Position numbers and translations under genes: made by a program. A stretch of 64,000 nucleotides of DNA from Coffea arabica (Eukaryota > Streptophyta > Magnoliopsida > Gentianales > Rubiaceae), in the NCBI RefSeq assembly GCF_036785885.1, contig NC_092317.1:3908501-3972500 (forward strand), in the 5' to 3' direction. Shown one piece after another: positions 1-64,000 of the stretch. Position 1 is the stretch's first letter; every line of letters begins with the position of its first letter. The notes below the pieces were generated by a model. The model saw only the letters and a list, made by a program, of their open reading frames with translations, was not told the origin of the DNA and did no database searches.

Positions 1-640
1 ATTCTTGAACTGTACCTCCGATCTTGTCCGGCAACTGCCAGATAAAGACGGTGGGGTGTCATTGACCACATCAGACAATTAATCCCAACCGAAATCATTC
101 AACTAGATTTGCTCTAGCAGGGAAATTGCAAAGAGATTCAAGAATAAGAAGTTTTGACCAAGAACACTACTACTAGTTCATCATGATCAGAGTTACAAAA
201 TGGTTGGATTGTCAATTCAAGAGGTAGAAAGAAAACTGAGGGAGGGCAATAAAAGTAACTCTGTAACTAATATATAATAAATATTTGAATTAGTAACCTT
301 GATTCAACATATCTCAAGAAGTGAAAATTAGCAATGTCAAGTTTGATTCAAGTCTTTATTTTATCTTCACTCTAGACAATTTGGTCTTCATTTAATCTAA
401 TTTAGACATTTTAGCCAACATTTTTTGGGCTCCAGCAGAGAGACAATTTTGAAAACTAGTCACGTTCTTCAAACATAAAGTTGTGGATATCTGATAGATT
501 CAAATTATGTGGTTCTGAATAAGCTATTTTCCGTTTGTCAACGCTGGAAACTTTATGACACCCATAAACCATCCCATTGAAGTTTTGAGTAATGACTCAA
601 CCATCCATCCAAATGTATATGTCTATATATATTAGTAGTA
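1..640. other. Intergenic DNA, no gene seen
   Basis: No reading frame, RNA gene or clear repeat could be recognised here. The stretch is AT-rich and non-coding. Its last 17 bases (624-640) are the left target-site duplication of the SINE that follows. Confidence 0.6.
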
Positions 641-801
641 AGCCCATCGGGGTGGGCTCGATTGATGTTGGATAGCCTTATTAGGTCCTGACACCGTGTG
701 ATTGTGGTTCGATTCCTTATACTATCTTGTGTATCTTGGGAGATGGGTGCACAAGTACAAAGAGATTAGTTCGAAATGAATACTTTTGTGATGACTGTAT
801 A
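641..801 (+). mobile_element. tRNA-derived SINE with target-site duplication
   Basis: The body of about 160 bp starts with a tRNA-like internal pol III promoter. An A-box-like stretch lies near 651-663 and an exact B box, GGTTCGATTCC, at 706-716. It is flanked by a 17 bp direct repeat ending TTAGTAGTA (624-640 and 802-818), the target-site duplication expected from LINE-driven insertion. There is no long poly(A) tail; the 3' end runs into TA repeats. Both the B box and the duplication are directly visible. I did not match it to a named coffee SINE family. Confidence 0.8.
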
Positions 802-906
802 TATATATATTAGTAGTAGTAAAATAATAGGTTTATTTAAGGAGAAGCAAGTGACATAAGGTGGGCGTAGGATTCAACAACCACATGTGGGACCGGGCAA
901 CTCATC

Positions 907-925
907 GGGTGGGTGGGTGGGTGGG
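907..925 (+). other. Perfect G-quadruplex motif
   Basis: Five runs of GGG are separated by single T residues, 19 bases in all. This is the tightest class of parallel G-quadruplex sequence known in vitro. It lies about 2 kb upstream of the HCT start codon, on the coding strand. Any regulatory role is inference. Confidence 0.8.
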
Positions 926-1395
926 CGCAAGGCGTGGCTGTGCCGCTACACTGCATGAAATTGGATTTTGACCCTCTTTCCCAAGATCGGCTTCACCATC
1001 AAGAAATACACACTTGTCAATTCTTATAGCGCACTTTTTTCTTTTTTTTAGAAAAAAAATTCTTACGACAAACTGCAACATGTACTATTGTTTGAGTAGT
1101 TAAATTACCAAATTTCAGAACCTTTGAATCTCCACCCAAAAAAAAAAAAAAGAAAAAAACCAGAACCCTTCACTTGGAACAGCATCTTCACCAATCTAAT
1201 ACTCATCTTCATCGAAAAAATATTGGCATTCGAATTAAACGAAGAGCTATTAATTTGGGTTGACGGTGATTACCTAATTTCAATACCCACATTTTAACAT
1301 TTAAGCCACTCAAGACCAGTCCTTACCAACTACACAAGTGCATGCAACTCAAAATCAATTTGAATCAATTTTTGATGAGCCATGTGGATAAGAGA

Positions 1396-1449
1396 CTTGA
1401 CAATGAGAGAGTTTTTTTTTTTTTTCCTGAGCTTGACAATGAGAGAGTT
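1396..1449 (-). mobile_element. Tail-only retroposition footprint
   Basis: An 18 bp direct repeat (1396-1413 and 1432-1449, starting CTTGACAATG) flanks only a poly(T) run plus CCTGAG. Read on the minus strand this is six bases followed by a poly(A) tail between target-site duplications. That is what an extremely 5'-truncated LINE or SINE insertion would leave. A simple duplication with T-tract expansion is the alternative. Confidence 0.55.
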
Positions 1450-1639
1450 GGTGAGATTCTTCTTGGGGCAATTCCAAATCCCTCATTGGGAATTATAGTG
1501 GGTATCTGGTCTTTTGCTTGAAGCGCCCTAGGTCACCATCTCACCAACCTCCGTGCTACCCACAACCGTTGGCCATTTTCTCCGTTTAGTGATTTTTTTT
1601 TAAATAAAAAATTTGTGTGGGTTTGACTTCAATTATCGA

Positions 1640-2200
1640 CACGGATTAATGCATATTGTCCCCGGAATCATAAGTTACGTCTTACACATTACCCACCAAT
1701 ACAATTGTAGGTATTTCATTTATCTCAGATCAGAAAACACCTTGTTTAACCAAATCTAGAAGATATCTCGGACTAATTTGCTTTTGCCAGAACCCCACTT
1801 GGGATGACCTATTTATCTGAAGTATTAATAGTCTCGACTTATCTCTATGACATAACTGATGATTGATATGACAGTTAACCACTCTATAATTCAACCCTAT
1901 TGCTGACATTGCTGTTATGTCTTATTTTACGTGGTCAGATTATCAGTAGACCTCATCATTTCACTCTCTAGATCCTCTAGTATAAATATTGGGATCTTGC
2001 TCACTTGAGAGGCATGCACTTTAACTCATCCAATATAACTCTCGACAACTACTGATTTAAGTATCAAAGTAAAATCGAGGGATTTAACCCTAACTACTCC
2101 TTATTTTGCAGGTGAACTAGTCTGACGTTTGGCCTCGGTTCGGCTCGCTAGTCCCTGCTCGCACAACAACCTTCACTTCGGCGGCGGAAATTCGTTCTTA
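1640..2200 (+). mobile_element. Probable LTR-like fossil fragment
   Basis: The stretch has an LTR-like layout: a TATA-like box near 1980, a downstream region resembling the R/U5 part of plant Ty3-type LTRs, and a TTTTGCAGGT-like end near 2104-2113. No internal retrotransposon genes, primer-binding site or matching second LTR are seen in the window. It would be an old, incomplete remnant. The call rests on general resemblance only. Confidence 0.3.
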
Positions 2201-2764
2201 TTAATTGAACCAACTTGTGTTAGCCCCTTTAGCGTGTGCATGTATGTTTTTTCTTTCTTTTCTTGTTTTTTAATTAATATTTGTTTGGTTACGGCCACTT
2301 TCTCCGTCACTCACAACCATGTTTTCTTTCTTTTTCTCTCTATCGTTGACGGATTTTAGGAGTTAGTACTAAAAAACTATTTTCCCATTTAATTTATGCA
2401 ATCTCTTTTAGTTGGGCCATTGATTTGTTGTGCGGCGAACCCGTCAATAACTTTCTTGTAGTGGGGTTACAAGTAAGCTTTCTTAGGCGCGGTAGGTAAG
2501 TCCCCCAAAACAAATTATATAGTCCCCCTACGGTCTCGCACTCTTTAACATTTTTTTCCCGTTTTGTTAGGACGCAGATCAGATTCATTTCGATTAAAGT
2601 CCAACCCACTTCGAACAACACCATACCTACAACATCATTGTCCTTACCACTTCTCCCATTAGCCAGCCTGCCACCTCCTCCTCCTCCTCCTCCTCTTCCT
2701 TTTTGAATTTCTTATCCCACCACCCAACATTCTTCTTCCTTCTCAACTCTTCAGGTACGTTTAA

Positions 2765-6517
<3,753 letters not shown>

Positions 6518-7184
6518 ACGGGAGCACATCACATGAATTTTCACGCTTGTATTAATAGCTTTCGGGTCCGGGCCAGCTATTCATGCGGTGGTGGTTTCTT
6601 GAGTAATTGTTTAAGCTTATGAAGAACCACTGTTCTGTTTTGTACCTACGTGGACAATAATTCTTGTCTAAGTTCCTTGTGCATGTAATGATGATGAAAG
6701 GATAAGGTTCATTTCATTTTATTGTTTTGTCATTTAAGTTCTAAAGCTGTAATCTTTCTAACTTCACAAATTCGTTAGTTATTGTTTCTTTTTTAGTATT
6801 TGATGAATTTAGGACGGTTGATGAGATGAAAATATTCTGTCCAAATGTGCAGGCTTGGCCAAGTAATGTCTGAAGAAATTTTAAGCTGAATTACCAATCA
6901 GCGAAGGATCAAGTGTTGTATGGTTCCGCAGTTAAGATTTTGACCAAAGAATTAGCAAAACCATCCCTCGAATTCGCATCTATGGGTGCGACAGGAAAAA
7001 AAGAAAAAGAAGAAGAACTCCAAACCAGTGGCATAACCAACATTCATATGAAAAAATTGGAGATGAGCCAAAATTAAGAGCTCATGCGACAGTCTGCTCA
7101 AGGAAGAAACTTAGTAGTCCAAATCATAAATAGCTGAAGACAGAGAAGTGGTGGAAACTTCTGTGGTTATACTCCAGGGAGCAT
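6518..7184. other. HCT 3' flank and spacer
   Basis: This holds the HCT 3'UTR and the spacer to the convergent small gene on the other strand. No other reading frame or repeat is evident. Confidence 0.5.
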
Positions 7185-7609
7185 TTAGGCAACGAGATGA
7201 GGTAAAATAAGAAGCAAAAATAAGCCAAACGGGCTTTCTAGGACTGATGCTGCAGCCTTCTCACCAGGCCTTCGATGGACTACATTTGCACCGCCATAGG
7301 TTCCCCTCCCTCTCTGTGCCATCTCTGTATCGGTGGTGTGATCCTTTGCACCACCATAAGTATGGAGACTGAAATTGCCACTGCTATATGTTCCTGCAAA
7401 CAGTACAAAATCAGGCTATTTCAAGCAACCGTTAAAAAACACAAAAAGGAAAAAAGTAACTTACCCTGTTTTTCTTGGGCTACTGGCGGAAGTTTTTTGA
7501 TCTTGGGATCTTTATTTTGGAGTGTAGGAACTTCATCAAGAGACAAGCTACACAGGAATAATTGAGAACACAGCAAGGTGAAGAACCATAACAAGTAGCC
7601 TTTCCTCAT
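7185..7609 (-). CDS. Small secreted, probably GPI-anchored protein (117 aa), function unknown
   Basis: Exon 1 is 7609-7465 (48 codons plus one base) and exon 2 is 7393-7185. They are joined across a 71 bp intron with GTAAGT donor and TTTGCAG acceptor. Residues 1 to about 24 form a signal peptide (MRKGYLLWFFTLLCSQLFLC...). The middle is polar and carries the motif TYGGA twice (about residues 60-64 and 81-85), the second followed by NVVHRRPGEK. The C-terminus, AAASVLESPFGLFLLLIL..., is a small-residue patch followed by a hydrophobic tail, as in GPI-anchor signals. The splice is inferred from consensus sites and frame continuity, and no enzyme domain is seen. It may belong to a family of short plant proteins with Gly-rich TYGG motifs, but I cannot name it securely. 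It is convergent with HCT. Confidence 0.72.
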
Positions 7610-9459
7610 CTCCCTTTCTATCAGTCCTGGATGTTTCTTCCTAGCTTTGAGGGGAATACCCTTCCTTTATCTTTGTTTATTTACTGCTGGTTGAGGCTAC
7701 CTGGTTTATTTGCCGCTGTGGGTCAAATAGAGTTCTTTGCTTGAAGGAAATGGTTTTACGCTTTTCTCTTCAGGAATGAGGAAGTTATATATAGTGGCTA
7801 GTGGTTATCTTTCAATGGTGATCAAATTCAAAATATTCTCCACAAAGTGAAAAAATTTTAAAAAAAAACTGCAAAAACGTGGTTCCTCCTTTTTCCCCTA
7901 AAAAATAGTATTAATATTAAAGAGCGGCCCGAAGCATTGGAGCATCCTGTCTGCAGATCTAACTGTAGTGCCATTTTCCTCCTTGTGGAAGTATTCGTTT
8001 TAACTGTGCCTACACCAAATTGCCTTGACTGTTTACAATGGAAATGAGAGTATAATTTGTAGGATATAACTGTTACCACCGCATCTTCCTAAGACAGATC
8101 TGCGAGAGTTCGATCATCTTTCACTAGTTTCTGGCGACAAGCTTACTGCCTTTGAGTAGCTGTAAAGAGATGCCAAGGCGAATATTTAGCTGATTAGAAT
8201 ACAAGAATGCATCCATCTTGAGGGTCCCTTAATTAACTAATCCATTCAGGAGGGAATGTGATTCCATCATCTTCTCTTTAGCTTTAGAAGTAACTACAAG
8301 ATGCTAGTCGATGTGAGAAACAAGTAGTACCTTGGAAGCTAATGAAAATCATTTTAATGTCAAAATCCTGCAACAGTCGCCCATAATGAAAAGGAAACTT
8401 CATCTAATACCCCATTAATGAGAATTGGAGATGAAAGCAGTTCAAAATGATCTTATATTACCCAAAACTCTAAAGATGTGGAGTTTGCTATTTTGCAACC
8501 TGGTTTCTGCTCAGCACTGTCGGCAGCATTTCAAGCAAAACTTGTTACGTAATTAATGGTACATTGTATTCTCGTCTCTGTAGATTTTGAGTTCCCAAGC
8601 AAATATGAAGATGATCATGGTGGTCTTACTAATCATCATTCAATCTCAGAACCCGACTGACAGGCCGTCTACAGCTTCACCATATAATTGATAAAAGGAA
8701 AAGAGTTCAGACGATCCCTGTTGACTTATTCAATGGTAATTGCATCCATCATCTAGAAAACAGATCAGTGATTAGAAAAGCTAATGAAAGCATAAGATGT
8801 GATCACTGAACACTTGATGAAAGCAGAAAATGTCCGAGATTCAAATTACAGGCAACCAAGCTGTAAGTTGATTACGATTGCACTGATTGAGTTGTAAGTG
8901 CTGCAAAATAGAAACCAAACAGGAATGTGTTGAAGTGAGGGAATCTCAAAGTAGCCGCGCAACTAAGATGTAAAATCAATAGAAGATTTCTTAAAAGCCT
9001 AGATTCTGAGGTCTCGTAGGAGTCCCAAAATTGCAGCAGACCTGCGCTCCATTGGGAGAGAGAAGGATTTTGTCTGCTCTCATTATTTTTTGAGTTGTCA
9101 TATTATTATTTGTGATTATTGTTACTTCTTTGGGTTGAGACTTTTAAGAGTCTCATGATGGCTCATCATGTTTCAAAGCATATTGTGAAAGTCCACACAG
9201 AAAAAGAAGTTGCAGTGAATCTAAAATGCAGAAGAAATCAGAAATCAGACCCCAGTCAATTACAAAAAGAGGAAACTTTTATTATGAAGGACCTAAAGAT
9301 CTACATCTATTACAGCTTTTAATCTGCCGCTCCCAACTGTTTCTGTCACTCCCAATTTTTGATACTACTATCATACAATAAAAACAGAAAAATAAAAAGA
9401 TATGCGCGGGTGAAACAGAAAATCATAAACAGGCCATTTCAGCAAGAACTTTTAACTCT
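7610..9459. other. Intergenic DNA
   Basis: This contains the upstream region of the small minus-strand gene (from 7610) and the 3' flank of Hsp70 (up to 9459). No further coding region, RNA gene or clear transposon was recognised. Confidence 0.5.
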
Positions 9460-11427
9460 TCAATCAACTTCCTCAATCTTAGGCCCAGGACCATTGCTAC
9501 CACTATCAGCTGTGCCACGACCAGCTCCAGGCATATCAGCACCTCCGCCCATCGGCACATCTCCACCAGCACCCTGGTACATTTTAGCAATAATTGGATT
9601 GCAGAGCGCTTCCAGCTCTTTCTGTTTGTCTTCAAACTCATCCACTTCAGCCAATTGGTTCCCGTCCAACCACTCGATTGCCTCATCAATTGCCTTCTCA
9701 ATTTTCTGCTTGTCAGATGGATCCAATTTCCCAGCAAACTTCTCATCTCTCACAGTGTTTTTCATGTTGTAAGCATAGTTCTCCAAGGAGTTCTTGGCTT
9801 CTACCTTCTTCTTGACTGCCTCATCTTCAGCCTTATACCTTTCGGCTTCCTGGACCATTCTCTCAATTTCATCCTTGCTCAATCTTCCCTTGTCATTGGT
9901 AATAGTAATCTTGTTCTTCACACCAGCGGTCTTGTCTTCGGCAGACACGTTCAGGATACCATTTGCATCAATGTCAAAGCAGACATTAATCTGCGGTACA
10001 CCTCTTGGAGCTGGTGGAATGCCACTTAGCTCAAATTTACCGAGAAGATTGTTGTCCTTGGTCATTGGCCTCTCTCCTTCATACACTTGGATTAGCACTC
10101 CAGGCTGGTTATCAGAATAAGTGGAGAAAATCTGCTCTTTCTTGGTCGGTATGGTGGTGTTTCTCGGAATCAATACCGTCATCACTCCACCAGCAGTCTC
10201 AAGTCCAAGACTGAGAGGGGTGACATCAAGAAGCAACAAATCTTGAACTTTTTGATCTGTTTCTCCACCCAAAATTGCTGCTTGAACAGCAGCTCCATAA
10301 GCCACAGCCTCATCAGGATTAATACTCTTGCAAAGCTCTTTACCATTGAAGAAATCTTGCAATAGTTGCTGGACTTTTGGTATCCTTGTCGATCCACCAA
10401 CAAGAACCACATCATGAACATGGCTCTTGTCAACTTTAGCATCCCTCAAGCATTTCTCCACGGGCTCCATGCACTTCCTGAACAAGTCCATGTTCAACTC
10501 CTCAAATCTTGCCCTTGTAATTGTAGCATAGAAATCGATCCCCTCGTACAAAGAATCAATCTCAATCGTGGTCTGTGCAGTGGATGAAAGCGTCCTCTTT
10601 GCCCTTTCACATGCAGTCCTCAACCGCCTCAAAGCCCTAGCATTACCACTGATATCTTTCTTGTTCTTCCTCTTAAATTCTTGAACAAAATGATTGACAA
10701 GCCTATTATCAAAATCTTCACCACCCAGATGTGTATCTCCCGCTGTGGCCTTGACTTCAAATATCCCTTCCTCAATAGTCAGCAGTGAGACATCAAAAGT
10801 TCCACCACCAAGATCGAATATCAGGACATTCTTTTCGCCGGTTCTTGAGCCCTTCTTGTCCAAGCCATAAGCAATAGCAGCAGCCGTTGGTTCATTAATG
10901 ATCCTCATCACATTAATCGCAGCAATCGCGCCAGCATCCTTTGTCGCCTGCCTCTGAGAATCATTGAAATAGGCAGGCACAGTGATCACAGCATTCTTCA
11001 CAGTTTGCCCCAAGAAAGACTCAGCAACCTCCTTCATCTTCGTCAAGACCATCGAAGAAATCTCCTCGGGAGCAAAGTGTTTCTCCTCGCCCTTGTACTG
11101 AACAACGATCATGGGCTTATCACCTGGGCCAGCAATCACCTTAAACGGCCAATGCCTCATATCAGCCTGGACAGAAGGGTCAGAGTAGCGACGTCCGATA
11201 AGTCGTTTGGCATCGAAAACAGTGTTCTGAGGATTCATAGCAACCTGATTCTTAGCTGCATCACCGATTAACCTTTCAGTATCGGTGAATGCAACATAAG
11301 AAGGGGTTGTTCTGTTGCCTTGATCATTCGGGATGATCTCAACTCGATCATTCTGCCACACCCCGACACAACTGTAGGTTGTGCCAAGATCGATGCCAAT
11401 AGCCTTGCCTTCACCTTTTGCTGCCAT
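9460..11427 (-). CDS. HSP70: Cytosolic heat shock protein 70, intronless
   Basis: One uninterrupted frame of 655 residues encodes a full-length Hsp70, an ATP-driven chaperone of the cytosol and nucleus. The three family signatures are present: IDLGTTYS (12-19), [12 protein letters not shown] (203-214) and [15 protein letters not shown] (341-355). The nucleotide-binding domain spans about 1-385, then the linker ([15 protein letters not shown]), the substrate-binding domain and a Gly-rich tail. The C-terminal EEVD binds TPR co-chaperones and marks the cytosolic class; there is no transit peptide or HDEL. Constitutive plant HSC70 genes usually carry an intron near codon 70, and this gene has none. 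With the upstream TATA box and HSE-like motifs this favours a heat-inducible member. One small oddity is [15 protein letters not shown] where most plant Hsp70s read [15 protein letters not shown]. Confidence 0.97.
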
Positions 11428-11614
11428 TTCAGCAACAAAGAATTAACTTAAACAAGTCAAGAAACGAAGAATTAGCTCAGGTCGATAAGAGATCAAGAAA
11501 GAGAATTTCTTGGAAAAGGCGGAGTTTTTAGATTTTCTTGAAAAGGTGTTGGTTGTCAGATTGGTCTTCTTTCTTATTGGTCTCGGATGCAGGAGGACTA
11601 ACGAGGTGTTGGTG

Positions 11615-11786
11615 TATATATACAGGGTTGAGGGGTGGGGTCGGGGGGATTCGAGAGATGGCTGGAGGGAGGAACACGAAAGCAGGAAACTGGAGGGATC
11701 GGGAAAGAGCGAGGTTGAGCTGGAAGCAGGAGTCCTTTTTTTCAAAATATCGTTGGGGACTGAGGGAAAATCAGAGACTTCTGGAG
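11615..11786 (-). promoter_or_regulatory. Hsp70 promoter: TATA box and degenerate heat shock elements
   Basis: A TATATATA box lies at 11615-11622, giving an expected transcript start near 11585-11590 and a 5'UTR of about 160 nt. Imperfect heat-shock elements built on the TTCnnGAA rule sit at 11650-11657 (TTCgaGAG), just upstream of the TATA box, and at 11774-11786 (GAG..TTC..GAG, three alternating units each with one mismatch). A TTCTTGAA at 11535-11542 falls inside the predicted 5'UTR. The match is partial, so heat induction is inference. Confidence 0.5.
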
Positions 11787-11849
11787 AGGGCGGGAAAGGA
11801 CTGGGGAGTCCGGGTTCTGGAGGGAGTGGGTTATGACGTAAGATGGGAC

Positions 11850-14563
11850 AAATGGGTCGAGTATATTCACAACTTTGGGCTATGTTGTTTTCAACCCCAG
11901 AATACGTGGATCACTGCGCCTGTGTAATTTTTATGATGCTCTGGTGTCATACCATAATGGAATCATTGGGTAGTTTCTGGTTGTGGGCTTGGCCGGATTA
12001 TATGGGTAATCCACATTTCTTTGTTTTTGTTTCCTGGTTGGTTCCCTTATGCATGCTACCCAATCAAACAATAATAAATTGAGAGTCCTCTCTAACCAAG
12101 AGCTGTAAACTTGGTGTTCGGGTTGTAGTTTTTCTATTAAATTTTTTTTATATTTTTTATGAATACATTTTCTAATTATCTTTTTTATCTCGTCGATATC
12201 AAATCATTATAGCATATTTTGTTTTACAATAACTTCAAAAAATAGCAATCCAAATGGGAAGGCTTTGTTTAAATTATTTTCTATTTTTGTAAAGAAGATT
12301 TTATTGAATTTACGATTAGAAATTAGGTTTCTTAAAAGAAATCATATGCTTTTGTTTACTGTTAAAAATGCTATTTAGGTGAATCTATGGTGTTATAGGG
12401 GAAAAAAAATGGTGCACTGTAATTACGGATGACCAGACCACCTTTGTATGCTACATAAAGAGGTCTTAGTTACTTTTACTAATTATCATAAAATTTTGAG
12501 GGTATTTCTATTTGCATGAAAAAAATATAATCCAAGATTAGAATCCTAAAGCAGCGTGAGCCATGAGTTTTATCTGCGATTGTTAGCTTTTCTTGGCCCA
12601 AAAAATTTAAAATTAAATACAATAAAAAAGGATTGAGAATTTCACAAAATAATTTTGGGAAAATCAAAGCTAAAATCCAGGTTACAAAAGCATTGAGATC
12701 AAGCCCAACAGACCAATACAGAAAAGTCTTGTCAAGCCCGACAGACCAATACAGAAAAGTGAAAACACGATTGTCTGAGATTTGGAGTAAAACTATCAAT
12801 ATTTATTTAGTTTTGCATAAGTGTATCAATTTTTGCATAAATAACCGGTAAAACGTGTTTGCATTTGGTTGCTTATTTATACTTTGTATCCATGCTGGTC
12901 GTTCAAGCATCGTCGCCATTTCTGGGATTCAATTCTGCTGTTGGTTTTCAGTCTCCTTACCATATCCAAAGCCAAATTTCAGAACCCCGCATGATCATTC
13001 ACTTAAGTTTGGTCAATACATCAAATATGTTTTGAATGACCCGTACCTGTCTTTCAATGACAAACTTCTAGTTTGCAAATGCTTAAAAGGGTTAAAAATG
13101 GTTGCTTGATAAGATTGAGAATCTTCCTTTAATAACAGAAGTAATAATAAGTTATCAGCTTTGCAATTCAGCACTTGAGCTGGTTTCTCTGTTGATCAAT
13201 TGCCAAGCGCAAATTCTTTTGGGCGATCTTTTTCACCACTTTTTATCTACTTTCCAGAAAGAATGGTATTGTTCTATCTTTCTTTTGCACAGCAGTTGAT
13301 CACTTCTTTAATTGACCATATAGAGCATGCACTTAATCCCTCATTCCCTCCTAGAAATGAATCAATATGGTGAGAGGAGTAAAGATTTGATTTTTATGGT
13401 ATCACCCTTGTAACACTATTACTTCTGCTTAGTTTCAGCACTGGGTTTTTCCTGTTCCGGGAAGATGAGAGTAGGACTGTTCTAATGAGAAACACTGAAA
13501 CGGGAATGCACCAGTTGTTTTAAAATTCCCAAGAATCATGAGATTAGCAACTTTTCAACACTACCCCTTGCCAGTGCTGTAAGTAATATGCCTTTTTGGC
13601 GGGACACTAAGACTTCGATAGCAATGATGCTTAAAGAACTTTTGTTGTTGCTACGAGGACTAAGTTTGTTGCTGCTGTTGCTAATGGAGACCACATAAGG
13701 GGAAAGTGATGGCTATGTTGTGAGAGGTTTAATCAGTTCTACAGTTCTTCACATGATGGCGTTGATATTGCTGGAAGTCACTTTTAATGGGACCTTTGAC
13801 ATATCTTAGCTGGAAGTCAATTTGATAGTCTAAGTAACGAGCAAGCAATATTCAGGAACAAATTGTAGGGCTATCTTAACAACATTGACTTTTTACGAGG
13901 AGTTTTATGCTAGATGATTTCACAATGTGATTCAGCAGCCATTTCATCTTGTCTGCTGCGGACAAGGTGTAATCAGGATAGCCTAGGTGCATGAAGTTGC
14001 TGTCTTGTCAGTTGTCATGAACCTTGATGATCTTTACGGTATTGTGTGTTTAGTTTTGTGCTTGTGACCATTTAAGTTTTTCTCTTCTTCATGCAAAGTG
14101 CCTTCAAGCCATAACCACCCTGAGGTATGGATGGAAATTGACATATTCTCATTCATCAATACAACAAGTTTCACTATGGCTCAAATTAAAAGTAAGAAGT
14201 TGTTGTAGTATAGCTGATTTCTCTTTCTACTAACTAAATGGATAAACTTAAGTTTGATCATTAGAATATTATGTTAGTATGGTTCTCTTAGACTTTTTAA
14301 CTGAATTGTTTTGCTTGTGATCAGTTCGTATGTTGTCCCTTGTTTTATGTGACTGTATGAGTGGACTATACTTGCCTTTGAGAGTATATTATGTTAGTAT
14401 GGTTATTTTAGAGTATAGACCATAGCCTTTGATTTCGCATATTGATATCATATGCTATGCCTGCTCTGTCAGGTCAAGTGATTAGTAAGTAGTTCACAAA
14501 AGACGGATGAAAAAAGTCAATGAGTTTTGTTGTAAGAAGCTTAATTGAACTAAATCAACACAA
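11850..14563. other. Spacer with repeat-derived DNA
   Basis: No gene is supported. A short imperfect tandem duplication (AAGCCCAACAGACCAATACA-like, then AAGCCCGACAGACC...) lies near 12702-12760. A dispersed repeat copy occupies 12890-13600 and is listed separately. The remainder is unremarkable AT-rich DNA, with the 3' flank of the receptor kinase gene at its right end. Confidence 0.5.
12890..13600 (+). repeat. Dispersed repeat A, copy 1
   Basis: This stretch matches, in inverted orientation, the sequence at 22395-23010. Shared blocks include GGTCGTTCAAGCATC near 12897, CTTTCAATGACAAACTT near 13050, GAAATGAATCAAT near 13355 and CAACTTTTCAACACTA near 13551. The blocks are collinear with moderate divergence and small indels. 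No coding frame is kept between copies, so it is probably a non-autonomous or decayed transposon of unknown class. Confidence 0.75.
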
Positions 14564-17500
14564 TCACCAATCACTACTAAAAGTGGATGATGATATTCCG
14601 AGAGATGAGGCAAAAGTTGCAGTGGTATCCCCACCTAAGTATTTCTTCAGGCGATTCAAATCATCTGCAGCATCGAGCATTGTAGGCCTCGCAGAGGGAG
14701 AATCCTGAGTGCAAAGAATGCCCAGTTCAATTAGTTCTCCTATAGCAACCTCCGACATTTTCTTGACTTCGGGAGTCTCGTCTTTTACAGCTCTTATCAA
14801 TGAGGAGTCTACAATTTTCTCAACCTCTCTATGATAATAACATTTTACATATCTGTGCAGGCTTAGACCACCAACAAACATGTCATCTGTCGGTCTCTTC
14901 CTAGTCACCATTTCAAGAACCATCACACCAAAGCTGTATACATCTCCCTTTGTGGATGCGCTTGCCCCAAACCCATACTCTGCACAGTGCAAGATAAGAA
15001 TCAGCCACCAATATCTGAACTAATATAAAATGGCCAGCCAAAAATGTTGTTTCTGGTCATTGACCTATAATCTGCCCTTTGTAGACAATACTTCAAACTA
15101 AGAATGATATTTATGACGTTATTCATCATCCAAAGCGTTAATTTTTCGTACATTGCAGCAGATTTGCTTTACTAATCTGACATAAAAACTAATTAATTTC
15201 TTTGCTTATGTTGTTTTCTTACTCTGTGCTACTTGTTTTTGGTGTAGATTTACTTTTGTCGAGTTTCCAATTTGCATTATTACTTTTTCTTTTCCTCGTT
15301 TCAACTTCAGAGGTGCACAAGTCAAAGGGAAATTGTACCTGGTGCAATATATCCAACAGAACCACGCAATAAGTTAGCAGTAGAGTTACCCATATTCTCC
15401 ATTACCCCAGCATTTCCTGCACCAATTGTCATAACCAATCTTGCTATCCCAAAGTCAGAGACTAAAGCTGTCATGTCATCATTGAGAAGAACATTGCTTG
15501 GCTTTAGATCACAATGTATGACTTTTACAGGAGAATGATGGTGTAGATAAGCCATCCCTTCTGCAATATCACTGCAAATATTAATCCTCTGCAGGAGACT
15601 CAAGTCCGAGGAGCCCGAACTTAGACCCGTTCTTGGGTGGGGGTAGAGACGACTATCTAAGCTCCCATTTGCCATATAGGGAAGAACAAGAGCCTTGAAG
15701 TCAGGCAAACTACATGCGGTAATAATTCTCATCAGGTTCCTATGACGAATCCTTTTTAATACTTGGCATTCTCTGTTAAAACTCTTGGTAGAATTGCCAG
15801 TTTGTAAATGCAGAACCTTGACAGCTATGGATGTGCCATCTGGTAGAACTCCCTTGTAGACGCGTCCATAGCTGCCTGATCCAATCAGCCTCTGGTCTTC
15901 AAATCCTCCGGTTGCCTCTGCCAGTTCTTTATAGGTAATTCTTGGAAAATTGTGCATCACTTCTGGGGGCATTTGGTTTTCTCTTTCAGGCTGACTAGTA
16001 GAGCCAATTACGACTTTGAGTCTCTGACATCCAATGACACAGCATATCGTTGACAAGAACATTGATACAGATACGACTGAACATAAGATGATCAGAAACA
16101 GATGCGAGTGGAAAAATTCCAGTTTCTGGTGGCAAGTTGGAAATCCAGGAATAATCCCACAGAGATGCTGATTGCCCACAAATGATAAGTTCGTGGCAAA
16201 GTCAAATATGCCTCCAGTGGGTATTCGTCCATCGAAGTTGTTGAATGAGAGATTCAGAAAAGTAAGAGTACTGACTTTGTTCAAGCTTGTTGGAATCCTC
16301 CCAGACAACTTGTTCCATGCAACATCTACAACTTTAAGGCTCCAGAGCTCACCTAGGGATTCAGGAAGCTGACCTTCAAGAAAATTATTTGACAAATTTA
16401 TTGTCTGCAAAGCAATGCAGCTTGAAATCTGAACAAATATAATTCCCCCTAGCTGATTTGATGAAAGATCAATCTCTTGGACGTTTTCAAGCTTGCTTAA
16501 CTCAATAGGAATGTGTCCTTCTAGCTGATTATGAGAAAGATTCAGGAAAATCGCTATCCCACGGATTCCCATTTCTGGAGGTATGCTTCCTGTCAGTTTG
16601 TTATACGACAGGTCTAGCTTGTTTAAATCCCTGCACTTCCCTAAACTTCTTGGTATTTTTCCCGACAGAAGGTTGTTGTTGAGGAATAAATAATATATGT
16701 TCACTAGATCTCCAAAACTTTCGGGGATCTTACCCGAGAGTTGATTATTTGACAGATCAAGCAGGCCCAGACGAGACAACTGTCCTAACGCTGCTGGAAT
16801 CTCCCCAGAAAAGGAGTTAAATGATAGAGAAAGTCGTTCCAAATATGATAACTGACCAATTTCATCTGGAATGGTACCATTAAACTGGTTGAGTGTCAAA
16901 TTCATCAGTTTGAGATTGGACAGGTGTGCAATCTGAGGAGGAATTGACCCGTGTATATGATTTTCCTGCAGCAACAAAATCGCAAGTGTTTTAGTAACTC
17001 CTCCAAAGGAATACGGCAAGCTCCCTCCGAGGCGCATGCCAGCTAATTCCAGCTCCTCCAGTTCGCTGCAATTTGACAGGGCAGTGAAGAAAGGTTCTAG
17101 ATTAGTGTTGGCATCTTGACTGATCATATTATTGTATGACAAATGAAGATAGTTGATGCTATATAGCTTTGAAACTATGTCCACGGGCAGTTCACCAGAA
17201 AGTTGGTTGTTTTCAGCATCCAAGTTGATTAGTTCTGAGGCATTGGTTATAGAGGAAGGGATTCCTCCTTCGAGTTGGTTGCTGTAAATGTTGAGAGTCC
17301 ATAATTTTGGGCAACTTCCAATTTCAGCCGGAATTTTGCCACTCAGAAAATTCTCAGAGAGGTCTACATTGTGCAATGATGTGCAGTTGGAAAAGAACGA
17401 AGGTGGAATTGTACCACTCAAGTTATTTCCACTCAGAGCGACCAATGTAAGGTTGGCAAGAAAAGAGAACGTCTCTGGGATTGGACCACACAAATTGTTC

Positions 17501-17931
17501 CCGTCAAGCTTGATATGATGAAGGTTACGAAGGAAGCCAAACTCTGATGGAATGAAGCCAGAGAACTGGTTATTGACTAGCTCTATCACTCGCAGCTGTG
17601 TTAGGTTTGATATGAATGGCGAAAGTCTACCAACCAGACCAGAATCATTGAGATTAAGCCTCACAACACGATGATGATGCCGTCCGTCGCATGCAATGCC
17701 AGTGAAGCGGCACACATGAGTGGTCTCATTCCAGTTTGCAAGTCTGGAGTATGGATCAAATGATATGCTCCCTTTGAACGCCAAGAGTGCTGCTTTATCT
17801 GTTTCCAGAGAGTGGCGAAATGGGAAATGGTGTTGGTGAACAGAAAGACCTGTTGCAGAGATTATTAATAAATGTTGTAGGAAGTAAAGGATTACAGTTC
17901 CCTCGAAGACCATATTGGAGAAAAATGCCAT
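14564..17931 (-). CDS. LRR receptor-like serine/threonine kinase, At2g24130-like, non-RD
   Basis: Exon 1 (17931-15339) and exon 2 (14979-14564) join across a GT-AG intron so that YIAP is followed by EYGFGASAS, giving 1002 residues. The order is: signal peptide (about 1-30), N-terminal LRR cap (DKAALLAFKGSISFDPYSRLANW), about 20 plant-type leucine-rich repeats to about 590, a transmembrane helix near 607-631, and a kinase domain from about 680. The glycine loop is GSGSYGRVYKG, the lysine motif AVKVL and the catalytic loop HCDLKPSNVLL. Cys in place of Arg before the catalytic Asp makes it non-RD, a feature common in innate-immune receptors. The DFG and APEYGFG motifs are intact. It would sit in the plasma membrane and sense an extracellular ligand, which is unknown. 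The position of the single intron, inside the activation segment, is typical of this subfamily. Confidence 0.93.
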
Positions 17932-18639
17932 GCCCTCATAATAGTTGATTCCCCTATTTCGTTCTAGGGGCTAAATATTACTCGCATGAATGGAACGCAA
18001 CTTGCATACTTTTGTGTGCTTGTGGGCTGCTGCTTGCGTGAAATGCGTGTCGCAGAAAGCATAGCTTTTGTTCGAGGACGTCTGCACGTAGGGTGAAAGG
18101 AGATTTTTTTGGGATGAACAGTTGTATTGTGCTATGATTCGTGGAGGGACTAAAAAAAAAAAATAGTATGCTAAATCAGATTTGCTGCTGTGATGAGTAG
18201 ATTCTCAACTCAGAGGATCACCCGTTTGGGAGGACAGGCCACTAGAAGAAGTGCGGCTGCAAGCCATTGGTCGAGAATCTGCTTCAGTTTTGCTACATTT
18301 GACTGATGTAACATGTCACATTTGTGTCCAATGCAGTGCAAATCTTAAACGGTGGGGGGCTCCGAGGCTGTGATTTTAACGATGCAAAAACTGATATTTA
18401 CTTGGCTATGATCATTATTGTATTGTTTAGCAATTTTTGTTTTTTTTGGCGTTCATTCCATGATTCCAACCTTGATTATCCGTCGTGTTTCATCTTAAGC
18501 TCCATTATAGTTTGGGTTTTCACTTTCCATTATAGTTTTATCAAAATGTTGCTGGAAAACCTTCTTGTTACATTGCTAGTCAGATTCTTAACCACAGCCA
18601 CAGTTGATTGATTCTGTGCTTTACACCGAGAGGACAAAA
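17932..18639. other. Upstream region of the receptor kinase gene
   Basis: This is non-coding DNA upstream of the minus-strand receptor kinase. No convincing TATA box or other feature was identified. Confidence 0.4.
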
Positions 18640-19110
18640 GCATGGCAACATTCAAAGCAAAAAAAATAACCGTTTAATTGGAGAGGAAAAGATGACAAAA
18701 CATATTAATAGGATTTGGATCATCCATTGCATTGCTGTAGAAAAAGAGAGGGCTTGCAACTTCCAACCTGCGAGAGATTGTAGTAGACATACATATTATT
18801 AAAATTGTCAAGTGGCCAAAAGACGCATAAATTAATTTATTAAATAACGAATTCGGCATGCGCAATTGCGCATTGCTAAAAGTGGTGGTAAAAGATATCC
18901 TATAATGGCAGGGTAATCATATGCTTGTATTATTAGGATAATATGATGTGGTTTGATTGGTTGTATACGTATTTAGTCATTGTTGATACCAAGGATTTCC
19001 AAAATCAATACCCAGAAAGTGGAGCATCATTATTCTTTTGCAACTTTTATTTGTTTATTTACTCAACTACTCTCCTCTCACCTTATTCAAAATTTAGCAA
19101 CTTTAATTTG
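18640..19110 (+). repeat. Duplicated segment B, copy 1
   Basis: This matches 25130-25445 in direct orientation. Shared blocks are GGAAAAGATGA.AAAACAT, GGCTT.CAACTTCCA.CCT, TTAAAATTGTCAA, TTTAGTCAT.GTTGAT.CCAAG and AATACCCAGAA.GTGGAGCAT. Copy 2 lies just beyond the 3' end of the F-box gene at 25778-26920. This copy may therefore be what is left of a duplicated F-box flank, though no F-box coding remnant was seen beside it. Confidence 0.7.
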
Positions 19111-19857
19111 TCTATTTACTCAACACCTTACTCAAAATTAATTTGTTTTTTTTTCTCTTTCTCACTATCTATGTTTTCAGTTCTTTTTTTTTCTAAATGC
19201 TTATGAGGTAGGTGTGATAAAGACGCTAGAATGAGGTACACGTAACTTGACATGTATTTTCTGTTTTTCTTTTGCAGGCTAAACAACAATATGATGGTCC
19301 TTGTTGGAACAACTGATGTTACATTGATTTTGAGGCACATAAACACAACACAGCAGAACATTTGGGGAAATGGGAGGAGCATAACTAAAACAAACACTGT
19401 AATATCCAAATTTATTTATTGTGATACCTTAGTTGTAATGACAAATCAATTTTAAAATCCTTTCATATTTGAAAACTTGATGGATGTGTTTTTTAAGTAA
19501 AAAAATTATAAGTTTAGAGTTAAGAAATGCTTTAAATAAAATTTTATTATTTGTTTGTACTTTAAAAAAGTATATTGTTTATGGTTGCAATTATTATATG
19601 TTGTTCTTTTAAGAAAAGAACATTTTCATGCTTTTTGTACTTATAATGCCCTGAGATTGCAATTTTGTACTTATTTTTAACATATGATTATTATTGGAAA
19701 TAAATTATTTCTCTTTCTTAAATGAGTATTTTAATCATATAATTTGAATTGGATTGAAAATGTTACAAAATTTTAAAAATAGAGAAGGCAAGTAATATTT
19801 TTAAAATTTTAAGAATGCTATCAAAAACCTCAGGAGAGGTTTCTCAAATTACCCCTA

Positions 19858-20088
19858 TTAGTAAAGGAAGAAATGAAGAAGACAACAAATGTCTCGTACC
19901 GTGGAGCAAATGCCATGGTGTCTGTGTTTGTGCAACACAGACTGGCTCTCAAACAGTTCCCCGTTGGTGTTGCATTGCCAATCTAAAACTTTGATAACAA
20001 CCGTACTACAAATTCCACTTGGCTTGTGAGCAATAAGCTGGGACATGGTTGCAAATTTGGCTTTACAGATTTCGCACCTACAAGTCAT
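19858..20088 (-). pseudogene. C2HC zinc-finger-like small ORF, copy A
   Basis: The 76-residue frame starts MTCRCEICKAKFATMSQL and has two finger-like units. The first is C-x2-C-x12-H-x5-C and the second, less complete, ends HKHRHHGIC. A second copy of the first unit lies at 21854-21952. A nearby T-rich tract (about 20100-20240, ending in a run of G) is also shared between the copies. It may be a real small gene, a first exon or a remnant. The family is not recognised, and the lack of a longer frame favours a remnant. Confidence 0.45.
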
Positions 20089-20594
20089 GGCGATCTGTTC
20101 CTTGTTTTCTTATTTATTTCTTTCACTTTGAATTGGGGTAAGAGCTGAGTGGGTTGAGATTCTAATTTGGTTATCCATACTATATATAATTTTTTTGGGG
20201 AGGTGTTGTGTGTCTCGGGGGGGAGGGCCTCCCATTTGGTGTAAACAATGCATGTCACTTAATGTTAAATACCAAAAGTAACCTCTAAAATTAGTTTTTG
20301 AATTATTAAGTTCCTTCTTTTCTCTAGTCATCTCAATTCTCAAACACAGCTATTCACAACCCCTCTTGTTCTTTACCATGATTTTATATGCAATGACTGC
20401 CTTAAAAAAAATTAGAGTAGTATTTATAGATTTGAAAAAAAAAGGCACATATATGCTCTAAATGATTCTATACGTATAATAGCTTACTGTGGAAAGAAAA
20501 AAATTAATTATAGATTTTTAGAATAAGCACATATATAGAATGTGCTAAAAGCACTAGTTGTGTTTAATCTTGAGCTCCTAATTTGGGTATTCAC

Positions 20595-21560
20595 GGCTCC
20601 GTTTGATAACACTGAATCTGAATTCTGAATTCTGAATTCTGAATTCTGAATACTGAAATAATTAATTTGCTGAATTTTAAACACTGAAAAGAGATATATG
20701 AATGTCTGAATCTTAATGCTGAATCTTAATGCTGAATCTATTTATACTGTTTGATAAATATTCATAACTTAATGCTTAATAAGCTAAATTGTACAATTTT
20801 GCCCTTCTATCTTTTAATCCAAAAAGGAAATAGAACCTATGATTTAATTAACTTAAAATTGTTAGGTATGAAAATGACAATGATTGTGAAGAACAACGCA
20901 TACAATGACAATGTTTCTTTGTGTGGGAAAAGGGTATGGTTTCATCGTTTTTGAGAATGGGAAAACGAGTTTTTAATACTCCAAAAGCACGTTCAATTAC
21001 ATTTCTCAATCTTGCATGTGCTTGGTTAAAGCGTTCTTTTTTTGATCTTGGACGAGAAGCATTTCGAAAATTAGACAACCAATATCTAATATTTCGATAT
21101 GGTGTCATAAAGCCACGTGTGTGTGGATAAGCTGCATCACATAAATAATATTTATCTGCACAAAAAAAATATATATCAAAATATAAATGTTTGTGGATGA
21201 AAATTACTGCAAAAAAAAATTTGTTAAAAAAAAAATTTGAATAAAGAATATCAGGTTGTTTTGTTTAATTAGATAAGGATTTTGAATAGGGAATATTATA
21301 TTGTTTAATTAGATAAGGATTTTGAATGTAATTAACAAACAGGGATATATTTGGTAGATAAGATAAAGTAGTTGAAGTAAATCTCTTGATTCTTATCAAA
21401 TTAAGCATTCAGCTACGATTCTTGTGCTGAAAAAAATACATACAAATTCAGCACTACTTAATAAGTTCAGCAGGTGAATTTTTATTTATCAAACACCCAC
21501 AACATCTGAATGTCTGAATGAATTCAGTTTCAGCACTTTTTTATGTTATCAAATAGGCAC
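20595..21560 (-). mobile_element. Decayed PIF/Harbinger DNA transposon
   Basis: Minus-strand frame 21170-20848 encodes a fragment of a Harbinger (DDE_4) transposase: KYYLCDAAYPHTRGF, then RYWLSNF and LRNVIERAFGVLKTRFPIL. It includes the second catalytic Asp (DAAYP) and the catalytic Glu (NVIERAFG). A frameshift near 20950 moves the conserved PYPFPTQRNIVIVCVVLHN stretch into another frame. The N-terminal half, with the first Asp, is missing. The ends form imperfect terminal inverted repeats (GGCTCCGTTTGATAAC at 20595, complement of GTTATCAAATAGGCAC at 21545-21560). Subterminal TCTGAAT heptamers repeat near 20610-20650. No matching 3 bp target duplication is clear. A second CTGAAAT-rich tract at 21560-21690 may be a truncated relative. 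Confidence 0.8.
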
Positions 21561-21853
21561 TTAGGATAGGTTTGATAAACCTAAAGTTTGAAAACTGAAG
21601 TTTAAAATCTGAAATCTGAATTCATTAACTTATTGAATTGTTAATCTGAAAATTGAAGTTTAAAATCTGAAATCTGAAATCTGAATTCATTAACTTTCCA
21701 GTCAGTTGAAATACCTGCCCTTCTTCCTCTTCTCCTCAATTCTCAATCTCCATCCACTTTGAACCGTCCTTCCTTCCTTGTGAATTTTCTTTTTTGTTTT
21801 TTTTTTTTGTTGGGGGAGGGGGCTGGAGGTTCAATTTCCATCATCATTTTCTT

Positions 21854-21952
21854 TCATTTACTCACCTTACTACACATCCCACTTGGTTTGTGAGCATCAA
21901 GCTGAGACATTGTTGTAAATTCGGTCTTACAGATTTGGCACCTCCAAACCAT
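21854..21952 (-). pseudogene. C2HC zinc-finger-like small ORF, copy B
   Basis: A 32-codon frame starts MVWRCQICKTEFTTMSQL and continues DAHKPSGMCSK, closely matching copy A (19858-20088). The codon for K is followed at once by GTGAGT, a strong splice donor, so this could be the first exon of a spliced gene whose remainder I cannot find. It is also consistent with a dead duplicate. A T-rich and G-rich flank similar to that of copy A runs on to about 22100. Confidence 0.45.
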
Positions 21953-22394
21953 GGCAAGCTTTTTTTTGATGTCTCTCTTTCAGTTTGAATTGGGTAAGAG
22001 CTGAGTGGGGACGATAGAAAATGGTTGACATTCCAATTTGATATCTATGCTATATGTAATTCGGGTGGGGGTGGTGGTGGGGGTGGGGAGGGATGAGCCT
22101 CCTATTCTATATATAATTGCTACAAATAATTGTCAAATGAAGGAGCATCTTGCTAAATACGTAGCCAACAGAAAATGTATAGTGGCGAAAAAGTTATCAA
22201 AATAGACAAAAAGTTGTCTTGCTTCAGATCAACCTTTTCTTATCTTCACGCATAGCTCTTACAACTCGATTTACCTATACTTCCCAAAAATTATCAAATA
22301 GAAATGAGAAATTGTCTTGCATCAAATCAACCTTTTCTTACATTTATACATAGCTTCTAAAATTTCAATTTAGGCCTTGTTCTGAACTGATTTT

Positions 22395-23010
22395 ACAAAC
22401 TTATATTACTTCCAGCAGTGGCAAGTGATAGTGTTGAAAAGTTGTAATCTACCTGGACAGTAACAATTCAATGCTGAAACTAAGTACAATAGTACAGGTC
22501 TGATACCATAAAAATCAAACTTTTGCTCCTCTGCCCCATTGATTCATTTCTAGGTGTGAAGTGATGAGGATTACCCCCTACACCCCTACTTAGTTAAATG
22601 CATGCTATATGTGGTCAATTAAAGAATTAATCAACAAGCATGCAAAATAAAGAACATTACTATTCTTGCTGGAAAGTAGGTAAAAAGTGGTAAAAATGAC
22701 AGCCCAAAACAATTGTGCTTGGCAATTATTCAGCAGAGAAACTAGCTCATGTGCTGAACCGCAACGCCAATAGCATCTTATTAGTTCTATTATTAAAAGA
22801 AGCTTGCCCAGTCATATCAAGCAACCATTTTCAACCCTCTTAAGAATTTCCAAACTAGTAGTTTGTTATTGAAAGACAAGTACGTTTCATTCAATTCGAA
22901 ACACATTTGATTTATTGACCAACCTTGAGTGAATGATCATGTGGGGTTCTAAAATTTATTAGACTGAAAACCAACAGCAGAATTGAATCCCAGAGACGGC
23001 TATGATGCTT
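22395..23010 (-). repeat. Dispersed repeat A, copy 2 (inverted)
   Basis: The reverse complement matches 12890-13600 block by block; see that entry. The two copies are about 9.4 kb apart in opposite orientation. Copy-specific indels and substitutions suggest neither is recent. Confidence 0.75.
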
Positions 23011-23059
23011 GAACGACCAAATGAAGATATTCTTAATCAACTGGGCTAGGATTTGGACG

Positions 23060-23425
23060 GTAATTTGAATGAACGTAATCAAAGGTGTCAATCATAACCT
23101 CATTATGTTGATTCATCCAAACCCACCCACTAATAAGCCGGCCACTAATTTTAAATGGGTCTAAATAGGTACCCATTTAATTGGTGGATAATAAGTTAAC
23201 TCGACTCATCCATTTATATTCATGTAAAAATAATTATACATTTAAACTCAACTTTTAATGAGTGTTAAACAAATAAATTTGAATTTAATATAAATCTAAT
23301 AATAATAAAATATCATTATTTCTTGTCAAACAACATGTGAAAAAAAAATATAAAGTTGAATTATAAGTGATTCATAAATGGGTAATTGGGTATATTCGTT
23401 TCGTACCTATTTATTTAATTAGGTA
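23060..23425. mobile_element. Possible decayed hAT-like MITE
   Basis: Imperfect complementary blocks rich in ACCCA/TGGGT (AAACCCACCCACTAAT and AAATGGGTCTAAATAGGTACCCATTT near 23120-23200; AAATGGGTAATTGGGTA near 23375-23395) flank an AT-rich core. The style resembles the clean elements at 31013 and 63238, but no intact inverted ends or 8 bp duplication were found. Confidence 0.3.
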
Positions 23426-23429
23426 TAAA

Positions 23430-23825
23430 TGAGTTAACCAAATTATAAGGTGTGAGAAATTATAAGTAGATGGTTCTAGATTCAAAACCTCCCATTTAAA
23501 AACAAATGTTAGTTTTCATCTAATGGCATGCATTACTACATGGCGTCATCTGGAGATGCAGAAAGTTGAAGTGTTTTTGTTAATTGGGAACTTTTTATTT
23601 TAATTTTTTTCCCTAAAGTATAACAAATCCACTGCTGAAAATTTCGATAATAAATTTCATCCACACGCATGGTTAGGCTTGCAGCTACCGGGCAATGGAC
23701 TAATAAGTTCACGTCGTATGATCGAAAATACACAAGCTCGCTACATGATTAGTAGATATGATTAAGGAATCTAACTTAAACTATCTCAACCAAACAAATA
23801 TCCTTTACCTTCAATATGGAGTTTA
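23430..23825 (+). repeat. Dispersed repeat C, copy 1
   Basis: This matches the reverse complement of 33345-33690. Shared blocks include AATTGGGAACTTTTTATTTTA, CCCTAAAGTA.AACAAAT and TATCTCAACCAAACAAATAT. Class unknown. An ATTCAAAACCTCCCAT block near 23482 resembles a degenerate pol III B box followed by a SINE-like stretch, but this is weak. Confidence 0.7.
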
Positions 23826-25129
23826 TGCATGAGGTTTAAACTACCTGTTGATTGAAAATTCTACCATCATATCTCATGTCTAACAGTTGCTGTCATCACG
23901 AAGATGAATTGACCATTGTTCAATGTTCTTTTCACCATATTATCGGTGCTGTTATTTCACTGTTGGCCTTTTTAAGTTAGTGAACAAGCACCAAGAGTCA
24001 CCAATCACTCGTACATCTTCTAGTAGCTAAGAGTTTTTCATCTAAATTTAAATTCCCTCGATTCCTGTCTTCAGTTTATTAGATCAAGAGTTGCATATTT
24101 CCTTCAAAATCACAACTGAGTTATGGCCATTCTAAGAACAGATGAGACGGAAAAGACCTCTACCTACGTTCCTACTAGACTAATCTTCGTGTTTACAAGT
24201 TAGAAGAGATTGAAACCACGAACCCCTATTTTCAAGTCCTTGTGATATACTCAACTCAACTTCATTCATATTAGCTTTGCCTACCATCTAATCAAATCCT
24301 ATCCTTTGACAGTTTTCTGTTCCTTCCCACATATGGGGTGCCCGCATGCAATGCTTTTCGTTTGAAATTGCATAGCATGCAAGCTAAAGCACCAGTTTCA
24401 TATCATTAGATTGTATAACTATATCATCACATCACATTTGCATAACATGATAAGCCCCCTGAATAATGATAGCGAGGATTCAAAGTTTTGCAAGATGCTA
24501 GGTACACTATGTTTATCAGAATCCCTTTTTTTTGTTTTTTTTTTTAATTTGGCAATCCGAATTAATGCTCTTGAAAGTGAAAAGTACTGAAACATCATTT
24601 GTCATTCATCTCAAGATTCTGCTTTAGATTTGAATAGTTCCCAATTCTTAAATTTGTGTCCTAAGGTAAAAATTCCTCTCAGTTACGAGTCTTGTGAGTT
24701 ATTAGAAAACAAGGTACTATTGTCTATTGTTAGTTTTATGGTGGGAACCCAATAACAGAATGTTTCGCTTTGTTAATCCCTAGTTAATCAAGTACCTCTT
24801 TCCATAGATGGTATATGAAAATTTGTCTGCTCCCCTAGTGAAAAGTATCGTGGGATCTTGATATAGGATTAGGATGGTTGCTCATAGTAGGTTGCATCTC
24901 ATGCTTTAGCACATACCTGAGATCATGGCAAAACTAGAAATACCAAATGTCAGAGTAAAATCATTCTTTACCTATTCGGCGAACTTTTTTTAAAAATTTT
25001 TTTGTAATCTTTCAGTTTTCGCAACATGAACTTCAAAATGTATGATTCCACTGAAGAGAATATGAGGCAAAAATTATGATTAGACTGTTATTTTCCATGG
25101 GGGGCTGAGTTTGATGAGTGAGAGATCTC
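23826..25129. other. Gene-free spacer
   Basis: No gene, RNA or defined repeat recognised. Base composition is ordinary for this window. Confidence 0.4.
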
Positions 25130-25445
25130 GTGCAACATTCAAAATGAAAAATAACCATGAAGGACAGGAAAAGATGATAAAACATGTCATTTAATTGGTT
25201 TGGATTCATCCATTTGTGTACAAAACTATGTGGTAAGATAGAAGAAGGCTTACAACTTCCAGCCTACAAGATTCTATCTTAGTATACGTGTTAAAATTGT
25301 CAAATAGCAAGGTAAACTGTGCGGAGTTCAGTTTTATGCGGTTTTATTTAGTCATCGTTGATGCCAAGAATTAATACCCAGAAGTGGAGCATCATTCATT
25401 CAACTACTCTGCTCTCACATTTTCTCGTCCAAAATTTGCAAATAA
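25130..25445 (+). repeat. Duplicated segment B, copy 2
   Basis: Direct-orientation counterpart of 18640-19110. It is shorter, lacking about 150 bp present in copy 1. It lies about 330 bp beyond the stop codon of the minus-strand F-box gene. Confidence 0.7.
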
Positions 25446-25777
25446 AATGTGTAAGCGATTTGTGTGATGTGTAAGTGGCAAATGTAATTTGTATTTTGGG
25501 CATATCCACTCTCCTTGCACATCCTTCTTCAAGTGACAAAAGGTATACTGCTCAAAAGTGATAAAAAATAAGTATCTTGAATCCGCACATCTTTGGATCA
25601 TCTGAAACTACTCACAATAAGTCTTTGGTATTCACAAGGATTAGATGTCACACTTCAAAGTGCTTGTTGAAGCAAAAGTAATGAAAGTTGATAACAAAAA
25701 GCACGGTTCACTAAAAACTCATCTGTGCACCTAAGGCAGGAATAACAATCTTGAAGAGGGTCAAGTTTTGGAATCAT

Positions 25778-26920
25778 CTACCAGTTGAGTTGTTCTTCAG
25801 TAATGTGATGATCTGCACTTGGCTCAATCCAACAGCTACGCAATTGCTCCGGAGTATTATATAGACTTGCACTCGAGAAATCCGTCAGCAATGTGTGAAA
25901 CTTTTTAGTGTCGAGTGAATAAAACACACAACACCCTTTGTGCAACCTTGAAAAATAGATCTTATTTTGCATTCCTTCTATGACTTTTTTTCTTGAAAAG
26001 GAATTTGTGGGGCTAATAAACACCATATTATCACCCAAATCAGATACCTCTTCCCAAGCCATCTTTGTCTCGTCCAACCTAAAAACAGAAATCTGTGAAC
26101 CCAGCCGCCGGACAAACACGGAGATGAGCTCCCCATCAATCTCAAGTAGATATCTTTCATGGCCTCCTTTATAGATTTTCTGGGGTTTGACAAGAACAGT
26201 CCACTGATTGTCCTCGGGACTGAAAACTCCCAAATTCCCTCCTTCACCCAAGCAATAAAACATGCCCTTGTGGAAAACTGGATTGCAGTAAGATGGAATG
26301 ATGGGCAGATTGTTTTCGAACCTGTAGAAGTTCCAATGTTTTTCTCCACGACGAATGATTGAAATCGCCACATGCCTGTAAAACAAGGCCGATAAACCAA
26401 AGACCAAGCAGTCCGGAGATGCTGGTGTTGACAGAAACGTTATAACTCTTAAGACGTAACGCTCAGGATCAGGTACAAGTGGCAAATACATCTTTGCTTT
26501 GGTGAATGGATTGTAAAAGAATACCGAGAAGCGCCCTTTCGACATTAGCAACCAACCCCCCTTGGAAAAACGTAGCACAGAAGAAATAACTGTATCACCA
26601 CCAGGAGGAGGCTGGTGAGATGGCTGTGAATGCCCAGACAATTCAGGGGAACCGAGGCAGTATGCATCTCTATAAACTGGATGGCTGAATTTGCATGTCC
26701 CCCGGCTTAAATCTTTATGCATGAGCCACTGCGACTGAGGCACCGGGAATCGGATTGGGGATTGTTCGATGGGATCAGGGACCGATTTCCATGTTCTACA
26801 CACGTTTCGGAAACGCCTGGCATCGTCCAGAAATAGATGTGACAAGATCAAGGTCAAAAGCTCCTCTGGAACGTTAGTCCAATCTCTCTGCTCCATGTTC
26901 ATCCCTTCCACAACGTCCAT
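25778..26920 (-). CDS. F-box protein with DUF295-type C-terminal domain (At1g57790-like)
   Basis: A single exon of 380 residues. Residues about 13-55 (WTNVPEELLTLILSHLFLDD...) form an F-box, which binds SKP1 in SCF ubiquitin ligases. The rest (about 70-350) is the DUF295 beta-propeller-like region, with blocks such as GGWLLMSKG, FYNPFTKAKMYLPLVP, NPVFHKGMFYCLGEGG, RYLLEIDGELISVFVRR and GMQNKIYFSRL. It would act as the substrate adaptor of an SCF ligase; the target is unknown. DUF295 F-box genes expand quickly in plants, and a broken relative lies head-to-head 1.5 kb away (28409-29089). The start was taken at the first Met before the F-box. Confidence 0.9.
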   Translation of the reverse strand: MDVVEGMNMEQRDWTNVPEELLTLILSHLFLDDARRFRNVCRTWKSVPDPIEQSPIRFPVPQSQWLMHKDLSRGTCKFSHPVYRDAYCLGSPELSGHSQPSHQPPPGGDTVISSVLRFSKGGWLLMSKGRFSVFFYNPFTKAKMYLPLVPDPERYVLRVITFLSTPASPDCLVFGLSALFYRHVAISIIRRGEKHWNFYRFENNLPIIPSYCNPVFHKGMFYCLGEGGNLGVFSPEDNQWTVLVKPQKIYKGGHERYLLEIDGELISVFVRRLGSQISVFRLDETKMAWEEVSDLGDNMVFISPTNSFSRKKVIEGMQNKIYFSRLHKGCCVFYSLDTKKFHTLLTDFSSASLYNTPEQLRSCWIEPSADHHITEEQLNW

Positions 26921-28408
26921 CCCTTTTGATTCTAATGGCGGTTTGATTTTAAGGAAGATTGCAATACCTCTTGTAATTAAGACTTAATTAAAAGAAGAAG
27001 ATGAATGGAAGACAGCAATTTCACCAAGATATCAATCCAATATCGCACAGAATTCTGAGCCATTGTCACCGTCTAATATTTTGACTTCAATCCAATGGTA
27101 ACTATTTAAGCCACAAACGGCAGTAAAACAAGCGCTTAGCTTTGATACGAGCAATCAAATTGAAACAAACTTGGTTCTATCTATCAGTAATTCTATCTAT
27201 CAGTAGGCTTGTTTAACGGCATAGGGCATAAGTATTGTGACGAATCTCACTAAAATTTTTTCAGATGACATAGCAAGAGAATAGAGTCAAAGTTAGTAAC
27301 ATGTTAAAACTTACTAAGCAGAATCAGTAAACAAGTGTAATCAGGGCGTACCTTTCAGATTGAAGATGCAAAATATGTGTGCATGTGTCTAACGCTGGTT
27401 CTTATACGTGTTTTTCCCTTCTTTCTGCTTTTATATTCCCTGCCTACCCCTCAAAATTTCGACTCATCTACTTTGGTTATCGGCTTCGTTTGAAGGTATT
27501 GTCCCCAAATTCTATTTTATTTTTTTCTGTGTACCTGTGTTCTTGTCTAAATTTTACATCATAATATTCGGTCCGAAACTTTTTTTTTTCTTTAATCTCT
27601 CTCTCTTTTTCCCCCCATATATTTACCTGAGGCGGCATATTTCCTATTTGTTTCGTCCGTTGATGATCATGGGCCCCAGAACATCTGGAGAAGTTCCGGG
27701 AAGCTTACTGCCATATTACAATCCATTAATTTTAATTAATAATTCTTCAAAATTTTGATCATACCAAGCTTAATTTGTTACGGTAGTCGTGCATATTGGA
27801 AGATTAGGAGGCTCGTTGAAGTTTAGTGCCACAGTGCAAATCTTTCAGCCTTTTTTTTTTTTTTAATGCTTTGCTGCTTTTTCTTTCTTTTTATTTATTT
27901 CTTGGTTGCTTATTATTACCTGTGATAATCACGAGGAGACTGAAGATTAGGAGAGCTCTAAGAAAGTTTACACTTGCTTGTATACCGTACTGCTAATCTT
28001 TAAGCTTTCTAATGTGAATTACTTTATGGGGTAGGTATTGTTTTATCTTGGCTGCTTAGAATCTTGCTGTACATGTCCCCAGTATGTGGTAAAGTTTACA
28101 TTATCACCTCTTTCATAAATTCGACTAATGAACTAATTAAGAGAATTAAAAGAGAAAATCATTGGGAAAAATGTAGCATGATGCTCATCTCTGCATGTTT
28201 TTATTTCTTTAATCATTGAAGAGAATCAGACGTCAATTAAGCACTCTTCTTTTTATATGGTTAGCTTGAGTTCATATTGATCACTATAGTGTAGTGGAAA
28301 CTGATACTACTATTATATATATATATAATCAAATCATTCTTAGAGTAGTCAAATGTCCTATCACATAACAATGTATTGACTGACTAGCTAAATTTGTACA
28401 TCTTGTAG
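26921..28408. other. Spacer between head-to-head F-box-type loci
   Basis: This includes the upstream region of the minus-strand F-box gene. T-rich tracts near 27400-27620 and 27850 and an ATATAT run near 28314 are simple-sequence. No F-box-coding remnant belonging to the plus-strand pseudogene was found. Confidence 0.45.
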
Positions 28409-29089
28409 ATGATGATGATGATGAATATAATTAGAGACAAGGGGCGTTCCTCAGTACCCCCAACCCCGAAACCTCATCGGTGGCTCATGTTCTCGCATGG
28501 AAGACATTCAGATATCCAAACCTTCTACAGCATACTGGAAGACCGTTACTACGTGAGAAAATTACCAGCGGGAAAATTATTAGCGCAAGCTGTGAAGGAT
28601 GGATGATGATAGTAGATAACCATAAGGATCCGATTGATTGCTTTTTGTTAAATTTAGTCTCAATGGAAAAAGTGATGATGATCACAGACTTGAGTTGAGG
28701 AAACTAGGAGCAGAAGAGGCACCTTAATGTTTGGTGCCTGGAATCATTGGATCGGATCGTTACTTGATTGAATGTAATGGAGAAATGTTCCTAATTTTGT
28801 GGAGAATCAGAAACACGGATTCAGGAGATTGACGTATTCAGATATAACAAGAAAAGCTTGGGTTGATGACATAGGTGATCGCGCTTTCTTCATTTCTCAA
28901 CGGGCTAATTCTATGTCATGTTGCGGTGCTTCAGAATCAGGGCTCAAGGGAAATTCCATCTACTTCACTTACTGGGGAGACAGCGGCCTCTACGTATTTG
29001 ATCTCAAAGAAAAAACCAACTATGCGTCCCGTCCTTGTCCAAAACTGCCTAATTTGTCACCAGCTCATTGGGTTAACCCTTCACCATAA
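28409..29089 (+). pseudogene. Broken DUF295 (F-box family) gene
   Basis: Three frames carry successive parts of a DUF295 domain. 28409-28570 encodes HRWLMFSHGRHSDIQ...YYVRKLPAG. From about 28570 another frame gives KIISASCEGWMMIVDNHKD and LLNLVSMEKV. A third segment near 28733-28800 gives GIIGSDRYLIECNGEMFLIL, and 28850-29060 gives WVDDIGDRAFFISQRANSM and NSIYFTYWGDSGLYVFDLKEK. At least two frameshifts and in-frame stops separate them, with no splice sites that would rescue the frame. The N-terminal F-box is absent. It is a relative of, not a copy of, the intact gene at 25778-26920. Confidence 0.8.
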
Positions 29090-29289
29090 TTTCTTACGGC
29101 TTAACTACTAGTAAGTGCCTAATTTTATTGAGTCGACCGGGTTAAACGCATAAAATCCCTACAAGGTTGTTCTCTATTATGGCTGCAAAGATTTATCTCG
29201 CGTTTTGGAGTTTCGGAGATTCAAGGTGTTTATTTTTCAGTTGATAATTCATATAAGAAGGAAATTCCTTCCGCTAATGCAGCTTTACA

Positions 29290-29320
29290 CCCCCCCCCCC
29301 CCGGCGCGGGGGAACCAAAA
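29290..29320. repeat. Poly(C) tract with A-rich tail
   Basis: Thirteen C residues (29290-29302) are followed by GGCGCGGGGGAACC and eight A residues. The last part resembles the 3' end of the SINE fragment at 41237-41334 (GGGCGGGCAACC plus A run), so it may be a tiny truncated SINE end. No target-site duplication was found. Confidence 0.35.
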
Positions 29321-29703
29321 AAAAGGCTTGTAGTTCTTTCGTTTGAATAGAACTAGTGCTAATATTTTCCGTGTTAAGTTGATTAATTTTTAGCCGTTAT
29401 ATATTTCTTATAATGTAGAGAGTTATATAATTATTATAAGTCTAGCTTAAATTATAAAATATTAGTGCGGTAAATTGGTTGGATGAATATAGTGTTAATA
29501 GTTTGTGAAGTATGGAGGATATTTTGTAATATAATGGTTAATAAAGTACTATAATTGAGACAATACAGTGTCGACATTTTGTGTGGTATGATTTGCATAA
29601 ATTATGTGGTCTGGGTGAGGTAATTATAAAGATACCCGTCTATATTTATGTATATCTCTATTACTCACTAAGTTCCATAAATATGGGCCTATTTCCTTTT
29701 TTT

Positions 29704-30960
29704 TGTGCACAAATTAAAACATTTAATCAATATAATCACAAGAATTATTTTTCTTCCATATTTTTGTAAAATGTCGCTCACTAATATTAGATCATTAATC
29801 CACATTAAGAGCCATGTATTATTACATTGTTTTTGAAATTTACAGTACTTTAATTTTTTTAATGTAAGAAACAATGTAATTAATGTTGCATGTTTGACTA
29901 AAAGAATAATAAAAAAATAGCATACAACATTGCTTTTCAATTTAGAGTAATTTAGAGCCTTTAGGAAAAATGAATATATATACATTAAATTTAGAGCCAT
30001 TAGGAAAAATTTTATAATAATTATATATATACATTAAATATGGATATTTATCTAACAATATAAAAGTGAGAGTTGCCCCATGAACAATGTTTTTTTGTCA
30101 AGCGGTTATCCTGCAATTGTTATTGGATGCCCAGACTATTAGTAAATAACATACTAATTATTCTTTTTTATAGAATGAAAAATAAGAATAAAAACAAGGG
30201 CATTAAAAATTTGTAATAATTATATAGACTAATATGGATATATAGACTAATATATCTTTATAATTGTATGTTTTAAAAAGTAGTAGGATTAGAAACCATT
30301 TTTAGTCAACGACACCTTAACCGATTTTGGTTAATTGTGATAACAATGCTGGACTATTTTTCTTTTTTTTTTTTTTTACTGCTGTTCAATTTTTGGGAAT
30401 CATGCAGTCAAAAGCTACTGTTGAACATGCTAAACAATCACTGCATTCAACAATTTTAAAGAGCACTATTTTATTTCATTTTTTTGCAATATATGCATTC
30501 ATTTTTTTCCAAACAATTTTATTTCATGTCGCAGTAATAAAATCCATTTTTTAAAGTCACTAAAGCCAATAATAATTTATTAATTATTTCCTCAATAATT
30601 GTGTATTTACACTCAACATTATTTAGATTGTTTCTTACATTAAAAAAATTAAAGTACTGTAAATTTCAAATAAATTTAATAATACATGGCTCTTAATGTA
30701 GATTAATGATCTAATATTAGTGAGCGGCATTTTACAAAAAATATGAAAGAAAAATAATTGTTGTGATTATATTGATTAAATGTTTTAATTTGTGCAAAAA
30801 AAAAAAAGAGGAAAAAGCCAACAAATACAAAAGCCATCAAAGTTACCCATAATTACCAAATAACCGCTTGACAAAACGTCACTATTCATAATCCAACTCT
30901 TTCTTTTATATATTTAGAAAATCACTATTCATAATCCAACTCTCTCTTTTATATATTTAG
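29704..30960. repeat. Complex palindromic AT-rich region
   Basis: Two sets of inverted repeats are interleaved. Arm set 1 is 29704-29890 with 30615-30800 (about 187 bp, high identity, including GAGCCATGTATTATTA and its complement). Arm set 2 is 30045-30112 with 30859-30957 (TTGTCAAGCGGTTAT and its complement). The order is 1, 2, 1', 2', so they cannot be the nested arms of one hairpin. There is also a direct tandem pair at 29948-30045 (TTTAGAGCC.TTAGGAAAAA...) and another at 30871-30960 (ACTATTCATAATCCAACTCT twice). Two MITEs inserted or recombined together is the likely cause. Confidence 0.7.
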
Positions 30961-31012
30961 ATTTAGATGAATGCTGACCTGCTTTGTCCTCTGATGCACC
31001 AGCTGTTGTCAT

Positions 31013-31718
31013 TAGGGGTGGCAATTTTCGACACGACCTGAAAACACGACACGAACCTAACACGAAATTAATGGGTTTGGGTTGAGGTTTCGAGAATTCG
31101 GGTCAGAAACGGGTTGAACCCGATGAAACCGAAAAGAAAACATGTCGATTTCGGGTCAACCCGTGGTGACCTGATATGACCCGATATGACCCGTTTACGA
31201 ATTAAAAATAATTTAATAAACATAAAAATAATTTTATCTAACTAAACTAAGTTATTCTTTTTTTCAAAGGCATTAATTACTTAATCCTAAATGAATTTAT
31301 TTAATTTGTGTGAAGTTGAAATTATTATATTTGGACAAATAATATATTATATTATTTTTTACTTTTATACTGTTTTAATTTATTTTATATTTTGTTTGGG
31401 ATAAAACACTTTTACGGTGTTTAATTTATTTTAGATTTGGTTTAGAATTATTTATTTAAATTTTTATTACTTGATTATGTAATTAGTTTTGTGAGAAATT
31501 GATTTTATTAGAAATTACAGTGATAAATTAATAAATTAAAATTAAGTTTCGGGTCATTTCGGATCGACCCGTCAACCCGTCAACCTGAAATTTTCGGGTT
31601 CGGGTCAGCATACCTGACCCGTCACAGGTTGACGGGTCGGGTTCGGGTCAACAGATTTTCTGACGGGTTGACCCGAACCCGACCCGTCAACCTGATTTGA
31701 CCCGAATTGCCACCCCTA
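31013..31718. mobile_element. hAT-type non-autonomous element with perfect 8 bp duplication
   Basis: This 706 bp element has inverted ends TAGGGGTGGCAA...TTGCCACCCCTA and is flanked by an exact 8 bp duplication GTTGTCAT (31005-31012 and 31719-31726). Eight-base duplications and these termini are diagnostic of the hAT superfamily. Subterminal regions are packed with GGGTC/GACCC motifs in both orientations (31020-31200 and 31550-31700) around an AT-rich core, the usual pattern of transposase-binding sites. No transposase is encoded. The intact duplication suggests a fairly recent insertion. Confidence 0.92.
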
Positions 31719-31726
31719 GTTGTCAT

Positions 31727-34700
31727 GCTTTCAAATTGAAGGCTAACCAACAATGTAAGCTCGGTAGCTTCATTGGTTCTTATCCAGACGTCACCGTTTT
31801 GAGTCCCACTTATTACTGCGTAGTGCATCTTTAATCTGGCACAAGTCAGGATATCCCTGCGTTAGGATACCTCCTTCTGTTTCTTAGGAACATTATTGAT
31901 TCTTTCAAGATTGCACACAATATGCCCACAGAAATCCCTCTTGAGGGCGGATCCTAATTTTTAACATATTCGTCTTCTCGACTAGCTAAATTGTGGTTTT
32001 TTAGTCGGAGTTGCATAGGTTCCTTTTGTAATTAGTCCAATAAAGTTTAAAAATTGGTAATTTGCATTTCAAAATCTAATGTATGCACTCCCAAAAGAGG
32101 CAAACTAATGAAATTGAGTTGACTTTTTTTTTTTTTTTTGAATTTTTACATTAATTATTCATTTATCTTTTCTTCTTTTTGCGTAGAGCTGAGTGTTTTT
32201 TTTTTTTTTTTTTGGTGTATAAGTGAGAGGATTTGAAGGAGAAGGGTTGGATAGGATGATAAGATGGGAAGGATTTTTGTGCTTTCAGTTGCACCATTGT
32301 TATTCAAACTAATTCCAAAAAATATATATATAAGGTACAAGAAACGAAGGAGAGCTACAAAAAAGAATGAAAAAACAAAATGTACACCAAGTGACAAAAG
32401 AACTTGGGCTATTCTCTTGAAGTAAAATTTTTCCAAGAGTTAAAAAAAAAAAAAAAAAAAAACACAAAGGCTACTCGTCACATGTTGTTTCTTCTTCTAG
32501 TCAAACTAGTAGTTAAGTGAAATATTAAAGAGATGAAATGTGTTCATAAATCAAATATGCAATTGTCTAGTATAATTGATGCAATCGTTCAATTAGCATG
32601 TTCTAGCTAGAGCAGCAACTTCACTGTAAAAGAAATGTATTCACAATATATTGAAAATATTGAGTATCTTCTAGACTCTATGGCATCGCAAAGAGTTTTG
32701 TACAAATTCCATGAAAATGTATGATATGTTGCCTCCATTAATCCCTTTTTTTTTTTTTCCTAAGGGGAGATTTAAAGCCTTGTAAGGAGTATCTTCTAGA
32801 CTCTATGGCTTCAAAATAGGATGTCACGGTCATCTAACTAATTCTCCCTTAATAATTTTAGATGTTTATGTAAGTAAAAGTAATGAGGAAAAAAAAAGAT
32901 TTGTTTGAGGAAACACCAGAAAAAAAAAAAAGTATATTTGCTTAACGAAATAAGACTGACACTGTGAAATATCTAAGACAAAGAACAGATACTTGACAAG
33001 AAAAAAAAAATAATGAAAAAAGAAAATAGATGAGAAACTTTTAGTCCTTGTCTAACCCAACCTGAGAAACAGACGCAGTTGATGATGGGCCATGTCCAAA
33101 ATTTCCACGCGAAGCCGAAATGCTAAATCCAAGTTCTCTGAAGATGAACAGAGTTGTTATTTTTTTGTGCACTTTGCTATTGGCTTTTAAATTTTGTCAA
33201 CGAATACTTTGAAAAACAAAATTAAATTGCTTAAACAAATGCATTTTTGCAGGCTTGCACGTCTTGATCTTGTTTCTGCTTCTCGTTAGATAGTTTACCT
33301 GTCAAGAATAAAGAGAAACTCCACATTCCCTGAGCTAGCATCCAAATAAGTTGTATAATTTTTCCATTCAAAGGTAAAGGATATTTGTTTGGTTGAGATA
33401 GTTTAGGTTAGATTCCTTAATCATATCTAATAATCGTGCAGCAAGCTTGTGCATTTTGAACCATACAACATGAAGTTGGTCCATTGTATGCATGAAATTT
33501 ATTATCGAATTTTTCAGCAGTGAATTTGTTGTACTTTAGGGAAAAAATTAAAATAAAAAGTTCCCAATTAACAAATACAATTCAACTTTTTGCATACAGT
33601 TTTTTCCCTTTTTTTTTTTTTCCAAATGAGAGGTTTTGAATCGAGGACCACCTATTTATAATTTCTCCCACCTTACTATCCAAATCAACCCTTTCCGGAA
33701 AACTGACACCTTTCCTTATGAGTAGAAGGAAAATAATACCCAAGAAAATGCATTGAAAATCTCGGATTTCATTGATTAACACACAAGTGTTCTTCAAGAA
33801 ATTATTCGACATAATGGAATAATGGACCTCAACTATGTCTGATATTATGAACGTTATAAACGCTAAAAAATCCAGAGTCATCACCACAACTGAGTACATC
33901 TTGCAGAAGCAGTGGTTCAAATTAACTTGCCATCTTCTTTTACATCAACCTGTCAACTTCTCCATTCTTGTTATCAGTTGAGTGTCTGCCAGCTAAAATC
34001 AATAGACAAAATGACCAGGATACGTATGCTGCACGCCTTCTAATATGTGGTACTATTACTTTACTTCCACAGCATTCAACAGTATTCAAGAAATACATGC
34101 GCTTTCTGATATGTATATCGGATTTCACGTAATGAGAATTTTAATCAACTTATTTATCATAATCTCAAGGGTCATTATCTTATGTTTCAAATTGAAAGAG
34201 AGATTTGTCCGGCAGGTCATTAGCTACTGCTCGGATCACCTAACACCCCGACTTCAATTATTCCTTACTTGCTGCAAAAAGAGAAAACCAAGTAAGGAGA
34301 TGGAGTAGTTAGTTTGATATCAAGTAATCCTTTTTTTTTTTTTTTAATTCACTTGGGACTTGGCAGACGACGCCAATTTTAGATTTGGGGTTAACAAAGA
34401 AATTGATTAGGACGTCATTTAAAAAGAAAAATACGCATAGCCCCTCTCTCCCTGCAACAAATAATGATAGTATTTAACTGAATGATGATTAAAAGCTGTT
34501 GGAGGTATTTATGGTATGGAACACAAATCAGTGCGAGGAAACTGGTCCTAGAAAGTTCATGCATTAAGGAAGATCATGATGAAGTACAATGCTTTCTTGC
34601 CACATTCTGAGTCCGATATTCAGGCAACTACAGCCGCAACCACAAGGATAAACAAGAAGAAAGGAAGCACTCTCAACTCTGGAAAAGAGACTGGGGCACC

Positions 34701-35375
34701 ACCATCTTCCTTGAGGTGGAAAAGTTGTGCTAAAGTATCAGCACATCTGATGGTTGATGGTTTTATGCCTTTCTCCATCAAACTGAAAATTCTGGCACAT
34801 GCATGTCTTGGCATTCTCCATACTAGCGAATTTGGATCAGGGCAACTGAACAAGTTGATCAATATATATCCACGTGATGTATTTACTCCTCAAACAGAGA
34901 CACTTCAGCAACGTGAGCATGTCGTAATAAGCTTGCCACTAGTGAAAACATGGGTCTATATTTGAAAGATATGCTGGGCAGTCAACAATTGCATCAGATG
35001 ATATTTTAATGAGGATAAAACATAAAGATTTACATACAAAATTTCCTAATGTTTGGGCTACCAATCATGCAGGAACAACTTAGATATGGCCACACATAGG
35101 TGAAAGAAGTCGGGGGAAGAAATCAAGATTACCTGTGAGTGACATCTATCCGAAAATGATAGCCAATCTATGGACTATTTTAATCGTTTCCAAGCATGCA
35201 TTTGGATTTTGGTCATAGTTCAACCAATAGAACTTTTTCTCGTACGTTAAACATATCAAACAATATGATTCTGTGACATGATTAAGGCAATATAATAAAC
35301 CTAGTAAAACCTTAAAAATATATCTTGTTTTCCGTACTGTTTGGGCTGCTCATGCGTTACCTACTATTCTTTGGT
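31727..35375. other. Gene-poor spacer
   Basis: No gene could be supported. Homopolymer A or T tracts recur at 32120, 32200, 32440, 32748, 33608 and 34330. Repeat C copy 2 occupies 33345-33690. A 129-codon plus-strand frame at 34576-34965 and an antisense frame at 34862-34620 have no recognisable domain. TATAAATA at 35376 begins the next gene's promoter. Confidence 0.45.
33345..33690 (-). repeat. Dispersed repeat C, copy 2 (inverted)
   Basis: The reverse complement matches 23430-23825 across nearly its whole length with scattered substitutions and small indels; see that entry. Confidence 0.7.
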
Positions 35376-35383
35376 TATAAATA
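35376..35383 (+). promoter_or_regulatory. TATA box of the HypSys-like precursor gene
   Basis: TATAAATA lies 45 bp upstream of the ATG at 35428. Transcription would be expected to begin about 25-35 bp downstream, giving a very short 5' leader of roughly 15-25 nt. Confidence 0.65.
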
Positions 35384-35427
35384 CACTTAGACTTCAGCAG
35401 AAGGCTTGTGTCTTAGTCTAAGTTAAT

Positions 35428-36734
35428 ATGACGATTCTCGGTATGAGAGCTTTCTTTCTGATTTGCCTCTTTTCTCTTTTGGGAATTCAAGCAAGACCTT
35501 TGCTAGGTAACTTTCACGTTTCAACTCCTAACTATGCTTCCTCGTTATCAGGGATTTGAATTTAAAATCTATTACTAAGCAGCCTGAAACAACAATGGCA
35601 TACCATTGTCTCTGTGCTGCTACTTCTTCCACTATATAAGTTGGATTTAGTGAGGCGCAGACTCTAAAATGTTCAAGTCAGTATACTTCACACTCATTCT
35701 TGCAGTGGATTTTCTTATTCAATCTTAATGTTTCATGATACTTGATCTTGTGATCTGGTGTCTTCACTGATTTCAGTTCCTTTCAACACTTTCCACATTT
35801 TCCTCTAATTAATATGTGAACGAATGCATAACAAATTTCATTACTAGTTATTTCTGCTCTAATTTGTTATGATATCTTTGGAGGCTTAAATGCTTACCCT
35901 TCTGCCAAGTCATTCTTTCCTTGTACGAATTAATGATTGTTATGCCAACTATTTTCAGGTTCAATCCATTTATCTCAAGATTTATTGATATATTGTGCAT
36001 GGTACCATGCAGTTCCTGGAAAGTACTAATGGATGGTTTAAAATCTTTTGATTTTGCACGTTACTAGCTTGATTACCTAACGATTTCCTTGCGCTGCAGA
36101 GCATGGTTACACCTCTATGGTCGAGTCAAATGACGGAACTCCTGCTCCTAAGAGTGTAGACAAAGTCCTGTTGAGGATGATCATAACTTACGAGCAAGCA
36201 CCAGGCTTGCATCTGGTTCAACCGTCCTTGGCAACCAGCTATGGAAGGACTCTTTCACCTCCTCCTCCACCAATGCCAGCATCACCAACTCACTATCATG
36301 AAGCAAGCCATGGAGTCGAGCAAACGCCAGGCTTACATCTGGTTCAACCGTCCTTGGCAACCAGCTATGGAAGGACTCTTTCACCTCCTCCTCCACCAAT
36401 GCCAGCATCACCAACTCACTATCATGAAGCAAGCCATGGAGTCGAGCCAACGCCAGGCTTACATCTGGTTCAACCGTCCTTGGCAACCAGCTATGGAAGG
36501 ACTCTTTCACCTCCTCCTCCACCAATGCCAGCATCACCAACTCACTATCATGAAGCAAGCCATGGAGTCGAGCAAACGCCAGGCTTACATCTGGTTCAAC
36601 CGTCCTTGGCAACCAGCTATGGAAGGACTCCTTCACCTCCTCCTTCACCAAAGCCAGCATCACCAACTCACTATCATGAAGCAAGACATGGAGTCTATGA
36701 ATCACCTCCAAATCCCTTCCTAGCCTCAAGCTAA
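35428..36734 (+). CDS. Secreted Pro-rich peptide precursor with four 42-residue repeats, probable preproHypSys
   Basis: Exon 1 (35428-35506) encodes a signal peptide, MTILGMRAFFLICLFSLLGIQA; exon 2 (36100-36734) joins in phase 1 to give RPLL/EHGYTS. Total 237 residues. After a short acidic/basic spacer come four tandem 42-residue units with consensus TPGLHLVQPSLATSYGRT, then LSPPPPPMPASPTHYHEASHG. Hydroxyproline-rich systemin precursors of tomato and tobacco have a signal peptide and several 15-20 residue peptides that often start near GR and contain PPPP or PPSP, Ser/Thr and sometimes THQ. GRT..SPPPPP...SPTHYHE fits that pattern well. The mature peptides would be prolyl-hydroxylated, glycosylated and released to the wall as wound/defence signals. 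This family call rests on motif resemblance. The exon junction is inferred from splice consensus (CTAG/GTAACT, TGCAG/AG). A generic Pro-rich wall protein is the alternative. Confidence 0.72.
36192..36695 (+). repeat. Four tandem 126 bp coding repeats
   Basis: Units start at 36192, 36318, 36444 and 36570, each exactly 126 bp (42 codons). Units 1-3 differ by only a few bases. Unit 4 has several changes in its last half (for example SPPPSPKPASP for SPPPPPMPASP and EARHG for EASHG). The exact periodicity keeps the frame and points to recent unequal crossing-over or gene conversion. Confidence 0.95.
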
Positions 36735-38035
36735 AGCTTGTTCTGACTGATCAAAGGTGTGGACGGTGAATATGCATGAAGATCTTCTAGTCTAAGTTCT
36801 AGTATTACTTGTAGTAGCCGCTTGAAGCAATAAAGTCTTTTCTGCTGCTTGTGCTTTTCCCTTATAAATGTAACTTCCACTATGTAGTTGGCAAATATGA
36901 AGTTGGTTTCTGTGGCTCTAAGGATCCATGCATTCATGAGTCTCAGCTTAGAATTTTTGGTTAACATTCGATTTGCTATTTTCCTTTTTCACCTTTTATA
37001 TCCTTATAAGGTCGTTGAAGCTCCAGACACGATTCGGCTCTAATGTCTTGATTCTCGGCACAATGATCCGGTTCCAACGTTCTTGAGAGCAAAAGACATA
37101 AACAGATGTAAACAAAAAAGAGACTGTCTGAGAACACAGACGTTTTCTGGTAAATCCTTGGGAACGTAAAGGAATTATGCGTTTGGAAGATTTTTTAAAA
37201 ATAAGTACTCTAATACTATGTGTGATATAATATATGTCGTACGCAAGATTAAAAAAAATGTTACTAAAAAGGTAGAACGTAATTCAAAAAAATATGTTTG
37301 TGACATAAACAAAAAAGAAATTTCAAATAATAATGTATTCAATCACATTTTGTACTGCATGCATCTTTGATAATACGAAAGAAAATGAAAATGAAATTTC
37401 GGAAAAACAAAAAGGAAGTATGAAACTTAACCGAGAAATACATTAATCTTTAGCATCATCAGGACAATAATTTTTTAACTTTTCTAAGTAACAAGTGAAG
37501 TCTTGATTAAAGAAGATTCATTTACGAAAGGATCGGAGTAGCAAATTATAGACCTATGATTAATTGAAGTGATAAATTAGCTCCGGGGAGGAATACGAAT
37601 GACCCCACTAGGTGAAGACCTACATAAGAGCAGGGGGGGAAAAAAGAAAAAAGAAAACTCGTACTAATAAAAATGATATAAAGCTTGATTTCCTATTAAA
37701 TGTGCATCATCATAGAGGACCTGTTGAATAGGAAAAACATACCGTATTGATGCCAAAAGTTTTATAATTAGTCAGCATACACAGAACACTAATTACCTTG
37801 GACTTTTTCTTTTACATGAAATAATCCAATTGTACTAAATTTTTGCAGAACTTTCATGGCTAGGAAGGTAGAGTTATCTGAAATAGCTCTATTTTTAATT
37901 TTAATGGACATTTGTAATCAGACCCTCAATCCACTTATTGATTTGTTCTTTTACACTAAATCAAACTATCATCCTTCTATTTTTAATTTTGTTTTTCTTC
38001 CAATCAAAAAAATTATTTCCTTTCTTTCTCTCAAG
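36735..38035. other. Spacer downstream of the peptide precursor
   Basis: This holds the precursor 3'UTR, with an AATAAA-type poly(A) signal at 36828-36833, and AT-rich non-coding DNA. No gene is supported. Confidence 0.5.
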
Positions 38036-38815
38036 GGATAATGGCAGAAACCTCCCTTGAGGTTTTTAATAATTTCACTTGGCTCCCCTAAAATTTCAAA
38101 AATTACACCTACATCCCTAGCCCATTTAAAATGACAATGCTAACTTTAATATTTTTAATAAAACTCTCTTGCTACCATGCTTATGGAAAGGAAGGATTTT
38201 ATAATTTTTTAACATTTTTTCTTCTTATTCATTTCTCTTTTATTTTATTAGAAGTATAGAAAAACTATCAATGTTGTCCCTAATATCTATCCAAATTAAA
38301 CATTAAACTAGTATTATTTTTTTTTGATAACTTTTAATATCATCCAATTTTTTTGTAACTTTTTTTTTGTTTCAAAATCAAGGATATGTCAACAATGATT
38401 AAAAACAAATAACCCAAAATCACTACTAAATTATGATAGTTTCATCAACAAACTAGTCCATAAACTTTTATTAAAAAAATAGTCCATAAACTTTAAAAGA
38501 AACAAATTATTACTTTTTTCTCTATCTTAAAAAGAATTTATATTTCTAATAAAGCACCATGAAAAATACCCTATTCTAACAAAAGATTTATTATAATAGT
38601 TGATTATCAAATAACAAATATTGGCATGAAAAAATTGACACTCTTTTTGTTTAGAAAAACAAATTGAATTTTATAAGGTAAGGACATTTTAAGGTATTCA
38701 TTAAATTTTTTACTTTATTCTAAAGTTTGATTACCAAAGTGTCAAGTCAAGCGAGGTAAGTGTACCTTTTAAAACGTGAAGAGAACTAAGTGAAATAATC
38801 CCTTTTCTCATTAAA
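38036..38815. mobile_element. Possible TIR element with diverged ends
   Basis: The left end (GAAACCTCCCTTGAGGTTTTTAA then ATTTCACTTGGCTCCCCTAA in sequence) has an imperfect inverted counterpart on the right (AGAGAACTAAGTGAAATAATCCC, about 38781-38803). A similar CCTCAGGAGAGGTTTCT end is at about 19828-19844. The composition is AT-rich and non-coding. It could be a Mutator-like MITE; no target-site duplication was resolved. Confidence 0.4.
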
Positions 38816-38855
38816 TGAGTCCAAAAAAAAAAACAGAAATGTTGTCCCTGAAATG

Positions 38856-39360
38856 CCAAAACTTAGATGTTAAAGTGTAATTTTACTAAATTTTATGGTC
38901 AAAATATAACCTCAAATTTATCCATTTTTAGATTTTTATAAAGTTAATCCTAAATCTGCACTCGCGTGGTATAGGTGACCTGCTAAACCCGGCAGATTTT
39001 AGAAATTCTTTTTTTGAATTACTTTTTTATCCAATTTTTTAATTTGACTAATCACACCAACATCAGCATTGTCGTCTTCTCTTTGGACCTAATTGTAATA
39101 ATATTGAACTTTTTAGGGGCCAAATGCTATTTTACCAAAACTTAGATGTTAAAGTGTAATTTTACTAAATTTTATAGTCAAAATATAACCTCAAATTAAT
39201 CCATTTTTAGAATTTTTATAAAATTAATCCTAAATCTGCACTCACATTGGTATAGGTGATCTGCTAAACCCGGCAGATTTTAGAAATTCTTTTTTTGAAT
39301 TACTTTTTTATCCAATTTTTTAATTTGACTAATCACACCAACATCAGCATTGTTGTCTTT
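38856..39360 (+). repeat. Direct duplication of about 225 bp
   Basis: Unit 1 (38856-39079) and unit 2 (39135-39360) are nearly identical, with CTGCTAAACCCGGCAGATTT in each, and are separated by 55 bp unique DNA. Differences are a few substitutions and one-base indels, so the duplication is fairly recent. Neither unit codes for protein. Confidence 0.9.
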
Positions 39361-39782
39361 TTTACAATTAGATGAAAAAAAATTGAAAACGAATTTGAAA
39401 ATTAGGGTTTCTTTCTTTCTTTGACACTTAGATTTATCATTTATGTTTGTATATAATATCAATATGAATTCATAAACTAAGGAATACATATGGGTATGGG
39501 TTGTGTGTATGAACTATGAACTATGAAATATGAAATGGATTATGGTTTATTAATATTTAAGAATTTATGTACTTATATTATAATTTATATGTTTAGTTAT
39601 ATTATAATTTATTTGTTTATTTAATTATATTATTTTTTATTACATAATGTGATCCAACGGTCCAGTTGAACCATTAACCCGCCAACCTGATGTTGCTGCT
39701 GTGTTGATGCCGGATTGGTTTTAATAATTATGCTATCAACATCCCCATTCTTGGACCATCGCAGCGTGTGCAGTATCACTAG

Positions 39783-40290
39783 GTTTGTTTGGATAGAGTA
39801 TTATTTGAAATAATTACTGTAACATTTTTTATGATGTGATGTATGTGAGATTAAAAGGTACTCCCTCCCTTTTTTTATAACTGACGTCTAAGAAATTTGT
39901 TCTAGTGTATTTTTATCTGTCGTTTTATTATCCCCATACAGTATTAATTATTTTTTCACAATTTTACCCTTTTATCTCTCTTTTTCAATACAGGGTTCTT
40001 AATTACTACTCCTAGTAATTATTGCATTGCTTTTGGCCTAGTAAAACAACACCATTTAGTACTCTAGTGAGAGAAAACATGGGTGAATTGGATAATTAAT
40101 GAGGGTACAAAAGGAAAGTAGTGTACAGATTTAAGCAATGAAAAATTTTTCTTAATTGGTGTGCAAAACCTTAAACGTCAGTTATAAAAAAAGGGAGGGA
40201 GTAATTAAGAATATAAAAATGTGGGTTGAAAAATGTGTTTACGATACAAGTGAAATATTATTTAAAATATTTGTACTATTATGACGTGGG
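39783..40290. mobile_element. MITE disrupted by a Stowaway insertion
   Basis: The left half (39783-39858) reads GTTTGTTTGGATAGAG then TTATTTGAAATAATTACTG and GTGATGTATGTGAGAT. The right half (40204-40290) continues the same element after the inserted Stowaway. A second copy lies at 57500-57650, where the left-half sequence GATAATTATTGTAGCATTTT and GTGATGCATGTGAGAT recur and the end reads ATCCAAACAAACCC. Ends GTTTGTTTGGAT / ATCCAAACAAAC would be its inverted repeats. Superfamily unresolved. Confidence 0.55.
39861..40201. mobile_element. Stowaway MITE with perfect 27 bp inverted repeats
   Basis: Ends start CTCCCTCCCTTTTTTTATAA and are perfectly inverted over 27 bp (39861-39887 and 40175-40201). 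TA flanks both sides (39859-39860 and 40202-40203), the Tc1/mariner target duplication. It is 341 bp and non-coding. Perfect ends imply it is young and may still be mobilised by a transposase elsewhere in the genome. Confidence 0.93.
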
Positions 40291-40396
40291 CTCGTACATT
40301 TCTTTGACTCTTGTAGGCGGGGAAGTTCACAATTTTTTATTCTTTTCTCGATTAACCCTTTTCTATCCTTGGCTTAGTAATTGTCTCTTTCCGGGT

Positions 40397-40611
40397 GCCT
40401 CCACGTGAATGGGCTGGTGGTTGGCGCCTCCTCCTCGGGACCGTTAGGTCCTGGGGTCGAACCTCCGCAGCAACATCAGTTCGCCGTGCATTTAACGTGC
40501 TAGGTCTGGTTGGGGCGCTGGGTCGGGTCGGAGTGGGGATTAGTCGGGCCGCCTTTACGGACTTGACCCGGACACCCCACTCCGTCGACAAAAAAAAAAA
40601 AAAAAAAAAAA
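40397..40611 (+). mobile_element. Young tRNA-derived SINE with poly(A) tail
   Basis: The body is about 192 bp with a tRNA-like 5' part (TGGGCTGGTGGTTGG as A box region, GGGTCGAACCTCC at about 40454-40466 as B box). It ends in a run of about 22 A residues (40590-40611). An exact 16 bp target-site duplication, TTGTCTCTTTCCGGGT, flanks it at 40381-40396 and 40612-40627. A perfect duplication and intact tail show a recent LINE-mediated insertion. Confidence 0.93.
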
Positions 40612-41236
40612 TTGTCTCTTTCCGGGTACTGAAGAACTGTGAAAAATTGCTGCCCAGCAAAATATCAACACTCCAAAGTCACCGCTTGCCATTTCATGAT
40701 TTCAACCACCAACATGTTTCCAACAGCCTGAGAGTCGGAAATGTATTGCGGAGAACAAACAAGAAATACCTGGTCCCTTCTCAGTAATATTTCTCCGTCA
40801 TAAATAGTGTAAACAAATTTCTTCGTATCGCCGGCGTTAGGGTTTTTCTTATCGGAACGGCTCAAGAATTTGCGGTTCGTTAATTTAATCTCTCTCGAGT
40901 TTAGGGGTTTAAACCCCTCCAAGTCCAAGCCTTTCTTTGCTACCCAAGTTCTTTTTTATTATTTATTTATTTATTTGTTTTTCTTGGCGCATTGAACATT
41001 TCTTGAAATTTAGGACGGGCGGTTCGCGCACCTGGGACGACGTAGAAGCATAACCTGCGAGACGGAATAGGTGTTTATTCAGTAAAACGCTGCTGGCCTG
41101 GCAACTGGCATGGTGTTTGAAACCTAATTAGCTGCTGCAAATTATCCCTGAAATTACCCCTTTTCTCAAACAACCAAATGAGCCCATAGGCCTCGGGGAG
41201 CCGTAACTCATAAACGTTGTCCTAAGAAAACGATTT

Positions 41237-41334
41237 TTCCCTGCTGGAGACTCACTCTCCATAGCAGGTGCGCGACACGGGTCGGATTCGGATTAGTCGG
41301 GCAAAGCCCGGATACCGGGCGGGCAACCAAAAAA
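41237..41334 (+). mobile_element. 5'-truncated SINE just upstream of PIGF
   Basis: About 98 bp related to the 3' half of the SINE at 40397 (shared GGGTCGGA and GGATTAGTCGGGC, then CCCGGA.ACC). It ends GGGCAACC plus an A run. A 13 bp duplication AAGAAAACGATTT flanks it (41224-41236 and 41335-41347). The tRNA-like head is absent. It sits 130 bp before the PIGF start codon, inside the promoter or 5'UTR. Confidence 0.8.
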
Positions 41335-41464
41335 AAGAAAACGATTTCTTCCTTTCACTAGAGGTCTAGAAGCACGCTTTTTAAAGATGGTATTGCTCGA
41401 AACAGAAACGAAGTACAGTCCCTCTTTCACTCTTTAGCGCTTATTTCTGGAAAAAACGGACAAA

Positions 41465-44359
41465 ATGGCGAAGAAGGAGACTGGAGCTTCTGACGTGCGA
41501 ATCGACAGCGTAGTAATAACACCATGGAAGGCCCTTCTAACGAACGTAACCTGCGGAGTAGGATTAGGAGTAGCTTTCCATGCTGCCAATAATTTCTACT
41601 CCATCAATTTGATTCAAAATCCGGCAAAAACCCTCCGTCTGATCTGGGTACTGACCATATCTATCAATTCCTGTCAACTCCAAGTTGATTATTTCTCATT
41701 TTTTAGTTTTCTAATCTCTCTCTCTCTTTTTCAATTGTTGGTTTGATTTTTTGAAGGTTATTGAGGCTCCAGTCGTGATTCTGCTGTACAGTCTCTTTCG
41801 ACATCGTCCTAATCAATGCTCTGTAATTCCAATTAATCCCATTTCCTCGTCTGATTAATTTCTTTTTTTTTGTTGGTTATTTTTATATGTTAATCTCTTC
41901 TTTTTAACTATTAAACGAGGTTTTGATATGTGTATTGGACAGTACTTGAAAGCCGTAGTACGAGGTTTGTTGGCACTACCTGCTGGTTAGTCGTTCATTG
42001 CTTTTTTGTTTTTATATAATTTAATTAACTTTTATCACTCAAACTTCTTGGTTAAGTGGTTGGGATTTCAAAAGTTGCAATCTTTAATTGCTCTGTGCTC
42101 TTTATTTTTGTTTCTTATTATTTTTTAAAAATTTATGAAGTGATTTCTTTCTTTGAAGGTTAATGATGTACAAGTAATAGATAAAGTTGAAGGCTTTGAG
42201 AAGTAATTTTTAGTAATTTATAGGTTGAAAAGAGTTACGCTAGCACTGTTTAGCACTTGTACCTGTAAAAAGATAGGTTATTTGAATACAGAACAAGGAT
42301 ATTACTTGAGGACTCATTCTTACACAACTTTCTATCTTTTGTTTCAATACTTTGCCTGCACTAGTGGTATAATAGCTTTATAGCTGAATGTTCGTCTGTC
42401 AATACTTGCTTAACATTTTTTGTTATTTTGTTGTCTTTTTCATTATATTGGATTCTAAGTATGTTGGTTTTTGCATGTAAATACACAGGGGCAGTAGTGA
42501 ATGCACTTGGAGCTATAGCATTGGGAGCACCCATGATTCAGTATGTAACTTATCTGGGTTGTTTCCAGTCTATTTATTATGATTTTGAGAACTACTGAGG
42601 TTAAACTTCAGGTTGGACAAATGGTCTCTGTTCTATTCTATCCCATGGTACAGAACTGCTCGTCGATGTTATGGAGTATAGCAAATCCTAGACTATCTTG
42701 CACTGAAATGGGTGAATAGCAGTAACCATTACTATGATCAAATAGACATGTGCAGAATAATACAAATCCTGAGTAGCAAGCATGAAAAAGAGTTTTTTTT
42801 TTTTAAATTATAGTTCAGGAGTTATTTTGACACTTCACAACTATTTTGTGGAACAAATTGAGATAATTTTCACAGTTTTTATCGTTATCTTGGATCGGAT
42901 GTTTTATTCTGTGGTTAATTACAGGAACTTCAACAGGACCCTCCACTGGTCTCTTCTGATGTCAGTGCTTACTGTAAGTGTTTCATTTGACATCTCATTT
43001 GCCATTCTGTATCTCATGCTTCAGTAAACTCCTGGATCAACTGGACTAGCTCCGAAATTTGTGCTGGAAACCTAGTAACTTGATGTAAAATTTGCTTTGT
43101 TTTTGTAAGTAATCATAGATAACCATCAAATTTTCCTCTGTGCCATAAGGATCTTAATCAGTCATTTCCTGGTCTGTAAAACTTCTGCTGCTGTTGGCAG
43201 TGTGTCCCAGCAGCTTCTGTGTTTGGTTCTTCTTGGGCTGACTGGCACCGGATATTTGCTCACACAAAGTAAGCATATGAAACTAATGTGATTTTATTTT
43301 GCCGACATCATTCCCTTTTTGTTTTTCTAGCATTGAGAAGTAATACTCGTGTTATTTGACTTCTGCAATTGTTCGTAACTTTTTGTTAGGCCAAGTGGAC
43401 CTATAGAGTACATGATCTGCCTACCTGCTCATGGAGCTGTCATTGGAGCATGGTTTGGCGCTTGGCCAATGCCACTTGACTGGGAAAGACCATGGCAGGT
43501 AGGCTTACCTTCCTATCGAATACCGGTCATTTGAAACTTAGATGATTTTTGCATTCCTTTTATCTACAGTTTTGACTCTCTCTCTCTCTCTCTCTTTTTT
43601 TCTTCTTCTTCTTTTCTTACTGTGTACATCAAGAGTTTGTTCATCAAGAACTTAGTAGTAAGAGTGGCTCAGAAACCATTGATACCTTCAGGAGTGCCCT
43701 GAGGTCTACCATCACATGGCCAAAAAATCTTCTCTTGTTACATTCTCCAAAATAACACAAAAGTAAAGTATGGAACTTGATATGTTAATGCAGCGTATGA
43801 TATAGTCAGGGTTCCCTGTTGACAATTCAATAATTGATGCTTAGCTTTCATGGTTAGATTGTTGTGTTGGCTCTGATATTCTTGTTGTTCACTTTGCCTT
43901 TTCATATAAAGATGCCATATTAACATTGCCTTAGTATGAATTTTAGACCCTGCACATGAAATTGAGTCTTGAAAAGCACTGGAGAGATGGTGAGGGTTTA
44001 CGCATAGTAGTCCTGATGTGGTTCTGATAATTCCATGATGTAGTGATGTGTTGATATATTGTTCCAAGCATAATCTCCTAGGTCATGTTAGTTGCAATGG
44101 TTTTGGTAAATGTACTTGACCATATATGTTCGAGCTTGGCAATTAGATTCTAACTGTTGGATATTGTTCAGCCTTGGTTTGCAGCATGTGGTTCAGTTGT
44201 CATGCTTTGTACCCTGAGACTGAAAGTATTTGAATTTGTTTGTAGGACTGGCCGGTTTGTGTGAGCTATGGAGCTTTGGCTGGGTACTTTGTCGGGATGG
44301 CGGCAGCTTTTGGTTTTGTCCTCTTCCTAAATAAACGAAGGCATGTAAAAGGAGACTAA
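41465..44359 (+). CDS. PIGF: PIG-F, GPI ethanolamine-phosphate transferase stabilising subunit
   Basis: Eight exons, 41465-41647, 41757-41822, 41943-41985, 42489-42540, 42925-42973, 43201-43268, 43390-43498 and 44246-44359, join in frame to 227 residues, the usual PIG-F size. All introns are GT-AG. PIG-F is an ER multi-pass membrane protein that partners PIG-O and PIG-G and is needed to add ethanolamine phosphate to the GPI anchor. Hydrophobic segments include ALPAGAVVNALGAIALGAPM and GALAGYFVGMAAAFGFVLFL. Family-typical stretches are FGSSWADWHRIFAHTKP (about 141-157) and CLPAHGAVIGAWFGAWPMPL followed by DWERPWQDWP. The C-terminus NKRRHVKGD is a basic tail. Splice sites were placed by frame and protein continuity. 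Confidence 0.92.
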
Positions 44360-46846
44360 TGATGGAGAATTCGACATTAATCTTATTGGAGGTTGCTATC
44401 GATGACCCTATTGATAGACTGAGTTGCATCCAGCTGACCATAGGACCTCACCTGCTGAGCGGAGGTTTTGTAATTTTTTCCCAGTAACACTACAAAACTC
44501 ATCCCTCCCCAGAACTTTTCTTTTTGCCCGGGCAATGCAATTTGCAGAAACTTAGAAGTACCTTTGGTTCCCACTGGAAGTTCATTCTTTACCCTTTCTT
44601 TTCTCTTTCTTTTTCCCACTGTAACTCTATTTCTTCCATTATGATCTGCTACTGTCTTCTAAAGGGAAAATCCTCGTCTGGTGTATGCTGAGGTTGTGAA
44701 CAAGAAGGATGTTATTCCTGAGAGATTAGCATCCATGGCACACATTCCTCAAATTTTCGCTTTCCATTGTGAAAAGCTTGAATTACTGAGTCCTGGTTTT
44801 TGCTTACAGGTGAAGATATTTCACAGCCATTGTTTATGCTTTGTCTTTCAAATAAACTTTGGGCAGATGGGACACTTTATACCTTTTTTTAACCCACCAT
44901 GTTTGTACATTTCCACTTCTCATTGACTCACCATGACTTTTGACGAGGATAAGCAGAGACACAAACCAGGTCACCACTCATCACCCATCACTCACTAATC
45001 TTGTAATAGTGCTGCAATTAATGATGCAAGGACCAGTACGTACCCAAATCTTATTTGTCCATTTTCTAAATCTACCCAAGAAAAAAGTATGGTACCATGC
45101 CAACTGATCTTTTCCTTTTCATGCTTTACCATGCTACGAATGAGGGATTAGGCAACAAAATACCAAAAAAATAATAATAATAAAGAAGGAGAATTTTGTT
45201 TAGCATTCAAGCTCATCAAAAGGCAATTCAAGCCATTGGCCAACAAGCCTAGCGGTGGCGGGAAAATTTACCGGACGATAACGAGCACCCTTTCTTTCCA
45301 AGCCTCCGGTTCTGTAACTCCGCGTTCTCGTCACGCCATGTTATGCGTACGTGCATGCTAGACTTCCATAAAAGCCCTTGGGCATTCCATCACAATGACA
45401 ATATTGCCCCAACAATGACCAAATGTCGTGCCATTATAGGCTCGTCACTCATCAAACTGTCACAGCCGGTCAAGCTACCGGCACTGCCACATCATCGAGG
45501 AGCTCAACCCGCGATGCCCCAGATGGCTCCTCTCTTTGTTACACGTGTAACGGAGAAAATTGCAAAAGTGGGCCCTACAACCGAACCCTTTAAAACTCTC
45601 TTAGAGCCCTAAGCGCCAAAAAAAAAAACCCCCACCTTTCCCCCTCCCCTCCCCTAACCCCAGGCCACTCTCAAGTCACAACCCCCAAAATCTCTCAAAA
45701 ACCCCTTCACTTTCTCTCTCTAGAAAAAATCGCTTCTTTGAAATTTCTCCGATCATCTGTTTCCATCATCAACTGGTACCTCCACTTCAGCAACTGGTAC
45801 TTGTTTTTAACATTTCTATATGCATATGGGTTTAGTTCTCGATTTTAATTTGGAGCTTTTCTTCTTTTTTTTTTTAAAAAAAAATTCTTATTTAAGCTTT
45901 ATTTTTTTGCCTGTCCTGTATTTAATGTGTTCGGTGCCTTTTGTTTTTTCTTTTTTGGTTGTTGGATGATGCAATTTTTAGACTTCTGTAATTCTTTTAG
46001 TGCTTTTGGTGTGGTTTCTTGGATTATCGTAACCATTAACTGTGGGCATGTCTGGGCTTTTGGAAGTCTACAACAATTTTCGAAGATATTAATCGCAACA
46101 GGGTTTAGGGCTTTTCTAGAATTGGAGGTTGTATTCATCTGTTTGCTGTGTATATCTTGCGCACAGATGGCGGTTTTTTTTTTTTTCTTTCTTGAAATGT
46201 TTGAGCTCAAATTTTGCTGGGTGATTTCCATCCGATTTCTCATTATTGGGACTCACAAATATTACCAGCAAATTATTTCATGTCTTGGTTCTGATGAAAA
46301 TGTTATTGAGGGAGATACTGTATTTACCTATATGCATACAAACGAATTGCTGATACCCTTTTTCCTCCCTTTTTTTTTGGGTACTTAGACGGGATTTATT
46401 GATTTGAGCAATAAATGGGCACGATCACTGTTCAGACAAGGTGGTTTAGGACTCTCTCTTTATTAGATCTTAGGTTTGTGTGCTTTTTGTTAAATTTGGA
46501 GTATTCAGCAAGAATTATGCCAGGTTTTGTTAATCGCTGGCGAGATAGTGTGCACCTACTTTCCAATTTTGCAAATGTGATGTAATTATCCCTTTATTCC
46601 ATTTCAAGTTCTTTTTGCACATTTTACTTGAGAAATGAGATTTGATGTGTTCACCTATAGAAATTGCTTATGCTTGGTCTTCTCCCTTTAACTGTCAGCT
46701 TCTACTAATCTTGATCAGTTTAGAGATTTGCTTGTATGTTTGCTGGTGCTGGGTATTTTGCATTGACATTCTACTGTGTATCGTTTTACAGAGTTAGACT
46801 GGTAGACATCACTCTCTTGACTTGTCTCTCCACTCTGAAACTAATT
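44360..46846. other. PIGF 3' flank and promoter/5'UTR of the RING gene
   Basis: The first few hundred bases are probably PIGF 3'UTR. A C/T-rich stretch at about 45610-45730 followed by splice-like sequence probably holds the untranslated first exon of the RING gene. A long intron would end at TTTTACAG (46792), just before the exon with the ATG at 46847. No other gene is seen. Confidence 0.5.
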
Positions 46847-49800
46847 ATGGGATTTGACAAGCCAAATGATGAGCAATATCCACCCATGCCATTGCAGGGT
46901 GATGGTGGATGTATGTTTGCCAGTAGGGAAGGTGGAACTGTTGACTGTGGTCAGAATTTTCCAAGCTGTACCAGTTCTGCTGACTTTTCATTCCCATATG
47001 TATCTCTGGCTAATTCTGCTTGGAATGACATGCATGCAACCCATCATTCTTACCCACATGACCTTAGAAATGGTAGCCATTTGATGACTGGTCTAATGGG
47101 GCTTGACAACTTGCAAAGTCAGGACAACCTTAATTTGCATAGTCTCAGAGGTAATGTGTTTATGTACCTTGGCAATCTCAGAGCTTCTGAAAGTTTATAT
47201 CCTGAAGGAAAATTAGAAAAGATGTTGGTTAATTAACTAAAGTAATATTGTTATTTCAGGTAGCTTGAGGAATGTAGATGTTCAGAATACTCAGGCTAAC
47301 ATAAATTTTTTGCCAACTGGGAGTAAAGCTGCTGGAGATTACCAAATGAATGTTCTGGGAGGAGAGGCAGAAGGTAGTACCGTAAACTGGTCACAGATTA
47401 GTGAGAGTTCTTTAAATTTAGGATGTGGTGCATCCTTGTCACACCAAAATACAAGTTTCCTTGAAGCTGGAGTTAGAAATGATGTCAAAGTAAATGCCTT
47501 CCATCCAAGACAAGTGGACGGAAGTTTTTTAACCCTTGGAATTGGAGGTAATCCAGAGACAAGAGCTAAATCTAAATTTGATTCCCGAGAGGTCGCCAAT
47601 AAACTGGTGGAAGCAGTTGGGCCCCAAAGCAGCAGTTCCCAAATTCAACCTGCCACAAGTCTATCAAGTTTTCAAACTTATCCTGGCTGTTCTCCAAGTA
47701 CTGTATACAAACTAGGTGACTGGACAACCTCTAAAAATGTTGATGCTATTGTTGGGATGCGTTCAAGCCCATTTATCAGTCCTCAGATGCCAGAAGCTTT
47801 TAAGCAATATGATTTCTTTGAGAATAATGCTAAGAATACAAGTTTTGTCGATGAGTCTATGGGAAGAAATTCTGCACTAGAATCTTATAAATTTTTTCAA
47901 GGTGATCCTTCTCCATCTTCATTGCCGTTTAATAGCACTTATGCTTGCGTCCCCCAACCTGGATATACCAAACAGTCAGAGTTGGGATCAGAAGCCTTCG
48001 AGTCTACCTGGGTGTCCACTCAACCAGCCAGAGACCTTCTGTGGAATTCTCATTCTATAGAGCCAGGAAATATCTCATCCTCCTTTGGTTCCCATTGTAG
48101 CAGCCTGAGGGATGTCTCTCTCCCACAGGATTACTTAGGTGAGTTTTAGAAGTTGTTTCCTGTCTCTTGTCACTTACGAGTGTAGATTACAAATTTGGCT
48201 GGAAGGTTGTCATTTTTATGTTTATCTCATAAACAAAGTCAAAGTTGGGTTCAATGATTTTTATTGTCATCAAGCTGTCTAAGTTTCTTTATGTCTTGAA
48301 TGACCAAATTACGGTTGCACAAAGGTCCATATTTTTTAATTTACTTCTTTAGAAAAAAGGAGGAATTGTTTCCCCTTTTTTATGACAAAACTAGTATATG
48401 GATAAAGTCACAATCCATGGCAGGCAATTTCCTTGGACTGAGATGGAAGCTTTTCATTCAAGTGCCCAAAGTGATACATGCCTACATTCACTGTTGTTGT
48501 GAATTCTCTAGCAGCATGACAACTTTTCTTATTGCATTGAGTGTAAGCTTATCTGTAATTTGGGTTGTAGACTGTGTAGAAATTTGCCAATTAATAAAGA
48601 TTTATAAGGTAATGAGAGTTGGAATTGATTTTGATTTTTGCTGTTCCACACCTGAGACAGAGAAGCAAAAAATGTTAGCTTGTGTTAGTATAGCCATTAT
48701 CACTTAGAACAATCTGTGAACCTCAACTTCAGGAATTTCTGTGCTTCCATCAGAGGGTTGTGCAGCTCAAGCTGTTGGAAGTGGTGATCAGTGTGCCAGT
48801 GGTCAGCCAGATGGTGAGTGCATCTCATTTATGCGTATTTGCATCACATACAAATGTACAAACTCCTTACATGCCAACTACTTTGCATTTTATATGCAAT
48901 TCTTTGTTTAAGAAGCTTTTGAAACTCCTTTGGCATTACCATTTTTCTGCCAATTAGGAGAAAAAGGAAAAGCTTTTGTCAGATATCAAGAACGTGTTCA
49001 CATAAACACAATGGCCTGATCTACTTTTCTGTTAGTTCTTTAACATTATTTTGTAGCCTAGTTCAATTTGGATGGAAATGAGATTATCTCAAGTAGTTTC
49101 TTTCCTTTAAATAAAATTTCTTCAAGTGATTATGGCCGTGGTATCTCACACAGGAAGTGTTCATTTATTATTTTACTCGGCCGTACCTGATCTTTTGTAT
49201 GTCCAATTAAAGTGATTGTGATCATGACTTCTACAATGTACTGAACTTGTTAAGTTTGGGGCTTGGGAACTAGAGGAAAATTTGTGGAGTTTGCGATAGT
49301 GTATGGTCTGATAGTGCTTAAACTAAATGTTTTTCCCCTCGTATAGAATCAAATAACAGCAAAATGGACCAATATTTTTCATCTGCTATCCTTGAATTAA
49401 CTAGCACAATGAAGTGAGCAAATTTCATGGTAAGCATTTACTTGCTACTATTCTTCTGCAGGCCATGTATCTTCTCCTTACAAGGTTAATTCTGCACCGC
49501 ATTTTCGAAGCACCAATTATCCCAAGAATACCAGTCTTCTGATTGCAGAGGGTAGTGCTAACAAGCCTGCTATACGTGCTCCATTTCCTCGAAGGCTAGG
49601 GGTACAAATTGATGATCCTGCTGCTACTCAATCCGCTACTGGAAGTGTATTATCCGAGAATATGGGAGCCCAGACTAGGAGTAAGTAATTCTCAATTCAA
49701 AAGCAGCTCAATCCTTTTCATGATGCAGTTGAATATCATATCCTGTGGGCTGTTTGATTTAGTATATTGGGCTGCATTTTTTCTGTTTTGTCCTTCTTGA

Positions 49801-49939
49801 GACCTTAACAAGAATAGTGCTTTAAGGATGACTACAGCATTTTTGACACCCCAATGCTCGAAAAAAGTTCACCACCCACCAGAACCCCCCAAAAAGGGGG
49901 AAAAAAGATGAGAGAGAGGGAGAGGGAGAGGTTTTTTTC

Positions 49940-49970
<31 letters not shown>

Positions 49971-51814
49971 GTGTGTGTGTGGAGGAGAAGAAAGCACCAG
50001 TTGTGAATTCCATAGGCTGGTTTCTAGTAGTCAAGTATGCAAAATGCTCTAGTTTAGCCTTTGGTTGACTGCATATTAGTGATCTATGTTGGCTCCACTT
50101 TTTTGCTTTTCATTATTTGTGTTTTGTGTGTGACAAGAAGCTTTTCCTAGTGTGACTTATCAGGGAAGCAGGTTAGACTGGCCCCATACTAAGATAGTTC
50201 CTTCAGTTCAACTGATGTTACTTGAAAATTGTGTCGTGTTGAGCTAATTTTGGTAATATGACTCAATGTCAAGGTTCAAGGTGATAAGATTTTTATCACA
50301 TGATGGAAAGACGAAACAGAAAGAGAGAAAAATTTGAAAATAAAGACCGTCTAAAATCTGGTTCACATACCATGTGCATCATCTTTTGACCTTGTGATTA
50401 TGTTGTTAATTGTCCTTGGTGCTTGGTATAAATGTTCAGGTAATGAGCATCAGTCTCGAATTTCTGGACCTGTTCAGCTTGCTAAAAATTTTCTCGGGCC
50501 CATTTCTGGTATTAATCTATCATACTTGATATATTGCAATTTAGTCTATACATAAGCATAATATTCTGATGTTCAGATAATCCATAAGAGTGACGGTCTG
50601 ATGTTCCCAGGTCATCGTCAAGACCGTTTGGCAGCTAAATTTAATGTTCAAAGTCCCTCCCTCTCAACTGGTATTTATGATTAGATTTTTATCAGGAGAG
50701 AGAAATCTGAGTACCCTTATCGGCATGTTTCCTGTATGAAAATTTTTGTGTTTTCCTTTGTCTGAACTAGGTCAACCTCAACGTGCTGTCCCTGTTCGGT
50801 TTCCCAAAGATCTTATGAGAGTTGATCATACAACTGGTATTTGTTCCTTTAGAAGTGCTTATAGTGTTTTATGCAATCAGACTGAGTTTCATGGCCAGCT
50901 TATTGTGATTAATGATTATGATTGTAACTTTTCCACTTACAGGTCAGGTAGTTCCTCAAAAAATTGGTAGGACATCTCATGTTCATGGTGTTATTGGCCA
51001 GCCATCTCTTAAAAGGAGAGCAAATGAAACCCCATCAGTGCCTTCCTGGGGTCAGCGTAGGAGGTTTTTCACTCCCAGTTACCATTCTGCAATGAGCACT
51101 CCTGCTATTCCCCCTCTTCCTTCCACTTCGGCTCACATAAAGTGGACAGGTATTCCCTGGCACCCTTTCACTTGCACCATTTTCCTATAGTTTCGGATAT
51201 ACTGCACATCGTGGCGAACTGCAATTACTATTTATCCATGTCTGAGCATATAGATCTCCATTATTGACATTTAAGAGACCTGCAAGGAGCAGTATTCTTC
51301 AGAAACTGCATGGAAAGAAGTAATTTTTTCGTTTTAAACATGTTTATCGCATCACTGAACGTTGATATACCTTTCACATTTAGCGCAAAATTATTTCAAG
51401 GACCGGCTGACTTTGAGGATAACAATTTTGCCTAGGCTTGTCCTGGGTTCGGACCATATTTGTTCAAGTTGATCTAATGCAAAGTAACCACAGCGAGAAA
51501 AAATTGATTAATTTAACCAAATGCACCTTCTATGCTGCTACAATCTTGATAAAGATTACAAGAAGTGACTGTTAGACGTGCTTGCAGATTCTGAAAGTCC
51601 TCCTCGGCCAACTGGACATAGATGCATGTTATGCAAGAGGGATCTCTCTTTCAGACCAGAAGGCCCCATTTACCAGCCTATCAATCCCCCGGCTATCGCA
51701 GTTCTTCCCTGCGGCCATACGTTTCATGACCAATGCTTGCAGAATATCACCCCAGAAGATCAATCGAAAGATCCTCCGTGTATACCCTGTGCCATTGGTG
51801 AAAAACAAGCTTGA
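46847..51814 (+). CDS. Large RING-H2 protein, probable E3 ubiquitin ligase
   Basis: Nine coding exons, 46847-47150, 47260-48138, 48733-48813, 49462-49680, 50440-50508, 50611-50670, 50771-50836, 50943-51149 and 51588-51814, join to 703 residues. The N-terminal 620 residues are Ser/Asn/Gly-rich, low-complexity and probably disordered, starting MGFDKPNDEQYPPMPLQGDG. A basic stretch KRRANETPSVPSWGQRRRFF (about 570-600) could be a nuclear signal. The C-terminus is a C3H2C3 RING: C641-x2-C644, C670-x-H672-x2-H675-x2-C678, C693-x2-C696, with LPCGHTFHDQCL and PPCIPCAIGE. RING-H2 domains recruit E2 enzymes. It resembles plant 'RING/U-box superfamily' proteins of unknown target. All eight coding introns are phase 1. 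Confidence 0.88.
49949..49968 (+). repeat. Poly(G) tract in an intron
   Basis: Twenty consecutive G residues follow GA-rich and T-rich runs and precede a GT dinucleotide repeat, inside intron 4 of the RING gene. Such tracts are hard to sequence, so the length may be inexact. Confidence 0.7.
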
Positions 51815-52531
51815 AATTATTCTCTCATATTCTGTGTTGGGCAAACTCTAAAGATGGGAAAGCTGTATCTACATTTAACTGTATCTACATTCAATTAGGA
51901 TTTAGTAAGTGAAGATAACTTAAGAGGGAAGTAAAATTTTTGTATAGTTGTTGGAAATTAGGTGTAGAGTTCTTGCAACTGTACATAGTGAATGTGGGAT
52001 GGCAGATGCGGTTGGACAGGTATTAAAAGCAACCATTCAGTTACCAATTTGCCTCGAGTGTACATGAAGCCTCCCTTTGTTTTGAGAATGAATAGAACGA
52101 ATTTCATTTTGTGCTAATGAGGATGGTACTATCTGTCCTTCTTGGCGTTTGAACGCGTCTAAAGTTCTTCTAAGCTTTTCCTTGGAATATGCTCTGGATT
52201 GTTATTGTACGCGTAAGCCTTACGTATCCAAAATTGCTCTGCGCTGATTCCTCCCGCAATTGTACGGTATTTCTCCATAGTTATATACTATAAGGTAAAT
52301 TTTGATGAGTGCTGATTCAACTCTTTTAACTGTAAATTACCTAGAAAATTCTTGTTGGTAATTAAATTGGGATTTTGTGTTTTGAAGTCTATTTAATTGA
52401 TATGTTTCCTTTCAAGATAGTTATATGTTTCGTTTTTTAAGAAAAAACCCCATATCATACGATCCAGCAAAGTGCTTCCTAATTTCCCTCGCTTTTCGCT
52501 AAGGTAAATTTGTCATTTACAAAATTGACAA
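51815..52531. other. RING gene 3'UTR and spacer
   Basis: AAT-rich 3'UTR sequence and non-coding spacer up to the Helitron. No other feature seen. Confidence 0.5.
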
Positions 52532-54618
52532 TCTATATCTATATCTATATGTATTGAGGAAGGGGTTTTTATCAGAGACCCTCTCAATGGCTTTTAAACT
52601 TCTCATTCTTTTTTCTAGATTTTTGTATTTATTTTAATACATAAAAAGTAGTGGATTATAATCAACCCTATCACCAATCAAATTTAAAATTTAAAACATT
52701 CCCACTATCTACTTCATAAACCGTTTATACTTTGTTATTTATACTTTAAATCCTTTTTACTCCTTAATTAAAAACAAATGCTCATTCGCATGCTATTTTA
52801 ATACAATGTTACATTTTTATAATTAAGAAATATTTATCCCCAAACTAACCCTATAACCACCCCTACAAATGAGCTTTGCAAATTACAATTACGTTTCAAA
52901 AAAATCACAAATGTGCAACTACATGTAAAGTTGAGAGAGTAAAGTACAACTAAATGTAAAGTTAATAGGTTTACTATATTTAACCCTAAAAAAAATCCCA
53001 AGAACGGAACAAGTAGTGGGTCTACTTGATTGTAAGATTGTTTTAATTCTATAGATTTTTGTATTTATTTTAATACATAAAAAGTAGTGGATTATAATCA
53101 ACCCTATCACCAATCAAATTTAAAATTTAAAACATTAACACTATCTACTTCATAAACCATTTATACTTTATTATTTATACTTTAAATCCTTTTTACTCCT
53201 TAATTAAAGACAAATGCTCATTCGTATGCTATTTTAATACAATGTTACATTTTTATAATTAAGAAATATTTATCCTCAAACTAACCCTATAACCACCCCT
53301 ACAAATGAGTTTTGTAAATTGCAATTACGTTTCAAAAAAATCACAAATGTGCAACTACATGTAAAGTTGAGGGGGTACAGTGCAACTATATGTAAAATTA
53401 AGGTGTTTACTATATTTAACCCTAAAAAAAATCTCAAGAACGAAACAAGTAGTGGGTTATAGATTTTTGTATTTATTTTAATACATAAAAAGTAGTGGAT
53501 TATAACCAACCCTATATCACCAATCAAATTTAAAATTTAAAACATTCTCACTATCTACTTCATAAACCGTTTATACTTTGTTATTTATATTTTAAATCTT
53601 TTTTACTCTTTAATTAAAGACAAATGCTCATTCGTATGCTATTTTAATACAATGTTACATTTTTATAATTAAAAAATATTTATCCCCAAACTAACCCTAT
53701 AACCACCTCTTCAAATGACCTTTATAAATTACAATCACGTTTCAAAAAAATCACAAATGTGCAACTAAAGGTAAAGTGCAACTAAATGTAAAGTTGAGGG
53801 GGTAAAGTGCAGCTAAATGTAAAGTTAAGAGATTTACTATATTTAACCCTAGAAAAAATCTCAAGAACGGAACAAGGAGTGGGTTATAGATTTTTGTATT
53901 TATTTTAATACATAAAGAGTAGTGGGTTATAACCAACCCTATCACCAATCAATTTAAAATTTAAGACATTCCCACTATCTATTTCATAAATTGTTTATAC
54001 TTTATTATTTATACTTTAAATCCTTTTTACTCCTTAATTAAAGACAGATGCTCATTCGTATGCTATTTTAATACAATGTTACATTTTTATAATTAAGAAA
54101 TATTTATCCCCAAACTAACCCTATAACCACCCCTACAAATGAGATTTGCAAATTACAATCACGTTTCAAAAAAATCACAAATGTGTAACTACATGTAAAG
54201 TTGAGGGGGTACAGTGCAACTATATGTAAAGTTAAGGGGCTTACTATATTTAACCCTAAAAAAAATTCCAAGAACGGAACAAGTAGTGAGTTATAGATTT
54301 TTGTCTAGATTTTTGTATTTATCAAATCGAATGCACAATATTTGTAAGTATTTCATTTTAACAACATTCAATTACATTCATTTTTGTTCATATATCATTC
54401 ATTTTCTAAAATAAATTTCTATTATTTTTTTTATGATCTATTTTCCGAAAAAAGACAGTTCTTGAATGATATGCACATCTATCATATTTCAAACTATTGT
54501 TAGACAGATATTACATTTTAATTGTGTTAGTACAATTTTTAAACTTTTTTTATTCACCATTTTATTTTTACTTTTTCAATAATGCCAGTACCGTGCATAG
54601 CACGGGTATTCACACTAG
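52532..54618 (+). mobile_element. Non-autonomous Helitron
   Basis: The 5' end is TCTATATCTATATCTATATG, preceded by A at 52531. The 3' end has a short hairpin, CCGTGC-ATA-GCACGG (54591-54605), followed 9 bp later by CTAG (54615-54618) and then T. Insertion between A and T, a TC start, a CTRR end and a 3' hairpin are the defining signs of Helitrons. There are no terminal inverted repeats and no target duplication, as expected. It is 2087 bp, has no Rep/helicase gene, and is largely filled by a ~420 bp tandem repeat (52617-54325). Confidence 0.9.
52617..54325 (+). repeat. Tandem array of a ~420 bp unit inside the Helitron
   Basis: Units begin with AGATTTTTGTATTTATTTTA at 52617, 53053, 53461 and 53888, with a partial fifth unit from 54294. 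Spacings are 436, 408, 427 and 406 bp. Each holds CCCACTATCT/CACTATCTACTTCATAAAC, GCTATTTTAATACAATG and AAATATTTATCC blocks. Short frames on the minus strand repeat with the unit and are not genes. Confidence 0.95.
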
Positions 54619-56624
54619 TACACAATTATTTAGCCTTAGCGGCGGGAATATGGCACATCCGGAAGTAGTTATTTACAGCCATATGAGCCTTGGGCCTTGG
54701 CTGGCTATCCAGCGGCTAGCAATTAGTTAGTAGTAAGAGCACGTGACTGCGCATGATTTCTCGCATAATAAAACAATTATAATTTATTAACTGCACGTGA
54801 CGTAGTCTTCCAGCCGTTTCAGGACCAAGAAAATTCTCCCAAACAAACATCGGCATATCCTTTAGTATTTAGGAATTTGATCCCTTCACTTTCTTTTTCT
54901 GGGCATCTCCGAAAATCCTTACAAACATTAGGTGCATTTCAGTAATTCAGAAACTGGACCCATAAATTATGAAATTAGTCTATATACGCATACTAGACGA
55001 GTTCAATAACACATTTGCAGATAGTACAAATATATTTCAAAATTACGAAATTAAGAGTATAAATAAAGTTAATACATTTTTCACAAATCGTGCTATACTA
55101 GTACCAATTTTCACTCTTATAGTTATATAAAAGAAATTAAATTAGTTAAAATTTTATCACCTCATTAGCTTTATATGAATAAATCTATGGATGTTATCAC
55201 CTTAAATTTTTTTTTTACCCAAAAAAATCTAAGGATTTTATAATATAGGTTATTATTGTTTTGTATGTAACTCAAAACATATTTTATTATTCTTACAATA
55301 ATTTTCAAAACTATTTTCACAATTTCAAGTATAATTCGTGAATTATAATATGCCCAAATTTTGTTACATACACAATTAGCTGAAAAATATGAATACTTCG
55401 AAAAATATTCTTGAAAGGAAAAATAATTCAACACATCCCCTACATTTCGTCAAATAAATATTTTAATCCCTCATTTTTAAAATATTAATTTTACATCCCT
55501 TATAATTTCAAATTAATAAAACTTGATTCCTACCAAGGTTTTTGATCATTTTTTAGTCTAAAATCAGACCATGTAACCCATAAACAGTTATTTTTTATAT
55601 ACAAAAAGGCCAGATATCACATTTTTAGTTACAAAGATGAATATAGATTATGTCAAATTCCACCTTTTCAGGAGAAAATAAATATGGTTCATGCCAGATC
55701 CTACTTTTGTAGAAGCAAAAGTGAATATAGATCAAGAAATTTGTTTAACTACAAATGAGATCTAATATTTTTTTCTCTTACAAAAATGATTATGTACGGG
55801 TCACGTGATTGATTCAAGATAAAAAAAGAAAGGTAAAAAACCTAGATTGCAATCAAATTTTATCGACTTGATTTTGTAAAGGACGTAAATTTATTATTTT
55901 AAAAGTGAAGGATAAAAAATTCATTTAACAAAATGTGATGAATATTTTAAATAATTTTTCCTTCTTGAAATGTACGAAATATAAAATAATTATCCATACA
56001 AACCACCGGACCAGTATGATACGAGTATAATACAAATTTGTACAAACTCGGCCGAACAGATATACCACTTACCACACATGAAAAACGCGACAACAACCTT
56101 TGCCTCAGTAATTTCAAATTTTCAATCAATCAAATTTTATTTAAATTTTAAATTAAAAAAAATAAAATACCAACTGAAAATGGGGTCCACCAAGAAAGAC
56201 AAATCTAGGCCGTCCAAAGCCATTGACGATTCCGTCAGCCACCTCTCTCTTTGGGTGATGAATTTGATGCCAGGAAAAACTCGAGTGCTAAATGCTAATC
56301 CTCTCTCTCTCATTTCCCACATCCGTCCGTGTTGATGATTCAATATTCTCTCACTTCATCGGCTTGTGTAATAACAACCTTCTTCTTCTCGCCTACTCCA
56401 ACTCCTAACAAAGCCTACTATTTCCTCAACAGCAACAGACTTAAATTAGTACTGCTACTACTATAATTAGCAGCTAAGGTCTGAAGAGGCAGATATAATT
56501 TCTACTACTAAAAAAAAAAAAGATCTTTTCTTTCCTTGTTATCTTATGAGTCCATAAAATAAAAGGAAGAAATAGCTTTTGATGGTCAGCTCTTGACTTG
56601 TAAGTCGGATAAGGTACGAATGCT
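54619..56624. other. AT-rich spacer upstream of the HDR1-like gene
   Basis: Mostly non-coding. A possible TIR element at 55430-55960 is listed separately. The right part (about 56170-56624) is the presumed promoter and 5'UTR, with CT-rich tracts near 56300-56400. Confidence 0.45.
55430..55960. mobile_element. Possible TIR element with long imperfect ends
   Basis: The left 90 bp (CATCCCCTACATTTCGTCAAA, then ATATTTTAATCCCTCATTTTTAAAATA as successive blocks) aligns with the reverse complement of the right 90 bp (blocks AAAATATTCATCACATTTTG, ATCCTTCACTTTTAAAATAA). Long, imperfect arms of about 90 bp suggest a Mutator-like MITE. No clear 9 bp duplication was found. Confidence 0.45.
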
Positions 56625-58979
56625 ATGGAGGAACCAAATAAGAAGGTGGAGCAGACTTTGATCAATGGATTCTCTCCTGTTTCTTCTGCTCCTGTTTTCT
56701 GGAAATCCAGGAGAAGGGCAGGTTAGCTACCCTTTTGATTCTTGTGCTTAATTATCCTTTTCTCTTCGCATCCTTGGGGTCAAATTTTGTTTTGAATTTG
56801 TGGGGTTTAAGGATCAACCCATGGTTTGATGAGGGGTTGCAGGATGCAAATGACTGTAGAACCGTAGATCTCTTCATGCAAAGGCTAAGACTTGGGAAGA
56901 ATTGTTTGCTTTCTTGACATTTGAAGCTTGGAGTATTTTCTGCTTTGGTTCTTCTTTTTTGTCGGCTAAATCATTTGCAAAACTAATCCCAACAATTAAC
57001 TCTGACAATTTGACACAACTGCTCCGAGATTAAGCAGCTTAGCCCTTAACCTTATCTCTGCGACTCCTCCTCCTCCCTTTTTCTTTTTCTTTTTTTTTTT
57101 TCCCCTTTTCTGGGGTTGGGAACTTGCTGCTGGGATGTGTACTCTGGACATGGGCGATGATTGTGAAGTGGGATCTTCCCATGTGGATGGGGTGATGCGG
57201 TTGTGGGTTAGGGAAGGGAAGCGTACAGCTGCACCACCAAGACTTGGTCTGACTTTGCTCCCACGTCACTTCATTACTCATGATTTAGGTTGGAGTTAGC
57301 TAGCAAATCAACCTCAAAGAAAATACTACTATTAGAAAAGAAAATAAATAAATAAAAAGGATGGGAGAAAATGGATTGTCCATCTACAATCCTCCCCGTC
57401 TGATTGGAATTTTATGTTTACCCCTAAAGATTTTTTTTTGAAAAAGAAATTTCTTTTTAGACTATGAAATGACCACCTCATGATTAGTTGGCTTTAAAGT
57501 TTTGTTGATGATTTATTTGAGATAATTATTGTAGCATTTTTTATGATGTGATGCATGTGAGATAAAAAGGTAATTGAAAAAATAAAAAGGTAATTGGAAT
57601 CTGTGAAGCAAATTATTTTATCTGAAATCATGCCAATCCAAACAAACCCACATTTGATTTTTCCGTCACCAAAATAAGTATTTTTCTCCTCCACAGTTTT
57701 TCCGCTATTAAGATTCTACATTTGATTTTAAGATCATCTATACCTAATGTTAAGAATCTTTTTCTTCTCTGTGACATTTTTCTATGGTGAAACTTCTGAT
57801 CATAGTTAATGATTGTAAACTTGTGATCTTAGTTAAGTCATAATCGCAATTTCAATCACTTAATGTAATAGCTGTAATATTTTCAAACCAGTATGAGAAG
57901 ATCAAAATTTTGCCAATACTAAATTGCAGTTTGCTCAGTAAAGTAGAGTCTATTAACTGGAGACCTGCAAGCATTTGACTCTGGAATACCTCTTCAGACT
58001 AAAAACTAAACCAAACTAATACTAGTTATTTTTAAAGACTCTGAGACTAGGTTCACGTTTACAAGTTTAACTTCTTCATAGCCTTATGGACATAGATTTC
58101 AAATAAAAGGGTGCCTCCTTCTAGTCAGAGTTTTGCCTTCTTACTTACTGCAACCCTACTTCGAAAGCACTAATTCTTGTTACTTACTATAGCATCTATT
58201 TAGCAGATTATAGAAGGCAGCAATCTTGAGCTCTTTGCGATTCCCATCTTGCTTACTGCCTTAGTAAAAATACTTTGAAACTAAGCATATTTTTTCCTGG
58301 AGAGATTCCTGCTGAACGTTTGCATCTTCCTGCAGTCAGCGTGAAGTATTTAGACAAACCAACAGAAAATGATGCTGATAAACCTCCAGAAACACAGGAA
58401 AATCCCACCGCTGAGGCAATGCAGGAGGATTCAACCCCTGTTGTTCTATCAGAGAAGAGGAAGGCACTCTTTGAACCACTGGAACCCATGACAAATATAA
58501 ATGGTCGTAGACCATCCGCTGAAATGTTACTTCCCCCACCGGACTTTGATGCAGCAACTTATCCCAAAGGCTGGCTGATTGGCAAGAAGAGGAAGCTTGT
58601 GAATGTTGATGTTGTGGAAAGCATGCGCAGGATTGCCGTCCAGGAAATGAATAGAAAGGTGGTGTTCTCGGTAGCCTCTTTGAGTACTAGAGCAAATATT
58701 GCTCTTTTTACTCGAAAACGCCGGTTGTCCTCTCACAGGATGTAACAACTAATTACATTATTTCGTTTGCAGGATAGGGAGATTGATGGTCTGAATGAGC
58801 AGTTAGAAGGGGATGCTCGGTGCCTTGAGCATTTGCAACTCCAGCTGCTGGAGGAACGGAGCAAGCGATCTGAAGTTGAGCGTCAAAATGCAATGCTGCA
58901 AAACCAAATTACAATGCTCATGGACATGTTACAGGAGAATGACGACGTAGATGATGATGAAGGTGGAGAGGAGCCTTGA
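56625..58979 (+). CDS. HDR1: HEADING DATE REPRESSOR 1-like protein
   Basis: Exons 56625-56721, 58336-58658 and 58773-58979 join to 208 residues. The N-terminus [19 protein letters not shown] matches the start of rice HDR1. The core [29 protein letters not shown] and [20 protein letters not shown], followed by [20 protein letters not shown], is nearly identical to it. The region from about 128 to 192 is a predicted coiled coil ([20 protein letters not shown], then [10 protein letters not shown]), with an acidic tail. GKKRKL is a likely nuclear signal. In rice HDR1 delays flowering in long days through the kinase OsK4; the eudicot role is not known to me. Intron 1 is 1614 bp and carries a MITE copy at 57500-57650. 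Retaining intron 2 would end the protein at 58745. It is convergent with the gene at 59787-62773. Confidence 0.9.
57500..57650. mobile_element. MITE copy in HDR1 intron 1
   Basis: GATTTATTTGAGATAATTAT, GATGTGATGCATGTGAGAT and ATCCAAACAAACCC match the interrupted element at 39783-40290. A short internal repeat, AAAAAGGTAATTG (near 57565-57597), is present twice. Confidence 0.55.
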
Positions 58980-59786
58980 TTTTTTCGTTCTTTCTTCAAT
59001 AGTAGGAACTAGTCATATGGACTTTTCTTCTGGGGAGTATTATTTTATTTTGCATATACGGTTGGCACAATATTTATTTTGTAATTTTGAGACTTATGCG
59101 GTCATGTGTGTGTATAATTAGTTCACATATATTTCACAACTAGCATAAATTGTATACTGTAAATCTTCTTAATGTTCTTAATGAAAGTGTGAGGAACGCT
59201 TTGCAAGTCAACCAGAACAACTCTGCGCTTTGAGCTCTATTTTGCATGCAGCCGACTTTTCGCTTGACTAATCGATCAAAGACTCTGCCTTTAGTTTCTT
59301 ATACTTGTCATTTTACATTCACACGCTCTACCTTTGGTTTCTTATGCTCATCATTTTTGTCGTTCATAAATCAAGAGGTCTTTGATTGTGAATCTAAGCA
59401 GCAGATAAGCACGGAAACCCACTTCAGGGTAAGTCCTTACCTGTGGAAAATTATGCAATCACCACCATGCACTGAGCACATGGATGTATGTAGTTTCTGA
59501 TTGCCAGAAAGGAAGCCTCGGATTCATATGTATACTAGAGATGTTCTTCGATAAGATAAAACTGCACATTTTCCACTTTCCACTTAGATAATGTGATATC
59601 AGCTACACCCAATACCAAATCTACAACCCAACAAGCATAACACAAAAAGAAAAACATTTAGGATTCTTCATCAATGAGAATCTCCGAATCCACCACGGTA
59701 TGCAAATTGCAGCAAAAGACCCTAACGTATGTATATGTACAGGTTTCTGGGTAAGGAACTTCACTGGTAGACCCGAAGGACACATG
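58980..59786. other. Convergent 3' flanks
   Basis: This holds the HDR1 3'UTR on the left (with ATTTTG/AATG-rich end sequence near 59170-59190) and the 3'UTR of the minus-strand gene on the right. No separate gene is seen. Confidence 0.5.
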
Positions 59787-62773
59787 CTACCGAGCTTGAT
59801 TGTCAACATCTTCTGAGATGTTGAATAAGAACTGAGGCAGAGATGCTATCCTTGGAAGATTTAGCAGCAAGTCCCCAACAGAGTCCTTTCTAGACATAGG
59901 AGGAGGCTGCTTGCACCCTAAGATATCTTCCATTTCCCCCTCAGCTACGGCAGACTTTTCATCGATGTTGCTTCCACTGGCCTGTAAAGTAAAGCTTGAA
60001 TCATCTATTCTCTTATCCATCACCAACACATCAGAAATGCTCTCACTTTTAGATGGCAATATTTGGCCTGTCATAGGGTCTTTCTGCAGAAGACAGCACA
60101 GAGAATTGACCCTTGACATGAGAGACTTTTCATCAGAAGCTGGCACGTATTGAGAGTCACTAAACAAACATCGGTTAATTTCTTCCAGGATCTCCAGCCC
60201 TTGTCGTTCGTCACTTGAGAGGATGAAATTGTCAGATGTCCTCTGCTCTGATATCCGATTTTCAAGATGGCTCACAAGATCACTCATAGACATAGAAGAA
60301 TGCAACCCCGGTACTCTGATCTGATGCCAGCTGCTAAGTTCCTTCCATTGCTCTCCTCCACTATTTTTTATTTCTTCAATTACATGCGTATCCATTACTG
60401 AATAAATCAAAACACAGAGTCAAATACTACTAGAGAGACGCGACTACATATATAAACCTCCTTGGAGGAAAAGAAATACTCTGTACAGATTATAAATCAA
60501 ATGAAAATGACATTTTACATATCAAATTTTTAGTAAATATCAAATTTTTAGAAATACTCTGGTCAGAAACTTTTAGTAAATATCAAATTTTGGTTCAAGA
60601 CTATTAAAAGGACCGGTTACCTGAGCTGGGTGATGGTGTTTCATGTCTAATAGATTCTCGAGGTCTACTAACAGTGTCTTGTTCATTCCTCGAAGAAGAT
60701 GATTGACCACCTGATGGTGATGCTGCATCCCTCAGGTTGAAGAAAGTGGGACTCTCATGATTGTTCAAATCAAATGCAGCTTTGTTTTCACTTGGGTCAT
60801 CAAACACAGAGATTCTGGGTTCAAAATATGGAGAATCCAACGTTATCTCTCCTTGTTTACTCAGGAAGTTAAGACGAGGATCACATTGAATAAGCTTTTC
60901 GAAATGCTTTCCCAACAAGCCTTGTGGACACTGCAGAAAATGACGCCTGCCAGAAATCCCAGAAAAAATGCCAATCAATGGTGAGTCAGACCATTGCTAT
61001 ATTGCACTTAGTCTCCAGAGATTGAGCAAAACATCGAAAAGAAAAAACTGTCACTTTAAAAAAAAAAAAAAATTAGAGTATCTCTCATCTCTTAATATCT
61101 TTAGTATCAAAAAGCTACCAAATATATTTCAAATGTCCAATTTGGGATTACCCCTCTCCCCTGTTTCTTCTCCCCCACCCAATAAAAAAAAAATCATCTC
61201 TTTGGTGATAAAGGGAGAAATGCTAAGAGCACAGAAGGCTAGAATAGAGTAAGTCCAACAATTGAAATTCAGTCGTGAGTCGCTGATACTCATAAAAGTC
61301 AGCATTTCGCTCTAAATGCTCGTAAGATAGGAACTTGGAAGTCAACATCAGAGAAGAGAGGTGTATGCAGACTATTGTTCAGATACATCTGCGGTCAAGG
61401 CAGTATAGCTGTGGTGATAACAAATCGCTATCTACATAATGCTGAGATGTTACTGAGAAAGTCAAACAACCACCTAAGAAATAACAAATTGATGAAGTAA
61501 CTCAAATGGTACAAATCAAAATGTGGGGGTGGAGAACAAAAACTCCTTGCTACATAAATAAGCAAATAGGACACATACAGTATGGAACAAGTAGCTTGTT
61601 GCCTAAAAAGTGCCATTTAAAAATGGCAACACAATAAACTCATGAATGAATGAGAGATTACCATACCTTTGTATGCTGGCCTGACCCCCAGTAAAATCAG
61701 ATGTTGCCTGCCACAGGGTATGCTTCCTAGGCTGTGGATTTGTCTCCCTAAAGAAAAGAGGTTGTCTTGCAAGCTACACCATTTAAAAAAAAAAAAAAAA
61801 AAAAAACATGTTTTCACTATAAAAAGTTCATAATAACGACATACAGTGTAATTAACAAAGGCACAGTAAGTGTTGTTAATACCACTACATCCAAAGTCCC
61901 CGGTCCATCATCAGGATAATTCCCCTTCAAAGCCATTATATCAGACCATTGAATTTCAATCTTATTCTTGAGCCCGCCATCAAGAACCTCCCATACAAGC
62001 TTATGCTTTGCAAAATAACACTTTGCTACCAAATCCCCTTCATATCTTGACTTATACTAGAAATTAGAACAAAGATATGCAATCAAAATTAACGAAATCA
62101 TAAGCAATCCAATAAAACAAGTTTCTAAAATCCATGATCAAATGCAAATGTATAAATATACCTCCCAGGTCCCAATTCGCAGAATCGTTGCTGGAAAATT
62201 TGAGGCCTTGAGCTTCTCAGAGGAACCAGAAGCAGCGGCCCCTTTAAGCTCTTTTTTACTGGAACTTGCACCCTTAGGTGAATTAGCTTGAGAAAGCCTC
62301 ATTTGGATCAATTCCAAAAGGGAAGGACTTTTCCTCAGCCTCAATCCCAATGGACTCGGCTCGTCTAATGGGTTATACTGAGCCGGCGGTGCCACTGGAA
62401 AGCCACCCACTTCCCCAGTTCCCTGCTGCAACAGTCAAACCCCCCGAAAGTACATCAGAAATTGAACTTTCCAATCATACAGACAAAACCACATAGAATA
62501 AAACAAGGAAAAAAAACCCAAAATTCACATAAACTCCTAAAAACTGAGAGATGTTCAAGATCCAATTAATTGGAGTTAATCCGATTCAATATATATATAT
62601 ATACATACAAACTTAAAGCGGAAGACAAAACCCCAACACTTCTACAAGTATACATGAGAGAGACAAAGAGAAAAATTACGAACTTGAAGCGAAGAAGAGT
62701 GTTTGGATCGCTTATTAAGAGGGCCATATTCTTCTTCCAAAGGGTCTTCAAGTTCCCTCTTCACTGCCGCCAT
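59787..62773 (-). CDS. Conserved plant protein of unknown function (sometimes called TRF-like), 523 aa
   Basis: Six exons on the minus strand, 62773-62684, 62425-62162, 62056-61883, 61773-61667, 60946-60621 and 60397-59787, join to 523 residues. The N-terminus is MAAVKRELEDPLEEEYGPLNK, then a basic KRSKH stretch. A conserved core runs from LKASNFPATILRIGTWE through RYEGDLVAKCYFAKHKLVWE, IEIQWSDIMALK and LARQPLFFRETNPQPRKHTL, to RRHFLQCPQGLLGKHFEKLI and LDSPYFEPR. The C-terminal third is acidic and Ser-rich. I recall homologues labelled 'TRF-like' in several plant genomes, but no Myb domain is visible, so telomere binding is not supported here. Exon 2 starts at a CAGCAG tandem acceptor, so one glutamine is optional. 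Probably nuclear. The junctions were placed by consensus sites and frame. Confidence 0.85.
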
Positions 62774-63237
62774 TTCCCCTCTCTGCAACTCGCCGCTTTT
62801 CGTCGCCTGAACCATCAAATCAGAAAACTACAAAACTGGAATCGCCCAAATCAATAGGAAAACTCACCAAGTCAAAGCAAAGAGTTTGCCCTAAACAACC
62901 AAAGAACGACAGATCTCTCCAATCTCAATTTTTCTTCAAAGCTTTGAATGGAAATTTCTACTGCTTCGCCTTTAAACAAAGTGGCTGCTAAGAAAACTAG
63001 GCGTAAAAAGCTTCTGACGCGACTCACACGTGTCACCAACACGCGCTGCTACTAACCTTGCACGTGCAATACCCTCACTCTCCACAGCAACCGCGTGCAA
63101 TGCAGGGGTAACAAATGGAGTAAGAGTAGAAAATGTGTGGTCCAGATGAGTTCTTTTCCAATTATTGAAAATGAATTTTGTAAAGGTTTTCTCAAAATTT
63201 GGTCATTTTGCAAAAGATATCATTGGGTTGCTTGTGC
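62774..63237. other. Promoter region of the minus-strand gene
   Basis: Upstream sequence of the gene starting at 62773. G-box-like CACGTG lies at 63062-63067, and CACACGTGT at 63027-63035 also contains CACGTG. G-boxes bind bHLH and bZIP factors. No gene is present. Confidence 0.5.
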
Positions 63238-63965
63238 TAGGGGTGGGTAAAATTATCCGCTAATCCGAAAATCTGTCATATCCGATTCGATCTGATCTAA
63301 AAATTAGGATAATCGATTTTTATTATTTGATCGGGTCAAAAGAGGGTCGGGTACCAGCTAAGATGCGGGGCGGGTTAGAGTCACATAATTAAAAATCCGC
63401 GGGTACCCAATCCGCGCCCGCATATATATTTTTTATTTTATTTTTATTATTATACACATACTATAAAATAATAAGAACTAAATAAGTAATTTTATTGAAC
63501 AAATTGCAATACAAATATGAGAGACTATAGTTTATTTACAAGATTCATTTGTAGAGGCCATGATCTTATATTTTATAGAAAAAGTTTAATTAATGTGGAA
63601 CATATATATTAAAAATTGTGCTACTTATTTCAAACTTTTATTAATTTCGAATTCTTTTAATTTTTTTCCTTTATCTTATATTTTCTTCACATGCTTGTTT
63701 CTTGGTGGGAAACCTTTTTTTAGAAAAAAAAATTTATTAAATCTTAGATTAATGTGTAAAATATAAAATTAAATTGGTATAAATTATTTTTTTAAAATTA
63801 AATAATAAATTGGGCGAAGCGGGTACCCGCTGATCCGACCCTATCTCAACGGGTACCCGCTAATATGCGGGACGGGTAAGGGTCAAAAAATGACTGACCC
63901 GCAAGGTGCGGGTCAGATCAGTCAAATGGTGAATGAGGCGGGTACCTGACCCGCTCCCACCCCTA
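63238..63965. mobile_element. hAT-type non-autonomous element, second family member
   Basis: 728 bp, ends TAGGGGTGGG...CCCACCCCTA. Flanking sequences are GCTTGTGC (63230-63237) and ACTTGTGC (63966-63973), an 8 bp duplication with one mismatch. Like the element at 31013 it has dense CGGGT/ACCCG motifs near both ends (63330-63420 and 63815-63955) around an AT-rich core, and no transposase. Confidence 0.88.
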
Positions 63966-64000
63966 ACTTGTGCCTTTAGGTTACCAAATAAATAAACTCT

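Follow-up and report, generated by a model that had tools for sequence, protein, structure and literature searches.

Does coffee possess a gene for a HypSys precursor? The question is raised by a gene at positions 35428-36734 of the window, by which we mean the whole analysed stretch of 64,000 nucleotides of Coffea arabica DNA (NC_092317.1, 3,908,501 to 3,972,500, forward strand). In passages of three papers, HypSys precursors are described as secreted proteins which are hydroxylated, glycosylated and cut to 18-residue peptides that raise jasmonate-type defence (PMC11371470, PMC8591736, PMC4621407). HypSys were reported there from tobacco, tomato, petunia, nightshade, potato and sweet potato, and in the literature surveyed they are confined to Solanaceae and Convolvulaceae (PMC4621407, PMC11371470, PMC8591736). 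Judged from its sequence, the coffee gene is very probably of the preproHypSys type, encoding a secreted precursor that would be cut into 18-residue wound or defence peptides and carrying an array with recent turnover.

Gene structure and surroundings

Two exons on the forward strand, 35428-35506 and 36100-36734, are joined by GT-AG signals to a single open frame of 237 codons, which is the signal peptide exon and the 35506/36100 junction that the sequence-only reading had proposed. Exon 1 starts with the ATG at 35428 and encodes the signal peptide MTILGMRAFFLICLFSLLGIQA, followed by RPLL. The intron (35507-36099, GTAACT...TGCAG) has the donor TAG/GTAACT after 35506 and the acceptor TGCAG before 36100, where exon 2 begins with AG. 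Both are identical across the three gene copies found in the genome, namely the window copy on C8 and two copies on C7, termed C7a and C7b. Exon 2 (36100-36734 including the stop, which ends at 36734) encodes a spacer of 31 residues, EHGYTSMVESNDGTPAPKSVDKVLLRMIITY, four 42-residue units and a tail of 12 residues, YESPPNPFLASS. An upstream TATA box had also been claimed, and the TATA-box-like TATAAATA is present at 35376-35383 on the forward strand, about 45-50 bases upstream of the ATG. This stretch is also kept in both C7 copies. Residues 1-22 contain a hydrophobic core, with a mean Kyte-Doolittle value of up to 2.67 in a stretch of 11 residues, and align with the reference signal peptides of tomato and tobacco, so an N-terminal signal peptide as in HypSys precursors is predicted.

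A second in-frame splice pair, with a donor at 35518 and an acceptor ending at 36101, would add GNFH and looks weaker by consensus. The bases 35507-35518, just inside the intron, would encode this GNFH, which can be compared with the GNYH after RTLL in the tomato reference. The alternative pair gives RPLLGNFH, nearer to the tomato reference RTLLGNYH (N-terminal score 74 versus 51 for the canonical pair); with the canonical pair the sequence is RPLLEHG, which is more like the tobacco reference RTLLENHEG. We prefer the canonical pair because of its splice signals; the donor at 35518 may be used too.

Elsewhere the window carries an acyltransferase gene (Transferase family PF02458, 5588-6514, forward strand), an HSP70 gene (9463-11442, reverse strand) and an F-box gene with a KIB1-4 propeller (25781-26983, reverse strand). 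There is also a leucine-rich-repeat receptor kinase at 14567-17970 on the reverse strand, with LRRNT_2, LRRs and kinase in two frames and probably split by an intron. It lies about 17 kb from the HypSys-like gene. This closeness is probably due to chance; the receptor of HypSys is listed as unknown in the literature. A search of the window for tRNA genes was negative, and none of the Rfam families reached its gathering score.

Tandem array and predicted peptides

TRF detected a single array in the gene (36191-36695, period 126, 4.0 copies, 97% matches, score 954, far above chance), which is among the six tandem arrays with a score of at least 80 in the window. Its units occupy 36191-36316, 36317-36442, 36443-36568 and 36569-36694 on the forward strand. 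They had been described as four exact 126 bp repeats. Four tandem 126-bp units are indeed there and are near-identical, but they are not exact: over 126 positions, the six pairwise comparisons show 1, 3, 4, 4, 5 and 7 differences. The closest pair is formed by units 2 and 3 and the most distant by units 1 and 4, and unit 2 differs from unit 4 in four codons, all of them non-synonymous.

The 42-residue unit has the pattern EQTPGLHLVQPSLATSYG-RTLSPPPPPMPASPTHYH-EASHGV with minor changes between units. The earlier claim of four near-identical peptide units is right, but not all four peptides are identical: units 1, 2 and 3 predict the identical 18-mer RTLSPPPPPMPASPTHYH, and unit 4 predicts the variant RTPSPPPSPKPASPTHYH, departing from it at 3 of 18 residues. 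More than one peptide of 15-20 residues rich in Pro, Ser and Thr is expected of a HypSys precursor, and here four of 18 residues are predicted. As each unit spans a whole number of codons, two other frames across the array are open as well, 36181-36750 on the reverse strand (189 codons) and 36187-36723 on the forward strand (178 codons), and both look like side effects of the repetition.

Similarity to HypSys precursors

The tomato and tobacco preproHypSys used as references are provisional, non-database sequences, checked by length against published values. They have 146 residues (tomato) and 165 residues (tobacco), and in tomato, peptides I, III and II are followed by segments of 4, 25 and 16 residues. 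The same tomato values stand in Table 1 of PMC11371470, and the same tobacco length in a passage of PMC4621407. For the third tomato peptide that table has 15 residues and PMC4621407 has 20, which is also the length in the reference sequence.

The coffee unit aligns with the tomato HypSys I reference (SYGRT-LSPPPPPMPASPTH with NYGRTPYKTPPPPTSSSPTH) at a score of 62, which was reached by 0 of 1000 shuffles, and by 3 of 1000 when Pro runs were kept intact. Against the full-length tobacco reference the match was weaker (score 45; 10 of 1000 shuffles, rising to 36 of 1000 when Pro runs stayed intact). At the N terminus, coffee RAFFLI...G.QARPLL is matched with tomato RAFFLI...G.QARTLL, and no shuffle in 1000 reached the score, whether for tomato (51), for tomato with the alternative donor (74) or for tobacco (45). 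Around the signal-peptidase site the coffee protein has GIQARPLL, compared with GAQARTLL and GAEARTLL in the references. This is a likeness at the protein level, whereas the published conserved feature is DNA, a stretch of 30 bp around the site according to a passage of PMC4621407. The likeness, first noted as one of style, thus goes further for tomato, where it covers both the unit and the signal-peptide and cleavage region, and is weaker for tobacco.

Three coffee peptide types were also compared with five reference peptides over 26 residues, using 2000 shuffles with Pro runs kept. Five of the 15 pairs were reached by at most 3 of the 2000 shuffles: all three coffee types against tomato HypSys I, and two variants, C8 unit 4 and C7a unit 3, against tobacco HypSys II. 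The remaining ten were weak or null (28 to 734 of 2000 shuffles), such as units 1-3 against tomato HypSys III (617 of 2000). Peptide similarity to HypSys is therefore strong for tomato HypSys I and, in the variant units, for tobacco HypSys II. By aligning with both of these, unit 4 may form a link between the Solanaceae peptides and could represent the older form.

The resemblance to tomato preproHypSys (TomHypSys I, II and III) covers the RAFFLI...G.QAR.LL signal peptide, GN.H if the alternative donor is used, the YG/R start, a peptide of 18 residues that contains PPPP and SPTH and stands before an E, and several peptides in one secreted precursor. The difference is that the tomato reference has three divergent peptides, whereas coffee has four 42-residue tandem units, three with an identical peptide. 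With the canonical junction the N terminus is like that of tobacco preproHypSys (MR..FLI.L..S..G..AR.LLE), which has two 18-residue peptides, and PPSPKPA is common to coffee unit 4 and the tobacco HypSys II reference. However, the two divergent tobacco peptides sit towards the ends of the reference precursor without a tandem array, and coffee units 1-3 match them poorly.

Two controls show how far the score of 62 can be read. Among the 1535 stop-to-stop frames of at least 25 residues in the window, the frame of the gene gave the highest score against tomato HypSys I, and the runner-up had 40. A frame with a PPPPP block at another genomic locus (L017), a weak match that looks unrelated, scored 48, so part of the HypSys score comes from Pro-run composition.

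This last result also favours a reading as a structural Pro-rich cell-wall glycoprotein, extensin- or PRP-like, whose repeats merely resemble HypSys. Extensins and Pro-rich wall proteins have repeated SPPPP together with YxY or VYK cross-link motifs. The mature part of the coffee protein is 20% Pro and 12% Ser with one Ser-plus-Pro-run per unit, which suits a wall protein, but it has 0 YxY, 0 VYK, only 3 Lys and a single Pro block per 42 residues. The motif -PPSPX- is common to HypSys and wall glycoproteins, as stated in a passage of PMC8591736, but the N-terminal match to preproHypSys falls outside any Pro-rich part, and L017-L022, those six of seven weak genome matches which have loci, score at most 48 against 62. 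We regard a wall protein as very unlikely.

A different secreted phytocytokine family with tandem domains (CEP, PIP, SCOOP or CLE) is already weak as an explanation and is extremely improbable. The family motifs SGP, SxS, the CLE-like R.VP.GP core and the CEP-like GHSPG occur nowhere in the protein, and HypSys is matched at both N terminus and peptide, although precursors with several domains are known in such families, for example the multi-CLE proteins in a passage of PMC2254619. A Pfam scan of the 237-residue protein gave two sub-threshold matches and no family that covers the protein, and a PDB sequence search gave one match, which was not significant (E 0.085). We conclude that the C8 homoeolog of coffee probably carries a functional gene of the preproHypSys type, which would bring the HypSys kind into Rubiaceae with a variant architecture of homogenised tandem units.

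Predicted processing

If expressed, the coffee precursor would be directed by its signal peptide into the secretory pathway, with a predicted cleavage after A22 (...GIQA/RPLL). Prolines of the PPPPP and SP blocks may be hydroxylated and arabinosylated. In each 42-residue unit, proteases would cut before Arg (SYG/RT) and around ...THYH/E, and the predicted peptide of 18 residues then stops just before an E, an arrangement like that of the tomato HypSys I reference. The processing proteases and the receptor of HypSys are described as not known in passages of PMC11371470, PMC8591736 and PMC4621407. One precursor would yield three identical 18-residue peptides and one variant, and these would be released to the apoplast to signal wounding or defence and to feed into the jasmonate pathway.

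Gene copies and homoeologs

The Coffea arabica assembly (1,197,963,845 bases, 131 contigs) was searched with both exons. Exon 1 gave three loci only among the matches listed, so that this count is a lower bound, and a protein search with exon 2 gave the same three loci and at least seven further matches, all with E of 0.18 and above. The window copy on C8 has four units and a full-length frame, C7a (L009) has three units, and C7b (L010) is a shorter, rearranged duplicate with two units, about 264.5 kb from C7a.

C7a is taken as the colinear homoeolog of the window copy because its matches of at least 400 bp, in a stretch of 69.5 kb, follow the window order between 2889 and 63147, with an identity that is mostly 91-99%. 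The identity drops to 87-90% just upstream of the gene, and the unmatched gaps include 27378-32644 and 52533-54998. Inside the latter lies an AT-rich tandem array (26% GC) at 53050-54304, with a period of about 410 bp, 3 copies and 88% matches. C7b, within 69.5 kb around the copy, matches 32257-37006 of the window in the same direction, and 41335-45848 and 49249-50436 in inverted direction.

Between a point about 1.5 kb upstream of the ATG and the first unit, the two C7 copies show a single difference over 2348 compared positions, gaps not counted. Positions 2393-5043 of L009 and 2424-5067 of L010 are 99.5% identical over 2.65 kb, ending within the repeat array, and other matching stretches between the two differ by about 4-13%. 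Further upstream C7a diverges from C8 and C7b, and past the units C7b diverges from C8 and C7a. Gene conversion, in either direction, and recent duplication both fit this near-identity.

Both C7 copies (L009 4700-5207 and L010 4724-5105) have in common an early TAG in exon 2, which gives 34 codons with the canonical junction. Only the window copy therefore encodes the full precursor under the canonical splice model. A bypass of the early stop in C7 by the donor at 35518 with another acceptor was considered and is unsupported.

Because two of three genomic copies have an early stop, the locus could be decaying, with the window copy as little used as the C7 copies and the repeats a result of passive turnover. 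The unstable unit number suits such decay, as does the divergence between C8 and C7, which is higher in the spacer (6 of the first 100 bases of exon 2) than in the intron (19 of 574). But the window copy keeps a full frame, splice sites and TATA are conserved, and neither C7 copy has lost the open frame beyond its stop. In a comparison of the nine units over 114 bases each, four were identical (0 differences), namely 2 and 3 of C8 and 1 and 2 of C7a, which also speaks against decay, though gene conversion could yield the same. We consider decay unlikely and retain the reading as a probably functional preproHypSys gene.

Probable array turnover and a possible effect on peptide dose

Counting all three copies, 7 of 9 units encode the identical 18-mer RTLSPPPPPMPASPTHYH, and the last units differ at 3 of 114 bases. 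The units with 0 differences may be due to constraint on the peptide, to homogenisation within the array or to exchange between homoeologs, any of which would fit the data. Near-identity of the units would come from recent array turnover, by unequal exchange or conversion, in which repeat number would change fast (4, 3, 2). Unit number does differ between homoeologs and between the C7 duplicates.

Repeat number could raise the peptide yield per translation. Like the coffee gene, yeast alpha-factor MFalpha1 has tandem peptide units in variable number; it is an unrelated protein, and the analogy is one of mechanism only. In yeast, more repeats give more peptide with diminishing returns (a passage of PMC5850478), and signal amplification was proposed for plant multi-CLE proteins (a passage of PMC2254619). 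A tentative and rather doubtful extension is that coffee HypSys has moved from divergent peptides to a homogenised one-peptide array, whose unit number (4, 3, 2) is a fast-evolving setting of hormone dose, and that the allotetraploid, having lost both C7 reading frames, depends on a single intact copy.

Meaning for coffee and the HypSys family

Sweet potato is a precedent for HypSys outside Solanaceae, and its IbHypSys precursor (Convolvulaceae) has six divergent peptides. The passages surveyed on HypSys or systemin together with coffee, Coffea or Rubiaceae describe no coffee HypSys. Chen 2008 or Pearce 2011 may mention coffee sequences similar to preproHypSys, and for this reason we do not claim priority for HypSys in coffee.

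If the Rubiaceae assignment is true, the HypSys family would be pushed back in the asterids, and coffee would gain a candidate wound hormone. A coffee peptide of defined sequence could serve as a clean probe for the HypSys receptor, which is listed as unknown. With near-identical units that vary in number between homoeologs, the relation of repeat number and hormone dose would become testable in a plant, as it has been in yeast.
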